NCBI RefSeq assembly: GCF_010501095.1
Contig: NZ_QVMP01000013.1
Span: 26,106 to 90,105, forward strand
Reading direction: 5' to 3'
Length of the DNA: 64,000 nucleotides
From: Dysgonomonas sp. 520
Lineage (GTDB): Bacteria > Bacteroidota > Bacteroidia > Bacteroidales > Dysgonomonadaceae
Positions within the stretch are counted from its first letter, which is position 1, and the number at the start of each line of letters is the position of its first letter. Below are positions 1 through 64,000 of the stretch, piece by piece. A program made the translations under genes and the position numbers. Below the pieces are notes generated by a model. That model did not search any database and had not been told where the DNA came from. It was given only the letters and a program-made list of their open reading frames with translations.

Positions 1-72
1 GCCGGCGACAGAATTGTTTCGGAAGGTATGGTGACTATGGCTGACGGAAAGAAAATCAGAGTGAAAAAATAG
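1..72 (+). CDS. RND efflux periplasmic adaptor, C-terminal tail (partial)
   Basis: Frame 1 is open from the window edge to a TAG at 70-72 and encodes 23 residues, beginning AGDRIVSEGM and ending in a basic KKIRVKK tail. This resembles the C-terminal end of membrane-fusion (MexA/AcrA-type) adaptors, where a GD.V...G segment belongs to the membrane-proximal domain. It lies 31 bp ahead of an RND pump gene on the same strand, which is the usual adaptor-pump-outer membrane factor order. The call rests mainly on this position because the rest of the gene lies outside the window. Confidence 0.7.
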   Translation, partial: AGDRIVSEGMVTMADGKKIRVKK

Positions 73-103
73 AAAAATTATATTAAATAAAATATAGAAT
101 ACA

Positions 104-3100
104 ATGCTAAAAACATTTATAGAAAGACCTGTACTATCCACCGTTATTTCTATCATCTTCGTGGTGTTAGGTATAATCGGTTTGGCAACCTTGCCGGTAG
201 AACAATACCCCGATATTGCACCGCCAACGGTACAGGTTCAAGCATATTATACGGGAGCCAACGCTGATGTGGTGATGAATAGTGTGGTAATACCTCTCGA
301 AGAACAGATCAATGGTGTGGAAGGTATGACATATATGACCTCGTCTGCCAGTAATGGTCAGGCATCTATAAGGATATACTTTAAACAAGGAGTTAATCCG
401 GATATTGCTGCCGTAAACGTACAAAATCTGGTTGCCCGTGCAACTCCATTGCTTCCGTCGGAAGTGACGCAAGTGGGGGTTACTGTGGCTAAACAGCAAA
501 ACAGTACTTTGTTGGGGTTGACGCTGACAACAGATAACCCAGACTATGATGGGGAATTTCTACAAAACTATGCCAACATCAACATCTTGCCGCAGATTAA
601 GCGTGTGTATGGTGTGGGTGAGGCTGCCGTTTACGGAGCAAGAGACTACTCTATGCGTGTGTGGTTGAAGCCGGATGCTATGGCTTCGTACAAAATATCG
701 CCGCAAGAGGTTGTAGGAGCATTGCAAGATCAGAATATTGAGGCTGCACCGGGTGAATTGGGGCAAAACAGCGATCAATCGTTCCAGTATACGATGAGAT
801 ATACCGGAAAACTGAAATCGGCCGAGCAGTTCGGAAATATTATTGTTCGTTCTCAAGACGGGCAAATACTTCGGGTGAAGGATGTTGCCAAAGTAGAACT
901 AGGTTCTTTGAACTACAGTGTGGTTTCTCAGACCAATATGAACGAGGCGGTGTTTATCGCTATTAGCCAAACGGCGGGGTCTAATGCCCAAGAAGTTATT
1001 AATAACGTAAAAGCTGTTCTGATTGCAGCAGAAAAGGAATTTCCTAAAGGTGTTGAAATTAACTATATGATGGACTCCAGTGAGTTCTTGGATGCATCTA
1101 TTGAAAAAGTTATCCACACACTGTTAGAAGCCTTTGTGCTTGTGTTTATAGTTGTGTTCGTGTTCTTGCAAGACATCCGTTCAACAATTATTCCGGCCAT
1201 TGCAGTGCCTGTTGCTATTGTGGGAACTTTCTTCTTCTTGCAGGTGTTTGGGTTCTCTATAAACCTGTTGACATTGTTTGCGCTGGTACTGGCTATCGGT
1301 ATTGTTGTGGACGACGCCATAGTCGTCGTCGAGGCTGTCCATGCCCAGTTGGACGCAGGAGAGAAAGATCCGAAGGTGGCTACAATGACAGCTATGAAGG
1401 AAATTGCCCCGGCAATTGTTTCCATCACGCTGGTTATGTCGGCCGTATTTATTCCTGTCAGCTTCATTGGAGGAACTTCGGGTATATTCTTTAAACAGTT
1501 TGGTTTGACACTGTCAATCTCGATTCTTATCTCGGCGGTGAACGCCTTGACCTTGAGTCCTGCTCTTTGTGCATTGTTCTTGAAACCTCACGACGAATCG
1601 CATCAAAAGAAGAGTTTCATGCAACGTTTCTATTATTCGTTCAACGTAATGTTTAATAGTGCAACGCAGAAATACAAATCTTCATTGCAATTTTTAGGAA
1701 AAAAAGGACATCGTTGGATTACGGTTGCAATAATAGCTGTGGCCTCGGTTATATTTGTTGGTTTGATGAAGTTTCTTCCAACAGGATTTGTTCCGAATGA
1801 AGATAGTGGAGGTGTAATTGGTTTCGTAACCCTTCCTGCGGGAGCTTCGCTCGAAAGAACGGACTCTATTGTGGGAGAAGTTGTTAAGCTGGCTCAGAGT
1901 ATAGACGGGGTGCAAGCTGTGACTAATATTACAGGGGTAAACTTCATGGCAGGTATGGGTAGTTCGTATGGTACTCTGATTGTGAAGATGAAGCCTTGGA
2001 ACGATCGTGAGTTATCGACCAATGAAGTGGCTGCTCTGTTGAAAGAGAAAACAAGCGGTATTAAAGAAGCGACATTCTTCTTCAACCCAACACCAACGCT
2101 TCAAGGGTTTGGATTGGGAGCCGGAGTAGATATGCAGTTGCAAGACCGTATGGGTGGAGATATCAACAAGTTTTATGGCGTAACTCAGAATTTCTTAGCT
2201 AAAATAGGTAAGAGAGAAGAAGTTATGATGGCAATGACCAACTTCAACCCAAGCTTCCCTCAAAAAGAAATAGAAGCGGATATACCAAAAATTAAGGCTG
2301 CGGGACTTACACTATCGCAGGTGATGAATACCATACAGGTATATGTCGGTAGTTCGTATGTGTCAACCTTCAACTTGTATGGAAAGCAGTTCCGTGTGAT
2401 GGTACAAGCAGCACCGGAGTATAGAAGTAAACTGGAAGATCTGAACGGATTATTTGTTCAAACCGCAAGTGGAGAGATGGCTCCGATTACTGAATTTATC
2501 CGCATTTCGGATATAAGTGCGCCTCCAACATTGAGCCGTTTCAATATGTACTCGTCAATGGACGTGACTATCATTCCTAATATGCTGGAAGGTTATAGTA
2601 CGGGAGACGTTCTCAGGGTTATAGACGAAATGTATCAGGATAAGACAATCTTCCCTGATGGGTATACTTACGAGTTTGGTGGTATGACCCGTGAAGAGGC
2701 AGGTAGTGGAAGTCAAACTATCTTGATTTTCGGAATCTGTATCATCTTCGTCTATCTGTTGTTGTGTGCTTTGTACGAAAGTTATATCATACCATTGGCG
2801 GTATTGTTCTCATTGCCTGTTGGTTTGGCCGGAGTATTCATTTTCTTAATGATATTCGGTGTATCGCAGGGTATTGTAAACAATATTTATGTACAGATTT
2901 CTATGATCATGTTGATTGGTCTTTTGGCAAAGAATGCAATTTTGATTGTAGAATATGCGATACAACGTCGTCAGCAGGGTATGAGTATTGTAGAAGCCGC
3001 TGTAAACGGAGCTGTAGCCCGTCTTCGTCCTATCTTGATGACATCGTTTGCATTTATTGCCGGACTATTACCTCTTATGTTTGCATCGGGTGCGGGAGCC

Positions 3101-3268
3101 ATAGGTAACAGGTCTATTGGTATTAGTGCAGTTGGTGGTATGTTTATCGGAACCATGATTGGGGTATTGGTGATCCCGTCATTGTATATCATATTCCAAT
3201 CTTTGCAAGATAAGATTAGTAAATCAGGTTTAATCAACTCAAATGATGAGTTTATAAATAAGAAATAA
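104..3268 (+). CDS. RND multidrug efflux pump, AcrB/MexB (HAE1) family
   Basis: Proton-driven inner-membrane pump of a tripartite efflux system, 1054 aa, the full length of the AcrB family. The start MLKTFIERPVLSTVISI gives the cytoplasmic amphipathic stretch and TM1. The proton-relay residues are visible: the Asp pair at about 403-404 (in GIVVDDAIVV) in TM4 and Lys at about 943 (in LLAKNAILIVEYA) in TM10. Two large periplasmic loops separate the TM bundles, as expected for the porter and funnel domains. It sits between the adaptor tail and the outer-membrane factor, 6 bp ahead of the latter. Substrate range cannot be read from the sequence. Confidence 0.95.
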   Translation: MLKTFIERPVLSTVISIIFVVLGIIGLATLPVEQYPDIAPPTVQVQAYYTGANADVVMNSVVIPLEEQINGVEGMTYMTSSASNGQASIRIYFKQGVNPDIAAVNVQNLVARATPLLPSEVTQVGVTVAKQQNSTLLGLTLTTDNPDYDGEFLQNYANINILPQIKRVYGVGEAAVYGARDYSMRVWLKPDAMASYKISPQEVVGALQDQNIEAAPGELGQNSDQSFQYTMRYTGKLKSAEQFGNIIVRSQDGQILRVKDVAKVELGSLNYSVVSQTNMNEAVFIAISQTAGSNAQEVINNVKAVLIAAEKEFPKGVEINYMMDSSEFLDASIEKVIHTLLEAFVLVFIVVFVFLQDIRSTIIPAIAVPVAIVGTFFFLQVFGFSINLLTLFALVLAIGIVVDDAIVVVEAVHAQLDAGEKDPKVATMTAMKEIAPAIVSITLVMSAVFIPVSFIGGTSGIFFKQFGLTLSISILISAVNALTLSPALCALFLKPHDESHQKKSFMQRFYYSFNVMFNSATQKYKSSLQFLGKKGHRWITVAIIAVASVIFVGLMKFLPTGFVPNEDSGGVIGFVTLPAGASLERTDSIVGEVVKLAQSIDGVQAVTNITGVNFMAGMGSSYGTLIVKMKPWNDRELSTNEVAALLKEKTSGIKEATFFFNPTPTLQGFGLGAGVDMQLQDRMGGDINKFYGVTQNFLAKIGKREEVMMAMTNFNPSFPQKEIEADIPKIKAAGLTLSQVMNTIQVYVGSSYVSTFNLYGKQFRVMVQAAPEYRSKLEDLNGLFVQTASGEMAPITEFIRISDISAPPTLSRFNMYSSMDVTIIPNMLEGYSTGDVLRVIDEMYQDKTIFPDGYTYEFGGMTREEAGSGSQTILIFGICIIFVYLLLCALYESYIIPLAVLFSLPVGLAGVFIFLMIFGVSQGIVNNIYVQISMIMLIGLLAKNAILIVEYAIQRRQQGMSIVEAAVNGAVARLRPILMTSFAFIAGLLPLMFASGAGAIGNRSIGISAVGGMFIGTMIGVLVIPSLYIIFQSLQDKISKSGLINSNDEFINKK

Positions 3269-3274
3269 GAACTT

Positions 3275-4669
3275 ATGAGTAGTAAAAATATAAAAGGATA
3301 TGTTCTATTGGGAGTTATACTCTCAATAGGGCTTCAATCCTGTAATATCACAAAATCATACAAGGCTCCGGAAGTTGATACTGAGAATATGTATCGCGAT
3401 ATGAATCCGACAGATACAACTACGATTGCCAGCATTCCTTGGAGAGAATATTTCAAGGACCCTTTGTTGCAAGCATTGATAGACGAATGTTTGGAGAATA
3501 ACTTTGACCTGAAAATTGCAGGCTCTCGTCTCGAACAAGCTGGAGCAAATTTGAGTATAGCAAAAGCTGCTTTTTTCCCTACCGTAGCTTTAGGTGCGCA
3601 AGTAGAGCATAATAGAAATAGTAGAAGTGGAGATGTGCTCAAGGATTATAGCAATGCTTATAGCTTAGGGTTGGTTACTACATGGGAACTGGATTTGTGG
3701 GGCAAAATGAGCCGGCAAAAGAAAGCTGCATTTGCGCAGTTCTTGTCGAGTCAGGAATACCGGAATCTGGTGCAAACCAATCTGATTTCGGGTGTTGCCA
3801 CATCTTATTACACATTGCTTTCGTTGGACGAACAATTGAGAGTATCGAAAGAAGCCATAGTTTTGTTGAGGGAAATGGTTACTACCATGGACGAATTGAT
3901 GAAAGCCGGAATGCAAAACGGAGCTGCAGTTGAGCAAACAAAAGCAACTTTATACAACACTGAGGTAAGTATCCCCGATTTGGAAAATAGTATTAAACAA
4001 TTGGAAAATTCTATCAGTACAATGCTAGGAAGGAAACCCGGACCAATAACAAGAGGTTCGTTGGCAGATCAGGTTGTACCTCAAGAGTTGAAAGTTGGAC
4101 TGCCTGTTCAAATGCTAGCCCGTCGCCCTGATGTAAAAAGTGCCGAACTGGGTATGCGTTCTGCTTTCGAGTTGGCAGTAGCAGCACAAGCAAGTTTATA
4201 TCCATCTATTAAGCTTACTAGTGGTATGATCGGTTATGGATCAAATACTTTATCTAAGTTTTTCCAACCTGAAAATATCTTAGCTAGTTTGATCGGAGGT
4301 TTAACACAACCTTTATTTGCAGGAAATCAATTGAAAGCAAATTTGAAGATACAGAAAGCTGAACAGCAAATAGCATTACTGACATTCGAAAAAACTGTCC
4401 TTACAGCAGGTCAGGAGGTATCGGACATTATGTATACTTACGAAACATCGATGCGAAAAAACGAGTTCCGTGACAAGCAGGTCGAATCTCTTGAAAAATC
4501 GGTAGAATATACCCAATTGTTGTTGAAAGCCGGAGAGGCCAACTATATAGAAGTTATCACAGCCGAGCAATCTTTGTTGCAAGCTCAGCTAGGACGAGTT
4601 TCTGATAAGTTGCAACAGTTGCAGTCTACTGTCGATTTATATAAAGCACTTGGAGGTGGTGTAGAATAA
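3275..4669 (+). CDS. Outer-membrane efflux lipoprotein, OprM/NodT (TolC) family
   Basis: Outer-membrane channel of the RND system, 464 aa. The N-terminus has a lipoprotein signal (VILSIGLQSCNITKSYKAP) with the acylated Cys near residue 23. Two TolC-like halves follow, rich in long helices, with the family phrase PVQMLARRPDVKSAE in the middle and repeats such as EANYIEVITAEQSLLQAQL near the end. It begins 6 bp after the pump gene and is followed by a strong terminator, so it is the last gene of the efflux operon. Confidence 0.95.
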   Translation: MSSKNIKGYVLLGVILSIGLQSCNITKSYKAPEVDTENMYRDMNPTDTTTIASIPWREYFKDPLLQALIDECLENNFDLKIAGSRLEQAGANLSIAKAAFFPTVALGAQVEHNRNSRSGDVLKDYSNAYSLGLVTTWELDLWGKMSRQKKAAFAQFLSSQEYRNLVQTNLISGVATSYYTLLSLDEQLRVSKEAIVLLREMVTTMDELMKAGMQNGAAVEQTKATLYNTEVSIPDLENSIKQLENSISTMLGRKPGPITRGSLADQVVPQELKVGLPVQMLARRPDVKSAELGMRSAFELAVAAQASLYPSIKLTSGMIGYGSNTLSKFFQPENILASLIGGLTQPLFAGNQLKANLKIQKAEQQIALLTFEKTVLTAGQEVSDIMYTYETSMRKNEFRDKQVESLEKSVEYTQLLLKAGEANYIEVITAEQSLLQAQLGRVSDKLQQLQSTVDLYKALGGGVE

Positions 4670-4694
4670 CCTCTTTACTTATTTACTGAAAGAT

Positions 4695-4735
4695 ATCCCG
4701 ACTGATTTTATGAATCGGTCGGGATTCTTTTTTTT
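4695..4735 (+). terminator. Rho-independent terminator of the RND operon
   Basis: Hairpin with arms ATCCCGAC..GATT and AATC.GTCGGGAT around a TTATG loop, followed directly by a run of T residues (ttcttttttttg). It lies 25 bp after the outer-membrane factor stop codon. Confidence 0.9.
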
Positions 4736-4800
4736 GTATTGTGCTGGTTATTAATATAAATATATTGTGTAAATTTGAGATTAAAACTTTAGAAATTATT

Positions 4801-5577
4801 ATGTTAGATAGAAACATTGCCATAAATCTTCAAAGGGAGGTGTATGGCAACATCAAAGATAAATCGTACTCTTACGCAGTGCTTCCCTGGGGTGCTACCG
4901 AACCTCACAACTATCATTTGCCTTATCTTACGGATTGTTATCTTGCACATGCTATTGCGGTCGATTCGGTCGGAAAAGCATACGATAGATACAATGTTCT
5001 GGGAATGGTTTTGCCTCCCATCCCTTTAGGATCGCAAAATCCGGGACAGCGTGAACTTCCATTTTGTTTGCATACTCGTTACGAAACACAAAAACATATA
5101 CTTTCCGATATTGTGGAGTCGTTGAATTATCAGGGTATAAAGACTCTTATAATTGTGAATGGGCATGGAGGGAATAGCTTTAAGCCGATGATAAGGGATT
5201 TGAATGTCAATTACCCTGAAATGCTGATAGCCGTTTCCGATTGGTTTACGATAGAGCCGCAGAATAAATATCTGAAATTCAGAGACGATCATGCGGGAGA
5301 ATTGGAAACATCCGTCATGTTGCATTATTATCCCGAACTGGTGAAAATGGAATTGGCAGGCAATGGTGAAGGGAAACCGTTTGCCGTAGAATCGTTGAAT
5401 GAGGGCGTAGCCTGGATTCCTCGCAATTGGTCAAAAGTTTCGGTCGATACGGGAATAGGTAACCCTCATAAGTCGACTGCCGAAAAAGGAAAGATGATTG
5501 CAGAAGCTGTTACGGATAAACTAGCCAAGCTATTTAACGAATTAGTGACTAAAGATATATATGATGCCAAGAGGTAG
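4801..5577 (+). CDS. Creatininase-family amidohydrolase
   Basis: Member of the creatininase family (metal-dependent amide hydrolases acting on creatinine, formamide-type or nucleoside-derived substrates). Metal-ligand motifs are present: WGATEPHNYHLPYLTD near the N-terminus, NGHGGNSF in the middle and DDHAGELETS later. I place the start at ATG 4801 (MLDRNIAINL, 258 aa). The track opens at a GTG 60 nt earlier, and that stretch lacks family similarity and lies just after the previous terminator. It appears to be transcribed alone. The substrate cannot be assigned; Bacteroidetes members are usually annotated only to family level. Confidence 0.85.
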   Translation: MLDRNIAINLQREVYGNIKDKSYSYAVLPWGATEPHNYHLPYLTDCYLAHAIAVDSVGKAYDRYNVLGMVLPPIPLGSQNPGQRELPFCLHTRYETQKHILSDIVESLNYQGIKTLIIVNGHGGNSFKPMIRDLNVNYPEMLIAVSDWFTIEPQNKYLKFRDDHAGELETSVMLHYYPELVKMELAGNGEGKPFAVESLNEGVAWIPRNWSKVSVDTGIGNPHKSTAEKGKMIAEAVTDKLAKLFNELVTKDIYDAKR

Positions 5578-5613
5578 TTGATATCGTTGGTTTATTTTAT
5601 TTGAGAATGTAGG

Positions 5614-5790
5614 GGGGCTGTGTCAAAAGTAAATTTCAATGTCTTTTTGTCATCCTGAACAAAGTGAAGGATCTGTTTTTAGAAAGTACAGATTCTTCGT
5701 TGCACTCAGAAACAACGTTCGAGGAGCGAAGGTGACTTAATGACAAAAATCAGTAACACTTTGATAGTGCAATCTTACTTTTGGAACATC
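5614..5790. repeat. MITE-like or REP-like repeat with inverted ends
   Basis: Left end TGTGTCAAAAGTAA and right end TTACTTTTGGAACA are imperfect inverted repeats. Between them is GTCATCCTGAACAAAGTGAAGGATCT and, about 90 bp on, GAGGAGCGAAGGTGACTTAATGACAAAA, which forms an inner inverted pair (GTCAT...ATGAC). The inner core resembles the core of the 139-bp elements elsewhere in this window, but the ends are different. There is no transposase, so it would be non-autonomous. Confidence 0.55.
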
Positions 5791-5794
5791 ATCG

Positions 5795-5833
5795 AAAGTA
5801 GGGGTGTGAAATTTTGCGTCCCTACTTTTATTT
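5795..5833 (+). terminator. Probable terminator
   Basis: Hairpin AAAGTAGGG...CCCTACTTT with a 15-17 nt loop followed by TTATTTT. It is about 220 bp after the creatininase gene, beyond the repeat element, and could end that transcript. Confidence 0.5.
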
Positions 5834-6176
5834 TACAGACCTGAGAGAATCGCCTCTGCAATCAAAAAAAGCAATTTACAGATTGTGAGGAAATATTTTA
5901 TTTAACTATTCCTAAAAAAAGTTTCATCTTAAAAAATTAATTATTAAATAATTAGCTACCTCATATTATTTTATTATCTTTAGAAAAATCGAAAATCTTG
6001 AAACTGATAAATATGTTTTAAAACATATTATAGAGGCTGACTATTACTGATAAACTATCTATATTTGTGCTGAATTGCTATCTCTACATTTCAATTTGTG
6101 TATGTTTTGATATTTAAAGATAGCATATCTAGATAAGATCAACTAAATCAATAAAATACCAAAACTGTCTTCAGAT

Positions 6177-6725
6177 ATGGAAAAACAAGGCTACATATCC
6201 GAAATTAAAGAGCATACAGGGATAAATGTCAATCGTTGCTATCAGTGTGGAAAATGTTCCGCAGGTTGTGCCGTGACTGACGAGATGGATTATCCGCCTA
6301 GTATGGTAATGCGTATGCTGCAAACTAACGACGACGAAAACTACAAAAGTGTATTACAGTCGGAGTCTATATGGTTGTGTATTACTTGTCAGAATTGTGT
6401 GACTCGCTGTCCCATGCAAATTGATATTCCTCGATTGATGGATTATATGCGTGAACAGTCTTTACAGAAGAAAATGGTGAGTAAGAAAGCAAAAAATATA
6501 GTCTCTTTTCATAAATCATTTCTCGATCCTATCCGTTTCACGGGGCGTTCGTATGAGATCGGTCTTGTGGCAGGATATAAGATGCGTACGTTTAATTTAC
6601 TGCAAGATTTGAATGTTGCGCCAAGTATGTTTATGAAAGGCAAACTACCTATTCTACCCGAAAGGATAGAGGGGCGGAAACAAATAAAAGAGATCTTCGA
6701 TAAAACTAAAAAAGAAGATAAATAA
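6177..6725 (+). CDS. hdrC: Heterodisulfide reductase-like subunit C (HdrC), 2x[4Fe-4S]
   Basis: Small electron-carrying subunit, 182 aa, of an HdrABC-type complex. Two classical cluster motifs are visible: CYQCGKCSAGC near residue 20 and CITCQNCVTRCP near residue 70, each CxxCxxCxxxC. HdrC passes electrons between HdrA and the disulfide-reducing HdrB. It is the first gene of a seven-gene operon (hdrC-hdrB-hdrA-flxD-flxC-flxB-flxA), 78 bp ahead of hdrB. Alone it could be called a generic 4Fe-4S protein; the neighbours make HdrC the best call. Confidence 0.9.
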   Translation: MEKQGYISEIKEHTGINVNRCYQCGKCSAGCAVTDEMDYPPSMVMRMLQTNDDENYKSVLQSESIWLCITCQNCVTRCPMQIDIPRLMDYMREQSLQKKMVSKKAKNIVSFHKSFLDPIRFTGRSYEIGLVAGYKMRTFNLLQDLNVAPSMFMKGKLPILPERIEGRKQIKEIFDKTKKEDK

Positions 6726-6803
6726 AGGCCTCAGACCTACAACTACTTACAACTAAAAAAACGAGGTCGGTTGTTAGAACCGATTGATTAACAATATAGA
6801 ACA

Positions 6804-7649
6804 ATGAAAATAGGATTCTACCCGGGGTGTTCCCTGAAAGGAACTTCTTCCGAATATGCCCAATCTACATTGGCTTTAGCAAAGGCTTTCGATATTGATT
6901 TGGTAGAAATTACCGATTGGAATTGCTGTGGTGCAACTGCCGCTCACAATCTTAATCATGAATTGGCAACAGCCCTGCCTGCCAGAGTATTGGCACTGGC
7001 AGAGAAAGATGGTCTGAAGGAGATTGTTGTGCCATGCGCAGCCTGCTACAATCGTTTGAGTGTTACTCAGCATGAATTGAACGAGAATCAGGATCTGAAA
7101 AATAGAGTAGAGGAAATTCTTGAAATGCCTCTTAGCGGAAATCTTGAGATTCTGAATGTCATGCAGTTTATCGACAGGTATATTGCTGGTAAGATAGAGG
7201 GAAAAGTTGTTAAACCATTCAATCACAAAGTGGTATGCTATTATGGTTGTTTGCTTGTCCGTCCTCATGATGTATTGAAATTTGACCGTTTGGAAGACCC
7301 TCAGTCGATGGATATTCTGATGAAAAAAATTGGGGCAGATTCGATGGATTGGGGTTATAAGACAGAGTGTTGCGGAGCAGGATTTTCTGTTTCACGGACT
7401 GATATCGTGGGCAAACTTTCGGGTAAAATAGTAAAAGATGCTTACGACAGAGGTGCGCAAGCTATTATTGTAGCTTGCCCGATGTGCCAGTCGAATCTGG
7501 ATATGCGTCGTCCTCATATTAATAGTTATTTGAAAACCAAGATAGACATACCTGCAATGTATATAACGCAGGCAATAGGTTTGGCGGTTGGTGTGAGTAG
7601 AGAAGATTTAGGCTTGAAAAAACTGTTTGTAGCACCAACGTTCGCTTAA
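6804..7649 (+). CDS. hdrB: Heterodisulfide reductase-like subunit B (HdrB), CCG-domain protein
   Basis: Catalytic-type subunit with two complete CCG cysteine motifs, 281 aa. The first is C9-X31-CC-X35-CxxC (CCGATAAHN then PCAACYNRL), the spacing of the non-cubane [4Fe-4S] site of methanogen HdrB. The second is CYYGC...ECCGAGFS...ACPMCQSNL. Because both sites are intact, a true disulfide-type reductase is likely, rather than a degenerate CCG protein. The partner disulfide is unknown: heterodisulfide in methanogens, DsrC proposed in sulfate reducers, and no dsrC lies in this window. It is followed 21 bp on by hdrA. Confidence 0.92.
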   Translation: MKIGFYPGCSLKGTSSEYAQSTLALAKAFDIDLVEITDWNCCGATAAHNLNHELATALPARVLALAEKDGLKEIVVPCAACYNRLSVTQHELNENQDLKNRVEEILEMPLSGNLEILNVMQFIDRYIAGKIEGKVVKPFNHKVVCYYGCLLVRPHDVLKFDRLEDPQSMDILMKKIGADSMDWGYKTECCGAGFSVSRTDIVGKLSGKIVKDAYDRGAQAIIVACPMCQSNLDMRRPHINSYLKTKIDIPAMYITQAIGLAVGVSREDLGLKKLFVAPTFA

Positions 7650-7670
7650 TATTTTAAACAGAGAAAGAAT

Positions 7671-9674
7671 ATGTCAAAAATAGGAGTATTTGTTTGCCAT
7701 TGTGGTGAGAACATCAGTGCGACTGTCGATTGTAAGAAAGTTGCGGAAGAGGCTGCCAAGTTAACAGGCGTTGAAGTGAGTCTCGACTATAAGTATATGT
7801 GTTCCGATCCGGGTCAGACGATTATAAAAGAGGCAATAAAAGAAAAGGGTTTGACAGGGGTTGTGGTAGCTGCCTGCTCGCCACGTATGCACGAGCCAAC
7901 ATTCAGAAAAGCTTGTGCCGAAGCGGGATTGAATCCTTTTATGTGCGAAATGACAAACCTGCGCGAGCATTGTTCGTGGGTGCACGAAAAAAATGACCAA
8001 ACCACCGAAAAAGCTATTGATCTTGTTCGCATGTTGGTTGAAAAGACCAAACTGAACAAGCCTTTGAACGAGATAAAAGTTCCCGTTTCGAAGAAAGCAT
8101 TGGTTATTGGAGGTGGTATTGCCGGAATTCAGGCAAGTTTGGATATTGCGAATGCCGGTCATCAGGTTATTCTGGTTGAGAAAGAGGCTTCGATAGGAGG
8201 GCACATGTCTCAACTATCCGAAACATTCCCAACACTCGACTGCTCTCAATGTATCTTAACGCCTCGAATGGTGGAAGTGGCTCAGCATCCGAACATTACA
8301 CTTTATAACTATGCCGAATTGGAAAGCCTTGATGGTTTCATCGGAAACTTTAAGGCAACAATCCGCCTGAAAGCGAAAAGCGTTGACCCTAAAGCATGTA
8401 CGGGTTGCGGTGCTTGTTACAACAAATGCCCGAAGAAGAAGATCCCCAGTGAATTTAACGAAGGATTGGGTATGCGTACGGCTATCTATACGCCTTTCCC
8501 TCAGGCTGTTCCGAATAAGCCTGTGATTGATAAAGAGAATTGTAACTATTATAAGAACGGCAAATGTAAGATTTGCGAAAAAGTATGTCCTACGGGAGCA
8601 ATTGAATTTGACAAACCGGACGAATTTGTAACGGAAAATGTCGGAGCAATTGTTTTAGCAACAGGCTTTAATGTGCTGAAACCTGATTTCTTCCCGGAAT
8701 ATGGATATGGTCAGTTTAAGGATGTGATCACAGGTCTTCAGTTCGAAAGGCTTGCATCTGCATCAGGACCAACCTTAGGCGAAATTCGCCGTCCATCAGA
8801 TGGTAAAGTGCCTCAGAAAGTGGTGTTTATAGCTTGTGCAGGTTCTCGTGACCCGGCTAAAGGTATTCCATATTGTTCTAAAATATGTTGTATGTATACT
8901 GCCAAACATGCTATGCTTTATCAACATAAAGTGCATGGTGGAGAATCCACAGTTTTCTATATGGATATTCGTGCAGGAGGAAAGAACTATGAAGAGTTTG
9001 TTCGTCGTGCGATAGAAGAAGACGGAGCAAACTATGTTCGTGGACGTGTTGCACGTATCTATGAGAAAGACGGAAAACTGATAGTAAAAGGAGTGGATAC
9101 GTTGTTGGGCGCAAAACCTGTTGAAATAGAAGCAGATATGGTTGTTCTTGCTAGTGCGGGTGTTGCAAATTGCGGGGCAGAAGAATTAGCTCAAAAAATG
9201 CACGTATCGTACGACCCATATAAATTCTTTGCGGAGGCTCATCCCAAATTGAAGCCGGTAGAGACAAATACGGCAGGTATCTATTTGTGTGGTGCATGTC
9301 AGGCTCCGAAAGATATTCCCGATACGGTGGCAACGGCTTCCGGTGCTGCGGCTAAAGTGATTGGGTTGTTCTCGAAAGACGAACTGACTCGCGAGCCTTT
9401 GGTGGCTGTGGTAAACAGGATAGCCTCGCACGATGTATCTACTTGTGTAGGATGTTTTATGTGCCAGACGGCATGTCCTTATCAGGCAATTGAGCGGGAA
9501 GAGGTGAAGAACAGAGCCGGAGAAGTGATAAAGACAGTTGCCAGAGTGAATCCGGGACTGTGTCAGGGTTGTGGAACTTGTGTTTCCTTCTGTCGATCTA
9601 AGTCGATTGACATTCAAGGTTTCTCTAACGAGCAAATGTATGCCGAAGTATTGGCTGTTTTGAACACCCCTTAA
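7671..9674 (+). CDS. hdrA: Heterodisulfide reductase-like subunit A (HdrA), FAD protein with multiple [4Fe-4S]
   Basis: 667 aa, the length of single-copy methanogen-type HdrA. Domains in order: an N-terminal HdrA domain (GVFVCHCGENIS; CSPRMHEPTF), an FAD-binding Rossmann fold with GGGIAGIQASLDIANAG near residue 145, the HdrA signature GGHMSQLSETFPTLDCSQC, two central ferredoxin motifs (CTGCGACYNKCP and CKICEKVCP), a second half of the flavin fold, and C-terminal motifs CVGCFMCQTACP and CQGCGTCVSFCR. In characterised relatives HdrA carries the bifurcating flavin that splits electrons between ferredoxin and HdrB. The ferredoxin-like segments for handing electrons to ferredoxin are all present. 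Confidence 0.95.
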   Translation: MSKIGVFVCHCGENISATVDCKKVAEEAAKLTGVEVSLDYKYMCSDPGQTIIKEAIKEKGLTGVVVAACSPRMHEPTFRKACAEAGLNPFMCEMTNLREHCSWVHEKNDQTTEKAIDLVRMLVEKTKLNKPLNEIKVPVSKKALVIGGGIAGIQASLDIANAGHQVILVEKEASIGGHMSQLSETFPTLDCSQCILTPRMVEVAQHPNITLYNYAELESLDGFIGNFKATIRLKAKSVDPKACTGCGACYNKCPKKKIPSEFNEGLGMRTAIYTPFPQAVPNKPVIDKENCNYYKNGKCKICEKVCPTGAIEFDKPDEFVTENVGAIVLATGFNVLKPDFFPEYGYGQFKDVITGLQFERLASASGPTLGEIRRPSDGKVPQKVVFIACAGSRDPAKGIPYCSKICCMYTAKHAMLYQHKVHGGESTVFYMDIRAGGKNYEEFVRRAIEEDGANYVRGRVARIYEKDGKLIVKGVDTLLGAKPVEIEADMVVLASAGVANCGAEELAQKMHVSYDPYKFFAEAHPKLKPVETNTAGIYLCGACQAPKDIPDTVATASGAAAKVIGLFSKDELTREPLVAVVNRIASHDVSTCVGCFMCQTACPYQAIEREEVKNRAGEVIKTVARVNPGLCQGCGTCVSFCRSKSIDIQGFSNEQMYAEVLAVLNTP

Positions 9675-9780
9675 ATCTCCAAATGAAGGGGATTATATCT
9701 CTGGTTTAAGTGGAAAAAGTGAAATTATTATATATAAAACAAAATAAAAACCTCCCTTTTGGGGAGGATTGGAGGGGTTT
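9667..9780. other. Intra-operon spacer with two G/C hairpins
   Basis: The widest gap within the hdr-flx operon (106 nt after hdrA). It contains CCCCTT...AAGGGG (9667-9691, overlapping the hdrA stop) and CCTCCC-TTTTG-GGGAGG (9751-9767), then GGAGGGG just ahead of the flxD ATG. The second hairpin has no T tract, so it is not a standard terminator. It could be a repeat remnant or an mRNA processing or stability element that tunes flx relative to hdr. Confidence 0.45.
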
Positions 9781-10278
9781 ATGAATAACGAATTTGAACC
9801 AAAAGTAGTAGCTTTCGTGTGCAACTGGTGTACGTATGCCGGAGCCGACCTGACGGGAACCAGCCGCATAAAATATGCTTCGAATGTGAAGATTGTACGC
9901 TTCCCATGTACGGGGCGTATCGACTTTATGCTGTTGCTGAAAGCATTTGCAAATGGTGCGGATGGTATCATCGTTTCGGGTTGCCATCCCAATGACTGTC
10001 ACTATACATCAGGAAATTTCCATGCCCGTCGCCGTTGGATACTCTTCCGAAGTCTGCTCGATTTTATGGGAATTGATATCAATCGTATTCAATTTTCGTG
10101 GGTATCGGCTGCCGAGGGAGCTAAATGGGCAGATATTGTGAATAAGACAGTTACGAACATTCGGGAACTGGGTCCTTACATGGAATATCGTAGGGCGGCT
10201 AATTTTTTGGAAGCGAACGAAGAAGAGTTGACGAAAGAATTGGCTCGAAATAAAGAAGAGGAGGTGAAACATGGCTGA
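9781..10278 (+). CDS. flxD: FlxD / MvhD-like [2Fe-2S] electron-transfer subunit
   Basis: MvhD-family protein, the subunit that links HdrA to its electron donor module. The cysteine pattern is intact: CNWCTYAGAD at the N-terminus, FPCTGRID, and SGCHPNDCHYTSGNFHARRR. I start at ATG 9781 (MNNEFEPKVV, 165 aa) rather than the upstream TTG in the track, because GGAGGGG lies immediately 5' of this ATG. It overlaps the next gene by 8 nt, indicating translational coupling. In methanogens the partner is the Mvh hydrogenase; here the downstream genes encode a flavin oxidoreductase module instead. Confidence 0.9.
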   Translation: MNNEFEPKVVAFVCNWCTYAGADLTGTSRIKYASNVKIVRFPCTGRIDFMLLLKAFANGADGIIVSGCHPNDCHYTSGNFHARRRWILFRSLLDFMGIDINRIQFSWVSAAEGAKWADIVNKTVTNIRELGPYMEYRRAANFLEANEEELTKELARNKEEEVKHG

Positions 10279-11059
10279 ACTGAACAGTAAAGTAAAAGAG
10301 CTTTTTGAAAAAGACCTGATAGACATTTTCATCGGTTACGAAGAAGGAACACGAAACCCTCGTCCATATTTTGCTTATTCGGCGCAAGATGCAGATAATC
10401 TTGTGTTTAACGATAAGTGTCAAGGAAATCTGGCAGTTTATCTTACCCGTAAAGATTTAGTCGGAGGAAAACGGGTTGGTATTTCTGCATCCTATTTTGC
10501 ATTGAAAAGTATTTCGCAATTGTTCGACGAAAACCAACTGAAAGAAGATCTTCTTATCGTTTTAGGAATGAAAGAAGATGGTTCTATTCTGGAGTTTAAA
10601 GGATTGGACGAAATAAGAACATATTTGAGCGAAGCGAAAGCCCCATCGAAACAAAAAGATGATGAATTGTTGAAAGAATTGTCTGAAATGTCTCAGGCTG
10701 AACGTTGGCAGTTTTGGTCAGACGAATTATCCAAATGCTTCAAATGTTATGCTTGCCGTGCAGCTTGCCCGATGTGTTATTGTACAAAATGTATCATTGA
10801 GGTGAATCGCCCGCAATGGATACAGCCTTGGATTTCGACGCAGGGCAATATGGAATGGCAAATAAACCGTGTGATGCACATGGCCGGGCGTTGTTCCGAC
10901 TGTGGATCGTGTGGCGCGGCTTGTCCTATCGGAATCCCGATTCATTTGCTGACTCATATGATGACGAAAACAGTTGCAGCTAATTTCGGTGAATCGAACG
11001 AGCAAGGAAATGTGCTTTCTACATTTAAACCGGATGACAAAGAAAACTTTATATTGTAA
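10271..11059 (+). CDS. flxC: FlxC-like iron-sulfur protein of the Flx module
   Basis: 262 aa. The N-terminal about 140 residues have no Cys motif and resemble the non-cluster part of related Flx/AsrA-type proteins. The C-terminal half has CFKCYACRAACPMCYCTKC and CSDCGSCGAACPIGIP, giving two [4Fe-4S] sites. Its place between flxD and flxB, with an 8-nt overlap and a 6-nt gap, supports the FlxC role of relaying electrons inside the NAD(P)H-oxidising module. The FlxC/FlxB labels rest on order and domain type, so they could be exchanged. Confidence 0.8.
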   Translation: MAELNSKVKELFEKDLIDIFIGYEEGTRNPRPYFAYSAQDADNLVFNDKCQGNLAVYLTRKDLVGGKRVGISASYFALKSISQLFDENQLKEDLLIVLGMKEDGSILEFKGLDEIRTYLSEAKAPSKQKDDELLKELSEMSQAERWQFWSDELSKCFKCYACRAACPMCYCTKCIIEVNRPQWIQPWISTQGNMEWQINRVMHMAGRCSDCGSCGAACPIGIPIHLLTHMMTKTVAANFGESNEQGNVLSTFKPDDKENFIL

Positions 11060-11065
11060 GAAGTT

Positions 11066-12088
11066 ATGGAAAGAAAATATATATCCCAAGACTCATTAAA
11101 AACGTGGTTGAGCAAACTCAATGATGAGGGCAAACATATTTATGCACCTGTGGCAAAGGGCGATAAGACGGATTTTAAGCATATAAAATCGGTCGGCGAA
11201 ATTTCGATGGAGCATATTCAAACAACACAATCGGCTAAAGCAATTGCATTTCCTCGCACCGAAAAACTATTTTCCTACACAAAGAATAAGGGGGATGTTT
11301 CTCTGCAAGATTACGATTCGAGCGTGATTCCCGAAACAGTTGTTTTTGGTTTGCATCCTTGTGATGCAGCCGGATTTCGCCCGTTATCAAATATTTTCAA
11401 TTGGGGTACACCCGATACGCCTTTCAACGAAAGGATGAAACGTACCACGCTGATTGCCTTAAGCTGTTCGCAGTGCGACGAGGCGTGTTTTTGTACGTCA
11501 GTGAACGGAAGTCCCGGAAATACCGAGGGCAGCGATATTCTTCTTACAAAGATTAAAGACGGTTATTTGGTTGAAGTGGTAACCGATAAGGGCAAGGAAC
11601 TCGTATCTAAATATGAAAATCTATTTGACGCAGCACCGGAGGTAAACAAGGAAGAATTTTTAGCCAACGTTCCTCAAAAGTTCGGTTTGGAAGAACTGCA
11701 ACAGCGAATATCCAATATGTTCGAAAGCGAGGTCTGGAAACAGCAATCGGCTCGTTGTCTTGGCTGTGGAGCTTGTGCATTTGTTTGTCCTACATGTGCT
11801 TGTTTCGACATTCAGGAAGACAATAAGGGCAGTAAAGGAAGCCGGCTTCGCTGTTGGGATTCTTGCGGATTCTCCCTGTTTACTGTTCATACATCGGGGC
11901 ACAATCCTCGTGAAGTGCAGAGCCAGAGATGGAGGCAACGTTTGTTGCACAAATTTTCGTATATGCCCGAACGCCTTTCGGTAAGAGGCTGTACGGGTTG
12001 TGGACGCTGTTCAAGGGCTTGTCCGGTGGATATGAATATTGCGGAGCATCTTAGCTCAATTAGTAAATTGGAAAATGTAGAAAAATAA
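11066..12088 (+). CDS. flxB: FlxB-like 4Fe-4S dicluster protein (AsrA/hydrogenase-beta type)
   Basis: 340 aa, related to anaerobic sulfite reductase subunit A and hydrogenase beta-type iron-sulfur proteins. A conserved FGLHPCDAAGFRPL segment and a Cys-rich CSQCDEACFCTSVNGSPGN loop precede two C-terminal cluster motifs, CLGCGACAFVCPTCACF and CTGCGRCSRACPV. No siroheme-binding sulfite reductase C subunit follows, which argues against an Asr operon and for the Flx module. It is followed 24 bp on by the flavoprotein flxA. Confidence 0.82.
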   Translation: MERKYISQDSLKTWLSKLNDEGKHIYAPVAKGDKTDFKHIKSVGEISMEHIQTTQSAKAIAFPRTEKLFSYTKNKGDVSLQDYDSSVIPETVVFGLHPCDAAGFRPLSNIFNWGTPDTPFNERMKRTTLIALSCSQCDEACFCTSVNGSPGNTEGSDILLTKIKDGYLVEVVTDKGKELVSKYENLFDAAPEVNKEEFLANVPQKFGLEELQQRISNMFESEVWKQQSARCLGCGACAFVCPTCACFDIQEDNKGSKGSRLRCWDSCGFSLFTVHTSGHNPREVQSQRWRQRLLHKFSYMPERLSVRGCTGCGRCSRACPVDMNIAEHLSSISKLENVEK

Positions 12089-12112
12089 GTGTTAACCGAT
12101 AACTGATAACTG

Positions 12113-12952
12113 ATGACTGAAAAAAATATATATCTTCCTTATTTAATGACTGTTGAGAAAATAACTCAAGAGGCTCCGGGTGTGAAAACTCTGAGATTGA
12201 AATTTAAGGATGAAGAAGACGAGAAAAATTTTAGTTTCAAAGCAGGACAATTTGCCGAATACTCGGCTTTTGGCGAAGGGGAGTGTACTTTTTGTATAGC
12301 TTCCTCACCAACCCGTAAAGGCTATGTGGAATGTACTTTCCGTGAAGCAGGGCGGGTTACTTCGGCTTTGGCTAAATTGGAAGAAGGAGACACGATGGGT
12401 TTCAGAGGCCCTTATGGAAATACGTTTCCGATTGATGAATGGAAAGGAAAAAACTTGCTATTCATAGCCGGTGGTATCGCCTTGCCTCCTATGCGTTGCG
12501 TGATTTGGAATGCCTTGGATACACGCGAAAATTTCAAGGATATTAGCATCCTTTATGGTGCAAAATCGGTTGCCGATCTGGTTTATAAGCACGAATTGAA
12601 AGAGTGGGACGAAATGCCTGACGTGAAACTGGTAACAACCGTTGACCCGGGTGGCGAAACTCCCGACTGGAAAGGAGAGGTTGGCTTTGTTCCTTCCGTA
12701 TTGGAAAAAATGAACCCTTCTCCCGAAAATACGATTGCAATTGTTTGCGGGCCTCCCGTAATGATAAAGTTTACTTTTCCTGTACTTGAAAAGCTCGGTT
12801 TTAAATCGGAGAATATCTACACAACTCTCGAAAACCGCATGAAGTGTGGGGTAGGGAAGTGTGGGCGTTGCAATGTCGGTAATAAATATGTCTGTAAAGA
12901 CGGTCCTGTGTTCTCGAAAGTGGAACTGGAATCACTACCTGCCGAATATTAA
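12113..12952 (+). CDS. flxA: FlxA-like FAD/NAD(P)H oxidoreductase (AsrB/PyrK type)
   Basis: 279 aa of the ferredoxin-NADP reductase superfamily. An N-terminal flavin-binding barrel (KAGQFAEYSAFG; TFCIASSPT) is followed by an NAD(P)-binding domain (LLFIAGGIALPPMR) and a C-terminal PyrK-type [2Fe-2S] site, CGVGKCGRCNVGNKYVC. It would oxidise NADH or NADPH and feed electrons through FlxBC and FlxD to HdrA. AsrB or dihydroorotate dehydrogenase electron-transfer subunit are alternative names for the fold, but the operon context favours FlxA. It is the last gene before a terminator. Confidence 0.88.
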   Translation: MTEKNIYLPYLMTVEKITQEAPGVKTLRLKFKDEEDEKNFSFKAGQFAEYSAFGEGECTFCIASSPTRKGYVECTFREAGRVTSALAKLEEGDTMGFRGPYGNTFPIDEWKGKNLLFIAGGIALPPMRCVIWNALDTRENFKDISILYGAKSVADLVYKHELKEWDEMPDVKLVTTVDPGGETPDWKGEVGFVPSVLEKMNPSPENTIAIVCGPPVMIKFTFPVLEKLGFKSENIYTTLENRMKCGVGKCGRCNVGNKYVCKDGPVFSKVELESLPAEY

Positions 12953-12978
12953 CGATATTATATAAGAGAAATGGAAAT

Positions 12979-13012
12979 CCTGGCTTAATCTTTTGTAAGT
13001 CAGGTTTTTTTT
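12979..13012 (+). terminator. Terminator of the hdr-flx operon
   Basis: Hairpin CCTGGCTTA...TAAGTCAGG followed by eight T residues, 26 bp after the flxA stop. It also lies at the 3' end of the convergent DUF4276 gene. Confidence 0.85.
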
Positions 13013-13724
13013 ATTTCGACATTCTCATTTTGTCCAAAATCGACAACAAATGATTGAGGGCGGGAATATCGTATCTGACATTGTTTTCCAGATTGTTGAA
13101 ATCGAGTTTGTGCACCAGTTTTTGAACTTGCCAGTATTTTTTCGAATAATTGCGTCCAACAAGGCGGTATATTCTATCTAAATCCTGAGACGGATGCTTC
13201 CTTTTCATTGCATTTTCGTGATAAGGGTCGAAGCCTAAATGACGTTTAATGAAATGACTAGTCAGCCTTTTATCTACCTTTTGCAAGTGGTTTGATTCGG
13301 CAAGAAACCAAGTTTCAATTTCTTGAACCACAACAATGAAGTCTATTTCTTCGTGATATTTATGGAACTTCTTAGGAATAAACTTCAAGCCATGCTCCAA
13401 CCGTTGCAAATCTTCTGTGGGTAAGGGGTAGAGGTCACGCATCCCGATAATGTAGCTGTAACCCGAATTAGCAAGAGAACCGACATTTTCCATCACTTCC
13501 GATTTTACCCTGTTGTCGGCTCCGCAGTCGTAAATCAAAGCTGTGTATTTGGGGTTCAGAGGGATGTTTTTCTTTTTTGCAATTTCGTATCTGGGCACGC
13601 TGGAGCCACCTCTCGACCGTTTCAGGATGATGGACACATTGTCTCGTCCCAGAGCCTCTTCCACAAGGCTGGTTACGAAAATCTGCTCAGTTTGTCCTTC
13701 TACAAATATTGCAATCTTTTTCAT
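13011..13724 (-). CDS. TOPRIM-like DUF4276-family protein (putative nuclease partner)
   Basis: 237 aa. The start MKKIAIFVEGQTEQIF has the TOPRIM acidic residue in the VEGxTE motif (E9), and YDCGAD (D66, D70) supplies the second acidic motif. This is the pattern of DUF4276/TOPRIM proteins, related to the nuclease domain of OLD-family proteins. It starts one base after the stop of the AAA ATPase gene (TAA-G-ATG), so the pair is translationally coupled. Similar ATPase-plus-TOPRIM pairs (for example PARIS, RloAB-like and split OLD systems) act in phage defence. The family call is good; the function is inferred. Confidence 0.75.
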   Translation of the reverse strand: MKKIAIFVEGQTEQIFVTSLVEEALGRDNVSIILKRSRGGSSVPRYEIAKKKNIPLNPKYTALIYDCGADNRVKSEVMENVGSLANSGYSYIIGMRDLYPLPTEDLQRLEHGLKFIPKKFHKYHEEIDFIVVVQEIETWFLAESNHLQKVDKRLTSHFIKRHLGFDPYHENAMKRKHPSQDLDRIYRLVGRNYSKKYWQVQKLVHKLDFNNLENNVRYDIPALNHLLSILDKMRMSK

Positions 13725-13725
13725 C

Positions 13726-14865
13726 TTAATCTTCCTGATCTATCGAAAATCCGTTCATATAAAATTGAGATGCCAGAAAGTCGAAGTTACTCATTCCGGT
13801 ATACTTGAAATCGTCAAAGTTTTGTTTCGAGTTGTAGTAGTTATAAAATATCGCTTTATTTGGCTTACGCTCTATTACAGACCAATATTCAAGAGGAATG
13901 GCGTTCATAATATAACGATCGTTGGTGGTGAAAATTACCTGAATTTTCGAATCTTTCAATTTCTTTATAATCAGGTCGATCAGTCCCTTCGAACGATCAA
14001 AATCCAATCCTTCGCCCAAATCGTCAATCAAAACGCAGAAAGAAACATTGTTGAGTAGAGCCATATTTAGTTGAACGATAAACGTCAATGCCCTGAACAT
14101 TCCCTGCGACATTTCCAACTGTCCTGTTTTTTCCTCAAGATCAAGCTCTTTCACATAAATTCCAATGCCTTTCGTGCTCTCTTGAATGCCAATGGAGTCG
14201 ATAGGATAGTCCAGAAACTTCATGTCTTCGATTATTTTCTGGTCGAAATTCTTGCCATACATTTTTTTTGCGGCATATACCATGTTCAGCACATCTTTGC
14301 GATTGGGCAATGTATGTTCCACATTTTTATCCAGTTCGTCCATGCTGTTTGCCAGTCTCTTTTTCTCGACCTGATTGGTGAAATTGGCTTTTTGCAGCGA
14401 ATATCCCCAAAGGTAAAAACTGCCTAAGTAGGGAAATTCGGGATTGGTATGATTGGATACGACAAGTTTGTTGTCATTTTCATCGAAATCTATAAATCCG
14501 TTTTTTTCTTCCGAATATATTTTGCGTTTTTTTCTGTCGAATTTACATTCTTTATTGATAAGTATCTGTTCCTCAATAACAACACTGTCCTTTACATGCA
14601 GGATGTACTCGTTTTTATCTCCGTCGTTATCAAAAACCAAATGATAGAAACTATCATTGAAAGGAATCTTTTCAATTTTTTTATCCAATGCCAGAAGTTC
14701 GGCAATCTCTCTGATTACCCCTAGAGTTCGGCTCTTTCCGGCGGCGTTTTTGCCTACAATCAGATTGATATTTCCGAATTGAACAAAATCATCGTTCCGG
14801 TCTTCAATCGACCACTCTTTAGGCTGACCCTCAAGCCTTTTGTATCTGAATGCTTTTAGTATCAT
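13726..14865 (-). CDS. AAA family ATPase (AAA15/AAA_21, SMC/ABC-like)
   Basis: 379 aa. Walker A is GKNAAGKS at residues 38-45. An ABC-type signature-like segment LEMSQGMFRAL and Walker B with D-loop (CVLIDDLGEGLDF) come late in the protein, followed by VIFTTND at the switch position. The large insertion between the Walker motifs is typical of AAA15/OLD-like ATPases. Such ATPases commonly sense a trigger and control a partner effector, here probably the coupled TOPRIM protein. A housekeeping role is possible, but no housekeeping family matches this pair. Confidence 0.8.
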   Translation of the reverse strand: MILKAFRYKRLEGQPKEWSIEDRNDDFVQFGNINLIVGKNAAGKSRTLGVIREIAELLALDKKIEKIPFNDSFYHLVFDNDGDKNEYILHVKDSVVIEEQILINKECKFDRKKRKIYSEEKNGFIDFDENDNKLVVSNHTNPEFPYLGSFYLWGYSLQKANFTNQVEKKRLANSMDELDKNVEHTLPNRKDVLNMVYAAKKMYGKNFDQKIIEDMKFLDYPIDSIGIQESTKGIGIYVKELDLEEKTGQLEMSQGMFRALTFIVQLNMALLNNVSFCVLIDDLGEGLDFDRSKGLIDLIIKKLKDSKIQVIFTTNDRYIMNAIPLEYWSVIERKPNKAIFYNYYNSKQNFDDFKYTGMSNFDFLASQFYMNGFSIDQED

Positions 14866-14907
14866 AGTTATATGGATTTAGGTCGCAAACCTTTTTTTAT
14901 ACTTATC

Positions 14908-15810
14908 TTAATCTGAAAGCGTAAATCTTGAAGAACCAATCCTGTTACCGTCTGCAAAAATATCGACACGATAGGTTCCGGGCATTAAAAATTCTTCAAC
15001 CTTCCAATACATTACAACAGAGGTTTCCTCACCCGTATATTCTACCAGTCTTTTCATCGAATAATTTACCTGTCTGTTTTCGTAAGCAAATGTATTTGAT
15101 GCACTTTTGGTCAACACACTATCGTCGGGTTTCATAATTCTCACATATATGTTTCTTTCTCCCGGTTCTGCGGTAATGTTTTTTGTGATGAGGAATGAAA
15201 CAACAAATTGCTCAATTTTCTTTATGTTTTTCTGGTCTTTTCCCTTTGCGTTTGTTGCTCTTACCGAGATATTTGTGGCATCCAACTTGGCTGCAAGGGT
15301 TACTTTCTCCGACAGGTTCGACTTTTCTTGCGATACCTGATTCAGTGCACGGCTTGTTTCCTGATATTTGTTCGTTATTTCAAGTTTTTCCTGTGTCAGT
15401 TGCTGATTGATTCTATTCAGGGAATCTATTTGTGCAACATACGATCTCAGTACCGATCGAAGTGTAGTTAACTCATCCTTAAGTCTTTTTATTTCTTTAG
15501 CATCGGACGATTTGGTTGCCTCAAGTTTTTTTATCTCTTCCATCAATCGTTGAACCTTAGTCTGTTCATTTTCAAGTTGATGAAGCAGAGAGTCGTTTCG
15601 TATATCGATTTTCAGCTCTTCATATTCTGCATCAAGGTTTTTATACTCATCCTCGATCTGTTGCCTCGAAAATTCAATTATTTCCTGATTCTCTTCCAGT
15701 TGTGTCTTTTGTTGGAGAATGAAGTACGCGGCAACCCCCAATCCGGCCAAAAGCAAGATGATGGCAACAATTAGAACATATTTTAATTTATTGTTTTTTT
15801 TCTCTTCCAT
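14908..15810 (-). CDS. Membrane-anchored coiled-coil protein, function unknown
   Basis: 300 aa. A short basic N-terminus and one transmembrane helix (YVLIVAIILLLAGLGVAAYFIL, about residues 11-32) are followed by a long charged coiled coil (about 35-175, rich in E/K/L/Q) and a C-terminal globular, probably beta-sandwich, domain of about 110 residues with a FADGNRIGSSRFTL ending. The expected topology is an inner-membrane anchor with the rest in the periplasm. It is 42 bp upstream of the ATPase gene on the same strand and has its own TATATTTG promoter motif. I do not recognise a named family, and cotranscription with the ATPase pair is possible but unproven. Confidence 0.7.
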   Translation of the reverse strand: MEEKKNNKLKYVLIVAIILLLAGLGVAAYFILQQKTQLEENQEIIEFSRQQIEDEYKNLDAEYEELKIDIRNDSLLHQLENEQTKVQRLMEEIKKLEATKSSDAKEIKRLKDELTTLRSVLRSYVAQIDSLNRINQQLTQEKLEITNKYQETSRALNQVSQEKSNLSEKVTLAAKLDATNISVRATNAKGKDQKNIKKIEQFVVSFLITKNITAEPGERNIYVRIMKPDDSVLTKSASNTFAYENRQVNYSMKRLVEYTGEETSVVMYWKVEEFLMPGTYRVDIFADGNRIGSSRFTLSD

Positions 15811-15848
15811 TACCCAAATTCGTTTAACATTGTGTACTTATATAAGAA

Positions 15849-15856
15849 CAAATATA
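15849..15856 (-). promoter_or_regulatory. -7 promoter motif TATATTTG
   Basis: Exact match to Bacteroidetes TAnnTTTG on the minus strand, 39 nt upstream of the coiled-coil protein start. Confidence 0.5.
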
Positions 15857-15963
15857 AAACCTTTTTATCAGATAAGCCGTAAAACACCTTTTGGCTTTCA
15901 ATTTTTTTAATAAATAGATTGAATTTATACAATTAAAACTTTCTTTATTTAAGAATAAGCACC

Positions 15964-15971
15964 TACTTTTG
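15964..15971 (+). promoter_or_regulatory. -7 promoter motif TACTTTTG (mdh)
   Basis: Match to TAnnTTTG 115 nt ahead of mdh. An imperfect -33 element (TTTC) lies at the right distance. It leaves an untranslated leader of roughly 105 nt with no obvious structure. Confidence 0.45.
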
Positions 15972-16086
15972 TTACTCTGATATTGGAGGCTGTATCAATG
16001 ATAATTTGATCATTATATCAGTCTTTTCGGGAATATGAGTATACTGAATGTAGTCACTAAATTATAAACTAAATAAATTAACTATT

Positions 16087-17028
16087 ATGTCGAAAGTAAC
16101 TGTTGTTGGTGCAGGAAATGTGGGTGCAACATGTGCCAATGTTCTTGCATTTAAGGAAATAGCAGACGAAGTGGTAATGCTGGATGTGAAAGAAGGCGTA
16201 TCGGAAGGAAAGGCGATGGATATGAACCAGACAATTCAATTGTTAGGTTTCGATTCACGCATAAAAGGAGTTACAAATGATTATGCAGCAACAGCAAATT
16301 CGGATGTTGTGGTAGTCACTTCAGGTATACCCCGTAAACCGGGAATGACTCGTGAAGAGTTGATCGGTGTAAATGCGGGTATTGTAAAATCTGTGGTTGA
16401 AAACATCCTGAAATATTCTCCCGATGCTATTTTGGTGATGATTTCCAACCCGATGGATACAATGACATACTTGACTGCAAAAGTAACCGGCTTGCCAAAG
16501 CACCGTATCATCGGTATGGGTGGAGCTTTAGATAGTTCACGTTTCAAGTACTACCTGAGCGAAGCATTAGGAGTAAATGCAAATGAGGTGGAAGGTATGG
16601 TTATTGGTGGACATGGCGATACTACCATGATACCGGTAACACGCTTGGCTAACTATAAAGGAATTCCGGTGTCGGAACTGTTGACGCAAGAAACAATAGA
16701 GAAAGTTGCAGCCGATACTATGGTTGGTGGCGCTACTTTGACAGGGTTGTTGGGAACTTCGGCATGGTATGCACCCGGAGCGGCCGGAGCCTATGTGGTA
16801 GAATCTATTCTTCACGATCAGAAACGAGTTATGCCATGTAGCATTATGTTGGAAGGCGAATACGGACAAGAAGACATTTGCATAGGCGTTCCTGTTGTTT
16901 TAGGCCGTAAAGGTTGGGAAAAAATCATAGACCTGAAATTAACAGCCGACGAAAAGGCTAAATTTGAAGCATCAGCACTTGCTGTAAGGAAAACAAATAA
17001 TGTGCTACGAGAAACAGGGGCTATTTAA
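16087..17028 (+). CDS. mdh: Malate dehydrogenase
   Basis: Catalyses NAD-dependent interconversion of malate and oxaloacetate. 313 aa, the length of the LDH-like MDH group. The NAD-binding GAGNVGA motif is at the N-terminus, the substrate-loop arginines are in PRKPGMTREEL, NPMDTMTYL is present, and the catalytic His176 lies in GGHGDTTMIP. It is transcribed alone with its own promoter motif and a terminator. In Bacteroidales it belongs to the reductive fumarate/succinate branch. Confidence 0.97.
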   Translation: MSKVTVVGAGNVGATCANVLAFKEIADEVVMLDVKEGVSEGKAMDMNQTIQLLGFDSRIKGVTNDYAATANSDVVVVTSGIPRKPGMTREELIGVNAGIVKSVVENILKYSPDAILVMISNPMDTMTYLTAKVTGLPKHRIIGMGGALDSSRFKYYLSEALGVNANEVEGMVIGGHGDTTMIPVTRLANYKGIPVSELLTQETIEKVAADTMVGGATLTGLLGTSAWYAPGAAGAYVVESILHDQKRVMPCSIMLEGEYGQEDICIGVPVVLGRKGWEKIIDLKLTADEKAKFEASALAVRKTNNVLRETGAI

Positions 17029-17060
17029 ATAAATTGTCCTTATAATTTGATGAAATGATA

Positions 17061-17103
17061 AAGGGTAACTTTCGAGACGATATTGAATGTTACCCTTTTT
17101 TTC
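17061..17103 (+). terminator. Terminator of mdh
   Basis: Inverted repeat AAGGGTAAC...GTTACCCTT followed by a T tract, 32 bp after the mdh stop. Confidence 0.88.
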
Positions 17104-17154
17104 TGATTATCGAATAATATGAAAAACATCAGAACTCTTTTGGTTATATTTTCT

Positions 17155-17162
17155 TATTTTTG
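17155..17162 (+). promoter_or_regulatory. -7 promoter motif TATTTTTG (gmk-nadD)
   Basis: Match to TAnnTTTG 40 nt upstream of the gmk ATG, after the mdh terminator. Confidence 0.5.
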
Positions 17163-17202
17163 CACAAAAAATAACGATTAATTAATACATTTATAAGATT
17201 AA

Positions 17203-17766
17203 ATGGGAAAACTTGTCATTTTTTCTGCGCCATCGGGTTCAGGTAAGTCAACTGTAGTAAATTATTTATTGAAGCAAAACTTAAACCTTCATTTTTCTAT
17301 TTCTGCAACAAGCCGTTTGCCCAGAGGCTGCGAGAAAGATGGGGTTGAATATTATTTTCTTACTCCGGAAGAATTCAGGGAACGAATTGATAATGAGGAA
17401 TTTCTTGAATATGAAGAAGTTTATCCCGATCGTTTCTACGGAACTTTGAAATCGGAGATAGAACGTATTGTGAGTAATGGAGGAAACGTTATTTTCGATG
17501 TAGATGTTGTAGGAGGATGCGGTATAAAAGCATTTTACGGAGACGAAGCTCTTTCCGTATTTATCCAACCCCCGTCTATTGAAGAATTGGAAAGACGCCT
17601 TGTGAACAGAGGAACAGATTCGCCTGAGGTTATTCAGGCACGCATCGAAAAGGCTGAATATGAAATGACTTTCGCTCCGCAATTTGACGTTGTTATTCTG
17701 AATGACAACTTAGATCAGGCAAAGGCGGAGGCTTTATCAGTTGTTTCTGAATTTTTAAAGAGATGA
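17203..17766 (+). CDS. gmk: Guanylate kinase
   Basis: ATP-dependent phosphorylation of GMP to GDP. 187 aa with the P-loop SAPSGSGKST at residues 8-17 and GMP-binding motifs ISATSRLPRGCEKDGVEYYFL and LEYEEVYPDRFYGT. The stop overlaps the start of nadD by 4 nt, indicating coupling. Confidence 0.97.
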   Translation: MGKLVIFSAPSGSGKSTVVNYLLKQNLNLHFSISATSRLPRGCEKDGVEYYFLTPEEFRERIDNEEFLEYEEVYPDRFYGTLKSEIERIVSNGGNVIFDVDVVGGCGIKAFYGDEALSVFIQPPSIEELERRLVNRGTDSPEVIQARIEKAEYEMTFAPQFDVVILNDNLDQAKAEALSVVSEFLKR

Positions 17767-18338
17767 ACATCGCAATATTTTCGGGGTCGTTCAACCCTAT
17801 ACATATAGGACATCTTATCTTGGGAAATTTTGTTACGGAATTTACTGAGATTGACGAGGTTTGGTATCTCGTAACACCTCATAATCCATTGAAAGACAGT
17901 ATTGATCTTTTGAATGAGTCGCTTAGATACGAAATGGCAAAAATGGCTTTGCGGGGTTATGATAAGCTGAAAGCCAGTGATTTTGAGTTCAATTTGTCAA
18001 GGCCATCTTATACCATCCAAACTTTAGATGCTTTGCGAGAAGCGTATCCTCAACATCGGTTTTCTTTGTTGATCGGAGCCGATAATTGGAGCGTTTTTGA
18101 CCAATGGAAAGATTATCAAAGTATTGTAGAAAACTATAAAATATATGTTTATCCCCGTTTGGGTTCCCGTATTTCCATTATGCCTAAATTCCGCAATCGG
18201 GTAGAGGCGCTTGACTCTCCAATCGTAGAAATATCCTCGACCTTTATTCGTGAGAATATAGTTAACGGAAAGGATATGAGGGTTTTCCTGCCAACTGATG
18301 TATATGATTTTATTATTGAAAAAGGGTTGTATAGATAA
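17763..18338 (+). CDS. nadD: Nicotinate-nucleotide adenylyltransferase
   Basis: Adenylates nicotinate mononucleotide in NAD synthesis. 191 aa. The nucleotidyltransferase motif GSFNPIHIGH is at residues 8-17 and the C-terminal ISSTFIRENI matches the ISSTxxR motif. It overlaps gmk by 4 nt and ends convergently 18 bp from menG. Confidence 0.96.
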   Translation: MNIAIFSGSFNPIHIGHLILGNFVTEFTEIDEVWYLVTPHNPLKDSIDLLNESLRYEMAKMALRGYDKLKASDFEFNLSRPSYTIQTLDALREAYPQHRFSLLIGADNWSVFDQWKDYQSIVENYKIYVYPRLGSRISIMPKFRNRVEALDSPIVEISSTFIRENIVNGKDMRVFLPTDVYDFIIEKGLYR

Positions 18339-18356
18339 GTTGTAGGGGAAAAATCC

Positions 18357-19094
18357 TCATTTTTCACCCAGATACATAGTGCAGATGCCGAAAGTATAAG
18401 TTTTGTGTTTTGCGTTTCGGAAACCATTTTTTGTGAGTGTATCCACCATCTCTTTGCCCTGTATGAAAGCCTGAATAGACTCAGGGAGATATTTGTATGC
18501 GGTTCTGTCTTTCGATATCAATCGCCCTATTGTTGGGATGAAAAGTTTTGAATAGAGCCAATAGCCTTGCTTTAAAGGGAAGTATTGAGGAGTTGTAAGC
18601 TCCAGAATCATTAATTGTCCGCCGGGTTTCAATACACGAAGTATTTCCTGCAAGCCTTTGTTTAGGTTTTCAAAATTCCGCACTCCGAAAGCTACCATTG
18701 CGGCATCGAACGAATTGTCCGGAATGTCCAGAGCCATGCAATCTTGTTTTTGGAAAGTAATTTTGTCGGAAAGACCAAATTTAGCTACTTTTTTTCTACC
18801 CACCTCCATCATTCCTTCGGAGATGTCGATAGCTACAATTTCTTCGGGTTGAAGAAGCGCATAAGCCTGTATAGCCAAATCTCCCGTTCCGGTGGCTATA
18901 TCAAGTATTTTTTCAGGTTTTTTGCTTTGCAGCGAAAGAATGCTTTTTTTTCGCCATCCCTTGTCAATACCCATCGAGAGGGTATGGTTCAGAGTGTCGT
19001 AGTTTTCCGCTATCGAATCGAACATACGCTCTACCTGAACGCCTTTACGTTCAGACGAATTGTAGGGAACAACGTTTTCGGCTTTGTTCGTCAT
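18357..19094 (-). CDS. menG: Demethylmenaquinone methyltransferase
   Basis: SAM-dependent C-methylation in menaquinone synthesis (MenG/UbiE family), 245 aa. SAM motif I is ILDIATGTGDLAIQAY, preceded by the family's MFDSIAENYDTLNHTLSMGID start and followed by NSFDAAMVAFGVRNFENL. Menaquinone rather than ubiquinone is expected in this phylum. It is the last of a run of minus-strand genes, 24 bp after the 60-aa ORF. Confidence 0.95.
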   Translation of the reverse strand: MTNKAENVVPYNSSERKGVQVERMFDSIAENYDTLNHTLSMGIDKGWRKKSILSLQSKKPEKILDIATGTGDLAIQAYALLQPEEIVAIDISEGMMEVGRKKVAKFGLSDKITFQKQDCMALDIPDNSFDAAMVAFGVRNFENLNKGLQEILRVLKPGGQLMILELTTPQYFPLKQGYWLYSKLFIPTIGRLISKDRTAYKYLPESIQAFIQGKEMVDTLTKNGFRNAKHKTYTFGICTMYLGEK

Positions 19095-19118
19095 CTAAAG
19101 GTTTGCTTGACGAGTTTT

Positions 19119-19301
19119 TTAAGCTTTATGTGCTTCAACACCAGTAGCGTTTAATTTGCGTGCTTTCACTTTTACAATTTTCCCATTTTCGGAGAAGATA
19201 AGGTTACCATCTTCTTTTTGCTTCTTTTCGATTAATCGAGTGTAAGATAAGTTAAGACCTACTAATAATTTATTACGCAGAGCTATTTCCTTACGATTCA
19301 T
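19119..19301 (-). CDS. 60-aa basic protein overlapping the zeta-toxin-like gene
   Basis: MNRKEIALRNKLLVGLNLSYTRLIEKK... is a small, mostly helical, Lys-rich protein. It overlaps the 3' end of the zeta-like kinase gene by 4 nt (ATGA), good evidence that it is a real coupled gene. No family is recognised. It could be the antitoxin or an accessory protein for the kinase, although antitoxins more often precede toxins. Confidence 0.6.
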   Translation of the reverse strand: MNRKEIALRNKLLVGLNLSYTRLIEKKQKEDGNLIFSENGKIVKVKARKLNATGVEAHKA

Positions 19302-19864
19302 ACGTTTTTTATTTGGTTAAAAATCTCTTTATCATGTTCCTCTATCACTTCTTCTTTTTTTCCTTCAACAATAATTTTGAAGGGGTTTTCAGAGTTATTC
19401 ACTACCATCCAATAATCTGAAATAGGAGTGTATAAAGAAAACAAATTTTGAATTCCCGATTTATATCTCCGCCTGATCACTTCTTTGGGCACATTGTGCC
19501 CGCCAGTCCTGACCCTGTCTTCGACTCTTTTAATAGCCAATTCCGGAGAACTGAGCCAAAAGTATAACAAAGTTACGAAATAACCTAATTTTTGCGCCTT
19601 TTTAATAAACGATGCATAAGATTTGGTTGCGAGGGTTGTTTCGATGGCAAAATCTTGTTTTTGCCTCAACATCTCTTCCATTCTCATTATCATTATGCGT
19701 CCGGCGTCAATAGAGGCTCTCTCCGGTTGAAAGGGAGAAAGTCCTCTGGCTATTTCGTCGGCATTGATAAACTCTTTGCAATCCAACATTTCGGGCAAAA
19801 TGGTATATGAGGCAGTCGTTTTGCCTGCACCATTGCACCCTGATATTATGTATAGATTTGGCAT
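19298..19864 (-). CDS. Zeta-toxin-like P-loop kinase
   Basis: 188 aa. The start MPNLYIISGCNGAGKTTASY gives a P-loop, followed by FINADEIARGLSPFQPE, the zeta-family substrate-binding segment with its catalytic-type Asp, and FAIETTLATKSY as in zeta/PezT enzymes. Zeta toxins phosphorylate UDP-N-acetylamino sugars and block cell-wall synthesis; chromosomal Bacteroidetes homologues are often uncharacterised. It sits between purC (42 bp upstream) and the small ORF it overlaps. The family is likely; toxicity is inferred. Confidence 0.8.
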   Translation of the reverse strand: MPNLYIISGCNGAGKTTASYTILPEMLDCKEFINADEIARGLSPFQPERASIDAGRIMIMRMEEMLRQKQDFAIETTLATKSYASFIKKAQKLGYFVTLLYFWLSSPELAIKRVEDRVRTGGHNVPKEVIRRRYKSGIQNLFSLYTPISDYWMVVNNSENPFKIIVEGKKEEVIEEHDKEIFNQIKNV

Positions 19865-19906
19865 GTATTAAAAGGTTTAATCAGAAAGTAAAAGTATTCA
19901 ATTATT

Positions 19907-20851
19907 TTATTTTTTCAAATAGTCTTTAACATTCTTTTCTATTCTTGCTGCTACGTCCGAGGCGTCTGCTTTTTCAAATTTTTCGCCTACAATTTTTTCG
20001 TAAAGCTCAATGTATCTGTCCGATACAGAGTTGCAATATTCTTCGGTCATTTCAGGAATGTTTTGACCTTCTTTTCCTTGAAATCCGTTGTCCATTAACC
20101 ATTTACGAACAAACTCTTTCGAAAGTTGACGCTGTTCTTCTCCTTTTTCAAATAAGTCTTTGTACGTGTCTGCATAGAAGTAACGGGAAGAATCGGGTGT
20201 ATGTATTTCGTCTATCAGGTAAATTTTATCGTCTTTTTTTCCGAATTCATATTTCGTGTCAACAAGAATCAAGCCTTTCTGCGCAGCCATTTCCGTACCT
20301 CGTTGAAACAGTGCATAGGTGTATTTTTCAAGTTGTTCGTACTCTTCTTTTGATACAAGGCCTTGAGCTATGATCTCTTCTTTCGAGATGTTTTCGTCGT
20401 GACCTTCATCTGCTTTGGTTGTAGGCGTAATGATAGGAGAGAGGAACTTCTCGTTTTCTTTCATCCCGTCAGGTAATGGTATACCGCAAAGTGTACGTGC
20501 TCCGGCTTTGTATTCGCGCCATGCACTACCCGTCAGATAGCCACGTATTACCATCTCAACCTTATATGGCTCACATCTCAGACCAACGGTTACCATAGGG
20601 TCGGGGGTTGCTTGTTTCCAATTGGGAACGATATCGGCAGTTGCATCTAAAAATTTAGCTGCTATTTGATTTAGAACTTGTCCTTTGTATGGTATTCCCT
20701 GAGGAAGCACAACATCAAACGCCGAAATGCGGTCTGTTGCTATCATAATCAAAAGGTCGCTGCCAATAGAATAGACATCCCTCACCTTTCCGTGATATAC
20801 GTTTGTTTGTCCTTCAAACTTATAATCTGTCTTCACTAAAGTATTTTTCAT
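19907..20851 (-). CDS. purC: Phosphoribosylaminoimidazole-succinocarboxamide synthase
   Basis: ATP-dependent ligation of CAIR and aspartate to SAICAR in purine synthesis. 314 aa. Family motifs seen are [62 protein letters not shown] and [12 protein letters not shown]. The length agrees with the longer bacterial/yeast-type PurC. Confidence 0.97.
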
Positions 20852-21019
20852 TCTGATAAGAATATTAAAATTTATATTGAATAATGTGATACGTGGTTTA
20901 TTTATACCTGATTATATCAAATAACACTTTATTCGATATAATAATTATTGTTGTTTATAAATTCATGCAAATTTAATAACAAAAAGCTAAGACCGGCTTT
21001 TATTCAGGTAAAAAAATAA

Positions 21020-21045
21020 CAGGTGACAAAAATGTTTGCCACCTG
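21020..21045 (-). terminator. Terminator after the phoH-hypothetical pair
   Basis: On the minus strand, CAGGTGGCAAAC...TTTGTCACCTG forms a strong hairpin followed by TTATTTTTTTACC, just after the stop of the secreted hypothetical at 21052. Confidence 0.8.
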
Positions 21046-21051
21046 CATCTA

Positions 21052-21855
21052 CTATTGTTGGTAGGTATATTTGTAGACTCTTTTTCTCCCCTGGCTATCT
21101 GTTATTTGGGTCGGATTGTTTTTGTTGTCAACTTTGTCGACAGTATAACTCTCCGTTTCGGTTTTGTTTGATGCTCCATCTTTATGCAATTGCTCCAATT
21201 CTTCTTTCAACAACTGCCCGTTTTCATCGTATGTCCAGATGGTTGTATTGATAGGGTCGGTTTTGGATGATGTTTTTTTCAGAGAACGTATCACCTGATT
21301 GCGGTCGTTAAGTGTTTCAGTGATGTATGCCTGATTTGACTCTTGACCGTTTTTCTTTTGTATTACGTATTCTTTGATGATTTTCTTGCCATCGGAATAT
21401 TCTACATCCTTATAGCTTGTGCCCCACCAATCGTCGCCTATTTGTTGCCATTTTTCCTTGTTGCCGTTTACGCTTATTCTACGCCATGTCGATTCGGAAG
21501 CATAGTGCTTGTCGTTGAGATTGAATCCTTTATATATTTCCATTACACGTCCGTCTTTATCGCGCTTGTAGGTATCTCTTTCCATTAATACTTTCTTCAA
21601 CTGATTAGGATACGAGCGTCTTTCCAGTAATTTACCGTTTGTGTTGAAGGTGTATACCTCTACACTGGATATTTTTCCGAATGGGTTGGCTTTAGTTCCT
21701 TTCGATCCATCGTAATGAGTTATCTGAAGAGTGCTGAACTTGCCGTTGAGTCCCATATAGGCAGGATCTTTGATAAAAATACTTTGGTTGTTGTTCTGGG
21801 CAAATGCGACCGCAGAAGCGAACATCAGAAGAAATAATAATTTTTTCATAGACAT
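21052..21855 (-). CDS. Secreted hypothetical protein with YD-like beta repeats
   Basis: 267 aa. A Sec signal peptide (MKKLLFLLMFASAVAFAQ) is followed by a chain of short beta segments such as VEVYTFNTNGKLLERRSYPN, TTIWTYDENGQLLKEE and SQGRKRVYKYTYQ. These resemble the Y-x-Y-D-x-N-G repeats of YD/RHS-like or MORN-like secreted proteins. It lies 20 bp downstream of phoH and ahead of a terminator, so it is probably cotranscribed with phoH. Function unknown. Confidence 0.75.
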   Translation of the reverse strand: MSMKKLLFLLMFASAVAFAQNNNQSIFIKDPAYMGLNGKFSTLQITHYDGSKGTKANPFGKISSVEVYTFNTNGKLLERRSYPNQLKKVLMERDTYKRDKDGRVMEIYKGFNLNDKHYASESTWRRISVNGNKEKWQQIGDDWWGTSYKDVEYSDGKKIIKEYVIQKKNGQESNQAYITETLNDRNQVIRSLKKTSSKTDPINTTIWTYDENGQLLKEELEQLHKDGASNKTETESYTVDKVDNKNNPTQITDSQGRKRVYKYTYQQ

Positions 21856-21875
21856 TAAGTTTATATTGAATGTTT

Positions 21876-22850
21876 TTATTCAGGATTTTTACTTTTTAAT
21901 TGTTCCTTTCGTTTTCGTTCGTCGTCTTTCTCGTAAGCATCAACTATGCGTTGCACAAGTTTGTGACGGACGATATCTTTTTTGCCGAATTCAACTTTGC
22001 CTATTCCGCTAACCCCGTCTAAAACTTTCAGAGCATGTTTCAGACCTGACATTTGCGATGGCGGTAAATCTATCTGGGTAACGTCACCTGTTACAATCAT
22101 TTTGGCATTCATCCCCAACCGTGTCATAAACATCTTTATCTGATGAGTTGTTGTATTTTGCGCTTCATCCAGAATGATAATAGCATCGCTCAATGTACGG
22201 CCACGCATAAATGCCAAGGGGGCAATCTGAACGATTTTATTTTCCATATAATCTTTCAGCTTTGCCGGGGTGATCATATCTTCCAAGGCATCGTAAAGAG
22301 GTTGCAGATAGGGGTCAACTTTATCTTTCATGTCTCCGGGCAGAAAACCCAGCTTTTCTCCGGCTTCTACTGCCGGACGGCTAAGGATAATTCGTTTCAC
22401 CTCTTTGTTTTTCAATGCTTTCACGGCAAGAGCTATGGCTACATAAGTCTTACCTGTTCCTGCAGGTCCAAGGGCAAATATGAGGTCGTTTTTGTTGAAG
22501 GCTTCAACCAGTTTTTGCTGATTGTCGTTACGGGCAAAGATTGGTTTGCCGCTCATCCCGTATATTATCAGGTTGTCTTGCTTTACAACATTGGGAGTCT
22601 TGCCTTTAACTATATCTATAATGTTTTCTTCGGTCAGCACATTATGATCTATGCAAAAGAGTTCCAGTTCCCTTATTTTTTCTTCGAAAGCGGGAATCTC
22701 TTCGGCATTCCCAATAACTTTGATGATATTGCCTCGTGCAATGATGCGCAGTTTGGGATAAAGCGTCTTTAATAATTGCAGATTGCTGTTGTTTACACCA
22801 AAAAACACAACAGCATCGGCATTGTCTAATACTATAATTTGTTCAATCAT
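21876..22850 (-). CDS. phoH: PhoH-like ATPase
   Basis: 324 aa. Walker A is GPAGTGKTYVAIALAVK (residues 128 on), with Walker B IIILDEAQNTT. The N-terminal about 100 residues form the KH-like region found in PhoH/YbeZ proteins. The family is implicated in RNA metabolism together with YbeY. It has its own promoter motif 22 nt upstream. Confidence 0.95.
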   Translation of the reverse strand: MIEQIIVLDNADAVVFFGVNNSNLQLLKTLYPKLRIIARGNIIKVIGNAEEIPAFEEKIRELELFCIDHNVLTEENIIDIVKGKTPNVVKQDNLIIYGMSGKPIFARNDNQQKLVEAFNKNDLIFALGPAGTGKTYVAIALAVKALKNKEVKRIILSRPAVEAGEKLGFLPGDMKDKVDPYLQPLYDALEDMITPAKLKDYMENKIVQIAPLAFMRGRTLSDAIIILDEAQNTTTHQIKMFMTRLGMNAKMIVTGDVTQIDLPPSQMSGLKHALKVLDGVSGIGKVEFGKKDIVRHKLVQRIVDAYEKDDERKRKEQLKSKNPE

Positions 22851-22871
22851 TCAAATTTAATTTCTAAGATA

Positions 22872-22879
22872 CAAAGGTA
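22872..22879 (-). promoter_or_regulatory. -7 promoter motif TACCTTTG (phoH)
   Basis: Exact TAnnTTTG match on the minus strand, 22 nt ahead of phoH. Confidence 0.55.
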
Positions 22880-22891
22880 ATGCTCTTTTTT

Positions 22892-24304
22892 TTATTTATC
22901 ACTTGTTTTGATTTCCACAGAGTTTATATCGTGATATTTTGCATAAAATTTATTAATCCAGAAAGTGGTGTCGGCGGTCATATCTTCTAGTTGATAGAAA
23001 TTTGTATTCAAGTAGGGGAATGGCATATCTAACACAACATCCCGCATGTTTTGATTTTTCTGTTCTGTCAGACTTATTTCCCTTTCTCTATACAGTTTTT
23101 TTATCAGGGAAAGGTCATTGGCCGAGAGAAGATATTGGAATGTAAAAAGAACCGAGACAAATATGAGGATAAATTGTTTCAAAGCCTTGAACATTTTTGC
23201 GTGAAAATTTATATTCGCAAATAGTATGCAAACCGCTATTATCATGAAAGTGATAATGGTGAAGTATGATCGGGATGGTATTTCGGGCGAAACCGTCATA
23301 CTTAATATTGCAAAGATGGCGGAAAAGAAGAAAAGCAACGATAGGTTCAATGCTTTTGTGTATCTGTTTTTCGGGGTTAAGTAGTGATAGAGTATTAAAA
23401 AAACTCCATAAATAATAGAGAGTGATAAACCGTATAGAATGTAACTTCTTGAAACCCTGACGAAACCGTATATAAGTTGTACTACAAAGTGCATTTCTGC
23501 CCTGTTCTGATTTTCTAAAGTGGATTCTAGTCTGACGGCGTTTCCGGGAGCCAACAATAGAAAGGCGCAACCAATTAAAAGACCTATGAATCCGCTTATA
23601 GCCCAATGCGGTATTTTTACGTTTTTCTCTTTTTTTATCAACAAGAATAAAATGAATAAAAGAAAAACGCAGGCTACAGATGTGTTTTCATTACTCCATC
23701 CGGCACATACGCCAAATAGAAAAAAGAATATTGTTTTCCACCATTTGTCCGATTTCTTGTTTGTCAGATAATATTTACAATATGGGTACAAAAAAAGCAG
23801 AGATATAGTGGCCATCCATAGATAATTGCAACTACCTGTAATCCATATTATTGTAGCATGAAAAGCTGGTTGGTAAAACCATACAAGTAGGATGACTGAA
23901 AGTATTAGAGGCAGGTTGAATTTAATCTTACCTGTATTTGCTATGTAATATATGGCCAGAAGGTAGACAACATATACGGCACTATTCAGAATCTTATACA
24001 ACGATTGGCCTATAAACAATAAGATTTGCAATATTGTATGTGCCAAACTGCGTCCTCCCCATTCAAAATAATGACTATATTGAGTGATGTATATATCGTG
24101 CAGGCTAGATATCCGTGTTTGGGTATGTCTTAAAAAGCTGTATTCCCAATCATCGCCTATCAGTGGTTGAAAAAAGTTGAGGAGGTATATAGATAGAAAT
24201 GCAAGAATGACAATAGCAAAAAAGATATACTTTCTATTATCAGCCTGAAATTGATCTGCTTTTTGATATTTGTCTAATAAGTATAATTTTATTTTTTGAA
24301 GCAT
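22892..24304 (-). CDS. Polytopic membrane protein, DUF6056-type (copy 1)
   Basis: About 470 aa with roughly 11 hydrophobic helices and a conserved N-terminal ADDWEYSF...LHDIYITQYSHYFEWGGRS segment. Motifs and topology match the DUF6056 family, distantly like GT-C glycosyltransferases, and the Asp pair after TM1 fits that idea. I choose ATG 24304 (MLQKIKLYL) because the upstream TAnnTTTG motif at 24332-24339 overlaps the longer ORF start. A paralogue is at 49776-51182. Function is unproven. Confidence 0.75.
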   Translation of the reverse strand: MLQKIKLYLLDKYQKADQFQADNRKYIFFAIVILAFLSIYLLNFFQPLIGDDWEYSFLRHTQTRISSLHDIYITQYSHYFEWGGRSLAHTILQILLFIGQSLYKILNSAVYVVYLLAIYYIANTGKIKFNLPLILSVILLVWFYQPAFHATIIWITGSCNYLWMATISLLFLYPYCKYYLTNKKSDKWWKTIFFFLFGVCAGWSNENTSVACVFLLFILFLLIKKEKNVKIPHWAISGFIGLLIGCAFLLLAPGNAVRLESTLENQNRAEMHFVVQLIYGFVRVSRSYILYGLSLSIIYGVFLILYHYLTPKNRYTKALNLSLLFFFSAIFAILSMTVSPEIPSRSYFTIITFMIIAVCILFANINFHAKMFKALKQFILIFVSVLFTFQYLLSANDLSLIKKLYREREISLTEQKNQNMRDVVLDMPFPYLNTNFYQLEDMTADTTFWINKFYAKYHDINSVEIKTSDK

Positions 24305-24331
24305 ATTGTTGGGTTTGATATTAGAAAGATA

Positions 24332-24339
24332 CAAATATA
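24332..24339 (-). promoter_or_regulatory. -7 promoter motif TATATTTG (DUF6056 copy 1)
   Basis: TAnnTTTG match 28 nt upstream of ATG 24304. It overlaps the track's longer ORF start, which supports the shorter start. Confidence 0.5.
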
Positions 24340-24422
24340 CGTTAGAACGTTGTTTCCCTTAAAGGGGAATTTTTAAATAATTGAAAATCAAAAAACAAGT
24401 CGAATTTAGAACATTATTCAAT

Positions 24423-24561
24423 GAAGTCATCTAGACTTTTTAAATTATACTTAATTTTTGAGTTTTTGTCATGTTGAACGTAGTGAAACATCTAAAAAAC
24501 AGATCCTTCGATACTCTCAGGATGACAAAATTGAATAAAACGAAAAAGTCTAGACGGTTTC
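24423..24561. repeat. 139-bp MITE-like element, copy 1
   Basis: Runs from GAAGTCATCTAGAC to GTCTAGACGGTTTC. The ends carry the inverted repeat TCTAGACTTTTT / AAAAAGTCTAGA, and a second nested inverted pair TTTTGTCAT / ATGACAAAA lies inside. It appears identical over its length to copy 2 in the opposite orientation. It lies in the gap between the 5' end of the DUF6056 gene and the 3' end of yidC. No coding capacity. Confidence 0.85.
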
Positions 24562-24597
24562 AATATAAACTTTATTAAAAGGATAAAAATCAGAAAG

Positions 24598-24632
24598 AAA
24601 AAAGACTATCAAATGCATTAATAGTCTTTTCT
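24598..24632 (-). terminator. Terminator of pyrG-yidC
   Basis: AAAGACTAT-caaatgcatta-ATAGTCTTT hairpin with a minus-strand T tract (CTTTTTTCTTTC), 22 bp after the yidC stop. Confidence 0.85.
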
Positions 24633-24653
24633 CTTTGTGTTATAAAACGGGTC

Positions 24654-26621
24654 TTATTTTTTCTTTCTGTTTCCTTTGTTTTGTTGTGCCCTTTGTTGCT
24701 GTTGTTGGAGGCGTTGAGCTTCTTCCAGTCGAGCCATAAAACCACTTTTCTTTTTCGGTTTCAATTTGTTGGCTTCCAGCTTTGCCAAAACTTTTTCTTC
24801 ATCTATCGAATAGCGGAAGATAAGGGTGAGCAATATGGTTATCAGGGTTGATATGAAATAGTAGTATGACAATCCTGATGGGTAATCATTCAAAACAAAC
24901 AAGAAGATTACAGGCATAAAATACATCATCCATTTCATTCCCGGCATTTGCTGTTGCCCCGTATTGGTTGCATCCATATTGAATTTGGTGTATACAATAT
25001 TGGTTACGGTCATCAGCAAACAGAAAAGACTGAGGTGATTGCCTAACGCCCACGATACAAGGGGTATGTTAGCACTCCATGTGATGATGGCGTCGTACGA
25101 AGAAAGGTCGTCGGCCCACAAGAAACTTTGATGGCGCAACTCTATCGCCGAAGGGAAGAATGAGAACAGTGCCAAAAGTATAGGCATTTGCAAAAGCATG
25201 GGCACGCATCCTGCCATAGGGCTGACTCCGGCCTTACTATACAGGCTCATCGTAGCTTTTTGCCTGTCCATTGCTTGTTCCTGCTTCGGATATTTTTTGT
25301 TTATTTCTTCAATCTGAGGTCGTAATACACGCATTTTTGCCGAAGACATGAACGATTTGTATGTCAACGGAGAAATAATTATCTTAACAATGATAGTCAA
25401 CAAAAGAATAACTATCCCCATGCTTAGACCAATTGAATTGAGGATGGAGAACAACGGCAATACAAAATATTGGTTTACCCAACGGAAAAGAGTCCATCCG
25501 AGTGGAACCAATTTGTCAAGATCCAACTGGTCTACCTTTTTGTCTATGCCATCATCGTAGCTTTTCAGCAGGTTATACTGCAAAGGACCTGCGTAGATAG
25601 AATAACCGGTTTTCAGTACGCCATTGTTTTCTAAACTAACGGGGGCATATAGGGTGGCCTCATATGTTTTCAAGTATGTTGAATCTTTTTCATGTATTCT
25701 TGAATCAAGTACAGAGGTCTGGAATGAGTTTTCGCTGATAATAACTGCTGCGAAAAACTGGTCTTTAAACGCTACCCATTTCACCGGGTTATTTATTTCT
25801 TCTTTTTTGCTGGAGTTTTCGCTAAGGTTATCAACATCTTGCCCTTCCAGTTTCCAGTAAATGGAAGAATATCGCTGTTCGTTCTTTATACTTTTTTCGT
25901 TACGTTTTTGTTTGTATTTCCAATCAAGGATAAAAGTGCTTTGAGTTTCCCTGCTCAGGATGTCTTTCATGCCTACTGCCAATACATCGAATTTTATCAT
26001 GTAACTTTCGGGTGAAAGGCTATAAACAAAATCAAGATGACTGCCTTCGCCTGCGGTAAGTCTCATTGTCAGAGAGTTGCCGTTTTTGTCCATTATGGGG
26101 GTGAAGTTGGCTTCTCCCGTATTTAATGTTTTTCCCGATTTGTTTTCCAATAAGAAAGACATTGATCCGTCATTGCCAAACAAAGCAAGGGAATCTCCCT
26201 TGAAGTCGGAATATCCTTTTAGCTGAACGTTAACCAATTGACCTCCTTTTGTAGATATATCTACCTTTATTTTGTCATTCTCGATAGATACGATCTCCTC
26301 TTTGGGTTCTGTTACAACCGGGGCAATTTCGGGTTTTGCTATGGAATCGGTAGCAGTAGCCACAACTGTTGTGTCATTTACTTGACTTGCAGCAGTTGTT
26401 TGCGAAGCAAAGAAATTATCAACAGGATTATCTTGCGGAGCTTTAGCTTGTTCTGTTGCGAAATCAGCCTGATTTTCGGTTGTGTTGGCTTGTTCAGCCT
26501 GATCTTGAGCAGCTTCCTTTCTCTCCTTATCCATTTCTTGGGTTTCCTTTTTGCTATACATCGAGAACCCGATAACGAGTACGATGATGAGTAGGAAACC
26601 TACAATAGTGTTTTTATCCAT
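24654..26621 (-). CDS. yidC: Membrane protein insertase YidC
   Basis: 655 aa. Inserts and folds inner-membrane proteins with or without SecYEG. N-terminal TM (NTIVGFLLIIVLVIGFSMYSK), a Gln/Ala/Thr-rich linker, a large periplasmic beta domain, then the conserved five-TM insertase core (from YFVLPLFSILNSIGLSMGIVILLLTIIVKIIISPL) with the conserved Arg-containing cytoplasmic hairpin. The C-terminus is a basic Gln-rich tail (QQQQRAQQNKGNRKKK). It follows pyrG by 32 bp, as commonly seen in Bacteroidales. Confidence 0.97.
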   Translation of the reverse strand: MDKNTIVGFLLIIVLVIGFSMYSKKETQEMDKERKEAAQDQAEQANTTENQADFATEQAKAPQDNPVDNFFASQTTAASQVNDTTVVATATDSIAKPEIAPVVTEPKEEIVSIENDKIKVDISTKGGQLVNVQLKGYSDFKGDSLALFGNDGSMSFLLENKSGKTLNTGEANFTPIMDKNGNSLTMRLTAGEGSHLDFVYSLSPESYMIKFDVLAVGMKDILSRETQSTFILDWKYKQKRNEKSIKNEQRYSSIYWKLEGQDVDNLSENSSKKEEINNPVKWVAFKDQFFAAVIISENSFQTSVLDSRIHEKDSTYLKTYEATLYAPVSLENNGVLKTGYSIYAGPLQYNLLKSYDDGIDKKVDQLDLDKLVPLGWTLFRWVNQYFVLPLFSILNSIGLSMGIVILLLTIIVKIIISPLTYKSFMSSAKMRVLRPQIEEINKKYPKQEQAMDRQKATMSLYSKAGVSPMAGCVPMLLQMPILLALFSFFPSAIELRHQSFLWADDLSSYDAIITWSANIPLVSWALGNHLSLFCLLMTVTNIVYTKFNMDATNTGQQQMPGMKWMMYFMPVIFLFVLNDYPSGLSYYYFISTLITILLTLIFRYSIDEEKVLAKLEANKLKPKKKSGFMARLEEAQRLQQQQQRAQQNKGNRKKK

Positions 26622-26653
26622 TGATTAATTGTTGTTACTTTTCCTTATTTATT

Positions 26654-28270
26654 TTAATTACTATTTTGCTTATTTTCCACAACAGCTTTAATGAAACTCA
26701 TAAATAAAGGATTGGGTTTCAAAACAGTACTGTTGTATTCGGGATGATATTGCGTTCCAACAAACCACGATAGGGTAGGGATCTCAACCACTTCTACCAG
26801 GTCTGTTTCCGGATTTATTCCCACACACTTCATTCCCGCATCTTCCAATTGCTTTTTATAGTCGTTGTTGAACTCGAAACGGTGACGGTGGCGTTCTTCT
26901 ATTTCTTTCTGACCATAGGCCTGATAAGTTTTCGAGCCTTTTTGTAGAATACATTTATATGCTCCAAGCCTCATTGAACCTCCCATGTTGGTTATGTTCT
27001 TTTGTTCTTCCATCAGGTCGATAACCTTATGTGGCGTGTTCAGGTCCATTTCCGTAGAATTGGCATCTTCCAATCCTAACACATTACGGGCATATTCTAT
27101 CACCATACATTGCATACCCAAACATATTCCGAATGTGGGTATGTTGTGTTCCCTCAAATATTTGATGGCAACGAATTTACCTTCAACCCCTCTCTGTCCG
27201 AATCCGGGAGCAATGACTACGCCGTCCATGCCGGAAAGATTTTTTTCGATATTTTCCTCTGTCAGTTTTTCCGATTGGATGAAGTGGAGATCAAGTTTTC
27301 GATTGTTGTATATTGCGGCTTGAAGCAACGATTCGTTGATAGATTTGTATGCGTCTTGCAGTTCAACATATTTGCCAACCAATGCTATCTTTATTGTTTC
27401 GGTAGCGTTTTTCTTTTTGTCAAGAAATTCCCTCCAAGGTTGCAGCGTCGGTTTTTCGCCGATGGGCATACCTAGTTTGCGGAGAACAATCTCGTCCATA
27501 CCTTGTTCCTGCATTCTTAGAGGAACTTCGTATATGGTTGAAACATCTACCGACTGCATAACGGCGTCTGCCTCGACGTTGCAGAACAGTGCTACTTTTT
27601 TCAGTATTTCTTTGTTCAGCAAATGTTCTGTGCGGAGCACCAACATATCGGGTTGTACTCCCGATTCTTGAAGTTGTTTTACTGAATGTTGTGTTGGTTT
27701 GGTCTTAACTTCTTTTGCCGCAGCTATGTATGGCACGTATGTAAGGTGGATGCACATGCAGTTTTTGCCTAACTCCCATCTTAGCTGGCGAACACTTTCG
27801 ATGAACGGAAGCGATTCGATGTCTCCCACCGTACCTCCTATTTCGGTGATCACAAAATCGTACTTATATTTTGCTCCGAGGAGTTTTATGTTCCGACGGA
27901 TTTCATCGGTGATGTGTGGCACCACCTGTACGGTTTTACCGAGATAGTCTCCCCGGCGTTCTTTATCGATAACCGACTGATAGATACGGCCGGTTGTTAT
28001 GCTGTTATCTTTATGTGTAGGTTCGTTCAGAAAACGCTCGTAATGCCCTAAATCTAAATCGGCTTCGTGACCGTCTACGGTAACATAACATTCTCCGTGT
28101 TCGTAAGGATTCAGCGTGCCTGGGTCGATATTGAGATATGGGTCAAGTTTTTGAATGGTGACTTTGTACCCTCTTGCTTGCAGTAGCTTTCCGAGCGATG
28201 ATGCTATAATTCCTTTTCCCAGAGAAGAAATAACACCGCCGGTAACAAAAATGTATTTAGTTTCGTTCAC
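26654..28270 (-). CDS. pyrG: CTP synthase
   Basis: 538 aa. Converts UTP to CTP with glutamine-derived ammonia. The N-terminal synthetase domain begins KYIFVTGGVISSLGKGIIASSLG; the C-terminal glutaminase domain has the nucleophile in FGICLGMQC and the His/Glu pair in GTQYHPEYNS. It carries a TAATTTTG promoter motif and is followed by yidC. Confidence 0.98.
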   Translation of the reverse strand: MNETKYIFVTGGVISSLGKGIIASSLGKLLQARGYKVTIQKLDPYLNIDPGTLNPYEHGECYVTVDGHEADLDLGHYERFLNEPTHKDNSITTGRIYQSVIDKERRGDYLGKTVQVVPHITDEIRRNIKLLGAKYKYDFVITEIGGTVGDIESLPFIESVRQLRWELGKNCMCIHLTYVPYIAAAKEVKTKPTQHSVKQLQESGVQPDMLVLRTEHLLNKEILKKVALFCNVEADAVMQSVDVSTIYEVPLRMQEQGMDEIVLRKLGMPIGEKPTLQPWREFLDKKKNATETIKIALVGKYVELQDAYKSINESLLQAAIYNNRKLDLHFIQSEKLTEENIEKNLSGMDGVVIAPGFGQRGVEGKFVAIKYLREHNIPTFGICLGMQCMVIEYARNVLGLEDANSTEMDLNTPHKVIDLMEEQKNITNMGGSMRLGAYKCILQKGSKTYQAYGQKEIEERHRHRFEFNNDYKKQLEDAGMKCVGINPETDLVEVVEIPTLSWFVGTQYHPEYNSTVLKPNPLFMSFIKAVVENKQNSN

Positions 28271-28302
28271 GATTTTGTATTTTACGATTCAATAAGAAGA
28301 CG

Positions 28303-28310
28303 CAAAATTA
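28303..28310 (-). promoter_or_regulatory. -7 promoter motif TAATTTTG (pyrG)
   Basis: TAnnTTTG match 33 nt upstream of pyrG on the minus strand. Confidence 0.55.
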
Positions 28311-28405
28311 CAAAAAAAAATAATGCTAAATGCTTATAATGTAATCGTGAATTGTTAAAAACTGAATAAAAAGTATATTGGATATATTCCCCGATATATT
28401 AACAA

Positions 28406-28455
28406 TTACAAGCTCATTCTTCACTATTTTGTTTCAAGGAAGAATGAACTTGTAA
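28406..28455 (-). terminator. Long inverted repeat after the M48 protease gene
   Basis: TTACAAGCTCATTCTTC and GAAGAATGAACTTGTAA pair over 16 of 17 positions around a 16-nt loop, 36 bp downstream of the M48 stop on the minus strand. There is no clear T tract, so it may be a terminator of weak type, an RNA stability hairpin or an operator. Confidence 0.5.
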
Positions 28456-28490
28456 CGTATTCACTTTAAGTTTGCTAGTATGCAATTAAA

Positions 28491-29345
28491 TTAGAACGAC
28501 CACTTGTCGGAAGTTTTAGAACCCGACGAGTTTGATGTTTTAGTATTGCCTCCTTTGTAATATTTTAAGGCATCGGACAAGTCTTTGTCTATCTGATTGA
28601 TACGTGTTGCGTCGGATGGGTGGGTACTCATAAATTCGGGAACACCTCCGCCCGAAGCCTGCGACATCCTTTCCCAAAATCCTTTTGCAAAAGATGGGTT
28701 GTATCCGGCCATAGCCATGAAAATCAGTCCGAGTTTGTCGGCTTCCAGCTCTTGTTTTCGTGAATATGGAAGCATTACCCCATATTCTGCGCCTAATCCG
28801 TAAACTGCACCGGCCAGATTTTGAACGGTTGATGATGTTCCGCTGAGTACTGCTCCTAGCGCAGCGCCACCATATTGAGCCGCAACTTGTTGACTCATAC
28901 GCTCGTTTGAGTGTTTAGCAACAGCATGTGCCACCTCGTGACCCAAAACTACCGCCAATCCTGTTTCGTCTCTTGTTACGGGCAAAATTCCTTCATACAC
29001 TACAATTTTTCCTCCGGGCATACAGAAAGCGTTTACATCCGTGCTTTTCACCAGATGAAACTCCCAAGAGTAGCTGGCCAACTCGCTTTCGTATCCGTTG
29101 GCTCTCATATATGTTTCTACGGCGGCAGCTATGTTTTTCCCTACTTTCACAACCAGAGCCGTGTTTGCCTTATCGGTAGATAAAGGAGCCGTTTTAATGA
29201 ATTCGTCGTATTGCTGCAAACTCAGGGTAAGCACCTCCTGATCGGAAACCAGCAACATTTGTTTACGCCCTGTGATGGGCACGCTACCACATCCTGACAA
29301 GATGAATGATAGGGCTACGATTAATGTTATAACACTGTACTTCAT
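28491..29345 (-). CDS. M48-family metalloprotease, lipoprotein
   Basis: 284 aa. The lipobox is FILSGC with acylated Cys19. The zinc-protease motif HEVAHAVAKH starts at residue 136 and the third ligand lies in QELEADKLGLIFM. It matches the periplasmic Oma1/LoiP/BepA-like M48C proteases that act in envelope quality control. It ends in a Ser/Thr/Asn-rich tail. The znuC stop is 85 bp upstream, so it may read from the same transcript. Confidence 0.9.
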   Translation of the reverse strand: MKYSVITLIVALSFILSGCGSVPITGRKQMLLVSDQEVLTLSLQQYDEFIKTAPLSTDKANTALVVKVGKNIAAAVETYMRANGYESELASYSWEFHLVKSTDVNAFCMPGGKIVVYEGILPVTRDETGLAVVLGHEVAHAVAKHSNERMSQQVAAQYGGAALGAVLSGTSSTVQNLAGAVYGLGAEYGVMLPYSRKQELEADKLGLIFMAMAGYNPSFAKGFWERMSQASGGGVPEFMSTHPSDATRINQIDKDLSDALKYYKGGNTKTSNSSGSKTSDKWSF

Positions 29346-29430
29346 AGTAATAAAATGTTTTTTTGTTTATTGTAAAGTTGTAAATTTTTATTTTGCCTTT
29401 ATTTATTTCTATTTAGGTAAAACACAATTG

Positions 29431-30237
29431 CTATATGTTTTGTTTTGTACTATCATCTTCGCAGCAAGAGCATCCTGCGTGTTTGTCCAATACCCGGTGG
29501 GGAAAATCGCCATGTGTGACCAGTTCTATGGGACATTCGCTGAACGTTTCGGCTAGCCATTCTGTGCTGATATTGCTGCCCTGATGGTAGTGTAAGTTGC
29601 CGTTTACGCAGGCAACATTTTTCACCAGAGGCAGAATTGTGCCAATGTCGTGCGAAACCAGTATAATAGCCGTCGATTCGTTTATTTCTTCCAGCAAATG
29701 ATAGAAATTGGTTTCGAATCGTTTGTCTACATAAGAGTTTGGTTCGTCCAGAATGAGAATGTCGGGGTTGTCGACCATTGCCCTACCCAAGAGTGTCCGT
29801 TGTAACTGTCCGCCCGATAGTTCGCCTATCGCCCTGTTCAATAGCTCGTTTACACCCATTTTTTGAGCAATAGCTTCCACCTTTTCTTTATCCCCCTTGT
29901 CACGTTTTTTTAGGAAACCATTGCGATTGCTGACTCCTGACAATATAACATCGAAAACGGAAATAGGAAATTGTTTGTCTATTTTGTTTATTTGAGGCAG
30001 ATAGCCTATGTTGATATTTTTTGTCGGACGATTGTCTTTACTATAAAATATAATCTCCCCTTTGCTTGGACTGATCAGCGCCAGAATGGCTTTCAGCAAA
30101 GTAGTCTTGCCTCCTCCGTTTGGTCCGATAATGCCAAGGAAATCGTTGTTGAATACCGAAAGGTTCACATCTTTCAGAACATTTGGCTTGTTGTTGTATC
30201 CAACGCAAAGATTATTTATTTCAAGTATTTTATTCAT
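29431..30237 (-). CDS. znuC: Zinc/metal ABC transporter ATP-binding protein, ZnuC-like
   Basis: 268 aa. Walker A GPNGGGKTTLLKA at residues 38-50, signature LSGGQLQRTLLGRAMV, Walker B ILILDEPNSYVD and H-loop ILVSHDIG. It overlaps znuA by 8 nt. The tail contains HAGCSCCED, a Cys/His-rich end that could bind metal. No membrane permease (ZnuB) follows; the next gene is an M48 protease, so the permease must be encoded elsewhere. Confidence 0.9.
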   Translation of the reverse strand: MNKILEINNLCVGYNNKPNVLKDVNLSVFNNDFLGIIGPNGGGKTTLLKAILALISPSKGEIIFYSKDNRPTKNINIGYLPQINKIDKQFPISVFDVILSGVSNRNGFLKKRDKGDKEKVEAIAQKMGVNELLNRAIGELSGGQLQRTLLGRAMVDNPDILILDEPNSYVDKRFETNFYHLLEEINESTAIILVSHDIGTILPLVKNVACVNGNLHYHQGSNISTEWLAETFSECPIELVTHGDFPHRVLDKHAGCSCCEDDSTKQNI

Positions 30238-31138
30238 TTTTGCCCGATAATGCTTTGGCTATTTTTATCATTTCTTCGTCCCAATTGTAGGAAAGTAAAT
30301 TGATGGAAACTACTTTTGCCCCAATTTCTTTCGCTATCGTTTCGGCATTTTTCTTGTCAAATTCAGCCTGAACAAAGACTACCTTTATGTTTTCCGATCT
30401 GGCTATGTCTACAAGCCGTTTCAAATCGGAAGGTGTAGGTTGTTTTCCGTTGCTCTCTATGCTGTGTTGCTTCAAGCCATATTCTTCTGCAAAATAAGTG
30501 AGTGCAGGATGATAAATTATGAACGAACAGCTAGGAGCATCCGCCAGATAATATCTTATGACACTGTCTGTTTCTGCAAATATTTTCTCAAGGTTTTTGA
30601 AAGCAATATCGTAGTGCGGTTTGTTTGATGCATCTTCAGCTATCATGGTTTTATACATGCTTTCTGCCATCATTCGGGCAGTATTGGGCGAACTCCAAAC
30701 GTGAGGATCGGGTCCGTCATGCCCATGCGAACAATCACCGTCGTGTTGATGCTCTCCGGAAAGAGGTATGAATTCGGAGTTGTTTACGATTTTCAGGTTT
30801 TTGTTGTTCTGCAATATTTTGTTGAGGGTTGTATTCTCGAAACCCAAAAGTCCGACTTTGAAGTAAAGCCTGCTTTTTCCAATTTCCAGCATTTGAGATG
30901 GAGTTGGGTCGTACACTTCGGGGTTGGAACCATTTGGTATAATGGCTTTCACACTGAACAATTCTCCTGCGATGTTGTCGAGAAAAAATTTCTGAGGCTC
31001 GATAGAAACAAACAGAGTTTTGGCTTCTTTCTCGTTTTTTTGTTTTTTGCAACCGGAAAAAGCAAATGCTATCAATAATGAAATTAATATTAATATGTAT
31101 GTCAGCGTATTTTTCATAAATAAGTGTGACTTCTTCAT
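30230..31138 (-). CDS. znuA: Zinc ABC transporter substrate-binding lipoprotein, ZnuA-like
   Basis: 302 aa of the cluster A-I metal-binding family. The lipobox is AFSGC (Cys30), and the protein has the histidine-rich loop GEHQHDGDCSHGHDGPDPHVW typical of zinc binders, plus FIIYHPALTYFAEEYGL with a further ligand. An internal ATG at codon 8 (MKNTLTYIL) is an equally good start. It overlaps carbonic anhydrase upstream by 4 nt and znuC downstream by 8 nt. Confidence 0.92.
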   Translation of the reverse strand: MKKSHLFMKNTLTYILILISLLIAFAFSGCKKQKNEKEAKTLFVSIEPQKFFLDNIAGELFSVKAIIPNGSNPEVYDPTPSQMLEIGKSRLYFKVGLLGFENTTLNKILQNNKNLKIVNNSEFIPLSGEHQHDGDCSHGHDGPDPHVWSSPNTARMMAESMYKTMIAEDASNKPHYDIAFKNLEKIFAETDSVIRYYLADAPSCSFIIYHPALTYFAEEYGLKQHSIESNGKQPTPSDLKRLVDIARSENIKVVFVQAEFDKKNAETIAKEIGAKVVSINLLSYNWDEEMIKIAKALSGKNE

Positions 31139-31782
31139 TTAGAGGGGTATAAATTGTATATCTTTCTTGTTCTGTTCAGTTCTTCTTCAAAGTTAATGTC
31201 TAAATCGTGTATATATCCTTTATTCAGGTCGTAGACCCAGCCAACAACCTTCGGAAACCCGTTTTGGAGGTAAGATTTTTGCACTTCCGCTGTTTTTATC
31301 ACATTGAGGCATTGTTCATAAATATTCAGCTCAACCAATCGGTTGTACCTTTCCTTTTCGTCCTCGATGTTGTTCAGTTCGTCTTCGTATACCCGATAAA
31401 CATCCCGAATGTTTCTGAGCCAGGGATTTAGTATACCCATGTCTTCGGCTTTCATGGCGGCATATACGCCACCGCAGTTGTAATGCCCGCAAACTATAAT
31501 GTACTTTACCTGCAAATATTCTATGGCATAGTGTATTACCGATTGTATGTTCAGGTCGGTGTTGATAACCATATTTGCGATGTTTCGATGAACAAATACC
31601 TTTCCCGGAGCCAACCCCATTATCTCGTTTGCATGCACACGGCTGTCGGAGCACCCGATGTAAAGATAGTCAGGATTTTGTTCTTCAGCCAAATCTTTGA
31701 AATAATTCGGGTTTTGTTTTTTCATTTTCTCCACCCATGCTTTATTGGCTTCGAATATTTTGTTGTATAAAAATCTTGACAT
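31135..31782 (-). CDS. Beta-class carbonic anhydrase
   Basis: Zinc enzyme interconverting CO2 and bicarbonate. I start at ATG 31782 (MSRFLYNKIFEANKAWVEKM, 215 aa), because the track's longer version runs back into coaE on a GTG and has no family similarity there. Zinc ligands and catalytic dyad: C44, D46 and R48 in GCSDSRVHANE, H100 and C103 in CGHYNCGGVYAA. The stop overlaps the znuA start (ATGA), linking a zinc enzyme to zinc uptake. No signal peptide, so cytoplasmic. Confidence 0.93.
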   Translation of the reverse strand: MSRFLYNKIFEANKAWVEKMKKQNPNYFKDLAEEQNPDYLYIGCSDSRVHANEIMGLAPGKVFVHRNIANMVINTDLNIQSVIHYAIEYLQVKYIIVCGHYNCGGVYAAMKAEDMGILNPWLRNIRDVYRVYEDELNNIEDEKERYNRLVELNIYEQCLNVIKTAEVQKSYLQNGFPKVVGWVYDLNKGYIHDLDINFEEELNRTRKIYNLYPSK

Positions 31783-31813
31783 GAAAAAGTATAATAGGTT
31801 ATAAAAAATCTGG

Positions 31814-32398
31814 TTACGAATTTTGTATTTGGCGTAAAATGCTTTGTGCCTGCTCAATGAGCGATTGGCTGCCGTCGTTGTAGATGACAAAGTCGGAAAG
31901 CGAAATTTTCTCGTCATCACTCATTTGACTATTGATGCGTTCCAAAACATGTTCCCTGCCGGTATTGTCCCGCTTCATCGTTCGGCATATCCTGTCTTCT
32001 AAAGGTGCGAAAACAGTCAAAGTTTTATCCATTAATTCATTGAATCCCGATTCAAACAAGATTGCCGCTTCATGAGCAACAACAGGTGCTTTTTTTTGCT
32101 GTTCTGCCCAAAGGTAAAAGTCTTTTATTACTTCGGGATGAATGATCTCGTTAACAGTTTGCAACTTGACTTTGTCTGAAAAAATGATGGATGCAAGTTT
32201 CTTTTTGTCAAGATTGCCATTCGGATAAAGATCTGTGCCGAAGAGATTTATTAGCTTCTCTTTGATTATGGGTGATGAGTTTGTTAATCTTTTGCTCTCT
32301 ATGTCGGCTATGTAGACAGGAACACCCAAGAGTTTGAGAATCTCGGTGATTGTAGATTTTCCACTACCAATACCTCCTGTGATGCCCAATTTTATCAT
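31814..32398 (-). CDS. coaE: Dephospho-CoA kinase
   Basis: Last step of coenzyme A synthesis. 194 aa; P-loop TGGIGSGKSTI at residues 7-17, plus VYIADIESKRL and HEAAILFESGFNELMDKTLTV. It overlaps the ybbR-like gene by 4 nt. Confidence 0.96.
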   Translation of the reverse strand: MIKLGITGGIGSGKSTITEILKLLGVPVYIADIESKRLTNSSPIIKEKLINLFGTDLYPNGNLDKKKLASIIFSDKVKLQTVNEIIHPEVIKDFYLWAEQQKKAPVVAHEAAILFESGFNELMDKTLTVFAPLEDRICRTMKRDNTGREHVLERINSQMSDDEKISLSDFVIYNDGSQSLIEQAQSILRQIQNS

Positions 32399-33390
32399 TT
32401 GTCAGTTACTTTTTTTTCGAATACAAATTCAACTTCGTAGGGTGATATAGAGACGTTGTCTATGTACGACGGGCTCAATGTGAGCCTGATAGGTACAATC
32501 GGATTTTTAAGATCTTTCAAAGTGTTGTAGTCGAGTTCGATGAGAAAATCGGCATCGGAAACGTCCTTGTATTTCGACTGGCCAACCAAAAATGACACAT
32601 GTGCCGTGGATGGGAATATTTTGATATCCAAATCTGTCGGAAGATTGGTGCAGACAATAGGAACGGTCACCGTTTTTTCATTGTATTGGTCGACAGGTAC
32701 TTCCAGTTTGATGCTGGATGGGCTGAACCTTACATTTTTACCTTTTATCAGGTCTATGCTCAATGTTTGAGGCGAGGTTATTCCTTTTATCGTATCGTTC
32801 ATTGTATAGATGTATTCTATACCGGAGAGGGTTGCTTCCGAACCATAGATGGTTATTGAGTCGGGTATCATCTTTATGTCTCCGGCCAACAGATATCCGG
32901 GTTCTATAACCACTTCTCCATCAAATATCACGGGTACTTTTTTGTGTACGAGCGCAGCATGGTCGAGTGATATTCTTGAAGGGCTGTAACTTTTTATCTC
33001 GGAAGAAGAGTACAGTTTTGTTCTCAATATTTCCTCTAACGACAACCCTTGCAATACGTTCGATTTGGTAGAATTTATTATTTGCCCGACATCTATCGAG
33101 AGCGTGTCGTGCCTTTTCGAAAAGAAATACCGGAACATTTCGGCTCCGCCGTCTTTTATCCTGATCGAAACGCTTTCCGGCAGTTCATGATCGAAGATAA
33201 TGCTATCGGGGATGTTGGTGTATTTTACCGGAACGTGCAATGTTGTTTCAAATGGTTGGCGATATATTTGAAGAAACCACAATCCCGTAGCCAACAGGAT
33301 GAAGAAAGAAAAGGTCAGAACCTTTCTCCATGTAATATTGGCAAAAGATGTTCTGACCCATTTTATTATTTCTTCTTTTATATCGCGCAT
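32395..33390 (-). CDS. YbbR-like (CdaR-type) domain protein
   Basis: 331 aa. One N-terminal TM helix (VLTFSFFILLATGLWFLQIY, about 24-43) is followed by repeated beta-rich YbbR domains (HVPVKYTNIPDSIIF; KKVPVIFDGEVVIEPGYLLAG; TVTVPIVCTNLPTDLDIK). In Firmicutes such proteins regulate diadenylate cyclase; in Bacteroidetes the gene lies between yajC and coaE, as here, with unproven function. Confidence 0.88.
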   Translation of the reverse strand: MRDIKEEIIKWVRTSFANITWRKVLTFSFFILLATGLWFLQIYRQPFETTLHVPVKYTNIPDSIIFDHELPESVSIRIKDGGAEMFRYFFSKRHDTLSIDVGQIINSTKSNVLQGLSLEEILRTKLYSSSEIKSYSPSRISLDHAALVHKKVPVIFDGEVVIEPGYLLAGDIKMIPDSITIYGSEATLSGIEYIYTMNDTIKGITSPQTLSIDLIKGKNVRFSPSSIKLEVPVDQYNEKTVTVPIVCTNLPTDLDIKIFPSTAHVSFLVGQSKYKDVSDADFLIELDYNTLKDLKNPIVPIRLTLSPSYIDNVSISPYEVEFVFEKKVTDK

Positions 33391-33471
33391 TTCTGTCGAA
33401 AATTTCTATAAAGATATAACAATAAATGCTTAAATAGGTTCTATGGCAAGCATAATTATTGCCGTTTTACC

Positions 33472-33804
33472 TTAGTTTTTTGACGTGTCGGGAGGTGTTG
33501 GCGTATCTTCCGTAGAAGTTCCGGCAGGATGAACCGATGTTTTTTCTATTTTGATTCTTACACCATCCGATATTTCGATTAAAAAAGTGGTGTCTTTTAT
33601 ATCCTTAATTTTTCCATGAATTCCACCTGCAGTTACCACTCTGTCACCAACTTTCAGAGCCTGGCGTGCTTTTTCTATGGCTTTTTGCTTTTTTTGTTGT
33701 GGACGAATCATGAAAAAATACATGATCGCGATAAGAGCTGCCATGAACAGAAATGTTTCCATCATTCCTCCACCTGCTGCTAATAATACTGTGTTTAAAA
33801 TCAT
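33472..33804 (-). CDS. yajC: Preprotein translocase subunit YajC
   Basis: 110 aa. N-terminal TM helix (TFLFMAALIAIMYFFMI), then the YajC signature RPQQKKQKAIEKARQALKVGDRVVTAGGIHGKI. Accessory SecDF partner in protein export. The gene has its own TATCTTTG motif 38 nt upstream. Confidence 0.96.
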   Translation of the reverse strand: MILNTVLLAAGGGMMETFLFMAALIAIMYFFMIRPQQKKQKAIEKARQALKVGDRVVTAGGIHGKIKDIKDTTFLIEISDGVRIKIEKTSVHPAGTSTEDTPTPPDTSKN

Positions 33805-33841
33805 AATGTTCTTATTTTTTTGATTAATTATGGTTAGGTTA

Positions 33842-33849
33842 CAAAGATA
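33842..33849 (-). promoter_or_regulatory. -7 promoter motif TATCTTTG (yajC)
   Basis: TAnnTTTG match on the minus strand, 38 nt upstream of yajC. Confidence 0.55.
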
Positions 33850-33913
33850 CTAAGTGTTTTTATTTGATTGGCATCATTCTCATACAGAAACAAGTATTCT
33901 CATGTAAACTTTC

Positions 33914-34840
33914 TTATTTCTTAACAATTTTCTGATCCTTTTTCAAATCCGAAACAATAGAATCTAATATCCCGTTGATAAACGCCGCACTTTTTTGAGT
34001 GCTGTATACCTTCACTATGTTTATATACTCGTTGAGTGTCACGCTGATAGGTATATTTGGGAAGTTCATTATTTCGGCGATGGCTATCTGCATAATCAGC
34101 TGATCCATCAGGGCAATACGTTCCGATTCCCAGTTTTTGGCATACTGTGCAATCATCTCGTTATATTCTTTCGAATTTAGTAGCGATTCTCTCAGTAGGC
34201 GGACTGCAAATTCGTTATCCTCAGCGTCTTTAAACATCGGGAGAAGTTCTTGATCTTCACCTTTTTCTTCTTCAAACCGTTTGATTGTTTTCAAAACAAA
34301 CGATTCGATGATGTCGATGTCGTCGTTCCAATACAGGCTTTCTTCTTCTAAGATGCTTTCCAGTTCTTCGTTGTTTTCTATGAATTGTCTGAATATTTTT
34401 CGCCAGAATTCACGGTCGGTTTCGTAGCTTCTGTCCTTGTTTCCTATATAATCTTTATATGTATCGGATTCGAGGATGTTTTCCAAGAGTTTTTTCACAA
34501 ACACCGAGTTGTCGTCCCACGACATAGGACGGTCTAACAAGAACGCAATTAATCTTTTGTTCGACTTGAGCTGTAAGATAAATTTGTTTTCAAGTAGACG
34601 GGTATTAGGATTCATGTCTTCCAGGGAAGGAAGGTGTTTGCTTTTTCGTTGTTCTACTTTTTTCGAGTAGGCCTCTGTTATTTCTACCAATAGTAGTAAT
34701 AAATAGAAATAAAGATCATAAGACTTCTGAAGGCTAAAACTAAGCTCCGACTCTATTTTTTTCAGATCTTTGTTTTCACTCAAGTGTGCAGAGTACAATA
34801 TTTGGACTACTCTAATACGGATAAGAACGCGATTTATCAT
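33914..34840 (-). CDS. nusB: Transcription antitermination protein NusB
   Basis: 308 aa, about twice the Escherichia coli length because of a long helical N-terminal extension normal in Bacteroidetes. The NusB core is in the C-terminal part: LMDQLIMQIAIAEIMNFPNIPISVTLNEYINIVKVYSTQKSAAFINGILDSI. It acts with NusE on rRNA transcription. It is the first gene of the nusB-yajC-ybbR-coaE run. Confidence 0.93.
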   Translation of the reverse strand: MINRVLIRIRVVQILYSAHLSENKDLKKIESELSFSLQKSYDLYFYLLLLLVEITEAYSKKVEQRKSKHLPSLEDMNPNTRLLENKFILQLKSNKRLIAFLLDRPMSWDDNSVFVKKLLENILESDTYKDYIGNKDRSYETDREFWRKIFRQFIENNEELESILEEESLYWNDDIDIIESFVLKTIKRFEEEKGEDQELLPMFKDAEDNEFAVRLLRESLLNSKEYNEMIAQYAKNWESERIALMDQLIMQIAIAEIMNFPNIPISVTLNEYINIVKVYSTQKSAAFINGILDSIVSDLKKDQKIVKK

Positions 34841-34863
34841 CTATGTATATTTTTTTGAGACTG

Positions 34864-34871
34864 CAAATTTA
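34864..34871 (-). promoter_or_regulatory. -7 promoter motif TAAATTTG (nusB)
   Basis: TAnnTTTG match on the minus strand, 24 nt upstream of nusB. Confidence 0.55.
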
Positions 34872-35139
34872 AGTCTTTTTTCTTTTCAACTCAATGCTTG
34901 GAGTTAAATTATTTAATATTTTAAAATAAATCGCACGCCGATTCTATAAAGATGACAGTTATTGTCCTTCTTTTAGTATAGATGAATCAAGTTTTGCCAT
35001 GCTGAGTAATATCCTCCACCCCCGCATTTATATTGTCGATGTGTGTTAAATTATATCGATTAACATTTTCAGGAAATGTGTAAACAATATCCGGCTCAGC
35101 GTTGTTCTATTGATGTTGACAAACTAAAAGCAGTAAATC

Positions 35140-35826
35140 ATGAAGACGCTATTTATTTGTATCCTGCTGTCTTTTGTAAGTACAACTTACGGATTCGGGA
35201 TAAACAATGACAAGAATAATGACAATAACAACATAAAAAAAAGTACAGCTATGAAATTTGAATTACCAGTATTGCCTTATGCAGCAGATGCGTTGGCGCC
35301 AGTTATCAGTAAGCAAACAATTGAACTTCACTATGGAAAGCACCTTCAAACTTATATTACAAACTTGAATAACCTTATTCAGGGTACGGAGTTTGAAAAT
35401 GCTGATCTTGAAACGATTGTAAAGAAAAGCGAAGGCGCAATTTTCAATAATGCAGGACAAACATTGAACCACAATATTTATTTCTTGTCGTTCAGTCCTA
35501 AAGGTGGCGGCGAACCTAAAGGTAAATTGGCGGAAGCCATCAACAAAGAATGGGGATCGTTCGAGAACTTCAAGAAAGAGTTTGTTGCATCGGGGGTAGG
35601 CCTGTTTGGCTCAGGTTGGGTATGGCTTGCTAAGGATTCGAGTGGAAAACTCTATATCACGAAAGAAACTAATGCAGGAAACCCTGTGACTAAGGGATAT
35701 ACGCCTCTACTAGGCTTCGATGTTTGGGAACATGCTTATTATCTGGATTATCAGAACCGTAGACCCGACCATCTGAATGAATTGTGGAAAATTATTGATT
35801 GGGACGTTGTTGGTGCTCGTTACTAA
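35140..35826 (+). CDS. Superoxide dismutase (Fe/Mn family), apparently exported
   Basis: 228 aa. The enzyme domain starts at MKFELPVLPYAADALAP, with metal ligands in LHYGKHLQTY, NHNIYFLSF and FDVWEHAYYLDYQNRRPDHL. GQTLNH has Gln where iron-type SODs do. Ahead of it is an in-frame 37-residue extension, MKTLFICILLSFVSTTYGFG plus an Asn/Asp/Lys linker, that looks like a Sec signal peptide. Start at ATG 35140 gives a periplasmic or secreted SOD; start at ATG 35251 gives the usual cytoplasmic form. Two products from one gene are possible. Confidence 0.9.
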   Translation: MKTLFICILLSFVSTTYGFGINNDKNNDNNNIKKSTAMKFELPVLPYAADALAPVISKQTIELHYGKHLQTYITNLNNLIQGTEFENADLETIVKKSEGAIFNNAGQTLNHNIYFLSFSPKGGGEPKGKLAEAINKEWGSFENFKKEFVASGVGLFGSGWVWLAKDSSGKLYITKETNAGNPVTKGYTPLLGFDVWEHAYYLDYQNRRPDHLNELWKIIDWDVVGARY

Positions 35827-35882
35827 AGTGAAACAATAGTTTTGAAATTGAGGATATAGACTAACTGTTTCGTCTTCATATG

Positions 35883-35918
35883 AAAAAATGCTTAAGTAAA
35901 TTACTTAAGCATTTTTTT
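35883..35918. terminator. Bidirectional terminator between sod and mnmD
   Basis: A near-perfect palindrome AAAAAATGCTTAAGTAAATTACTTAAGCATTTTTTT, with A and T runs on both sides, serving the convergent SOD and mnmD genes. It overlaps the mnmD stop codon. Confidence 0.88.
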
Positions 35919-36594
35919 ATCGTATTGCTCTCAACATCTCTCGTTTTCCCGGAGGTCCGGGCAAGCGTTCCACGAGATATCCGGCTTGTTGCATCATTCT
36001 CCTGACAACTCCTTTAGCGCAATAAGTAGTAAGTATTCCCGATGGATTTGTACAGGCATATAAATAATCGAAAATCTCTTGCGACCACATTTCGCCTTGC
36101 TTTTCAGGAGCAAAAGCATCAAAGTAAATCAGATCAAATGTTTTAGATGATTTATTAAAGTCTAATCTACTGAAATCCGTTTCCACTTTTTCTAACCGAA
36201 AATAGGCAGTGATATCTTCCGGCTTGTTCCATTTGGCAGTATGCAGATTCAGATAATCTTGCTTCACATCCTGTTGCAGTTGTTGTGTATAGTTCAGTTT
36301 TTCAACAACATCGATAGGCAAAGGGTAGTATTCGAGAGTTGTATAATCTATATTTAAAGCACTTTTTTCTGCTTCCAACAAAGTCAACAAAGTATTCAGT
36401 CCCGTGCCGAAACCAATCTCCAGTATTGATATATCTTTCTTCAATCCGGCAACTTTCTGTAACCCTGCTTGTATAAATATATGTTTCGACTCTTGTATGG
36501 CTCCATTTACAGAATGATAGTGCTCATTCAAGAGAGGTACATACAAGGTATCCGAGCCATCGGCTGTTTGCTCAATGCGGACGTTTAAACTCAT
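35917..36594 (-). CDS. mnmD: tRNA 5-methylaminomethyl-2-thiouridine methyltransferase, MnmD-type
   Basis: 225 aa, the stand-alone methyltransferase half of MnmC (DUF752). SAM motif SILEIGFGTGLNTLLTL, then DLIYFDAFAPEKQGEMWSQEIFDYLY and GILTTYCAKGVVRRMMQQAGYLVERLPGPPGKREMLRA, all diagnostic of the family. No C-terminal FAD oxidase domain, so it is monofunctional. The start overlaps the ispF stop by one base (TAATG). Confidence 0.92.
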   Translation of the reverse strand: MSLNVRIEQTADGSDTLYVPLLNEHYHSVNGAIQESKHIFIQAGLQKVAGLKKDISILEIGFGTGLNTLLTLLEAEKSALNIDYTTLEYYPLPIDVVEKLNYTQQLQQDVKQDYLNLHTAKWNKPEDITAYFRLEKVETDFSRLDFNKSSKTFDLIYFDAFAPEKQGEMWSQEIFDYLYACTNPSGILTTYCAKGVVRRMMQQAGYLVERLPGPPGKREMLRAIR

Positions 36595-37076
36595 TATTTC
36601 AAACCCTCTATCAATGCGACCGCATAGGCTGCATAACCTTCTTCCCGACCAACGAAACCCATTTTTTCGGATGTCGTTGCTTTTATGGATATATCGTCAA
36701 CAGGTATTTGCAGTATTTCAGCTATCACCGACTGCATTTTCGGTATATGAGGGTTAATTTTCGGCCTTTCGGCACAGATGGTTGCATCAATATTCCCAAC
36801 CTTGTATCCTTTTTCTGAAATTACTTCTAGTGTCCTTTTCAAGAGGATTTTACTGTCGATATTTTTATATTCCGACGCATTGTCGGGAAAATGAAAGCCA
36901 ATATCCCTCAGGTTTGCTGCACCCAACAGAGCATCGCATATTGCATGAAGAAGGACATCCGCATCGGAATGTCCTAATAAACCTTTTTCGTGTTCTATTT
37001 TAACCCCACCAAGCCACAACTCACGGTCGTCGGCCAAACGGTGAACATCATATCCAAAACCAACTCTGATACGCAT
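36594..37076 (-). CDS. ispF: 2-C-methyl-D-erythritol 2,4-cyclodiphosphate synthase
   Basis: 160 aa, MEP isoprenoid pathway. The start RVGFGYDVHRL supplies the zinc-binding Asp and His; LLGHSDADVLLHAICDALLGAANLRDIG and TTSEKMGFVGREEGYAAYAV complete the signature. It is 12 bp after porV in one minus-strand run. Confidence 0.97.
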   Translation of the reverse strand: MRIRVGFGYDVHRLADDRELWLGGVKIEHEKGLLGHSDADVLLHAICDALLGAANLRDIGFHFPDNASEYKNIDSKILLKRTLEVISEKGYKVGNIDATICAERPKINPHIPKMQSVIAEILQIPVDDISIKATTSEKMGFVGREEGYAAYAVALIEGLK

Positions 37077-37088
37077 AATCTAAATATT

Positions 37089-38252
37089 TTAACGTCCCAT
37101 CAAACTTCTCAAACCATCCATGTCGAACGACAATGAGAAACGAATTGTCTGGTCTAGCGGATTATTTTGAGCCGTAGATATCAAATAAGCAGCATCCAGT
37201 TGGAAAACACTCATCTTGAAACCGGCTCCGGCAGTAAAGTATTGACGATTACCTTTTTGTGGATTTTCGTAACTATAACCTCCTCTTATCGAGAATTTGT
37301 TATCGTACGTATATTCTGCTCCTAGCGACCAGTTTATTTCTTTCAATTCTTCCTTAAATCCGCCCGGCGCATCGCCAAAAGACTTAAAGATACCCGAAAT
37401 GGAACTCATATCGCTATATCTTTCTTGAGCTTGTGTTGAGCTCTCCCCATCCTTCACGTGATAGGTAGGTACAAGCAGCTTATTTATATCGGCGCTGAAT
37501 GCCAATGTGTTGTAGTCATCCAACGGATATGTTAAAGATGCTCCAAGACGCATATTTGCAGGCAAGAAGTAATAGTTTCCTCCACCGTCGTTCGATATTT
37601 TAGAACCAATATTGGATATATTGAAACCTAAACCCAGAAGACACTCCGCATTTCCGAGCATCACATAAGACTCGTTGTATCCTGAAATATCTGCCGCCCA
37701 CGCATTTCCTGCGGTGGAAACATCATTTGCCTGACGAGTTGTATAATCGGCACGCAAGAAGCGTAAAGCCACACTACCCGAAAACGTTTCTGTCAACTTA
37801 CGTGAATATGCCACGTCGAAAGCCATCTCGTATGGTGCTACTTTATATTCAAAGTCTCCGTTACCATCTCTTATATCAACATCACCAATAGAGAAATAAC
37901 GGATCGAGGCACTTATCGCCTGATTGTCGTCATAACCAAACTTATAGAATCCCGTTGCATAAACAAGGGCAATATCATCTACAAGTTTGCTCAACCAAGG
38001 GGTGTACGACAACGACGCTCCCGCCTTGCTTGTATGAAACGCATATTTGGCAGGATTCCAATGTTGCGAATATATATCCGGCAAAGTGGCTGCTCCGATA
38101 TCACCCATACCGCCACCTCTGGCATCCGGTGCTATGGTCATAGAAGGCATGGCGGCATTAACAGGATTTCTCTCGTCGTCCTCAGCCAACACTGTTAACC
38201 CGCAAAAAACAAAAACTCCGCTTATAATTAATTTTTTCAAAGATATTTCCAT
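37089..38252 (-). CDS. porV: Type IX secretion outer-membrane shuttle protein PorV (LptO)
   Basis: 387 aa. Signal peptide, then a beta-barrel of the FadL/PorV kind: SMTIAPDARGGGMGDIGAATLPDIYSQHWNPAKYAF and aromatic C-terminal strands ending IRFSLSFDMDGLRSLMGR. PorV collects T9SS cargo from the translocon and presents it to the PorU sortase. Adjacent to porU, as in other Bacteroidetes, which confirms the assignment. Confidence 0.93.
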   Translation of the reverse strand: MEISLKKLIISGVFVFCGLTVLAEDDERNPVNAAMPSMTIAPDARGGGMGDIGAATLPDIYSQHWNPAKYAFHTSKAGASLSYTPWLSKLVDDIALVYATGFYKFGYDDNQAISASIRYFSIGDVDIRDGNGDFEYKVAPYEMAFDVAYSRKLTETFSGSVALRFLRADYTTRQANDVSTAGNAWAADISGYNESYVMLGNAECLLGLGFNISNIGSKISNDGGGNYYFLPANMRLGASLTYPLDDYNTLAFSADINKLLVPTYHVKDGESSTQAQERYSDMSSISGIFKSFGDAPGGFKEELKEINWSLGAEYTYDNKFSIRGGYSYENPQKGNRQYFTAGAGFKMSVFQLDAAYLISTAQNNPLDQTIRFSLSFDMDGLRSLMGR

Positions 38253-38310
38253 TCTCCTTTTTTAATAAAATAGATAGTTGTATGTCATTAATAACTCGAA
38301 GATACAAGAT

Positions 38311-41300
38311 TTATTGCCCGTGAATTATTAATTTTTCTGATTTTTCGCTCCTGACAACTCCATCTACACTGAATATAGCCTTGTAAGTATATATACCGGG
38401 CATAAGCCTCAAACCATTATTCGCTTTCAAGTCCCAATTGTATGTATAATGCTTCATCATGTCGGCAGTTGCACTTTTTTCGTGTGTCCATTGCAGCACC
38501 CCGTTGGCTGAATACACTTCGTATCTGATCGAAATTTCTTCGTCCGTATAATCTGATGTAAACACAAATTTAGACTCTGTATCCACCACATTATCGGAAA
38601 CAGAAAAATGATGTGTTCCGGAACCTCCCTTCCTCACGATAAAGTTTACCGATTGAGATGCCAGATTGCCCCACACATCGTAAACATTAAACCTCAACGT
38701 ATGTTCACCTTCTGTCAATTCCGGTATCTGGAATTTCACATACCCCGAGTGAGGAGACGTACCTTTTGGCACAAATGACGAGGTCAAACTGTATTCTGTA
38801 TTGCTATCCAGCAACAGAGACATATCTTGTCCTGCCTGACTGGACAGGTTGATGGCTGTTTGGTCTGAAACCTCGGCATAGAAGACCGGTCTGTGTCCGA
38901 CTTTATCGCCCGAACGGAAAGTTTCTTTATCCAGATACAAATTCGATATCACGGGTGCAACATCTTCCAGATTGGTATAAGATTCAGCTTGAGCTATTTT
39001 ATATCCTCTAAAATATCCATGTATATCTATGTCTTTTTCAGGACTATATGCATAAAAACTCATTTTTCCGTTTCCTCCTGTGGTGTAAACATTAGCCGGG
39101 CTGGTAAATGATATTTCAAATTCACCATTCACTATTTGGTCTTTGCCCATATATATTTTATTCACATAGTCTTTGTAATCTAAGATGGCATCCTTGTTGC
39201 CGGTGTCTACTTTAGTGTTTCCTCTTGTTTTCAGGTCTTGTTCGTTATCGAAAACTATAGATTCCAACATTCCATTGAAATCGGTTGCCTTTTGTCCATT
39301 CCGGTCAACAATTTGCCCCTTCACCGTATTGGTTTCCAAACAATTGATATTTACAATGCCATCCGATACCTTCTTGCCGTTTATTTCCGTAACCTGCACC
39401 GAATAATCATCGGTAGGCAAATTAAGCCTCAAGGCAGGATCTCCCACCAATATAAATCTCAGTTTGTTTTCATTCGTACTCAGTTTATATTTAGTATTTT
39501 CCGTTTTAGCATATCTCATAATATCTCCCAACCTGAGGGCTTTTCCTTTTTCCCTGTTGAAGATATATTCATAAGTGGCCAGATTCATCAGGTTGTTGTC
39601 TACCGAATAAACTGTCCGGGAGGTAGAAAACAATGCTATTGCTCCCCCGTTCGGGTTGAGCAAGGCCATTTCGCCTCCTGTTCTGATATCCGAATCCAGA
39701 GAACAAAAAGTACAGGTTGCTGTAAGCCATACCGGCAGTCTCGAATTATTCAGATTCACTACATCGTTGTATGTCAACAATCCGTCAGTCCATCCTATTT
39801 CAGAACCATGCCCAACAAAACTCAAGATAAGGGTTCCTTCATCTATTTTTTTATAAAACTCTTTTCTCGCATCCGGAATTCTAGTTCTTTCGTTGAACGA
39901 AAATCGCTCATACATATCTTCATATATTTTATTTGTTATCATCACCGGATGATGCAATCTTAGTGTATCGGCATAATTGTTCGACTGAGCCATGTGTTCC
40001 CGCTCACTTGTTACAGAGTTTTTTCCGGCAGCATCGTCGGCAGCAAAAGATACCATATTCTGCCATATACCTCTGTCTTCATTTTTCATATACCTCTCAA
40101 TCTTGTTGACAACTCCTTCCGCCTCAGTTAGGGTTCTTGCGGGAATCCGTCCTACGGCGACATTCAGTTTTGCATTTTTCAGCACTGTGCCCGAATTGTC
40201 GTCCATAAATCCAAAGTAATCTTCAACCAAATATGACGATATAAGATGAAGGCTGCTCTCGGTTTGATATGTAAGCAAAAGGGCATCTTTATCTTCCTGC
40301 GTCCATGCATCTCTCACAAATCGGTTGTCGTAGGTTCCATCGCCAAACAACAGCAAGTATTTTGGTCTTTCGTCGTCGTTGTCACCTGCCCTGTCATAAA
40401 ACATTTTCACAAAACGACGATAGGCTGTTGCATCTGCATTTCCCGACGAAAACTCGTTATATATTTTTTCGGGTGAAACAACAGTACATTTCAATCCTGA
40501 ATCTTTTTCATGCAAACGAGCCAATCGCTCGGCCTGTTCCTGCAATTTCGGCTGTGCGATAATTACCATATCTGTTTGTGGTAGCGCATGTAAGTTCTGG
40601 TTTTCTATTTTACCCAGAATCTCAGGCTTTGGTATTTCTTTCGTCATATCCACTAAGGCATACTCCCGAATAGTTGTATTGGGTGCAACAAAAGACATAT
40701 CCGATCCGGATATGCTTGTTTGCATTTTCTTCACAACAGTGTTGTCCGTTACGTCGAAAACCAATACACTCGGATTTGCTTCGGATATATTAAAACTAAC
40801 CTGAGGATAAAAATCTTTGCTTCTGAATAAAACGACACCTCCGTATGGTTTCAAAGTCCGTTTATAATTTATTCTGATATAATTAAGATGAACATGTTTA
40901 TCTTCATCTTCATTCGTAGATGGCGTATACTTCAAGCCGATTGTAGAGTTTTCTGTCAAGGCGGTAGTAACTATTCCTTTGGTTCCACTATTCACATTCT
41001 GGGCATACGCATAAGAGTCAGATAGTTTGTTGATTACTTCGGTCTTAACCTGGGTTCCGTTGACCGCTATCTCCATTTTTGAGCCATCTTTGTAGGGTCT
41101 GGCTATGAAGTTATATCCGATTTTTGCCGGCGCTCCGCTAACAATGCCTGTCAAAGGAAATTTTAATGAAAAATTGCGTCGTGCTTTTAAATCTTCTCCA
41201 TAAAGCTCATATCCCGATTGAGATATGCTTATCGAATCTTTTTCGTGCAGAACATAGTCGTCGAAGCTAGTTAATGTAACGGAAGGATTTCCTGTATATA

Positions 41301-41799
41301 ATTCGGCATTTTTGACAAGGTTGGCTCCACTGTTATCTTCTGTTATAAAATAATATGCATCGGACGAATAAGGGTTTTGCTTGTGTTCAAACTCACCTTT
41401 CTGATTACTATACGTCCACTTCATTGTTCCCCTCGCATAAAATAATATATAATCGCCCGGACCGAATGAAGCTGCATCGGAAGAACTCATCCATATCGAA
41501 ATTTTAGGTAAGTCGTCAATATATTTGTTCTGAAAATTTTCGTCCAATGTCCAACCTCCATAACCATATATCTGAACATCTTTGGGATTGGTGAGTCCTA
41601 TTTTGATAAGGTCTTCGTAAGTCAGCTTGTATACTCCGGTTTCCGAAATCTTCACCTTATACCAATTGCCTTTCGACAATACAGAGTTTGCCGCATACCT
41701 ACTGCCATCATTTATGCCTTGTCCCGAAGCATAATTGCATACTGCAAAAAGAACTGTGATTAGTAGTATTTTCTTAAACATATATCTATATAATTTCAA
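38311..41799 (-). CDS. porU: Type IX secretion sortase PorU, C25-type (copy 1)
   Basis: 1162 aa. PorU is a gingipain-like (C25) enzyme that removes the C-terminal sorting domain of T9SS cargo and attaches it to A-type LPS on the cell surface. Signal peptide at the N-terminus; the conserved first domain includes NSVLSKGNWYKVKISETGVYKLTYEDL. The catalytic pair is intact: His664 in FVGHGSE and Cys696 in TATCTFCS. A C-terminal CTD-like beta domain ends LMPGIYTYKAIFSVDGVVRSEKSEKLIIHG. It lies 58 bp ahead of porV and is the canonical copy by position. Confidence 0.93.
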   Translation of the reverse strand: MKLYRYMFKKILLITVLFAVCNYASGQGINDGSRYAANSVLSKGNWYKVKISETGVYKLTYEDLIKIGLTNPKDVQIYGYGGWTLDENFQNKYIDDLPKISIWMSSSDAASFGPGDYILFYARGTMKWTYSNQKGEFEHKQNPYSSDAYYFITEDNSGANLVKNAELYTGNPSVTLTSFDDYVLHEKDSISISQSGYELYGEDLKARRNFSLKFPLTGIVSGAPAKIGYNFIARPYKDGSKMEIAVNGTQVKTEVINKLSDSYAYAQNVNSGTKGIVTTALTENSTIGLKYTPSTNEDEDKHVHLNYIRINYKRTLKPYGGVVLFRSKDFYPQVSFNISEANPSVLVFDVTDNTVVKKMQTSISGSDMSFVAPNTTIREYALVDMTKEIPKPEILGKIENQNLHALPQTDMVIIAQPKLQEQAERLARLHEKDSGLKCTVVSPEKIYNEFSSGNADATAYRRFVKMFYDRAGDNDDERPKYLLLFGDGTYDNRFVRDAWTQEDKDALLLTYQTESSLHLISSYLVEDYFGFMDDNSGTVLKNAKLNVAVGRIPARTLTEAEGVVNKIERYMKNEDRGIWQNMVSFAADDAAGKNSVTSEREHMAQSNNYADTLRLHHPVMITNKIYEDMYERFSFNERTRIPDARKEFYKKIDEGTLILSFVGHGSEIGWTDGLLTYNDVVNLNNSRLPVWLTATCTFCSLDSDIRTGGEMALLNPNGGAIALFSTSRTVYSVDNNLMNLATYEYIFNREKGKALRLGDIMRYAKTENTKYKLSTNENKLRFILVGDPALRLNLPTDDYSVQVTEINGKKVSDGIVNINCLETNTVKGQIVDRNGQKATDFNGMLESIVFDNEQDLKTRGNTKVDTGNKDAILDYKDYVNKIYMGKDQIVNGEFEISFTSPANVYTTGGNGKMSFYAYSPEKDIDIHGYFRGYKIAQAESYTNLEDVAPVISNLYLDKETFRSGDKVGHRPVFYAEVSDQTAINLSSQAGQDMSLLLDSNTEYSLTSSFVPKGTSPHSGYVKFQIPELTEGEHTLRFNVYDVWGNLASQSVNFIVRKGGSGTHHFSVSDNVVDTESKFVFTSDYTDEEISIRYEVYSANGVLQWTHEKSATADMMKHYTYNWDLKANNGLRLMPGIYTYKAIFSVDGVVRSEKSEKLIIHGQ

Positions 41800-41816
41800 T
41801 ATTTCAATAAAATAGT

Positions 41817-42455
41817 TTAAAGTATCCGGAAATCGAGCAGTTTCCTATCTCCCATTGTTCCTATGATGTGATCGTTTATGCTTATTTCATCATTTCCGGC
41901 AGATACGTCACCCACCAGAATCAAGTCTCCTATTTTCAATGTCACATATTGGCTTATAAACGAAATTAAGTAATCTATGCCGGAAAGCATCTCTTCCGCT
42001 TCCATCCTTTGCACAATGGTTCCGTTTATATCCAAACTGACAGAGCCTGCCGGATATTGCCTGATTTCTTCTTTTGAGATAAAATCTCCTATAACGGCAG
42101 AATTATCAAATGCCACAGACAAATCTATCGGTAAACGGTCCGACTCTAATGTTTCTTTTATGTCTTTCGCAACCAAATCCAGTCCTATTGTCAATTCTTC
42201 ATAATAACGGTGAGCAAACCTTTCGGCGATGTTTTTTCCCAAACGGTTTATTTTCACCACAAGTTTAGCTTTGTAACATATATTCGACGAAAAATCAGGT
42301 ATGTAGAACGGCCTTCCATTACATAACAGTGATGAATCGGGCTTAAAACATATTGATGGAAAACAGCTGCTTTCTGTTGCTTGCTCTCTATCTTCTTCCG
42401 CTATTTTATCCTTATTGTATAGTTTATTACAGTTTTCGACACAAATGATCTTCAT
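41817..42455 (-). CDS. Fumarylacetoacetate hydrolase (FAH) family protein
   Basis: 212 aa, matching the short FAH fold: FYIPDFSSNICYKAKLVVKINRLGKNI, then SVAFDNSAVIGDFISKEEI and LKIGDLILVGDVSAG near the end. FAH-fold enzymes are metal-dependent hydrolases, isomerases or decarboxylases of oxo-acids. Several expected acidic metal ligands are not obvious here, so activity is uncertain. It lies between the two porU genes, 17 bp ahead of copy 1, and is probably cotranscribed with it. Confidence 0.8.
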   Translation of the reverse strand: MKIICVENCNKLYNKDKIAEEDREQATESSCFPSICFKPDSSLLCNGRPFYIPDFSSNICYKAKLVVKINRLGKNIAERFAHRYYEELTIGLDLVAKDIKETLESDRLPIDLSVAFDNSAVIGDFISKEEIRQYPAGSVSLDINGTIVQRMEAEEMLSGIDYLISFISQYVTLKIGDLILVGDVSAGNDEISINDHIIGTMGDRKLLDFRIL

Positions 42456-42736
42456 TCCAACTTAATACAGTTAACTTTCTCGTTATGCTTTTATGTAATC
42501 AGAATCAACTTGTTAGCTTCATTTTGCTTTGCCGATTTTCAGTTTGAGGAACGAAAGTGACTCAACGACAAAATACATAAACAAATTACAACTATTGATT
42601 CACATAAACGACAAATATAACAATATTTTTCATTTTATTTATCTTTCGTTTACACGATGAATTAAAATTAATAGTGATAAACTCCAAATTTAACTTTGTT
42701 TGAGGCGGGTATCCCTCATACATATTCTGTCATGAT
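42456..42736. other. Intergenic region between FAH gene and second porU
   Basis: 281 bp, AT-rich, no ORF of note. Around 42540-42575 is TTTGAGGAACGAAAGTGACTCAACGACAAAAT, a degenerate piece of the repeat core also seen near 5700 and 46950. A promoter for the FAH-porU-porV-ispF-mnmD run should lie here, but no exact TAnnTTTG was found close to the start. Confidence 0.5.
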
Positions 42737-45700
42737 TCAATACATATCAGAAACGATAAGTTTTGCCGCTTTGCTACTTTCGGCTCCGCCGTCAACGCTT
42801 ACAAATATTCGGCAGATATATATTCCGGGTTTCATCCGCATGCCGCCGGATGTTGTCAGATCCCAATCGTAATATGTTGAATTAGACACGGCATTTTCTT
42901 CATACGACCACATCTCAGCACCGTTAAGCGAATAAACCTTATACTTCACCTTCACGTTCGAACCCGGTATATTTGAAGTAAAGATAAACCGTACTTTTTC
43001 TTTTGCCGGGTTTCCGCCCAGTGTGAAACTGTATATGCTTGGTTTATAGTTATTATCCACTATAAAGTCTATCACCTCTGTTGATGAATTATTCCAGACA
43101 TCCCACACTTTAAATTGAAGCTTATGTTTGCCTTCCGACAATTCGGGCAACTGATACTGTACATATCCCTCCCTTGCTGATGCTCCTTGATTCACAAAAT
43201 ATGAAGACAAGTTGTACTCTGTTTTGTCATTCAACAACAATGAGATATTGTGCCCAATACCATTCGACAGGTTGATACCTGTATTGTCCGACACTTTTGC
43301 ATAGAATAGCGGAGTCGGGTTTACTTTTCCTCCCGACTTGAACGACTCATCGTTCAAATATAATTTTTCGATAACCGGAGACACGTTTTCTCTTGTCAAG
43401 TCTTCGTTCGTACCGTTCACTGTGTATTGGTTGAAATAACCTTTTGCACTGGCTGCATTGGTTTCGTCATGTGCATAAAAGTTCATTTTGCCATAGCCTT
43501 CCGTATACAGGATATCCATAGGTGCCACAAAGTTTATTTCGAACTCACCATTGGTTACCTGAGAAGTCCCCATGTAGATGATGTTGGAAAAATCGTTGTA
43601 TGGTATAATATTTTCTTCAACCACACCTCCTTCTTTTGCGTGTCCTCTTGTTTTCAGTTTTTGTTCGTTATCAAAAACAACGGACTCTAATGTTCCATTA
43701 AAATCGGGAACAATGTTGCCTTCCATATCAACTATCTGCCCCTTGATTCTATTGTCTGACAATGCCGCAATCTTAATATCTTCGGTGGAGGCATCCAAAC
43801 CGTTGATATCGGTCACTTTAACCTGATAGATATTGTCGGGTACATTGAGCCTCAACGCAGGATCGCCCAACAATAGAAATTTCAATTTATTCTCATCCTT
43901 GCTTAAAGTTGACTCACATTTTGCCCGTTGCATAATATCGCCAAGCCTCAAAGGCTTTCCATTTTCGAAATCGAACAAATGTTTTACGATTGCCGTATTC
44001 ATTGTATTATTCTTCGATATCTCAACTTCCCTCACCGTAGAGAAAAGGGCAATGGCTCCTCCTTTTGTGTTTAGCAATGCCGTCTTGCCACCCGATGTAG
44101 AGTTTGAATCGAAGCGGCTATAATCGCACGTTGCGGTAATCCAAAGCGGATATTTACTATTGGTCATATCCTCAACCATGCTGTATGTCAAAAACTGCTC
44201 GTGCGCCCAATCACGTTCCGAGCCATGCCCCACGTAGTTCAACACCAAAGTGCCTTGTTCCAGCTTATCATGCATCGCTTTTTGAGCATCGGGATATCTG
44301 AAACCACTGGATGTCTGAACCCTCTCGAAGGCATCTTCATATATTTTGTTTATCACCAGCCACGGATGTTCTTTTTTCAAAGTTTCGGCATAATTATCAG
44401 AAAATTCGATATGCTGTCTTTCTGTGCTATATGAATATTTTGCCACTGCATCATCAGCCACAAAGGTGATGGTGTTTTGCCATATTCCTTTTTCCTTATT
44501 ATCCATATAGCGCTCTATCTTATCCACCACCGATTTTGCCTCCGATACCGTTCTCACAGGAAGGCGCCCTACGCCTACATTCAGTTTATTTGAGCCTAAT
44601 GACGTTTCTGCACTATCGTCCAAAAAACCGATATAATCGTCCGTAGTATAAGCTCCGGTCAAAGATGATTTGTTTGTATTATCAGTTTGATAAGTTAACA
44701 ACATGCCCCTTTTATCGTTCGATTCCCAATGATTGGTAATGAACTTATTGTCATAACTTCCGTCGCCAAAGAGAAGTACATATTTAGGTTTTTCTTCTTC
44801 GCTTTGTGCCCTGTCGTAAAACATTTTCACGAATCGCCTGTAAGCAGAGAAGTCAGGTTTACCCGACGAAAACTCATTAAATATGTCTTCCGGCGAAATG
44901 ACGATTACAGACAACTCGTCTTCGTGAAGCGATGCCAGCCGTTTAGCTTGCTCGTACAGAAGCGGTTGAGAAATGATTACCATGTCTGCTTGCGGCAGGC
45001 TATGAAGATCCTGATTATTTATTTTACCTACCATACTAGGTTTGGGAATGTCGGTTGCCGACAAATCGACCAAAGCATATTCACGGATAGAGGTGTTGGA
45101 GGCTGCAAACGACAACTCGCTTTCCGACAAAGTTGCATTCACCTTTTTCACTACGAAGTTGTCCGTCACATCCAATACCAGCATATTTGTTGTCGCATTA
45201 GATATTTTGTAGCCCAAGTTTGAGTCGGAAACCGTGCTGCGAAACAAAGTCACTGCCCCCGTAGGCTTCAAGCTACGTGTATAATTTATCCTGATATAGT
45301 CCAGATACACATTGGCGTCGGAAGCCGAACCCTGTTCGTAGTTTACCTTCACGCTTGTGTTTTCGGTTAAGGCCGATTGAGATATTGAACTATTTACAAT
45401 TCTGGCCACAAGATCCGATTCTGCCACACGCACAACGTCAGACTTTGTAGTTCCCCCGTTAACACTCACATTTAGTTTTGCATTATTGACCTGTGCCTTA
45501 GCTGTAAAGCGATAAGTTATTGTGGCCGGATCGGCGGTTACGTTCTTCAACGTAAAGTTAAACGTCTGAGTTGGAAGACTCTTGAAATTTTCACCGAGAA
45601 AGCATCGTCCCGATTTATCGACATTTACCAGCTCTTTTTCGTGCAGGGCATAATCTCTAAAGGTTGTTACAATATTGCTACCCATAGGCAGTGATTCTAC

Positions 45701-46177
45701 CGACTCCACAATGTTCGATCCCGAGCTGTTTTCGGTCACAAAATAGAACGATTCGGACGAATATGGGTGCTGTGCATGAGTAAATTCGCCGTTGCCATCG
45801 TACGTCCATTTAATATCTCCTTTACCATAAAACAAGATGTAATCTCCAACCCCGAAATTTGCGGGCGAATTGCTCATCCAAATCGAAACTTTGGGAAGAT
45901 CATCAACATATCCATTTCGGAAATCTTCGTCCAGCACTTGTCCTCCATAGCCATGTATCTGTACATTGGCAGGGTTTGACAAACCCATCTTTTTCAGGTC
46001 GTCATACGTCAGTTTGTAAACCCCATCCGATTCTATTTTGATTTTATACCAATTGCCTTCCGACAATACCGAATTCTGCGCATAACGCTCTGCGGCACTT
46101 GTCTGCGCCAGTAGGCCTGCATTGGTAAACAAAAAAACTAAAGTTGATAATATTGTGTAAAAAAAAGTCCTCTTCAT
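42737..46177 (-). CDS. PorU-type type IX secretion sortase, paralogue (copy 2)
   Basis: 1146 aa, colinear with copy 1 over its whole length (for example NSVLSEGNWYKIKIESDGVYKLTYDDLKKMGL against NSVLSKGNWYKVKISETGVYKLTYEDLIKIGL). The catalytic pair is also intact: His651 in YVGHGSE and Cys684 in TATCDYS. Signal peptide MKRTFFYTILSTLVFLFTNAGLLAQ. It ends in a CTD-like domain (MKPGIYICRIFVSVDGGAESSKAAKLIVSD). It is separated from copy 1 by the FAH gene. Because both copies look functional, it may be a specialised sortase or a surface protease derived from PorU. Confidence 0.88.
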   Translation of the reverse strand: MKRTFFYTILSTLVFLFTNAGLLAQTSAAERYAQNSVLSEGNWYKIKIESDGVYKLTYDDLKKMGLSNPANVQIHGYGGQVLDEDFRNGYVDDLPKVSIWMSNSPANFGVGDYILFYGKGDIKWTYDGNGEFTHAQHPYSSESFYFVTENSSGSNIVESVESLPMGSNIVTTFRDYALHEKELVNVDKSGRCFLGENFKSLPTQTFNFTLKNVTADPATITYRFTAKAQVNNAKLNVSVNGGTTKSDVVRVAESDLVARIVNSSISQSALTENTSVKVNYEQGSASDANVYLDYIRINYTRSLKPTGAVTLFRSTVSDSNLGYKISNATTNMLVLDVTDNFVVKKVNATLSESELSFAASNTSIREYALVDLSATDIPKPSMVGKINNQDLHSLPQADMVIISQPLLYEQAKRLASLHEDELSVIVISPEDIFNEFSSGKPDFSAYRRFVKMFYDRAQSEEEKPKYVLLFGDGSYDNKFITNHWESNDKRGMLLTYQTDNTNKSSLTGAYTTDDYIGFLDDSAETSLGSNKLNVGVGRLPVRTVSEAKSVVDKIERYMDNKEKGIWQNTITFVADDAVAKYSYSTERQHIEFSDNYAETLKKEHPWLVINKIYEDAFERVQTSSGFRYPDAQKAMHDKLEQGTLVLNYVGHGSERDWAHEQFLTYSMVEDMTNSKYPLWITATCDYSRFDSNSTSGGKTALLNTKGGAIALFSTVREVEISKNNTMNTAIVKHLFDFENGKPLRLGDIMQRAKCESTLSKDENKLKFLLLGDPALRLNVPDNIYQVKVTDINGLDASTEDIKIAALSDNRIKGQIVDMEGNIVPDFNGTLESVVFDNEQKLKTRGHAKEGGVVEENIIPYNDFSNIIYMGTSQVTNGEFEINFVAPMDILYTEGYGKMNFYAHDETNAASAKGYFNQYTVNGTNEDLTRENVSPVIEKLYLNDESFKSGGKVNPTPLFYAKVSDNTGINLSNGIGHNISLLLNDKTEYNLSSYFVNQGASAREGYVQYQLPELSEGKHKLQFKVWDVWNNSSTEVIDFIVDNNYKPSIYSFTLGGNPAKEKVRFIFTSNIPGSNVKVKYKVYSLNGAEMWSYEENAVSNSTYYDWDLTTSGGMRMKPGIYICRIFVSVDGGAESSKAAKLIVSDMY

Positions 46178-46290
46178 TATTTTCTGATATACGGAAAATT
46201 GTTACTAAAAATTAAAACAAGATTAAAAAATCTTATTAAATAACGTTATTTTGATATCCTTATTGTGCATATCCTGTAAAGTTTGACGTT

Positions 46291-46429
46291 GAAACCGTCT
46301 AGACTTTTTCGTTTTATTCAATTTTGTCATCCTGAGAGTATCGAAGGATCTGTTTTTTAGATGTTTCACTACGTTCAACATGACAAAAACTCAAAAATTA
46401 AGTATAATTTAAAAAGTCTAGATGACTTC
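46291..46429. repeat. 139-bp MITE-like element, copy 2
   Basis: Runs from GAAACCGTCTAGAC to GTCTAGATGACTTC, the reverse complement of copy 1. The same outer inverted repeat (GTCTAGACTTTTT / AAAAAGTCTAGA) and inner TTTTGTCAT / ATGACAAAA pair are present. It lies upstream of the second porU gene. Confidence 0.85.
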
Positions 46430-46523
46430 GTTTATTCAATTCAGCGTGGCACGAAACAAGGCGTAAAATTGAACACCTCCCCAATCCTGCTCCAAAAGAG
46501 GGGATTTGCTCCCTCTCCTCTTC

Positions 46524-46946
46524 TTGTTCTTCTGGGTTTATAACCCAGAGGTTGTTATTTTCCGGATTTAAAATCCGGAGAGTAGTCAAGCATGGGATTA
46601 CAAATCCCATGTGACGACAAACATAATACATATTTACATTATCATTGAGTCGCCTTCGCTCCTCTTGTTCTTCAGGGTTTATAACCCTGAAGTTATTATT
46701 TTCCGGATTTTAAATCCGGAGAGTAGTCAAGCTTGGGATTACAAATCCCATGTGACGACAAACATAATACATATTTACATTATCATTGAGTCGCCTTCGC
46801 TCCTCTTGTTCTTCAGGGTTTATAACCCTGAAGTTATTATTTTCCGGATTTTAAATCCGGAGAGTAGTCAAGCTTGGGATTACAAATCCCATGTGACGAC
46901 AAACATAATACATATTTACATTATCATTGAGTCGCCTTCGCTCCTC
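46524..46946. repeat. Three tandem 141-bp repeats, each with three palindromes
   Basis: Units at 46524-46664, 46665-46805 and 46806-46946. Each holds CAGGGTTTATAACCCTG, TCCGGATTTTAAATCCGGA and TGGGATTACAAATCCCA, then a 60-bp spacer ending GAGTCGCCTTCGCTCCTC. Units 2 and 3 appear identical. Unit 1 differs, but its first palindrome is TCTGGGTTTATAACCCAGA, with matched changes on both arms. This is REP-like structure, not a CRISPR array: no spacers vary and the unit is too long. Confidence 0.9.
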
Positions 46947-47240
46947 GAACGTTGTTTCCGTCGCAACGAAGGATCTAAGACGGGAACAACCAGATTTTTC
47001 ACTTCGTTCAAAAATGACAAAACCGATATGAATCTTATAACAAATGAGTTAATATCAAACTCCTAGATGCACGACGGGTAAAAATGATTCAAATAACACT
47101 TTATTTGATGCAGTATACAAAAGAAAAGAAATAAATTCAAATACGGAATTATTTTAATATAAGTCTTCTTTTTTTAATAATCGGAAAATTTTGTTCGTAA
47201 AATCATTCTCATTTATCCTAAATTTGTGGGTTTGTTGTAT

Positions 47241-47248
47241 TATCTTTG
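47241..47248 (+). promoter_or_regulatory. -7 promoter motif TATCTTTG (pyrE operon)
   Basis: TAnnTTTG match 83 nt ahead of pyrE, after the repeat region. It would drive pyrE-SRPBCC-argH-DUF6056-serB. Confidence 0.5.
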
Positions 47249-47331
47249 CACAAGAAAAATAATTCGGAAAAATATCCGTTCTAAGATATGAATTTGTACA
47301 CTATTTTTATACACAATAATATAGGAAAACT

Positions 47332-47961
47332 ATGAACACTCTGGAAATTCTAACAGCCGAAAAGCTATTACGTATTAAAGCAATAAAACTTCAGCCATCC
47401 AACCCATTTACATGGGCATCTGGTTGGAAATCACCAATATACTGTGATAACAGAAAGTTATTGTCATATCCTGCAACACGCACATTTATCAAGTTGGAGT
47501 TGGCAAGTGTTATACTTGAAGCATACCCCGATGTTGATGCCATTGCCGGAGTTGCAACCGGAGCAATTGCACCGGGAGCTTTGGTAGCCGACCTGTTAGG
47601 CTTACCTTTCGTATATATCCGTTCCACACCCAAAGATCACGGGTTGGAAAACCTGATTGAAGGAGACTTGAAGCCGGGCAGCAAAGTTGTTGTGGTTGAA
47701 GACCTTGTGTCGACAGGAAGCAGCAGTTTGAAAGCCGTTGAAGCCATCCGCAAAGACGGGTCGGAAGCTATCGGTATGGTTGCAATATTTACTTACGGAT
47801 TTCCTATTGCAGAAGAACATTTCAAGAAAGCGAACGTTGATTTGCGCACTTTGACAAACTACGACGCCATTCTACAAGAAGCTCTCAGGATAGATTACAT
47901 CGCAAAGGATGATTTGGAAACCCTGCAAGAATGGAGAAAATCTCCTGCCGACTGGAAATAA
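47332..47961 (+). CDS. pyrE: Orotate phosphoribosyltransferase
   Basis: 209 aa, converts orotate and PRPP to OMP. PRPP-binding motif KVVVVEDLVSTGSSSLKAVE; also FTWASGWKSPIYCDNRKLLSYP near the start and IAGVATGAIAPGALVADLLGLPFVYIR. First gene of a five-gene plus-strand run. Confidence 0.97.
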   Translation: MNTLEILTAEKLLRIKAIKLQPSNPFTWASGWKSPIYCDNRKLLSYPATRTFIKLELASVILEAYPDVDAIAGVATGAIAPGALVADLLGLPFVYIRSTPKDHGLENLIEGDLKPGSKVVVVEDLVSTGSSSLKAVEAIRKDGSEAIGMVAIFTYGFPIAEEHFKKANVDLRTLTNYDAILQEALRIDYIAKDDLETLQEWRKSPADWK

Positions 47962-47985
47962 ATCATCTATTGAATACCGATCTTC

Positions 47986-48414
47986 ATGACTGAATATACG
48001 AGCGACATAAAGACTATCCCATACACCGATGCGGATATATATAAAGTATTGTCCGATCTGAGCAAATTGGAACAATTGAAAGATAAGGTTCCGGCCGACA
48101 AGTGGGAAAAGGTGAAAGATTTTTCGTGCGATAAAGATTCCGTTACCATAACGGTTGATCCTGTGGGAAAAGTCCGCTTCCTGATAGTGGACAGGACATC
48201 CAACAATACGATAAAGTTTGAAGCCGAGCAACTTCCTTTCGCATTCAATTTGTGGATACAACTGAAACAAGTGGAAGAGCAGGACACAAAAATGAAATTG
48301 ACCGTAAAGGCCGACCTGAATATGTTTTTAAAGCCTATGGTGTCCAAGCCTTTGCAAGAGGGTTTAAACAAAATGGCCGAAATGCTTTCTGCCCTGCCTT
48401 ACGACAAACTATAA
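47986..48414 (+). CDS. SRPBCC (START-like) family protein
   Basis: 142 aa. The predicted helix-grip pattern (YTSDIKTIPYTDADIYKVLSDLSKLEQL at the start, KLTVKADLNMFLKPMVSKPLQEGLNKMAEML at the end) fits a polyketide-cyclase/START-like fold that binds small hydrophobic ligands. It lies 24 bp after pyrE and 6 bp before argH; the pyrE-SRPBCC-argH order recurs in Bacteroidales as far as I recall. Function unknown. Confidence 0.8.
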   Translation: MTEYTSDIKTIPYTDADIYKVLSDLSKLEQLKDKVPADKWEKVKDFSCDKDSVTITVDPVGKVRFLIVDRTSNNTIKFEAEQLPFAFNLWIQLKQVEEQDTKMKLTVKADLNMFLKPMVSKPLQEGLNKMAEMLSALPYDKL

Positions 48415-48420
48415 TTTAAA

Positions 48421-49755
48421 ATGAAACTTTGGGAAAAAAACGTACAAGTAGATAAATCCGTAGAGGCTTTCACCGTAGGACGCGACCGGGAAATGGATAT
48501 TTACCTCGCAAAGCACGATGTGCTAGGCTCTATGGCTCACATCACAATGCTTGAGTCTATCGGGTTACTCACCGGTGAAGAACTGAAAATACTGCTTGCC
48601 GAACTTCGGAATATATATCAGGTGGTTGAAGACGGTAGGTTCGTCATTGAAGACGGCATCGAAGATGTACACTCCCAAGTGGAACTGATGCTCACCCGTA
48701 AACTGGGCGACATAGGTAAAAAGATACATAGCGGACGTTCCCGAAACGATCAGGTTCTACTTGATCTTAAACTGTTTACGAGAGAGCAAATTGAACATCT
48801 GGTGAATCGGATATCCGCACTTATAGATGTACTGATTGCCCAAAGCGAAAAACATAAAAATATATTAATACCCGGATATACGCATTTGCAAGTGGCAATG
48901 CCTTCGTCATTCGGGTTGTGGTTTGGAGCCTATGCCGAAAGCCTTGTGGACGATTTGCAGTTACTTCTGGCTGCATTCAAAATATGCAATCGCAATCCGC
49001 TTGGATCGGCAGCCGGATATGGTTCGTCCTTTCCTCTCAACAGGCAAATGACAACCGATCTCTTGGGTTTCGACACAATGAACTACAATGTCGTTTACGC
49101 ACAAATGGGGCGTGGCAAGATGGAACGCACCGTTAGCTTCGCAATGGCTGGCGTTGCCGCCACATTATCGAAATTGGCATTTGACGCCTGTTTGTTCAAC
49201 AGTCAAAATTTCGGGTTCATCAAATTGTCCGACGAATACACAACAGGGTCGAGCATTATGCCTCACAAGAAAAACCCTGACGTATTTGAATTGACCCGTG
49301 CAAAATGCAATAAACTGCAAGCATTACCTACCGAAATTACGTTGATAGCAAACAATCTGCCGTCGGGATATTTTCGTGATTTACAAATAATTAAAGAAAT
49401 TTTCATCCCCGCTTTCGAAGAGTTGGAAGATTGTCTGTCGATGGTGACCAGAATGATGAACGAGGTTATTATCAACGAAAACATTTTGGACGACGACCGA
49501 TATCAATATGTTTTCAGCGTGGAAGAAGTGAACAAGTTGGTGTTGGAAGGGATGCCTTTCAGGGATGCTTATAAAAAGGTGGGATTGGAAATCGAATCGG
49601 GCAAGTTTAAACATTCGGGAGCAGTGAACCACACCCATGAGGGAAGCATCGGCAACCTCTGCAACGATCGCATAGAATTATTGAAACAGCAAATTATAGA
49701 TCAGTTCGATTTCAAAACCATTGAACAGGCGGAACAAAAACTTCTGGCAGTTTAA
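48421..49755 (+). CDS. argH: Argininosuccinate lyase
   Basis: 444 aa. Splits argininosuccinate to arginine and fumarate. Motifs include SGRSRNDQVLLDLKLF, PGYTHLQVAMPSSFGLWFGAYAE and the superfamily signature GSSIMPHKKNPD with the catalytic Ser. It ends 20 bp before the DUF6056 gene. Confidence 0.97.
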   Translation: MKLWEKNVQVDKSVEAFTVGRDREMDIYLAKHDVLGSMAHITMLESIGLLTGEELKILLAELRNIYQVVEDGRFVIEDGIEDVHSQVELMLTRKLGDIGKKIHSGRSRNDQVLLDLKLFTREQIEHLVNRISALIDVLIAQSEKHKNILIPGYTHLQVAMPSSFGLWFGAYAESLVDDLQLLLAAFKICNRNPLGSAAGYGSSFPLNRQMTTDLLGFDTMNYNVVYAQMGRGKMERTVSFAMAGVAATLSKLAFDACLFNSQNFGFIKLSDEYTTGSSIMPHKKNPDVFELTRAKCNKLQALPTEITLIANNLPSGYFRDLQIIKEIFIPAFEELEDCLSMVTRMMNEVIINENILDDDRYQYVFSVEEVNKLVLEGMPFRDAYKKVGLEIESGKFKHSGAVNHTHEGSIGNLCNDRIELLKQQIIDQFDFKTIEQAEQKLLAV

Positions 49756-49775
49756 AACGAATTGAAAATCTGAAA

Positions 49776-51182
49776 ATGAAAGGAAAAAGAGCTTTTGGTA
49801 AAACGGATTCTATTCTTTCACACTCCAAAAGCCAGACTTATCTTGTGTTTGGCTACCTTTGCCTGCTCTTTTTGCTCACCTATGCCCTCAACCTCTTATA
49901 TCCCGTTTATGCCGACGATTGGAGCTATGCCTTCATATACGGCTCGGAACCATTGCAACGGGTTGACAGTCTTCATGATATTATAATTTCGCAATACAAC
50001 CACTATTTTCAATGGGGAGGCCGTTCCGTTGTTCACACCATCGCCCAATTCTTAATCTGGCTGCCCCAACCTTTGAGCAAATTGCTGAACACTCTGGCTT
50101 ACGTGACTTTTGTTTATTTGGTATACCGCATAGCCAATAGAGATAAAAAAACAAACGTAAAACTATTAGTGATTGTCTCCCTGCTTCTGTGGGTGCTGTT
50201 TCAAGGCTTTTTCGACGTTGCGCTATGGCTGACAGGCAGCGCAAACTATCTATGGGGAATACTTATCGTGTTGTTGTTCCTCTATCGTTATCATACTCAT
50301 TTTGTTACTGATAAAACATCTGACAGTATTTTGCTGATATGCTCCTACTTTTTGTTTGGTATCGTAGCCGGATGGACGAACGAAAATATGTTCGTTGCGC
50401 AAGTTTTCTTCGTTACTTGCCTTCTATACCTCTACAAGAAAAACAGCCTGAACGTTCCCGGATGGGCAATCTCAGGTCTTATAGGATTATGTATCGGAGG
50501 CGCACTCATGCTGCTTGCTCCCGGCAACTACATCCGGTCGGCAGAAATTGCCACGAGTATGGGTTTTGATGAAAAATCGCTCATCGAGAATATCGCATAC
50601 CGTATTGGCAAAATAGGCTTCAGATATGCCGTATACATTTTGCCTCTGACGCTTTTTTACTGCATACTGCTATTTATTTTTTACAAAAAAACACCTGACG
50701 GGAAAACCAAGAAAAAACACCTGCAGTCGTCCCTATTATTCGCATTATCAGCGCATATAGCTTGGCTGGCGATGGGAGCTTCGCTCATCTTTCCTCCTCG
50801 GGCTTTGTTCGGCATATTGACTTTAATGGTAATTGCTTTTGCTATTTTATATACAAATATTAACTTTGGCGAGAAAAAGATCAGATTTTTCGATACTATA
50901 TTTGTCATTTTGCTTGCAATAGCATCTATTATATTCTATTTTGACAGATACAAAAACATCAGTTACATCTCCGAAAAAATGAAGGAACGTGTAATTTTTA
51001 TCGAAAGTCAGAAAAAACAGGGCAACAAAGATATCTCGTTTCATGAGCTTCTGAAATTGCCCCCCAGGTTTCAATTCGAAGACCTGTCGGACAATCCGAA
51101 CTATTGGCTGAATAAAATATATGCTAACTATTATGGGATAGACTCGGTGAGGGTTGTCCCGAATGATAAGAACAAAAATTGA
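49776..51182 (+). CDS. Polytopic membrane protein, DUF6056-type (copy 2)
   Basis: 468 aa, paralogue of the 22892-24304 protein. Shared signature: YADDWSYAFIYG...SLHDIIISQYNHYFQWGGRSVVHTIAQFL and a C-terminal FEDLSDNPNYWLNKIYANYYGIDSVRV against LEDMTADTTFWINKFYAKYHDINSVEI. About 11 TM helices; a conserved Asp pair after the first helix recalls GT-C glycosyltransferases. It is embedded between argH and serB with gaps of 20 and 6 bp. Confidence 0.78.
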   Translation: MKGKRAFGKTDSILSHSKSQTYLVFGYLCLLFLLTYALNLLYPVYADDWSYAFIYGSEPLQRVDSLHDIIISQYNHYFQWGGRSVVHTIAQFLIWLPQPLSKLLNTLAYVTFVYLVYRIANRDKKTNVKLLVIVSLLLWVLFQGFFDVALWLTGSANYLWGILIVLLFLYRYHTHFVTDKTSDSILLICSYFLFGIVAGWTNENMFVAQVFFVTCLLYLYKKNSLNVPGWAISGLIGLCIGGALMLLAPGNYIRSAEIATSMGFDEKSLIENIAYRIGKIGFRYAVYILPLTLFYCILLFIFYKKTPDGKTKKKHLQSSLLFALSAHIAWLAMGASLIFPPRALFGILTLMVIAFAILYTNINFGEKKIRFFDTIFVILLAIASIIFYFDRYKNISYISEKMKERVIFIESQKKQGNKDISFHELLKLPPRFQFEDLSDNPNYWLNKIYANYYGIDSVRVVPNDKNKN

Positions 51183-51188
51183 TATACA

Positions 51189-52412
51189 ATGGAAGAAATG
51201 GAGATAATCACAGTGGCCGTATCGGGGGAAGACAAACCCGGTGTTACGGCTGCCTTGACAAGCATTCTGGCAAAACACGAAGCTAACATACTCGATATAG
51301 GGCAGGCAAACTTGCATCATGCTCTTTCGTTGGCTATTATCTTCGAAACCAAAGCGGGAAAATCGGGCGATATTCTGAAAGATTTACTTTTTAAAGCTAC
51401 AGAACTGGGAGTTATCATCCGTTTCACACCCATAGGTAGGGAACAATATTCGGGATGGGTAAACCTGCAAGGTAAAAACCGATTCATTATCACCGTCTTA
51501 GGGCGTCAATTGTCGGCAGGTCAAATTTCTAAAGTAGCCGATATTATATTGAGTAAAAAACTAAATATAGAAGGTATCAAACGATTGACAGGACGAGTTC
51601 CCATCGAAATGAAGTCACGCCCCAACAGGTCGTGCATCGAGTTTTCGATAAGAGGCAACATAGAAGAACCATCCGAAATGAAGAAAGAATTTATGGATCT
51701 TTCTTCTGAATATGGTATCGACATTGCCTTTCAGGAAGAAAGCATGTACCGACGGATGCGCCGTTTGATATGTTTCGATATGGATTCGACTCTTATCCAG
51801 ACGGAAGTGATTGACGAACTTGCCGAACGTGCCGGAGTGGGCGACGAAGTGAAGGCTATCACGGAAGCTGCTATGCGTGGCGAACTCGACTTTTCGGAAA
51901 GTTTCAAAAAACGTGTCAGCCTGCTAAAAGGCTTGGACGAATCGGTGATGAAAGAAATTGCCGAAAATCTGCCTATCACCGAAGGAATGGTGAGATTGAT
52001 AAGAATACTGAAAAAAAGCGGCTACAAAATTGCCATCCTGTCGGGGGGATTCACCTATTTCGGAAACTATTTGAAAGACAAATACGGCTTCGATTATGTA
52101 TATGCCAACGAACTGGAAATTGTTAACGGAAAGCTGACGGGCAACTACGTTGGCGACATTGTAGACGGAAAACGCAAAGCTGAATTGTTGCGGTTGTTGT
52201 CGCAAGTGGAAAAAGTGGATTTGAAGCAGACGGTTGCCGTTGGCGACGGCGCAAACGATTTGCCGATGCTTTCGATAGCCGGCTTGGGTATTGCTTTCCA
52301 TGCGAAACCTAAGGTTAAGGCAAATGCCAAGCAATCGCTTTCGACCGTAGGTCTTGACGGTATATTGTATTTCCTTGGGTTTAAAGACTCTATGATGGAG
52401 GGTGATTATTAA
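51189..52412 (+). CDS. serB: Phosphoserine phosphatase with N-terminal ACT domains
   Basis: 407 aa. ACT-like regulatory region from VAVSGEDKPGVTAALTSILAKHEANILDIGQ to about residue 180, then a HAD phosphatase with D197 and D199 in CFDMDSTLIQTE, SGGFTYFGNYLK, and GDGANDLPML. Final step of serine synthesis. The ACT part suggests amino-acid feedback, as in mycobacterial SerB2-like enzymes. Confidence 0.95.
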   Translation: MEEMEIITVAVSGEDKPGVTAALTSILAKHEANILDIGQANLHHALSLAIIFETKAGKSGDILKDLLFKATELGVIIRFTPIGREQYSGWVNLQGKNRFIITVLGRQLSAGQISKVADIILSKKLNIEGIKRLTGRVPIEMKSRPNRSCIEFSIRGNIEEPSEMKKEFMDLSSEYGIDIAFQEESMYRRMRRLICFDMDSTLIQTEVIDELAERAGVGDEVKAITEAAMRGELDFSESFKKRVSLLKGLDESVMKEIAENLPITEGMVRLIRILKKSGYKIAILSGGFTYFGNYLKDKYGFDYVYANELEIVNGKLTGNYVGDIVDGKRKAELLRLLSQVEKVDLKQTVAVGDGANDLPMLSIAGLGIAFHAKPKVKANAKQSLSTVGLDGILYFLGFKDSMMEGDY

Positions 52413-52475
52413 CAATATACATCGCTCACCCGACCTGCCCAAAAGGCAGGAGCATTGGAGTGTTAAAAAATTATT

Positions 52476-53654
52476 TCAGGCTTTACGACAAAGTATCAAA
52501 ACTTTTGAACTATCATACAAGGTGGTGGCAAAGATATAATCTTCGCCGCCATCTTTCATTTTCAGCCTTTTGCGAAGTTCGTCCACGCTCACCGGAAAAT
52601 TACGGATGGCAATATTAGCCTTATCCAATCCACCGATATATTCTTTTATCTCCCTCTTGTTCAACGAGAAAGGCGTCATTACCTTAAAACGTCTTCCGGG
52701 AAAATCTTCATGCAATTTGCTGGATGTATATAAATGGCTGTTGGCATGAAACTTTTTCAACCCATACCTTTCAGCCACAACTTTGTATGCACCCGCCTTC
52801 ATGACCGAAGCATTGGGTTCGTACAGATAATGCCCGATCTGTGATGTATACTCACAATGCGCAGATAATTCTTCCTGTTTTGTAAACGAAAATTCATCGG
52901 TTCCGTTATCATTTTTTATATTGACACAATGATACATCACCTCCGATAACGAGGCGTTTGTCTTTTTCACAAGCAACAACTCCTTACACTCATTTTTATG
53001 ACTGATGACATACACATCCGATACGTTGGTCACACTTTCCAAAGCCAGAGAAATATCGAGCATTGGCGACAATTTTATGACAATAATGTCGGATTTTTGG
53101 TTCAAAATATCATCAATTTCGGCAATATTCGGAGAACAATCCTCTATTTTTACCGTTTTTCGACCTTCCGTGTCTCGCCTTGCCGGATCAATGTAAATAG
53201 TATCCACATGATCCATTTCATTCAGATAAGCCACACCATCCTCGTTCAGAACGGTAACACCATCAATGCCTAATGTATTGAGATTTTTTCGGGTGAGATC
53301 AGACAAATATGGTTGGGATTCTACATAAACCGAATGTTTGTAGTTACGTGCCAGAAAAGAAAAATCGACCCCCATGCCACCCGTCAGGTCTACGAAAGAA
53401 TCTCCCCCGAAAAGTTTCGCCTTGTATGATGCCGTAGCCTCGGAAGACGATTGCTCCAACGAAAGGTGTTTCGGATATACAATATCTTTATTTGCATACC
53501 ACGAGGGAGTCTTTTCCTTTGCAATACGACGTCCTTTTATTTGTTGAACGGCAAAAGGAATATCTATATCGGGATATCGTGCCGATTGAAGTATAAGTTT
53601 CTGCAAATCATCATTTTCATGCTCCAGAACAAAAGCCTGCATCAATGGTGTCAT
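52476..53654 (-). CDS. Class I SAM-dependent methyltransferase with THUMP-like C-terminal domain
   Basis: 392 aa. SAM motif FVDLTGGMGVDFSFLARNY and a DPARR motif (TIYIDPARRDTEGRK), then a C-terminal THUMP-like region (VMKAGAYKVVAERYGLKKFHANSHLYTS...GRRFKV). RNA is the likely substrate class, but the target base is unknown. It starts 6 bp after the tamB stop. Confidence 0.85.
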   Translation of the reverse strand: MTPLMQAFVLEHENDDLQKLILQSARYPDIDIPFAVQQIKGRRIAKEKTPSWYANKDIVYPKHLSLEQSSSEATASYKAKLFGGDSFVDLTGGMGVDFSFLARNYKHSVYVESQPYLSDLTRKNLNTLGIDGVTVLNEDGVAYLNEMDHVDTIYIDPARRDTEGRKTVKIEDCSPNIAEIDDILNQKSDIIVIKLSPMLDISLALESVTNVSDVYVISHKNECKELLLVKKTNASLSEVMYHCVNIKNDNGTDEFSFTKQEELSAHCEYTSQIGHYLYEPNASVMKAGAYKVVAERYGLKKFHANSHLYTSSKLHEDFPGRRFKVMTPFSLNKREIKEYIGGLDKANIAIRNFPVSVDELRKRLKMKDGGEDYIFATTLYDSSKVLILCRKA

Positions 53655-53660
53655 AAGTCT

Positions 53661-56600
53661 TTATTCCTTTATCCTGATAAATGGAGCTAAAGTACTTCCT
53701 ATTTGTGTGGAATCAGGTATTATTATTGTCGAATCGTTTTTATTCTCTATTGGTGTTATGCGATTTTTCACTCCAAAAATTTCCCTCAAATGGTCAAAAT
53801 CCCTTTTATACATAATTCCCAAACCCTGAATCTGGGTATTGTCTAAATCGCTGTAATAGTAATACTTATCGTTGAAATGATTGTACGCCTTGATTCGCCA
53901 CGTATTACTGTTTCCGATAAGGTATTCGATATCCACATCACTGATAACCGTTGTTTGCGCCTGCGAATCCCTGTATCCGAAGTTTCCGTTTATCAGCAAC
54001 TTATTGTTCAACAAGCGGCTGGATAGCATGAGTTCCACTTCGGTGGAGGTGAATCCCTGATCGTTTGTCCTTACATTTGCACCTACTTGCCACCTGTCGT
54101 CAATCTGGCTCAACATATTACCCAACTGCGACGATAGTGTAGCCGATGCCACCGACGCCAAATCGGAGGTTTTATTATCTACCCTGCCATGATCGGGAGT
54201 ATAAAATTTGGATAGAAGAAGAAGGTAAACTATCTGCCTGTTCATCATATCTTCCGAACTCACAAGGTTTTTCACCTGACGCTGTATCTCGGAATCGGCA
54301 TTAGGCAAAGCCAAATCGAGCTTCACGGCAGGATGCTGCAACTCTCCGCTCAAATTCAGTATACACTGCACAGGAACAGAGCTTTGCCCTGTACGTGTAG
54401 CCAACCCCTGATCCAAATCGGCAAGGTTTGCATTCAGCCTGTATATGGCAGTCACATCCAGAAGTGCCGCAAAGGGGTCACCCCTGAAAAACACCGTGCT
54501 TCCGGATTCTATAACGAACTTACGCTCAAGAATTTTCTGGAACGTAAAGTTATATGTACCATATTGTATATTGTACGTGCCATACAATTCAGGATCGGAG
54601 TTTGAACTCCATTTAAATTGTATGGAACCACTACCATTTCCTTTCAGCACGTCGCCACCCACAGGGTCCATAATAAGTTCAGCCGTTGCATCGGGAGTTG
54701 CTTCAACAAAGAAATTCATATTCATCGTCACTCCGTCGGGTGTCTTCATTCTGGGAGGCACATATTTTTTCGGTTTATCAACCTGAATGGTGTCATTATC
54801 CGGATTATTGTCTTTATATGTTATGAAAGAATATTGGTTTACAGTTTCTTCCATAAAATTCATTCTGACCAGTGTGTTCTTATTTGTTTTTATCCGTGCA
54901 TTGATATTAACTTCCCTCTCGTCTCCGTAGATGCTGCCCAAGCCCGAACCGAAAACTTTTCCGTAAAAAACAGGATTTTGCTTTTCAGTTGCGTTAAACA
55001 ACATGAAGTTATCTCCCTGAAGATCGACATGATACAAGAAATCGGCAAAATAGTTGTGTACGATTTTCCCGCTTACAGTAGCCGCATTTCCGTGATAATC
55101 GTTCAGTTTTATATTGTTGAAATAGATGAGGTCGGATTTCATGTAAACACTATCGGTAAACGAATAAGAAGTGTTCAGGAAATTGATTCCCAAAGTTCCG
55201 TCTTCTATAAACGCCCTGCCTTCGACCGTTACATTTTTGAAATCGCCGAAAAGCCTCACCTGTCCGCTTCCCACCCCTCCAATATTGTTGAACAAGGTAG
55301 ACGCATATTTATTCAGGAAAGCGATATTAATCTTTTTAGCATCAAAATTGAGCGAAAGCGTACTTTTCAACGGGTTGATATAGCCGTCTATATTGGCTAT
55401 TTTCCTGTTTTCGCCCGACAAAATACCCTTCAGTTCCACACGCATAGTTTCTTTATCCAACTCGCTGAATAGCTCCAAATCGCCAAGTTCGGCATTGTTG
55501 AATTTCATATCCTTGACTTTCAGGTCTGCTTTTGCATAAGGTTTTCCCTCTATGCTCGAAGCAGCTATCTGCCCTGTGGCAAAGCCTCCAAACTCTAGAG
55601 CCGGGATATTTAATGTGGTAAATACATACTCTAAATCAATATGTTGCAGATTCAGTAATAATATATCGGTAGGATTTTTGGCGGAGTATCTCCCGTCAGC
55701 CTTTATAAATTGCGACTGGTCTGAGTTTGCCAAGAGGAAATTATCGACAATCACCGCCCCATCCCGTATTTTAACGAACGACTCGTCGAAATTCCACACT
55801 ACCTCATTCAGCAATATATTGCTAGGTCGGATATTAATATTGGTTTCTAATGATGATGTGTAATTATCTCTGTTAAAGGACGTTGCAGCAACGATAGTCC
55901 CTTCTGCCTTCTGTTTACTGTCGTTCGAAAAACGGATCTTACTATCAACCAGATCATTAGCTGCCAAAATGTCTATATTTATCTGGTTTTTAACATTATT
56001 CTTGCCAAACGTAGTGGTGGCAATCTCCACCTGTATGGCATCCACATTGTTGTCTACATTCAATGTAGTCGACTCCAGAGCCATACCCGCCACTTTGCAC
56101 GACGGCAAATCGGCCTGCACATTAAATTTGTCATTTTCACTGTCATAGCTGCCGTTGATGGTTGCTTCTTTAAACAAAATGGCAGGAATATTGAACATAT
56201 CACTCAGCTGTTCGGTGTTACCTATGGTGAAGTGCATATCAAAATTATTCTGCATGGGAGCATGTCCGGCATGCCTTTTCCTCACATCCGGCTTCAGGTT
56301 TACCAGTGCCGGCAAATACGAGTTGAAAGTTCTCTTTATGTTGGGTATCAGGTCTGAAAAGGAATAGCTACCCTTCACTTCACCATTGATGATGTCGGAA
56401 GATAGGGTGAGCAACCTGTCGTGCGACGTGCCCTTAGCCTCAACGCTCAACCTCTCCAGATCGAAACGTTTGCCCTCTTTCAGGAAAGATAGAGAATCGA
56501 CGGAAACCTGCCCCTGCAAATCGTCAATGTGCTTACCCTCAAAGTTTGCCCTGACAACGGCTGATAGCGACGAATCCTTGAATTTATCAACCAGATGCAA

Positions 56601-58193
56601 CTTATCCAACTTTACATTTCTGACATGAGCTATAAAATCAAAAACGGGAACCTCTTTCGACAGGTCGAAAAGCCCATTGGCACTGAAATATCCGTAATCA
56701 CCATCCACATGTATCTTTCCATCATATTTCAAGCCATCATAATCTCCGTCCAGTTCTATATTCTTGTATGAGTATCCTTTAAAGTCCACCCTGTCAATCA
56801 GTCCCGACACCGAACCATTGATATTGCCTTTCACGGGTTTCTTCACATCCAACGACAAGTTGAACGAAAGCAGGTCGAAGTTTGGCTGTTGAAGCAAGCT
56901 GCCTAGTTTAAAATCCTCTGTCGATACATTGCCTATGAAAAAAGAATTAATTGATTCACTGGGATTGAAACCAAAATTCAGGTCTGCCGCAACACCTCCC
57001 AAAGCTGTATTCAAGTTTCCCTTTGCCAACAGATTTTTCAAAGAACCTTCTATGTTTCCATGAAAAGAAATCGCGCCAAGATTACCTAACTGGCTAGGTA
57101 TTTGCTTCTTGTCTTTCAATAAATTATCCAGCAAACCATCAAACCCGTCTTTGGTTATTCTAAACTCACTAACCACACCTCGCAAGTAAAGCTGGTCTTT
57201 ATCCCTTACATTTTTCACCCACGCATTTGTAGACAGATGCATCCTGTCGCCATAATCTAACGTAAGATTATTTAACTGCAGACTGTCAATCCGCCCGCCC
57301 AAAGAGGCTTGCAATACCAATCGCTCTTTAAAATTAGACAACTGCGGAACAAATGCAGCTATATCGCTTGGCACAATGTAAGAAGAAGCTATTTCACAAC
57401 TAAGTTCCGAACCCGAAAGCATGTCTATACCTTTATCCCCGGCGGGCAATGTTACGATCAACTTATCCAGTTGCAAAAACGATTTAGGCAAATCCAATTT
57501 GAACCCTTTGAGCCAAACATCGTTCCCGCTTTTCAGAACCCTGACTATCAGGTTGTCAACAATCAAGCCGCTTTTTTCTTTCAGGCTCAACGACTTCACA
57601 TTGATGTTTAATGAATCCTGATCAACCGCCTTTATTGCCAAATGTGCATTAAAATCGTTGATACTGATATGGTTTGCATCAAACTCGCCCGACTTCTGCG
57701 GAGCATCATTTACATTATAATTAAAACTTCCATCGGTGATAGATATTCCATTTATTTTTTTCAACCGAAACAGAGGTTTGCTCTCTTTGTCTTCCGACTT
57801 AAAAGCATCTATCACAAATTGAATGTTGAGGGGAGAATCTTTTGTTTGCTTATTCAGATTTATCTCAAAATCAGATAAATGAACCGTGTTAACCACAATC
57901 TCTTTATAAAACAAACTGGGAATATCAATATTGGCAAAAAGACGTTCTGCCAACAATATCCTGTTTCCCGATTTATCGAAAAGATATACACCTTTAAGTT
58001 CCACAGTATTGAAAGGTTGGATGTGGACTTCGCTTATTCCTAAGTCGGTTTGGAGTTTCGTTTTCAGTTCTTGAACAACAATATCCCGTATATAATTCTG
58101 AACGGACGACATATTCAATGCTCCGTACAACATTACGATCAATCCTACAAGGACACCTATAATGCTTATTATTATATATTTAAACTTATTTAT
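53661..58193 (-). CDS. tamB: Translocation/assembly module protein TamB (DUF490)
   Basis: About 1510 aa. An N-terminal signal anchor is followed by a very long beta-rich AsmA/TamB repeat region and a C-terminal DUF490 domain (LNLSGELQHPAVKLDLALPNADSEIQRQVKNLVSSEDMMNRQIVYLLLLSKFY). TamB-type proteins bridge inner and outer membranes and are linked to phospholipid transport or outer-membrane protein assembly. The track begins at a TTG inside the TM helix; the frame stays open upstream and encodes xNKFKYIIISIIGVLVGLIVMLYG with ATA at 58191-58193 where ATG is expected. No ATG, GTG or other TTG precedes it before an in-frame TGA, so the start codon is unusual or mutated. Confidence 0.88.
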   Translation of the reverse strand: MNKFKYIIISIIGVLVGLIVMLYGALNMSSVQNYIRDIVVQELKTKLQTDLGISEVHIQPFNTVELKGVYLFDKSGNRILLAERLFANIDIPSLFYKEIVVNTVHLSDFEINLNKQTKDSPLNIQFVIDAFKSEDKESKPLFRLKKINGISITDGSFNYNVNDAPQKSGEFDANHISINDFNAHLAIKAVDQDSLNINVKSLSLKEKSGLIVDNLIVRVLKSGNDVWLKGFKLDLPKSFLQLDKLIVTLPAGDKGIDMLSGSELSCEIASSYIVPSDIAAFVPQLSNFKERLVLQASLGGRIDSLQLNNLTLDYGDRMHLSTNAWVKNVRDKDQLYLRGVVSEFRITKDGFDGLLDNLLKDKKQIPSQLGNLGAISFHGNIEGSLKNLLAKGNLNTALGGVAADLNFGFNPSESINSFFIGNVSTEDFKLGSLLQQPNFDLLSFNLSLDVKKPVKGNINGSVSGLIDRVDFKGYSYKNIELDGDYDGLKYDGKIHVDGDYGYFSANGLFDLSKEVPVFDFIAHVRNVKLDKLHLVDKFKDSSLSAVVRANFEGKHIDDLQGQVSVDSLSFLKEGKRFDLERLSVEAKGTSHDRLLTLSSDIINGEVKGSYSFSDLIPNIKRTFNSYLPALVNLKPDVRKRHAGHAPMQNNFDMHFTIGNTEQLSDMFNIPAILFKEATINGSYDSENDKFNVQADLPSCKVAGMALESTTLNVDNNVDAIQVEIATTTFGKNNVKNQINIDILAANDLVDSKIRFSNDSKQKAEGTIVAATSFNRDNYTSSLETNINIRPSNILLNEVVWNFDESFVKIRDGAVIVDNFLLANSDQSQFIKADGRYSAKNPTDILLLNLQHIDLEYVFTTLNIPALEFGGFATGQIAASSIEGKPYAKADLKVKDMKFNNAELGDLELFSELDKETMRVELKGILSGENRKIANIDGYINPLKSTLSLNFDAKKINIAFLNKYASTLFNNIGGVGSGQVRLFGDFKNVTVEGRAFIEDGTLGINFLNTSYSFTDSVYMKSDLIYFNNIKLNDYHGNAATVSGKIVHNYFADFLYHVDLQGDNFMLFNATEKQNPVFYGKVFGSGLGSIYGDEREVNINARIKTNKNTLVRMNFMEETVNQYSFITYKDNNPDNDTIQVDKPKKYVPPRMKTPDGVTMNMNFFVEATPDATAELIMDPVGGDVLKGNGSGSIQFKWSSNSDPELYGTYNIQYGTYNFTFQKILERKFVIESGSTVFFRGDPFAALLDVTAIYRLNANLADLDQGLATRTGQSSVPVQCILNLSGELQHPAVKLDLALPNADSEIQRQVKNLVSSEDMMNRQIVYLLLLSKFYTPDHGRVDNKTSDLASVASATLSSQLGNMLSQIDDRWQVGANVRTNDQGFTSTEVELMLSSRLLNNKLLINGNFGYRDSQAQTTVISDVDIEYLIGNSNTWRIKAYNHFNDKYYYYSDLDNTQIQGLGIMYKRDFDHLREIFGVKNRITPIENKNDSTIIIPDSTQIGSTLAPFIRIKE

Positions 58194-58216
58194 GCGACTC
58201 GTTTCTTTAGGTGTTA

Positions 58217-58224
58217 CAAATTTA
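58217..58224 (-). promoter_or_regulatory. -7 promoter motif TAAATTTG (tamB)
   Basis: TAnnTTTG match 24 nt upstream of the ATA at 58193, the same spacing seen at nusB, phoH and the DUF6056 gene. This supports translation starting near that ATA rather than at the TTG at 58142. Confidence 0.5.
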
Positions 58225-58311
58225 GCAAAAAAACAAAGTCACGACGCTGTAAAGCCGGCTTTAAAGACGATTTTTAGTAATTTTATGTATCTGTTTACTA
58301 AACAATACGGA

Positions 58312-59004
58312 TCATGAAAAAACATGATGCAAAAACGGGATGAGCAGAGCGGTCATAACTCCCATCAAACCAATAGCCAATCCGCTCAAGGCTCCTTCAA
58401 TCACGCCCATTTCCATAGCTTTGGCTGTACCCACGGCATGAGCCGAAGCTCCCATAGCCAACCCTTTTGCAATGCGGCTTTTAATGCCTAACATCTTCAA
58501 TATGTAGGGCCCGATTATTCCACCCAGAATACCACAAAATACGACTATAATGGCTGTCAAAGCCGGAATGCCGCCCGATTGTTCCGCTATACTCATTGCG
58601 ATAGGTGTGGTCACCGATTTTGGTTCTAAACTCATGATCAGGACATCATCGGCCCCCATAAATTTTGCGATAAGAACTACACTTCCAATCCCGACCAAAC
58701 TGCCAACAAAGATTGACGTAAGGATGGGAACTACATTTCCTTTCAGATATTCTATCTGCTGATAAAGAATATAACCCAAGGCTACTACCGAAGGACCCAG
58801 CATAAAACTAACGGGCTGACTCTCTGTCTCGAACCGTTCGTAACTGATTCCGCTTACTTTCAGAAAAAGGATGATAATTCCGATTGCTATCACCAAAGGA
58901 TGAAGAATACCGATCTTGGTTTTCTTGAAAACCCATTGACCAAACAAATAGCTGCCAAAGATGAGGAGCAAAATAAAACCTTGCGAACTTAATAGCTCTT
59001 TCAT
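58312..59004 (-). CDS. lrgB: LrgB/CidB family protein
   Basis: 230 aa, about seven TM helices. Typical LrgB phrases: SLEPKSVTTPIAMSIAEQSGGIPALTAIIVVFCGILGGIIGP and GLAMGASAHAVGTAKAMEMG. Forms a pair with LrgA that modulates murein hydrolase activity in staphylococci, or acts in small-molecule export (for example pyruvate or glycolate) elsewhere. It overlaps lrgA by 4 nt. Confidence 0.94.
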   Translation of the reverse strand: MKELLSSQGFILLLIFGSYLFGQWVFKKTKIGILHPLVIAIGIIILFLKVSGISYERFETESQPVSFMLGPSVVALGYILYQQIEYLKGNVVPILTSIFVGSLVGIGSVVLIAKFMGADDVLIMSLEPKSVTTPIAMSIAEQSGGIPALTAIIVVFCGILGGIIGPYILKMLGIKSRIAKGLAMGASAHAVGTAKAMEMGVIEGALSGLAIGLMGVMTALLIPFLHHVFS

Positions 59005-59363
59005 TCTTCCACCTCCTTTTTCTTTTCCATCTTTTGCTCAACAATAGCCACCACAGCTATAACCAGTGCCGTGCTAACCGAACATATAACGATGATTGAC
59101 ATCCAAAACTTGCTCAGCAAACCAAAATTTGCCATCAATCCGGCTCCGGCAGGGATAAAAAATATAGCCATGTTTTTTGTGAAAACATTGGCTACACTAC
59201 TCACATTATCGGGGTTCACCAATTTGAAGTGCAGAGATAAAAACAGAAAAACCATACCGAGAATACTGCCCGGAATGAAACCTCGTATCAGATAACTGAC
59301 ACACTCTCCTACAAAATAGAAAAGCAAAATAAGGAATACTCCTTTTACTATTTTCATAAACAA
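59001..59363 (-). CDS. lrgA: LrgA/CidA family holin-like protein
   Basis: 120 aa, four TM helices: GVFLILLFYFVGECVSYLIRGFIPGSILGMVFLFLSL, then MAIFFIPAGAGLMANFGLL, ending in a charged tail VEQKMEKKKEVEE. Typical LrgA length. First gene of the lrgAB pair. Confidence 0.93.
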   Translation of the reverse strand: MFMKIVKGVFLILLFYFVGECVSYLIRGFIPGSILGMVFLFLSLHFKLVNPDNVSSVANVFTKNMAIFFIPAGAGLMANFGLLSKFWMSIIVICSVSTALVIAVVAIVEQKMEKKKEVEE

Positions 59364-59410
59364 AAAAAACTAAAAACCTTAGAGTCTGTTTACCTTCAAA
59401 AAAAGAAGAA

Positions 59411-59442
59411 AGGCTACCTGAACATGAAATTGTAGGTAGCCT
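59411..59442 (-). terminator. Terminator of the phosphohexomutase gene
   Basis: GGCTACCT...AGGTAGCC hairpin with a T-rich minus-strand tail (tttcttctttttttg), 13 bp after the phosphohexomutase stop and before lrgA. Confidence 0.85.
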
Positions 59443-59454
59443 CCTTGTTATTGT

Positions 59455-61203
59455 TTAGATTCCCAGATCTTTACAGATTTGCTCTATTTTCTTTTCCGTA
59501 GCTTCGTTGATAGCTTCGTAATTTTCTCTGGAATCCAGTTTGTCTTTCACTTCAATGTAGAACTTGATTTTCGGTTCCGTACCCGATGGACGGATGGACA
59601 CCTTCGTTCCGTCTTCGGTAAAATACTGCAACACATTTGATGTTGTAGGCATTTCCAACGTGTATGTTTCGTTGAGACGTATGTCCTGAGCCCTTAAAGT
59701 TGCAAAATCCTTGATGAGGATAACTTTCGAATCGGCAATCTCGGCAAGAGGATTGTTGCGGAAGTTTTTCATCATATTTTCAATTTCTTCGGCTCCTGTG
59801 CGTCCTTTTCTTACCACAGAAATACCTTTTTCTTTCGAGAAACCATACTCAATATAAATATCCTGCAACATTTCGTAAAGCGTACGTCCGTTATCCTTGC
59901 ACCATGCTGCCATTTCTCCGAACAGCGCTGCTGCAGACACAGAATCTTTATCTCTTACAAAATCTTCGGCAAGGAAACCGTAGCTTTCTTCACCGCCGCC
60001 AATATATTGGCGTTTGCCTTCCAATTCACGCATAACGGATGCAATCCATTTGAATCCTGTGTAACATTCAAACATTTCCACACCGTTCTTTTCTGATATT
60101 TTTTGAGTCAATTCACTTGTTACGATCGTGCGGACTGTATATTCTTTTCCGGTCAACTTGCCAAGCTCTTTCCAGCGGGTAACAATGTAATATACCAACA
60201 TAATCATAGTCTGATTGCCGTTGAGTAGTATCAATTCGCCTTTATCGTTGCGGATGCCTGCGCCAAAGCGGTCGGCGTCGGGGTCGGTTGCAAAAATAAG
60301 GTCGGCATTTGTTTCTTCTCCTTTTTTCAAGGCCATTGCCATTGCCGACGCTTCTTCCGGGTTAGGGTATTCTACGGTAGGGAAATTTCCGTCGTGCACG
60401 TATTGTTCGGGTACGGCAATCACATGTTCGAAACCGTATGCGTTCAAGGCTCTGGGTATTATGGTAGAACCTGTTCCGTGCAACGGAGTATATACTATTT
60501 TTATATCAGGGTTGCGTTTGATGGAATCGGGAGATAGCAATATCGTTTTAACTTCCTCGATAAACATATCGTCCATCGAATCGCTAATTGTTTCTATCAA
60601 TGCAGGGTTGGCTTTGAATTTAATATCATCAACCGATTTGATGCGGTTCACTTCGGCAATGATATTCTTGTCGTGAGGAGGAATTACCTGAGCCCCATCG
60701 TTCCAGTATGCTTTGTAACCGTTATATTCTTTCGGATTGTGAGATGCTGTCAGCATAACCCCGCTTTGGCATCCTAGTTTGCGTATGGCATACGAAATTT
60801 CGGGTGTTGGCCTCAATTCCTTAAACATATAAGCCTTGATTCCGTTGGCTGAAAATATATCGGCCACAATTTGGGCATATTTTTGACTGTTGTTGCGGCA
60901 ATCGTAACCAATCACAACTTTTATTTGATCGAGAGAAGAAAATTCTTGTAAAAGATAGTTCGACAACCCCTGCGTGGCACTACCCATTGTGTATTTGTTG
61001 ACACGGTTGGTTCCGGCTCCCATAATGCCTCTCAGCCCGCCTGTTCCAAACTCTAAATCTCTGTAAAATGCGTCTATCAGCTCGGTTTTGTCTTCATTGT
61101 CGAGCATGCGTTTTACTTCACTCTTTGTTTCTTCGTCATAATTTCCTGACAACCACGTTTGCGCGCGTCCTATGACTTGTTCCAGTAATTCCTTATTTTC
61201 CAT
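59455..61203 (-). CDS. Phosphoglucomutase/phosphomannomutase family protein
   Basis: 582 aa. Interconverts hexose 1- and 6-phosphates. Active-site serine loop TASHNPKEYNGYKAYW, metal loop FATDPDADRFGAG, sugar loop GGEESYGFLAEDFVRDKD and phosphate loop RPSGTEPKIKFY are all intact. The length matches the PgcA/PGM2-like bacterial group. Which sugar it prefers is not evident from the sequence. Confidence 0.94.
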   Translation of the reverse strand: MENKELLEQVIGRAQTWLSGNYDEETKSEVKRMLDNEDKTELIDAFYRDLEFGTGGLRGIMGAGTNRVNKYTMGSATQGLSNYLLQEFSSLDQIKVVIGYDCRNNSQKYAQIVADIFSANGIKAYMFKELRPTPEISYAIRKLGCQSGVMLTASHNPKEYNGYKAYWNDGAQVIPPHDKNIIAEVNRIKSVDDIKFKANPALIETISDSMDDMFIEEVKTILLSPDSIKRNPDIKIVYTPLHGTGSTIIPRALNAYGFEHVIAVPEQYVHDGNFPTVEYPNPEEASAMAMALKKGEETNADLIFATDPDADRFGAGIRNDKGELILLNGNQTMIMLVYYIVTRWKELGKLTGKEYTVRTIVTSELTQKISEKNGVEMFECYTGFKWIASVMRELEGKRQYIGGGEESYGFLAEDFVRDKDSVSAAALFGEMAAWCKDNGRTLYEMLQDIYIEYGFSKEKGISVVRKGRTGAEEIENMMKNFRNNPLAEIADSKVILIKDFATLRAQDIRLNETYTLEMPTTSNVLQYFTEDGTKVSIRPSGTEPKIKFYIEVKDKLDSRENYEAINEATEKKIEQICKDLGI

Positions 61204-61247
61204 TATTAGGATCGTGATAAAATTAGTTATATTCTTTTAGCAAGAAA

Positions 61248-61255
61248 CAAATATA
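61248..61255 (-). promoter_or_regulatory. -7 promoter motif TATATTTG (phosphohexomutase)
   Basis: TAnnTTTG match on the minus strand, 45 nt upstream of the phosphohexomutase start. Confidence 0.5.
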
Positions 61256-61345
61256 ACATTTAGTTGGTTAACCGAAAAATTATATTTTAGCTTTTTTCAA
61301 TACAAATTAGTCATTTTCTAGCTCAATTCGTTCAATCATTTCCCA

Positions 61346-61484
61346 GAAACCGTCTAGACTTTTTCGTTTTATTCAATTTTGTCATCCTGAGAGTATCGAA
61401 GGATCTGTTTTTTAGATGTTTCACTACGTTCAACATGACAAAAACTCAAAAATTAAGTATAATTTAAAAAGTCTAGATCATTTC
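61346..61484. repeat. 139-bp MITE-like element, copy 3, with 14-bp target duplication
   Basis: Same orientation and core sequence as copy 2. ATCATTTCCCAGAA occurs directly on both sides (61335-61348 and 61477-61490), overlapping the outermost bases of the element. The right end carries the new stop codon of the Gfo/Idh/MocA oxidoreductase gene. Confidence 0.88.
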
Positions 61485-62457
61485 CCAGAATCATATCCAT
61501 AATCATGGATGTTCTGGCTCCGCTGTCCCCTGTCGAAGGGCATTTGCCAATGCCTCTCAGTTCGTCAACAATTATTTGTATGAGCGGCTGTTGTATATGT
61601 TCAGGAGATGCGATGTCGAAAGTTTCACTTATTGTATTTGTTTGCAATTGAATGGGCGTGAAAGCGAACGTGCTGAACCGTATTTCGCCTTTGGTTCCTG
61701 TAATTATAACAGAATCCCGGGCAGAGTTTTTTGATGTGACAAAACACCATTCGCCAACACCTATTGCTCCCGATTTGAATTTCAGGATACATGCGAGAGT
61801 ATCTTTCACTTCATACAGATTGCCTCTGTTTGTTGAGAAACCTTTTGCTTCCTCTATTTCTCCGAGCAAAAAGTCGAGAATATCTAATGTGTGGGGAGCC
61901 AGATCGTAGAAATATCCCTCGCCTGCAATGGCTTTGTCTATTCTCCAAGTATGGGTATCTTTTTGATGGTCGGAGGGTTGGGGAGTCTTGAATAATTTTA
62001 CACTGACATTGAGTATATCCCCGATGCTTTGTTCTTCTAAAAGTTCTTTAACTTTCAGAAAATAAGGAAGTCCCCGCCTGTAATAAGCAACGAAAAGTTT
62101 TTGATCTGCTTTTTTTGCTGCCTCAATCATTTCCTTACATTCCGGGTAATTCATTGCCATTGGCTTCTCCACATAAACAGGTTTGCCGGCCTGTAAGGCT
62201 TTTAAGGCATATTCTTTATGCGAACTTGGCGGAGTGGCAACGTAGATGGCATTGATCTCCGGGTCATTAATCAGTTCGTCGGCATTCGTATAATACTTCG
62301 AGACATTGTGCCTTCGGGCATAATCTTCGGCTTTGGCTTCGTTGCGCCGCATGATGGCAATCAGCGACGAATGTTCCGTTTTATAAAAGGCAGGACCGCT
62401 TTTCGTCTCGGTAACGTCTCCCGCACCAATGATTCCCCATTTTACTACATCCGTCAT
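61453..62457 (-). CDS. Gfo/Idh/MocA-family NAD(P)-dependent oxidoreductase, C-terminus altered by repeat insertion
   Basis: 334 aa. N-terminal Rossmann fold ([19 protein letters not shown]) and the family phrase [16 protein letters not shown]. Substrate unknown, probably a sugar or inositol derivative. It overlaps miaA by 4 nt. The final residues LDFLNYT are encoded by the 139-bp repeat. On the far side of the repeat the duplicated target is followed directly by TGA, so the ancestral protein ended ...MDMILGND. The extension is seven residues and is unlikely to abolish function. Confidence 0.92.
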
Positions 62458-63365
62458 ATTTTTTCCGTGATATTTATTATTTCATCTAAAACTTCGTCTT
62501 CCGATTGTTCCGACAGGTTGAACCAGTGTATATCTTCGTCCCTTTTGAACCATGTTATCTGTTTTCGGGCATACACACGGCTGTTTCGTTTTATTTTCTC
62601 CAGGGCAAAATCCAAATCCCACTCACCCTCCAGATGTTTGAACAATTCCTTATACCCAACAGTGTTCAGGGAATTTAGATGTTTGTTGGCGAATTGTTGT
62701 TTGGCTTCTTCCAACAAGCCATTGTTCATCATCTGATCTACGCGGGTGTTGATTCTCATGTAGAGTTCTTCCCGATTGCGGTTAAGCCCGATTTTAATAA
62801 TGCGGAAAGGCCGTTCCTTTATACTATTGGTTCTGAAAGAGGAATAAGGTTTACCCGTCATAAGGCAAACTTCCAGTGCATGGATGACCCGTTTATAGTT
62901 TTTCAGGTCTACCTGATCGTAGATTACGGGATCGAGCATCTTGAGCTGCTGCCTTATTGGCTCTAAGCCTTCGTCTTGGTAAAGAGAGTATAATTCTTGG
63001 CGCAAAGTTTCGTCGATTGTAGGAATTTCGTCGATACCTTTGCAAATAGCATCTATATACATCATCGAACCTCCGGTCAGAACAAGGGTGTTGTGCGTGG
63101 CATGAAGTTCGTTTATCACCGAGAGAGCGTCGGTTTCATATTCACTGGCACTATAATAGTCTGTGACATTTAAAGTGCCAATGAAATAATGCTTTATACG
63201 CATCAATTGTTCTTGTGTAGGCGCTGCCGTCCCTGTTTCCAACCCTTTATATAATTGTCGTGAGTCGGCAGAAATAATGGGACTTTTGTAATGTTCAGCT
63301 ATTTTGAAACTGAGATCTGTCTTACCCACAGCCGTAGGGCCCAAAAGAACAATGAGTTTTTTCAT
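62454..63365 (-). CDS. miaA: tRNA dimethylallyltransferase
   Basis: 303 aa. Adds the isopentenyl group to A37 of tRNAs. P-loop [18 protein letters not shown], then [20 protein letters not shown] and the C-terminal [19 protein letters not shown]. It starts directly after the stop of the pRiA4b-like gene. Confidence 0.97.
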
Positions 63366-63917
63366 TTAAAAGCCTTCGTCTTCTCCCGAAATAATGTTGT
63401 CGAGCCCGTCGAAACCGTCAGCATCAAGTTCGTCGAGGTCGTAACTTTCGTCTCCATAGAAATTTTCACCGCTTTCGAACGATTGCGCACTGTTTTCGAA
63501 CGATTCGAAATCGACAAACTGAGCCGGAGCATCGCCGATTGATTTGGTGCATACGGCTTCGTCCATATTTTTGCCTGTTATTATTTCTCTTAGTTCCATG
63601 AAAAAAGCACGCTCTGTCATGTAGTCGAAAACATACATCAGTTTTTGCTTTTCATCTTCAAGGAAATCGCCTAAACGGCTGCCATCCATCACAAAGGAGT
63701 CTTCTTCCGATGTGGTATCCATTTCGAAAAGAGTGATTTCTCTTTCTTTCTCCCAATCGTCGTTGCAAATGAAGAAAGAAGTCATTTCACCGTCTTTGTA
63801 TCCAACCGATTGTGTAATTGCTTTATGCAGATCAAGAAAGCTGCCGTCTGCGTCTATTTGAATTTCTCTTCTGAAATCGTCTACCTCGTCTGATAATAGT
63901 AGGAATCTAAATACCAT
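63366..63917 (-). CDS. Plasmid pRiA4b ORF-3-like protein
   Basis: 183 aa. The N-terminal region VFRFLLLSDEVDDFRREIQIDADGSFLDLHKAITQSVGY and later VMDGSRLGDFLEDEKQKLMYVFDY match the pRiA4b ORF-3-like fold (also labelled IS1096 passenger TnpR-like), common as a chromosomal gene in Bacteroidales. A strongly acidic C-terminal tail (ESYDLDELDADGFDGLDN) follows. Function unknown. It is the first gene of a run with miaA and the oxidoreductase. Confidence 0.8.
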   Translation of the reverse strand: MVFRFLLLSDEVDDFRREIQIDADGSFLDLHKAITQSVGYKDGEMTSFFICNDDWEKEREITLFEMDTTSEEDSFVMDGSRLGDFLEDEKQKLMYVFDYMTERAFFMELREIITGKNMDEAVCTKSIGDAPAQFVDFESFENSAQSFESGENFYGDESYDLDELDADGFDGLDNIISGEDEGF

Positions 63918-63945
63918 TTTTTATGTGTTTATGTTGTTTTACTAA

Positions 63946-64000
63946 GAAGTCATCTAGACTTTTTAAATTATACTTAATTTTTGAGTTTTTGTCATGTTGA
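63946..64000. repeat. 139-bp MITE-like element, copy 4 (truncated by window edge)
   Basis: GAAGTCATCTAGACTTTTTAAATTATAC... matches copy 1 for all 55 visible bases and is cut only by the window end. Orientation is opposite to copy 3, so the miaA gene group is bracketed by inverted copies. Confidence 0.85.

What the first reader, a model, noticed from the sequence alone, without database searches (positions are those of the whole stretch)
6177..12952. Complete HdrABC-FlxABCD-type electron-bifurcation operon in a Bacteroidetes genome
Seen: seven adjacent same-strand genes in the order hdrC-hdrB-hdrA-flxD-flxC-flxB-flxA, ended by a terminator, with every cluster motif intact, including the two CCG sites of HdrB (C-X31-CC-X35-CxxC). 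Known: in methanogens Hdr pairs with the Mvh hydrogenase; in sulfate reducers Flx/Flox proteins replace it and NADH is the proposed donor. Inference: this organism oxidises NAD(P)H with ferredoxin and a disulfide as paired acceptors. The host phylum and the missing DsrC or CoM/CoB partner leave the physiological disulfide open, which is the most interesting question in the window.
Basis: partly seen in the sequence, partly recalled or inferred. Interest (0 to 1): 0.75.

Follow-up and report, generated by a model that had tools for sequence, protein, structure and literature searches.

The report
HdrABC–FlxABCD bifurcation operon in Dysgonomonas
This is an intact seven-gene operon for a known type of electron-splitting enzyme (HdrABC–FlxABCD) in a gut-type Bacteroidota bacterium; the enzyme kind is not new, but the genome lacks DsrC, the partner proposed in sulfate reducers, so the disulfide it acts on is unknown.

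Summary
hdrC-hdrB-hdrA-flxD-flxC-flxB-flxA lie on the + strand at 6177-12952, followed by a terminator-like hairpin. Every cysteine conserved in relatives is present. The host's closest named relatives are Dysgonomonas species. The same gene order recurs in Dysgonomonas, Bacteroides cellulosilyticus, Alistipes, Segatella, Ignavibacteria, Chlorobi, Planctomycetes and Aminicenantes, and the HdrA tree largely follows taxonomy: an old Bacteroidota trait of a known kind, not a recent import from sulfate reducers.

Three additions. (1) The genome (99.65% complete) has no DsrC, no siroheme sulfite reductase, no [FeFe] or clear [NiFe] hydrogenase and no second CCG protein, but has Rnf. DsrC is missing from 33 of 42 Flx-Hdr genomes searched, including all named gut isolates; the literature already noted this gap for a Syntrophomonas. 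(2) FlxC is built like FdhB/ElpB, the electron-donor-arm subunit next to MvhD in methanogen Hdr complexes, but has lost the KGCD motif of its N-terminal domain. (3) Four genomes with split genes still keep hdrA, and flxA where checked, even 1-Mb Azobacteroides.

Donor (NADH or NADPH), direction and physiological disulfide stay untested. Ordinary thiols are too low in potential for the proposed forward direction at standard values.

The parts
6177..6725 (+). hdrC: 182 aa, two [4Fe-4S] motifs (C21/24/27/31, C68/71/74/78)
   Evidence: Cys invariant in 59/59 rows
6804..7649 (+). hdrB: 281 aa, two CCG domains for non-cubane [4Fe-4S] clusters; the only CCG-domain protein found in the genome; extra invariant Cys145 (CYYGC)
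   Evidence: predicted fold matches solved HdrB, TM 0.90-0.92
7671..9674 (+). hdrA: 667 aa, FAD domain (the bifurcating flavin, by homology) with inserted and C-terminal ferredoxin domains
   Evidence: full length vs methanogen HdrA, E about 1e-204; tree
9781..10278 (+). flxD (MvhD/FlpD family): [2Fe-2S] connector between FlxC and HdrA; a TTG start at 9769 is also possible
   Evidence: (PF02662, 165 bits); five invariant Cys
10271..11059 (+). flxC: 262 aa, short FdhB/ElpB-like bridging subunit; C-terminal 11-Cys dicluster domain kept, N-terminal KGCD motif lost
11066..12088 (+). flxB: 340 aa, iron-sulfur subunit of the sulfhydrogenase beta / AsrA type
   Evidence: (9nez_B, E 5.5e-48)
12113..12952 (+). 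flxA: 279 aa, FAD/NAD(P)H diaphorase with C-terminal [2Fe-2S]
   Evidence: (9nez_C, E 3.5e-66)
12979..13004 (+). terminator-like hairpin followed by T-run
   Evidence: consensus match only

Best explanation
The operon makes a soluble HdrABC-FlxABCD complex that links three redox pools: NAD(P)H, ferredoxin and a thiol/disulfide. FlxA takes hydride from NAD(P)H. Electrons pass through FlxB and the FdhB-like bridge FlxC to the [2Fe-2S] of FlxD and on to the FAD of HdrA. There the pair is split: one electron goes through HdrC to the two CCG clusters of HdrB and a disulfide, the other to ferredoxin. The reaction can in principle run backwards. Steps inferred by homology: cofactors, subunit order and bifurcation. 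Not shown: donor (NADH or NADPH), direction in vivo and identity of the disulfide. With DsrC absent the partner must be another thiol compound or protein. If the complex runs forward, the ferredoxin produced could be spent by the Rnf complex found in the same genome, so that oxidation of NAD(P)H by the disulfide would drive ion pumping.
For: All seven subunits have the family's domains and all conserved cysteines. Gene order is kept across several phyla. HdrA and HdrB align end to end with solved bifurcating Hdr. FlxC best matches, in sequence and fold, FdhB and ElpB, which lie in the electron-donor arm with MvhD/ElpC in Hdr complexes (PMC12350162). FlxA/FlxB match the gamma/beta pair of sulfhydrogenase I. 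Genomes with split genes still hold both halves. Genetic work on homologous clusters ties them to NADH recycling (PMC12125255). One RnfC, with downstream RnfD-like and upstream ApbE-like sequence as I read it, is in the genome.
Against: No activity measured here. The proposed acceptor DsrC is absent. With textbook potentials (NADH -320 mV, ferredoxin -500 mV), forward bifurcation needs a disulfide above about -140 mV; thioredoxin, glutathione and cystine (about -270 to -220 mV, from memory) would favour the reverse. Neighbouring genes give no hint of a partner.
Confidence: 0.75

Rival explanations
1. Same complex, but it mainly runs in reverse in this fermenter: reduced ferredoxin (for example from pyruvate:ferredoxin oxidoreductase) plus a dithiol reduce NAD(P)+, feeding reduced fermentation products.
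For: In D. vulgaris the cluster is reported to run in reverse during fermentation (PMC12125255). Standard potentials of common thiols favour this direction. The genome has a 1195-aa ORF that I read as a fused PFOR-type protein (weak side hit).
Against: Rnf can already pass ferredoxin electrons to NAD+ while conserving energy. A steady supply of dithiol and an oxidant to regenerate the disulfide would be needed; neither was identified.
Confidence: 0.35
2. The HdrB side does not reduce a free disulfide but passes electrons to another acceptor enzyme (as HdrABC-MvhD-MetVF is thought to do for methylene-THF in acetogens, from memory) or to a protein-bound thiol unrelated to DsrC.
For: No DsrC in 33 of 42 flx-hdr genomes. 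No conserved disulfide-handling neighbour.
Against: No metF/metV or other acceptor gene is conserved next to the operon. Both CCG clusters are invariant and HdrB folds like heterodisulfide-reducing HdrB.
Confidence: 0.15
3. The complex supplies reduced ferredoxin to nitrogenase.
For: Azobacteroides (1-Mb genome), D. capnocytophagoides and three others have both flx-hdr and NifH.
Against: The window's genome and 17 more of the 23 flx-hdr genomes searched have only weak, partial hits to the NifH family, none of nitrogenase strength.
Confidence: 0.05
4. FlxAB(C) belong to an anaerobic sulfite reductase (Asr) or a sulfhydrogenase, and the Hdr genes sit beside them by chance.
For: FlxA/B are related to AsrB/A and to sulfhydrogenase gamma/beta.
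Against: No siroheme reductase domain and no hydrogenase above cut-off in the genome. The seven-gene order is conserved across phyla. Asr model scores are far below their cut-offs.
Confidence: 0.02

Closest known systems
HdrABC-FlxABCD of Nitratidesulfovibrio (Desulfovibrio) vulgaris and Bilophila wadsworthia
   Same: Same seven components; Bilophila's cluster is written in the same order, hdrCBA-flxDCBA (PMC12125255).
   Different: Those hosts are sulfidogenic sulfur-respiring bacteria and the proposed D. vulgaris partner is DsrC; the window's genome has no DsrC or sulfite reductase. I had no D. vulgaris sequence to align.
Flx-Hdr of DsrC-less Syntrophomonas BUT1
   Same: Full cluster without DsrC; authors say an alternative, unknown thiol-disulfide carrier would be needed (PMC6687939).
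   Different: Butyrate-oxidising syntroph discussed there as Rnf-lacking with a trimeric hydrogenase; the window's genome has Rnf and lacks [FeFe] hydrogenase.
Fdh-Hdr / Elp-Hdr complexes of methanogens (7bkb, 8rvu) and Mvh-Hdr (5odc)
   Same: HdrABC core and MvhD; FlxC has the FdhB/ElpB fold.
   Different: Donor is F420H2, formate or H2, not NAD(P)H; FdhB/ElpB bind FAD and ElpB four clusters, whereas window FlxC has lost the N-terminal KGCD motif; acceptor there is CoM-S-S-CoB.
Sulfhydrogenase I beta/gamma (9nez)
   Same: FlxB and FlxA align end to end.
   Different: No hydrogenase catalytic subunit in the operon and none above cut-off in the genome.

Membership tests
HdrABC-FlxABCD | All seven genes adjacent: hdrC, hdrB, hdrA, flxD, flxC, flxB, flxA | tested here: met
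   same order in nearly all of the named loci that are long enough
HdrABC-FlxABCD | HdrB with two intact CCG sites | tested here: met
   C9/41/42/78/81 and C149/189/190/225/228, invariant in relatives; fold match
HdrABC-FlxABCD | HdrA with FAD domain and ferredoxin domains | tested here: met
HdrABC-FlxABCD | FlxA with FAD, NAD(P)H and [2Fe-2S] domains | tested here: met
   PF00970, PF00175, PF10418; C245/250/253/261
HdrABC-FlxABCD | FlxC/FlxD module linking the diaphorase to HdrA | tested here: met
   PF02662; FlxC fold like FdhB/ElpB
HdrABC-FlxABCD | DsrC (proposed partner in sulfate reducers) encoded in the genome | tested here: not met
   This is a proposed partner in one lineage, not a subunit or a defining feature of the complex, so it does not exclude membership
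HdrABC-FlxABCD | NADH-dependent ferredoxin plus disulfide reduction | not testable with these tools
   needs purified complex
Asr anaerobic sulfite reductase | AsrC siroheme subunit and AsrA/B above curated cut-offs | tested here: not met
   AsrA 149 of 323 bits, AsrB 194 of 289 bits; no NIR_SIR domain in genome
PyrK / NfnB | FlxA groups with PyrK/Nfn subunits | tested here: not met
   FlxA lies with Flx of other phyla, apart from two PyrK-like proteins including one from the genome itself
Mvh-Hdr (hydrogenase) | [NiFe] hydrogenase catalytic subunit | tested here: not met
   no hit above cut-off in own genome

The most novel reading that the evidence does not exclude
Gut Bacteroidota carry an ancient, DsrC-independent branch of Flx-Hdr that uses an as yet unknown high-potential disulfide (or non-disulfide) partner, coupled through ferredoxin to Rnf; its FlxC is a stripped FdhB-like protein that lost its own flavin or cluster site when the NAD(P)H module FlxAB became the donor.
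Probability: 0.4. Interest if true: 0.6.

Novelty: new member of a known kind. Interest (0 to 1): 0.32.

Why it matters
Electron bifurcation by Hdr complexes is understood only where the disulfide is known (CoM-S-S-CoB) or proposed (DsrC). Culturable gut isolates such as Bacteroides cellulosilyticus, Alistipes and Dysgonomonas keep the whole complex without DsrC, so they are a practical place to find the missing thiol partner. The finding itself is an ordinary, well-conserved member of the family.

Tried and rejected
FlpD (PF02662) counts alone overstate Flx-Hdr in the order: 102 of 294 genomes hit, but most of the best-scoring hits belong to other Hdr types with HdrA about 33-44% identical. 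A conserved neighbour that might be the disulfide partner was sought in 80 loci and in named Dysgonomonas, Bacteroides, Alistipes and Segatella loci: none. In some bog Bacteroidales and a Marinifilum MAG the operon lies near Complex I genes, and in a few others near a DHOD-like gene, but not here. Nitrogenase supply was tested and dropped as a general role. Apparent losses of hdrA or flxA in Azobacteroides and others are gene splits, not losses. The extra invariant Cys145 of HdrB is also in most other bacterial HdrB examined, so I do not read it as a special partner site.

Full report
What is there. Seven same-strand ORFs at 6177-12952 encode HdrC, HdrB, HdrA, FlxD (MvhD type), FlxC, FlxB and FlxA. 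flxD and flxC overlap by 8 bases; a hairpin with a T-run follows flxA. HdrB has C-X31-CC-X35-CxxC at 9-81 and C-X39-CC-X34-CxxC at 149-228. In alignments with about 58-72 relatives per subunit the window lacks none of the conserved cysteines.

Where it comes from. The window is part of a 3.9-Mb genome, 99.65% complete. The closest named operons are those of Dysgonomonas sp. HGC4, D. macrotermitis and D. capnocytophagoides (FlxC 70-76%, HdrA 90-92%). The host is therefore Dysgonomonas or close to it (inference). In its family 10 of 101 genomes have a strong FlxC match. The HdrA tree places the window with Dysgonomonas, inside a mostly Bacteroidota group, with Chlorobi apart.

How common it is. 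The same order occurs in Bacteroides, Alistipes, Segatella, termite-gut Bacteroidales, Ignavibacteria, Chlorobi, Planctomycetes, Aminicenantes and Acidobacteria. In four genomes the genes are split (L041, L060, L080, L082), but hdrA is still present elsewhere or alongside, and flxA too where it was missing next door, even in Candidatus Azobacteroides with about 1 Mb. That persistence is good evidence that the two halves work together.

Architecture. HdrA and HdrB match the solved methanogen subunits end to end, and the HdrB model superposes on them with TM 0.90-0.92. FlxA and FlxB match the gamma and beta subunits of sulfhydrogenase I. FlxC is the most informative: its sequence and predicted fold (mean pLDDT 86) match FdhB of the Fdh-Hdr complex and ElpB of the Elp-Hdr complex. 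In those complexes this subunit oxidises F420H2 at an FAD and passes electrons toward MvhD/ElpC and HdrA (PMC12350162). Window FlxC keeps the C-terminal dicluster domain but has lost the KGCD motif (seen in 7bkb_E in the alignment) and further cysteines found in long-form FlxC of some other bacteria. Apart from the two long-form reference rows (L019, L031), only one of the other 38 aligned rows (L110) keeps them. A reasonable reading is that FlxC is a bridge that gave up its own donor site when the FlxAB diaphorase took over; the evolutionary direction is inference.

Partner question. DsrC is absent from the genome and from 33 of 42 Flx-Hdr genomes, including all named gut isolates; it was found in some Chlorobi, an Ignavibacteria MAG and a few environmental Bacteroidota. 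There is no siroheme sulfite reductase, no [FeFe] hydrogenase, no [NiFe] hydrogenase above cut-off and no other CCG protein. One RnfC is present, and the sequence around it reads as an rnf operon (my reading). NifH of nitrogenase strength is absent here. Neighbouring genes are not conserved, even within Dysgonomonas.

Energetics (textbook values, from memory). Forward bifurcation needs a disulfide potential above 2E(NADH) - E(ferredoxin): about -140 mV with -320 and -500 mV, or about -220 mV with ferredoxin at -420 mV. Common thiols lie at -270 to -220 mV. So either the partner is unusually oxidising, or the complex works backwards much of the time.

Literature. The cluster is described as widespread in anaerobes and tied to NADH recycling (Ramos et al. 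2015, read only through citing papers; PMC12125255). PMC6687939 states that a DsrC-less host needs an unknown thiol carrier. Flx in Dysgonomonas was not discussed in the papers I could search.

Verdict. Correctly observed, correctly named, ordinary in kind. The unknown partner is a genuine open question but not one first posed by this locus.

Noticed in passing
window 13011-14865, - strand: An AAA_21 ATPase next to a DUF4276 protein, directly after the operon; weak to moderate matches to AbiL, AriA and HEC-01 defence models. Looks like an anti-phage pair; not next to the operon in the other Dysgonomonas examined.
   Followed up: partly
window 37092-46177, - strand: Two large Peptidase_C25 (gingipain/PorU-like) proteins with a PorV homologue: type IX secretion genes.
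   Followed up: no
window 19298-19864, - strand: Zeta-toxin-type kinase ORF; antitoxin not looked for.
   Followed up: no
window 5649-5674, + strand: GTCATCCTGAACAAAGTGAAGGATCT between the creatininase-like gene and hdrC resembles a dispersed Bacteroidota intergenic repeat (from memory); single copy in this window.
   Followed up: partly
L019:617-1450, L031:1947-2804, L110:10001-10861: A long FlxC form with KGCD and extra Cys motifs exists in some other genomes of the order and in an Ignavibacteria MAG; the two FlxC types could be mapped against donor type.
   Followed up: partly
L056, L057, L060, L072, L077: In some bog and marine Bacteroidales the flx or hdr-flx genes lie beside Complex I (nuo) genes.
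   Followed up: no
L174, L178 and other FlpD hits: Many genomes of the order carry other HdrA/MvhD-type clusters without Flx, HdrA about 33-44% identical; their role is unknown to me.
   Followed up: no
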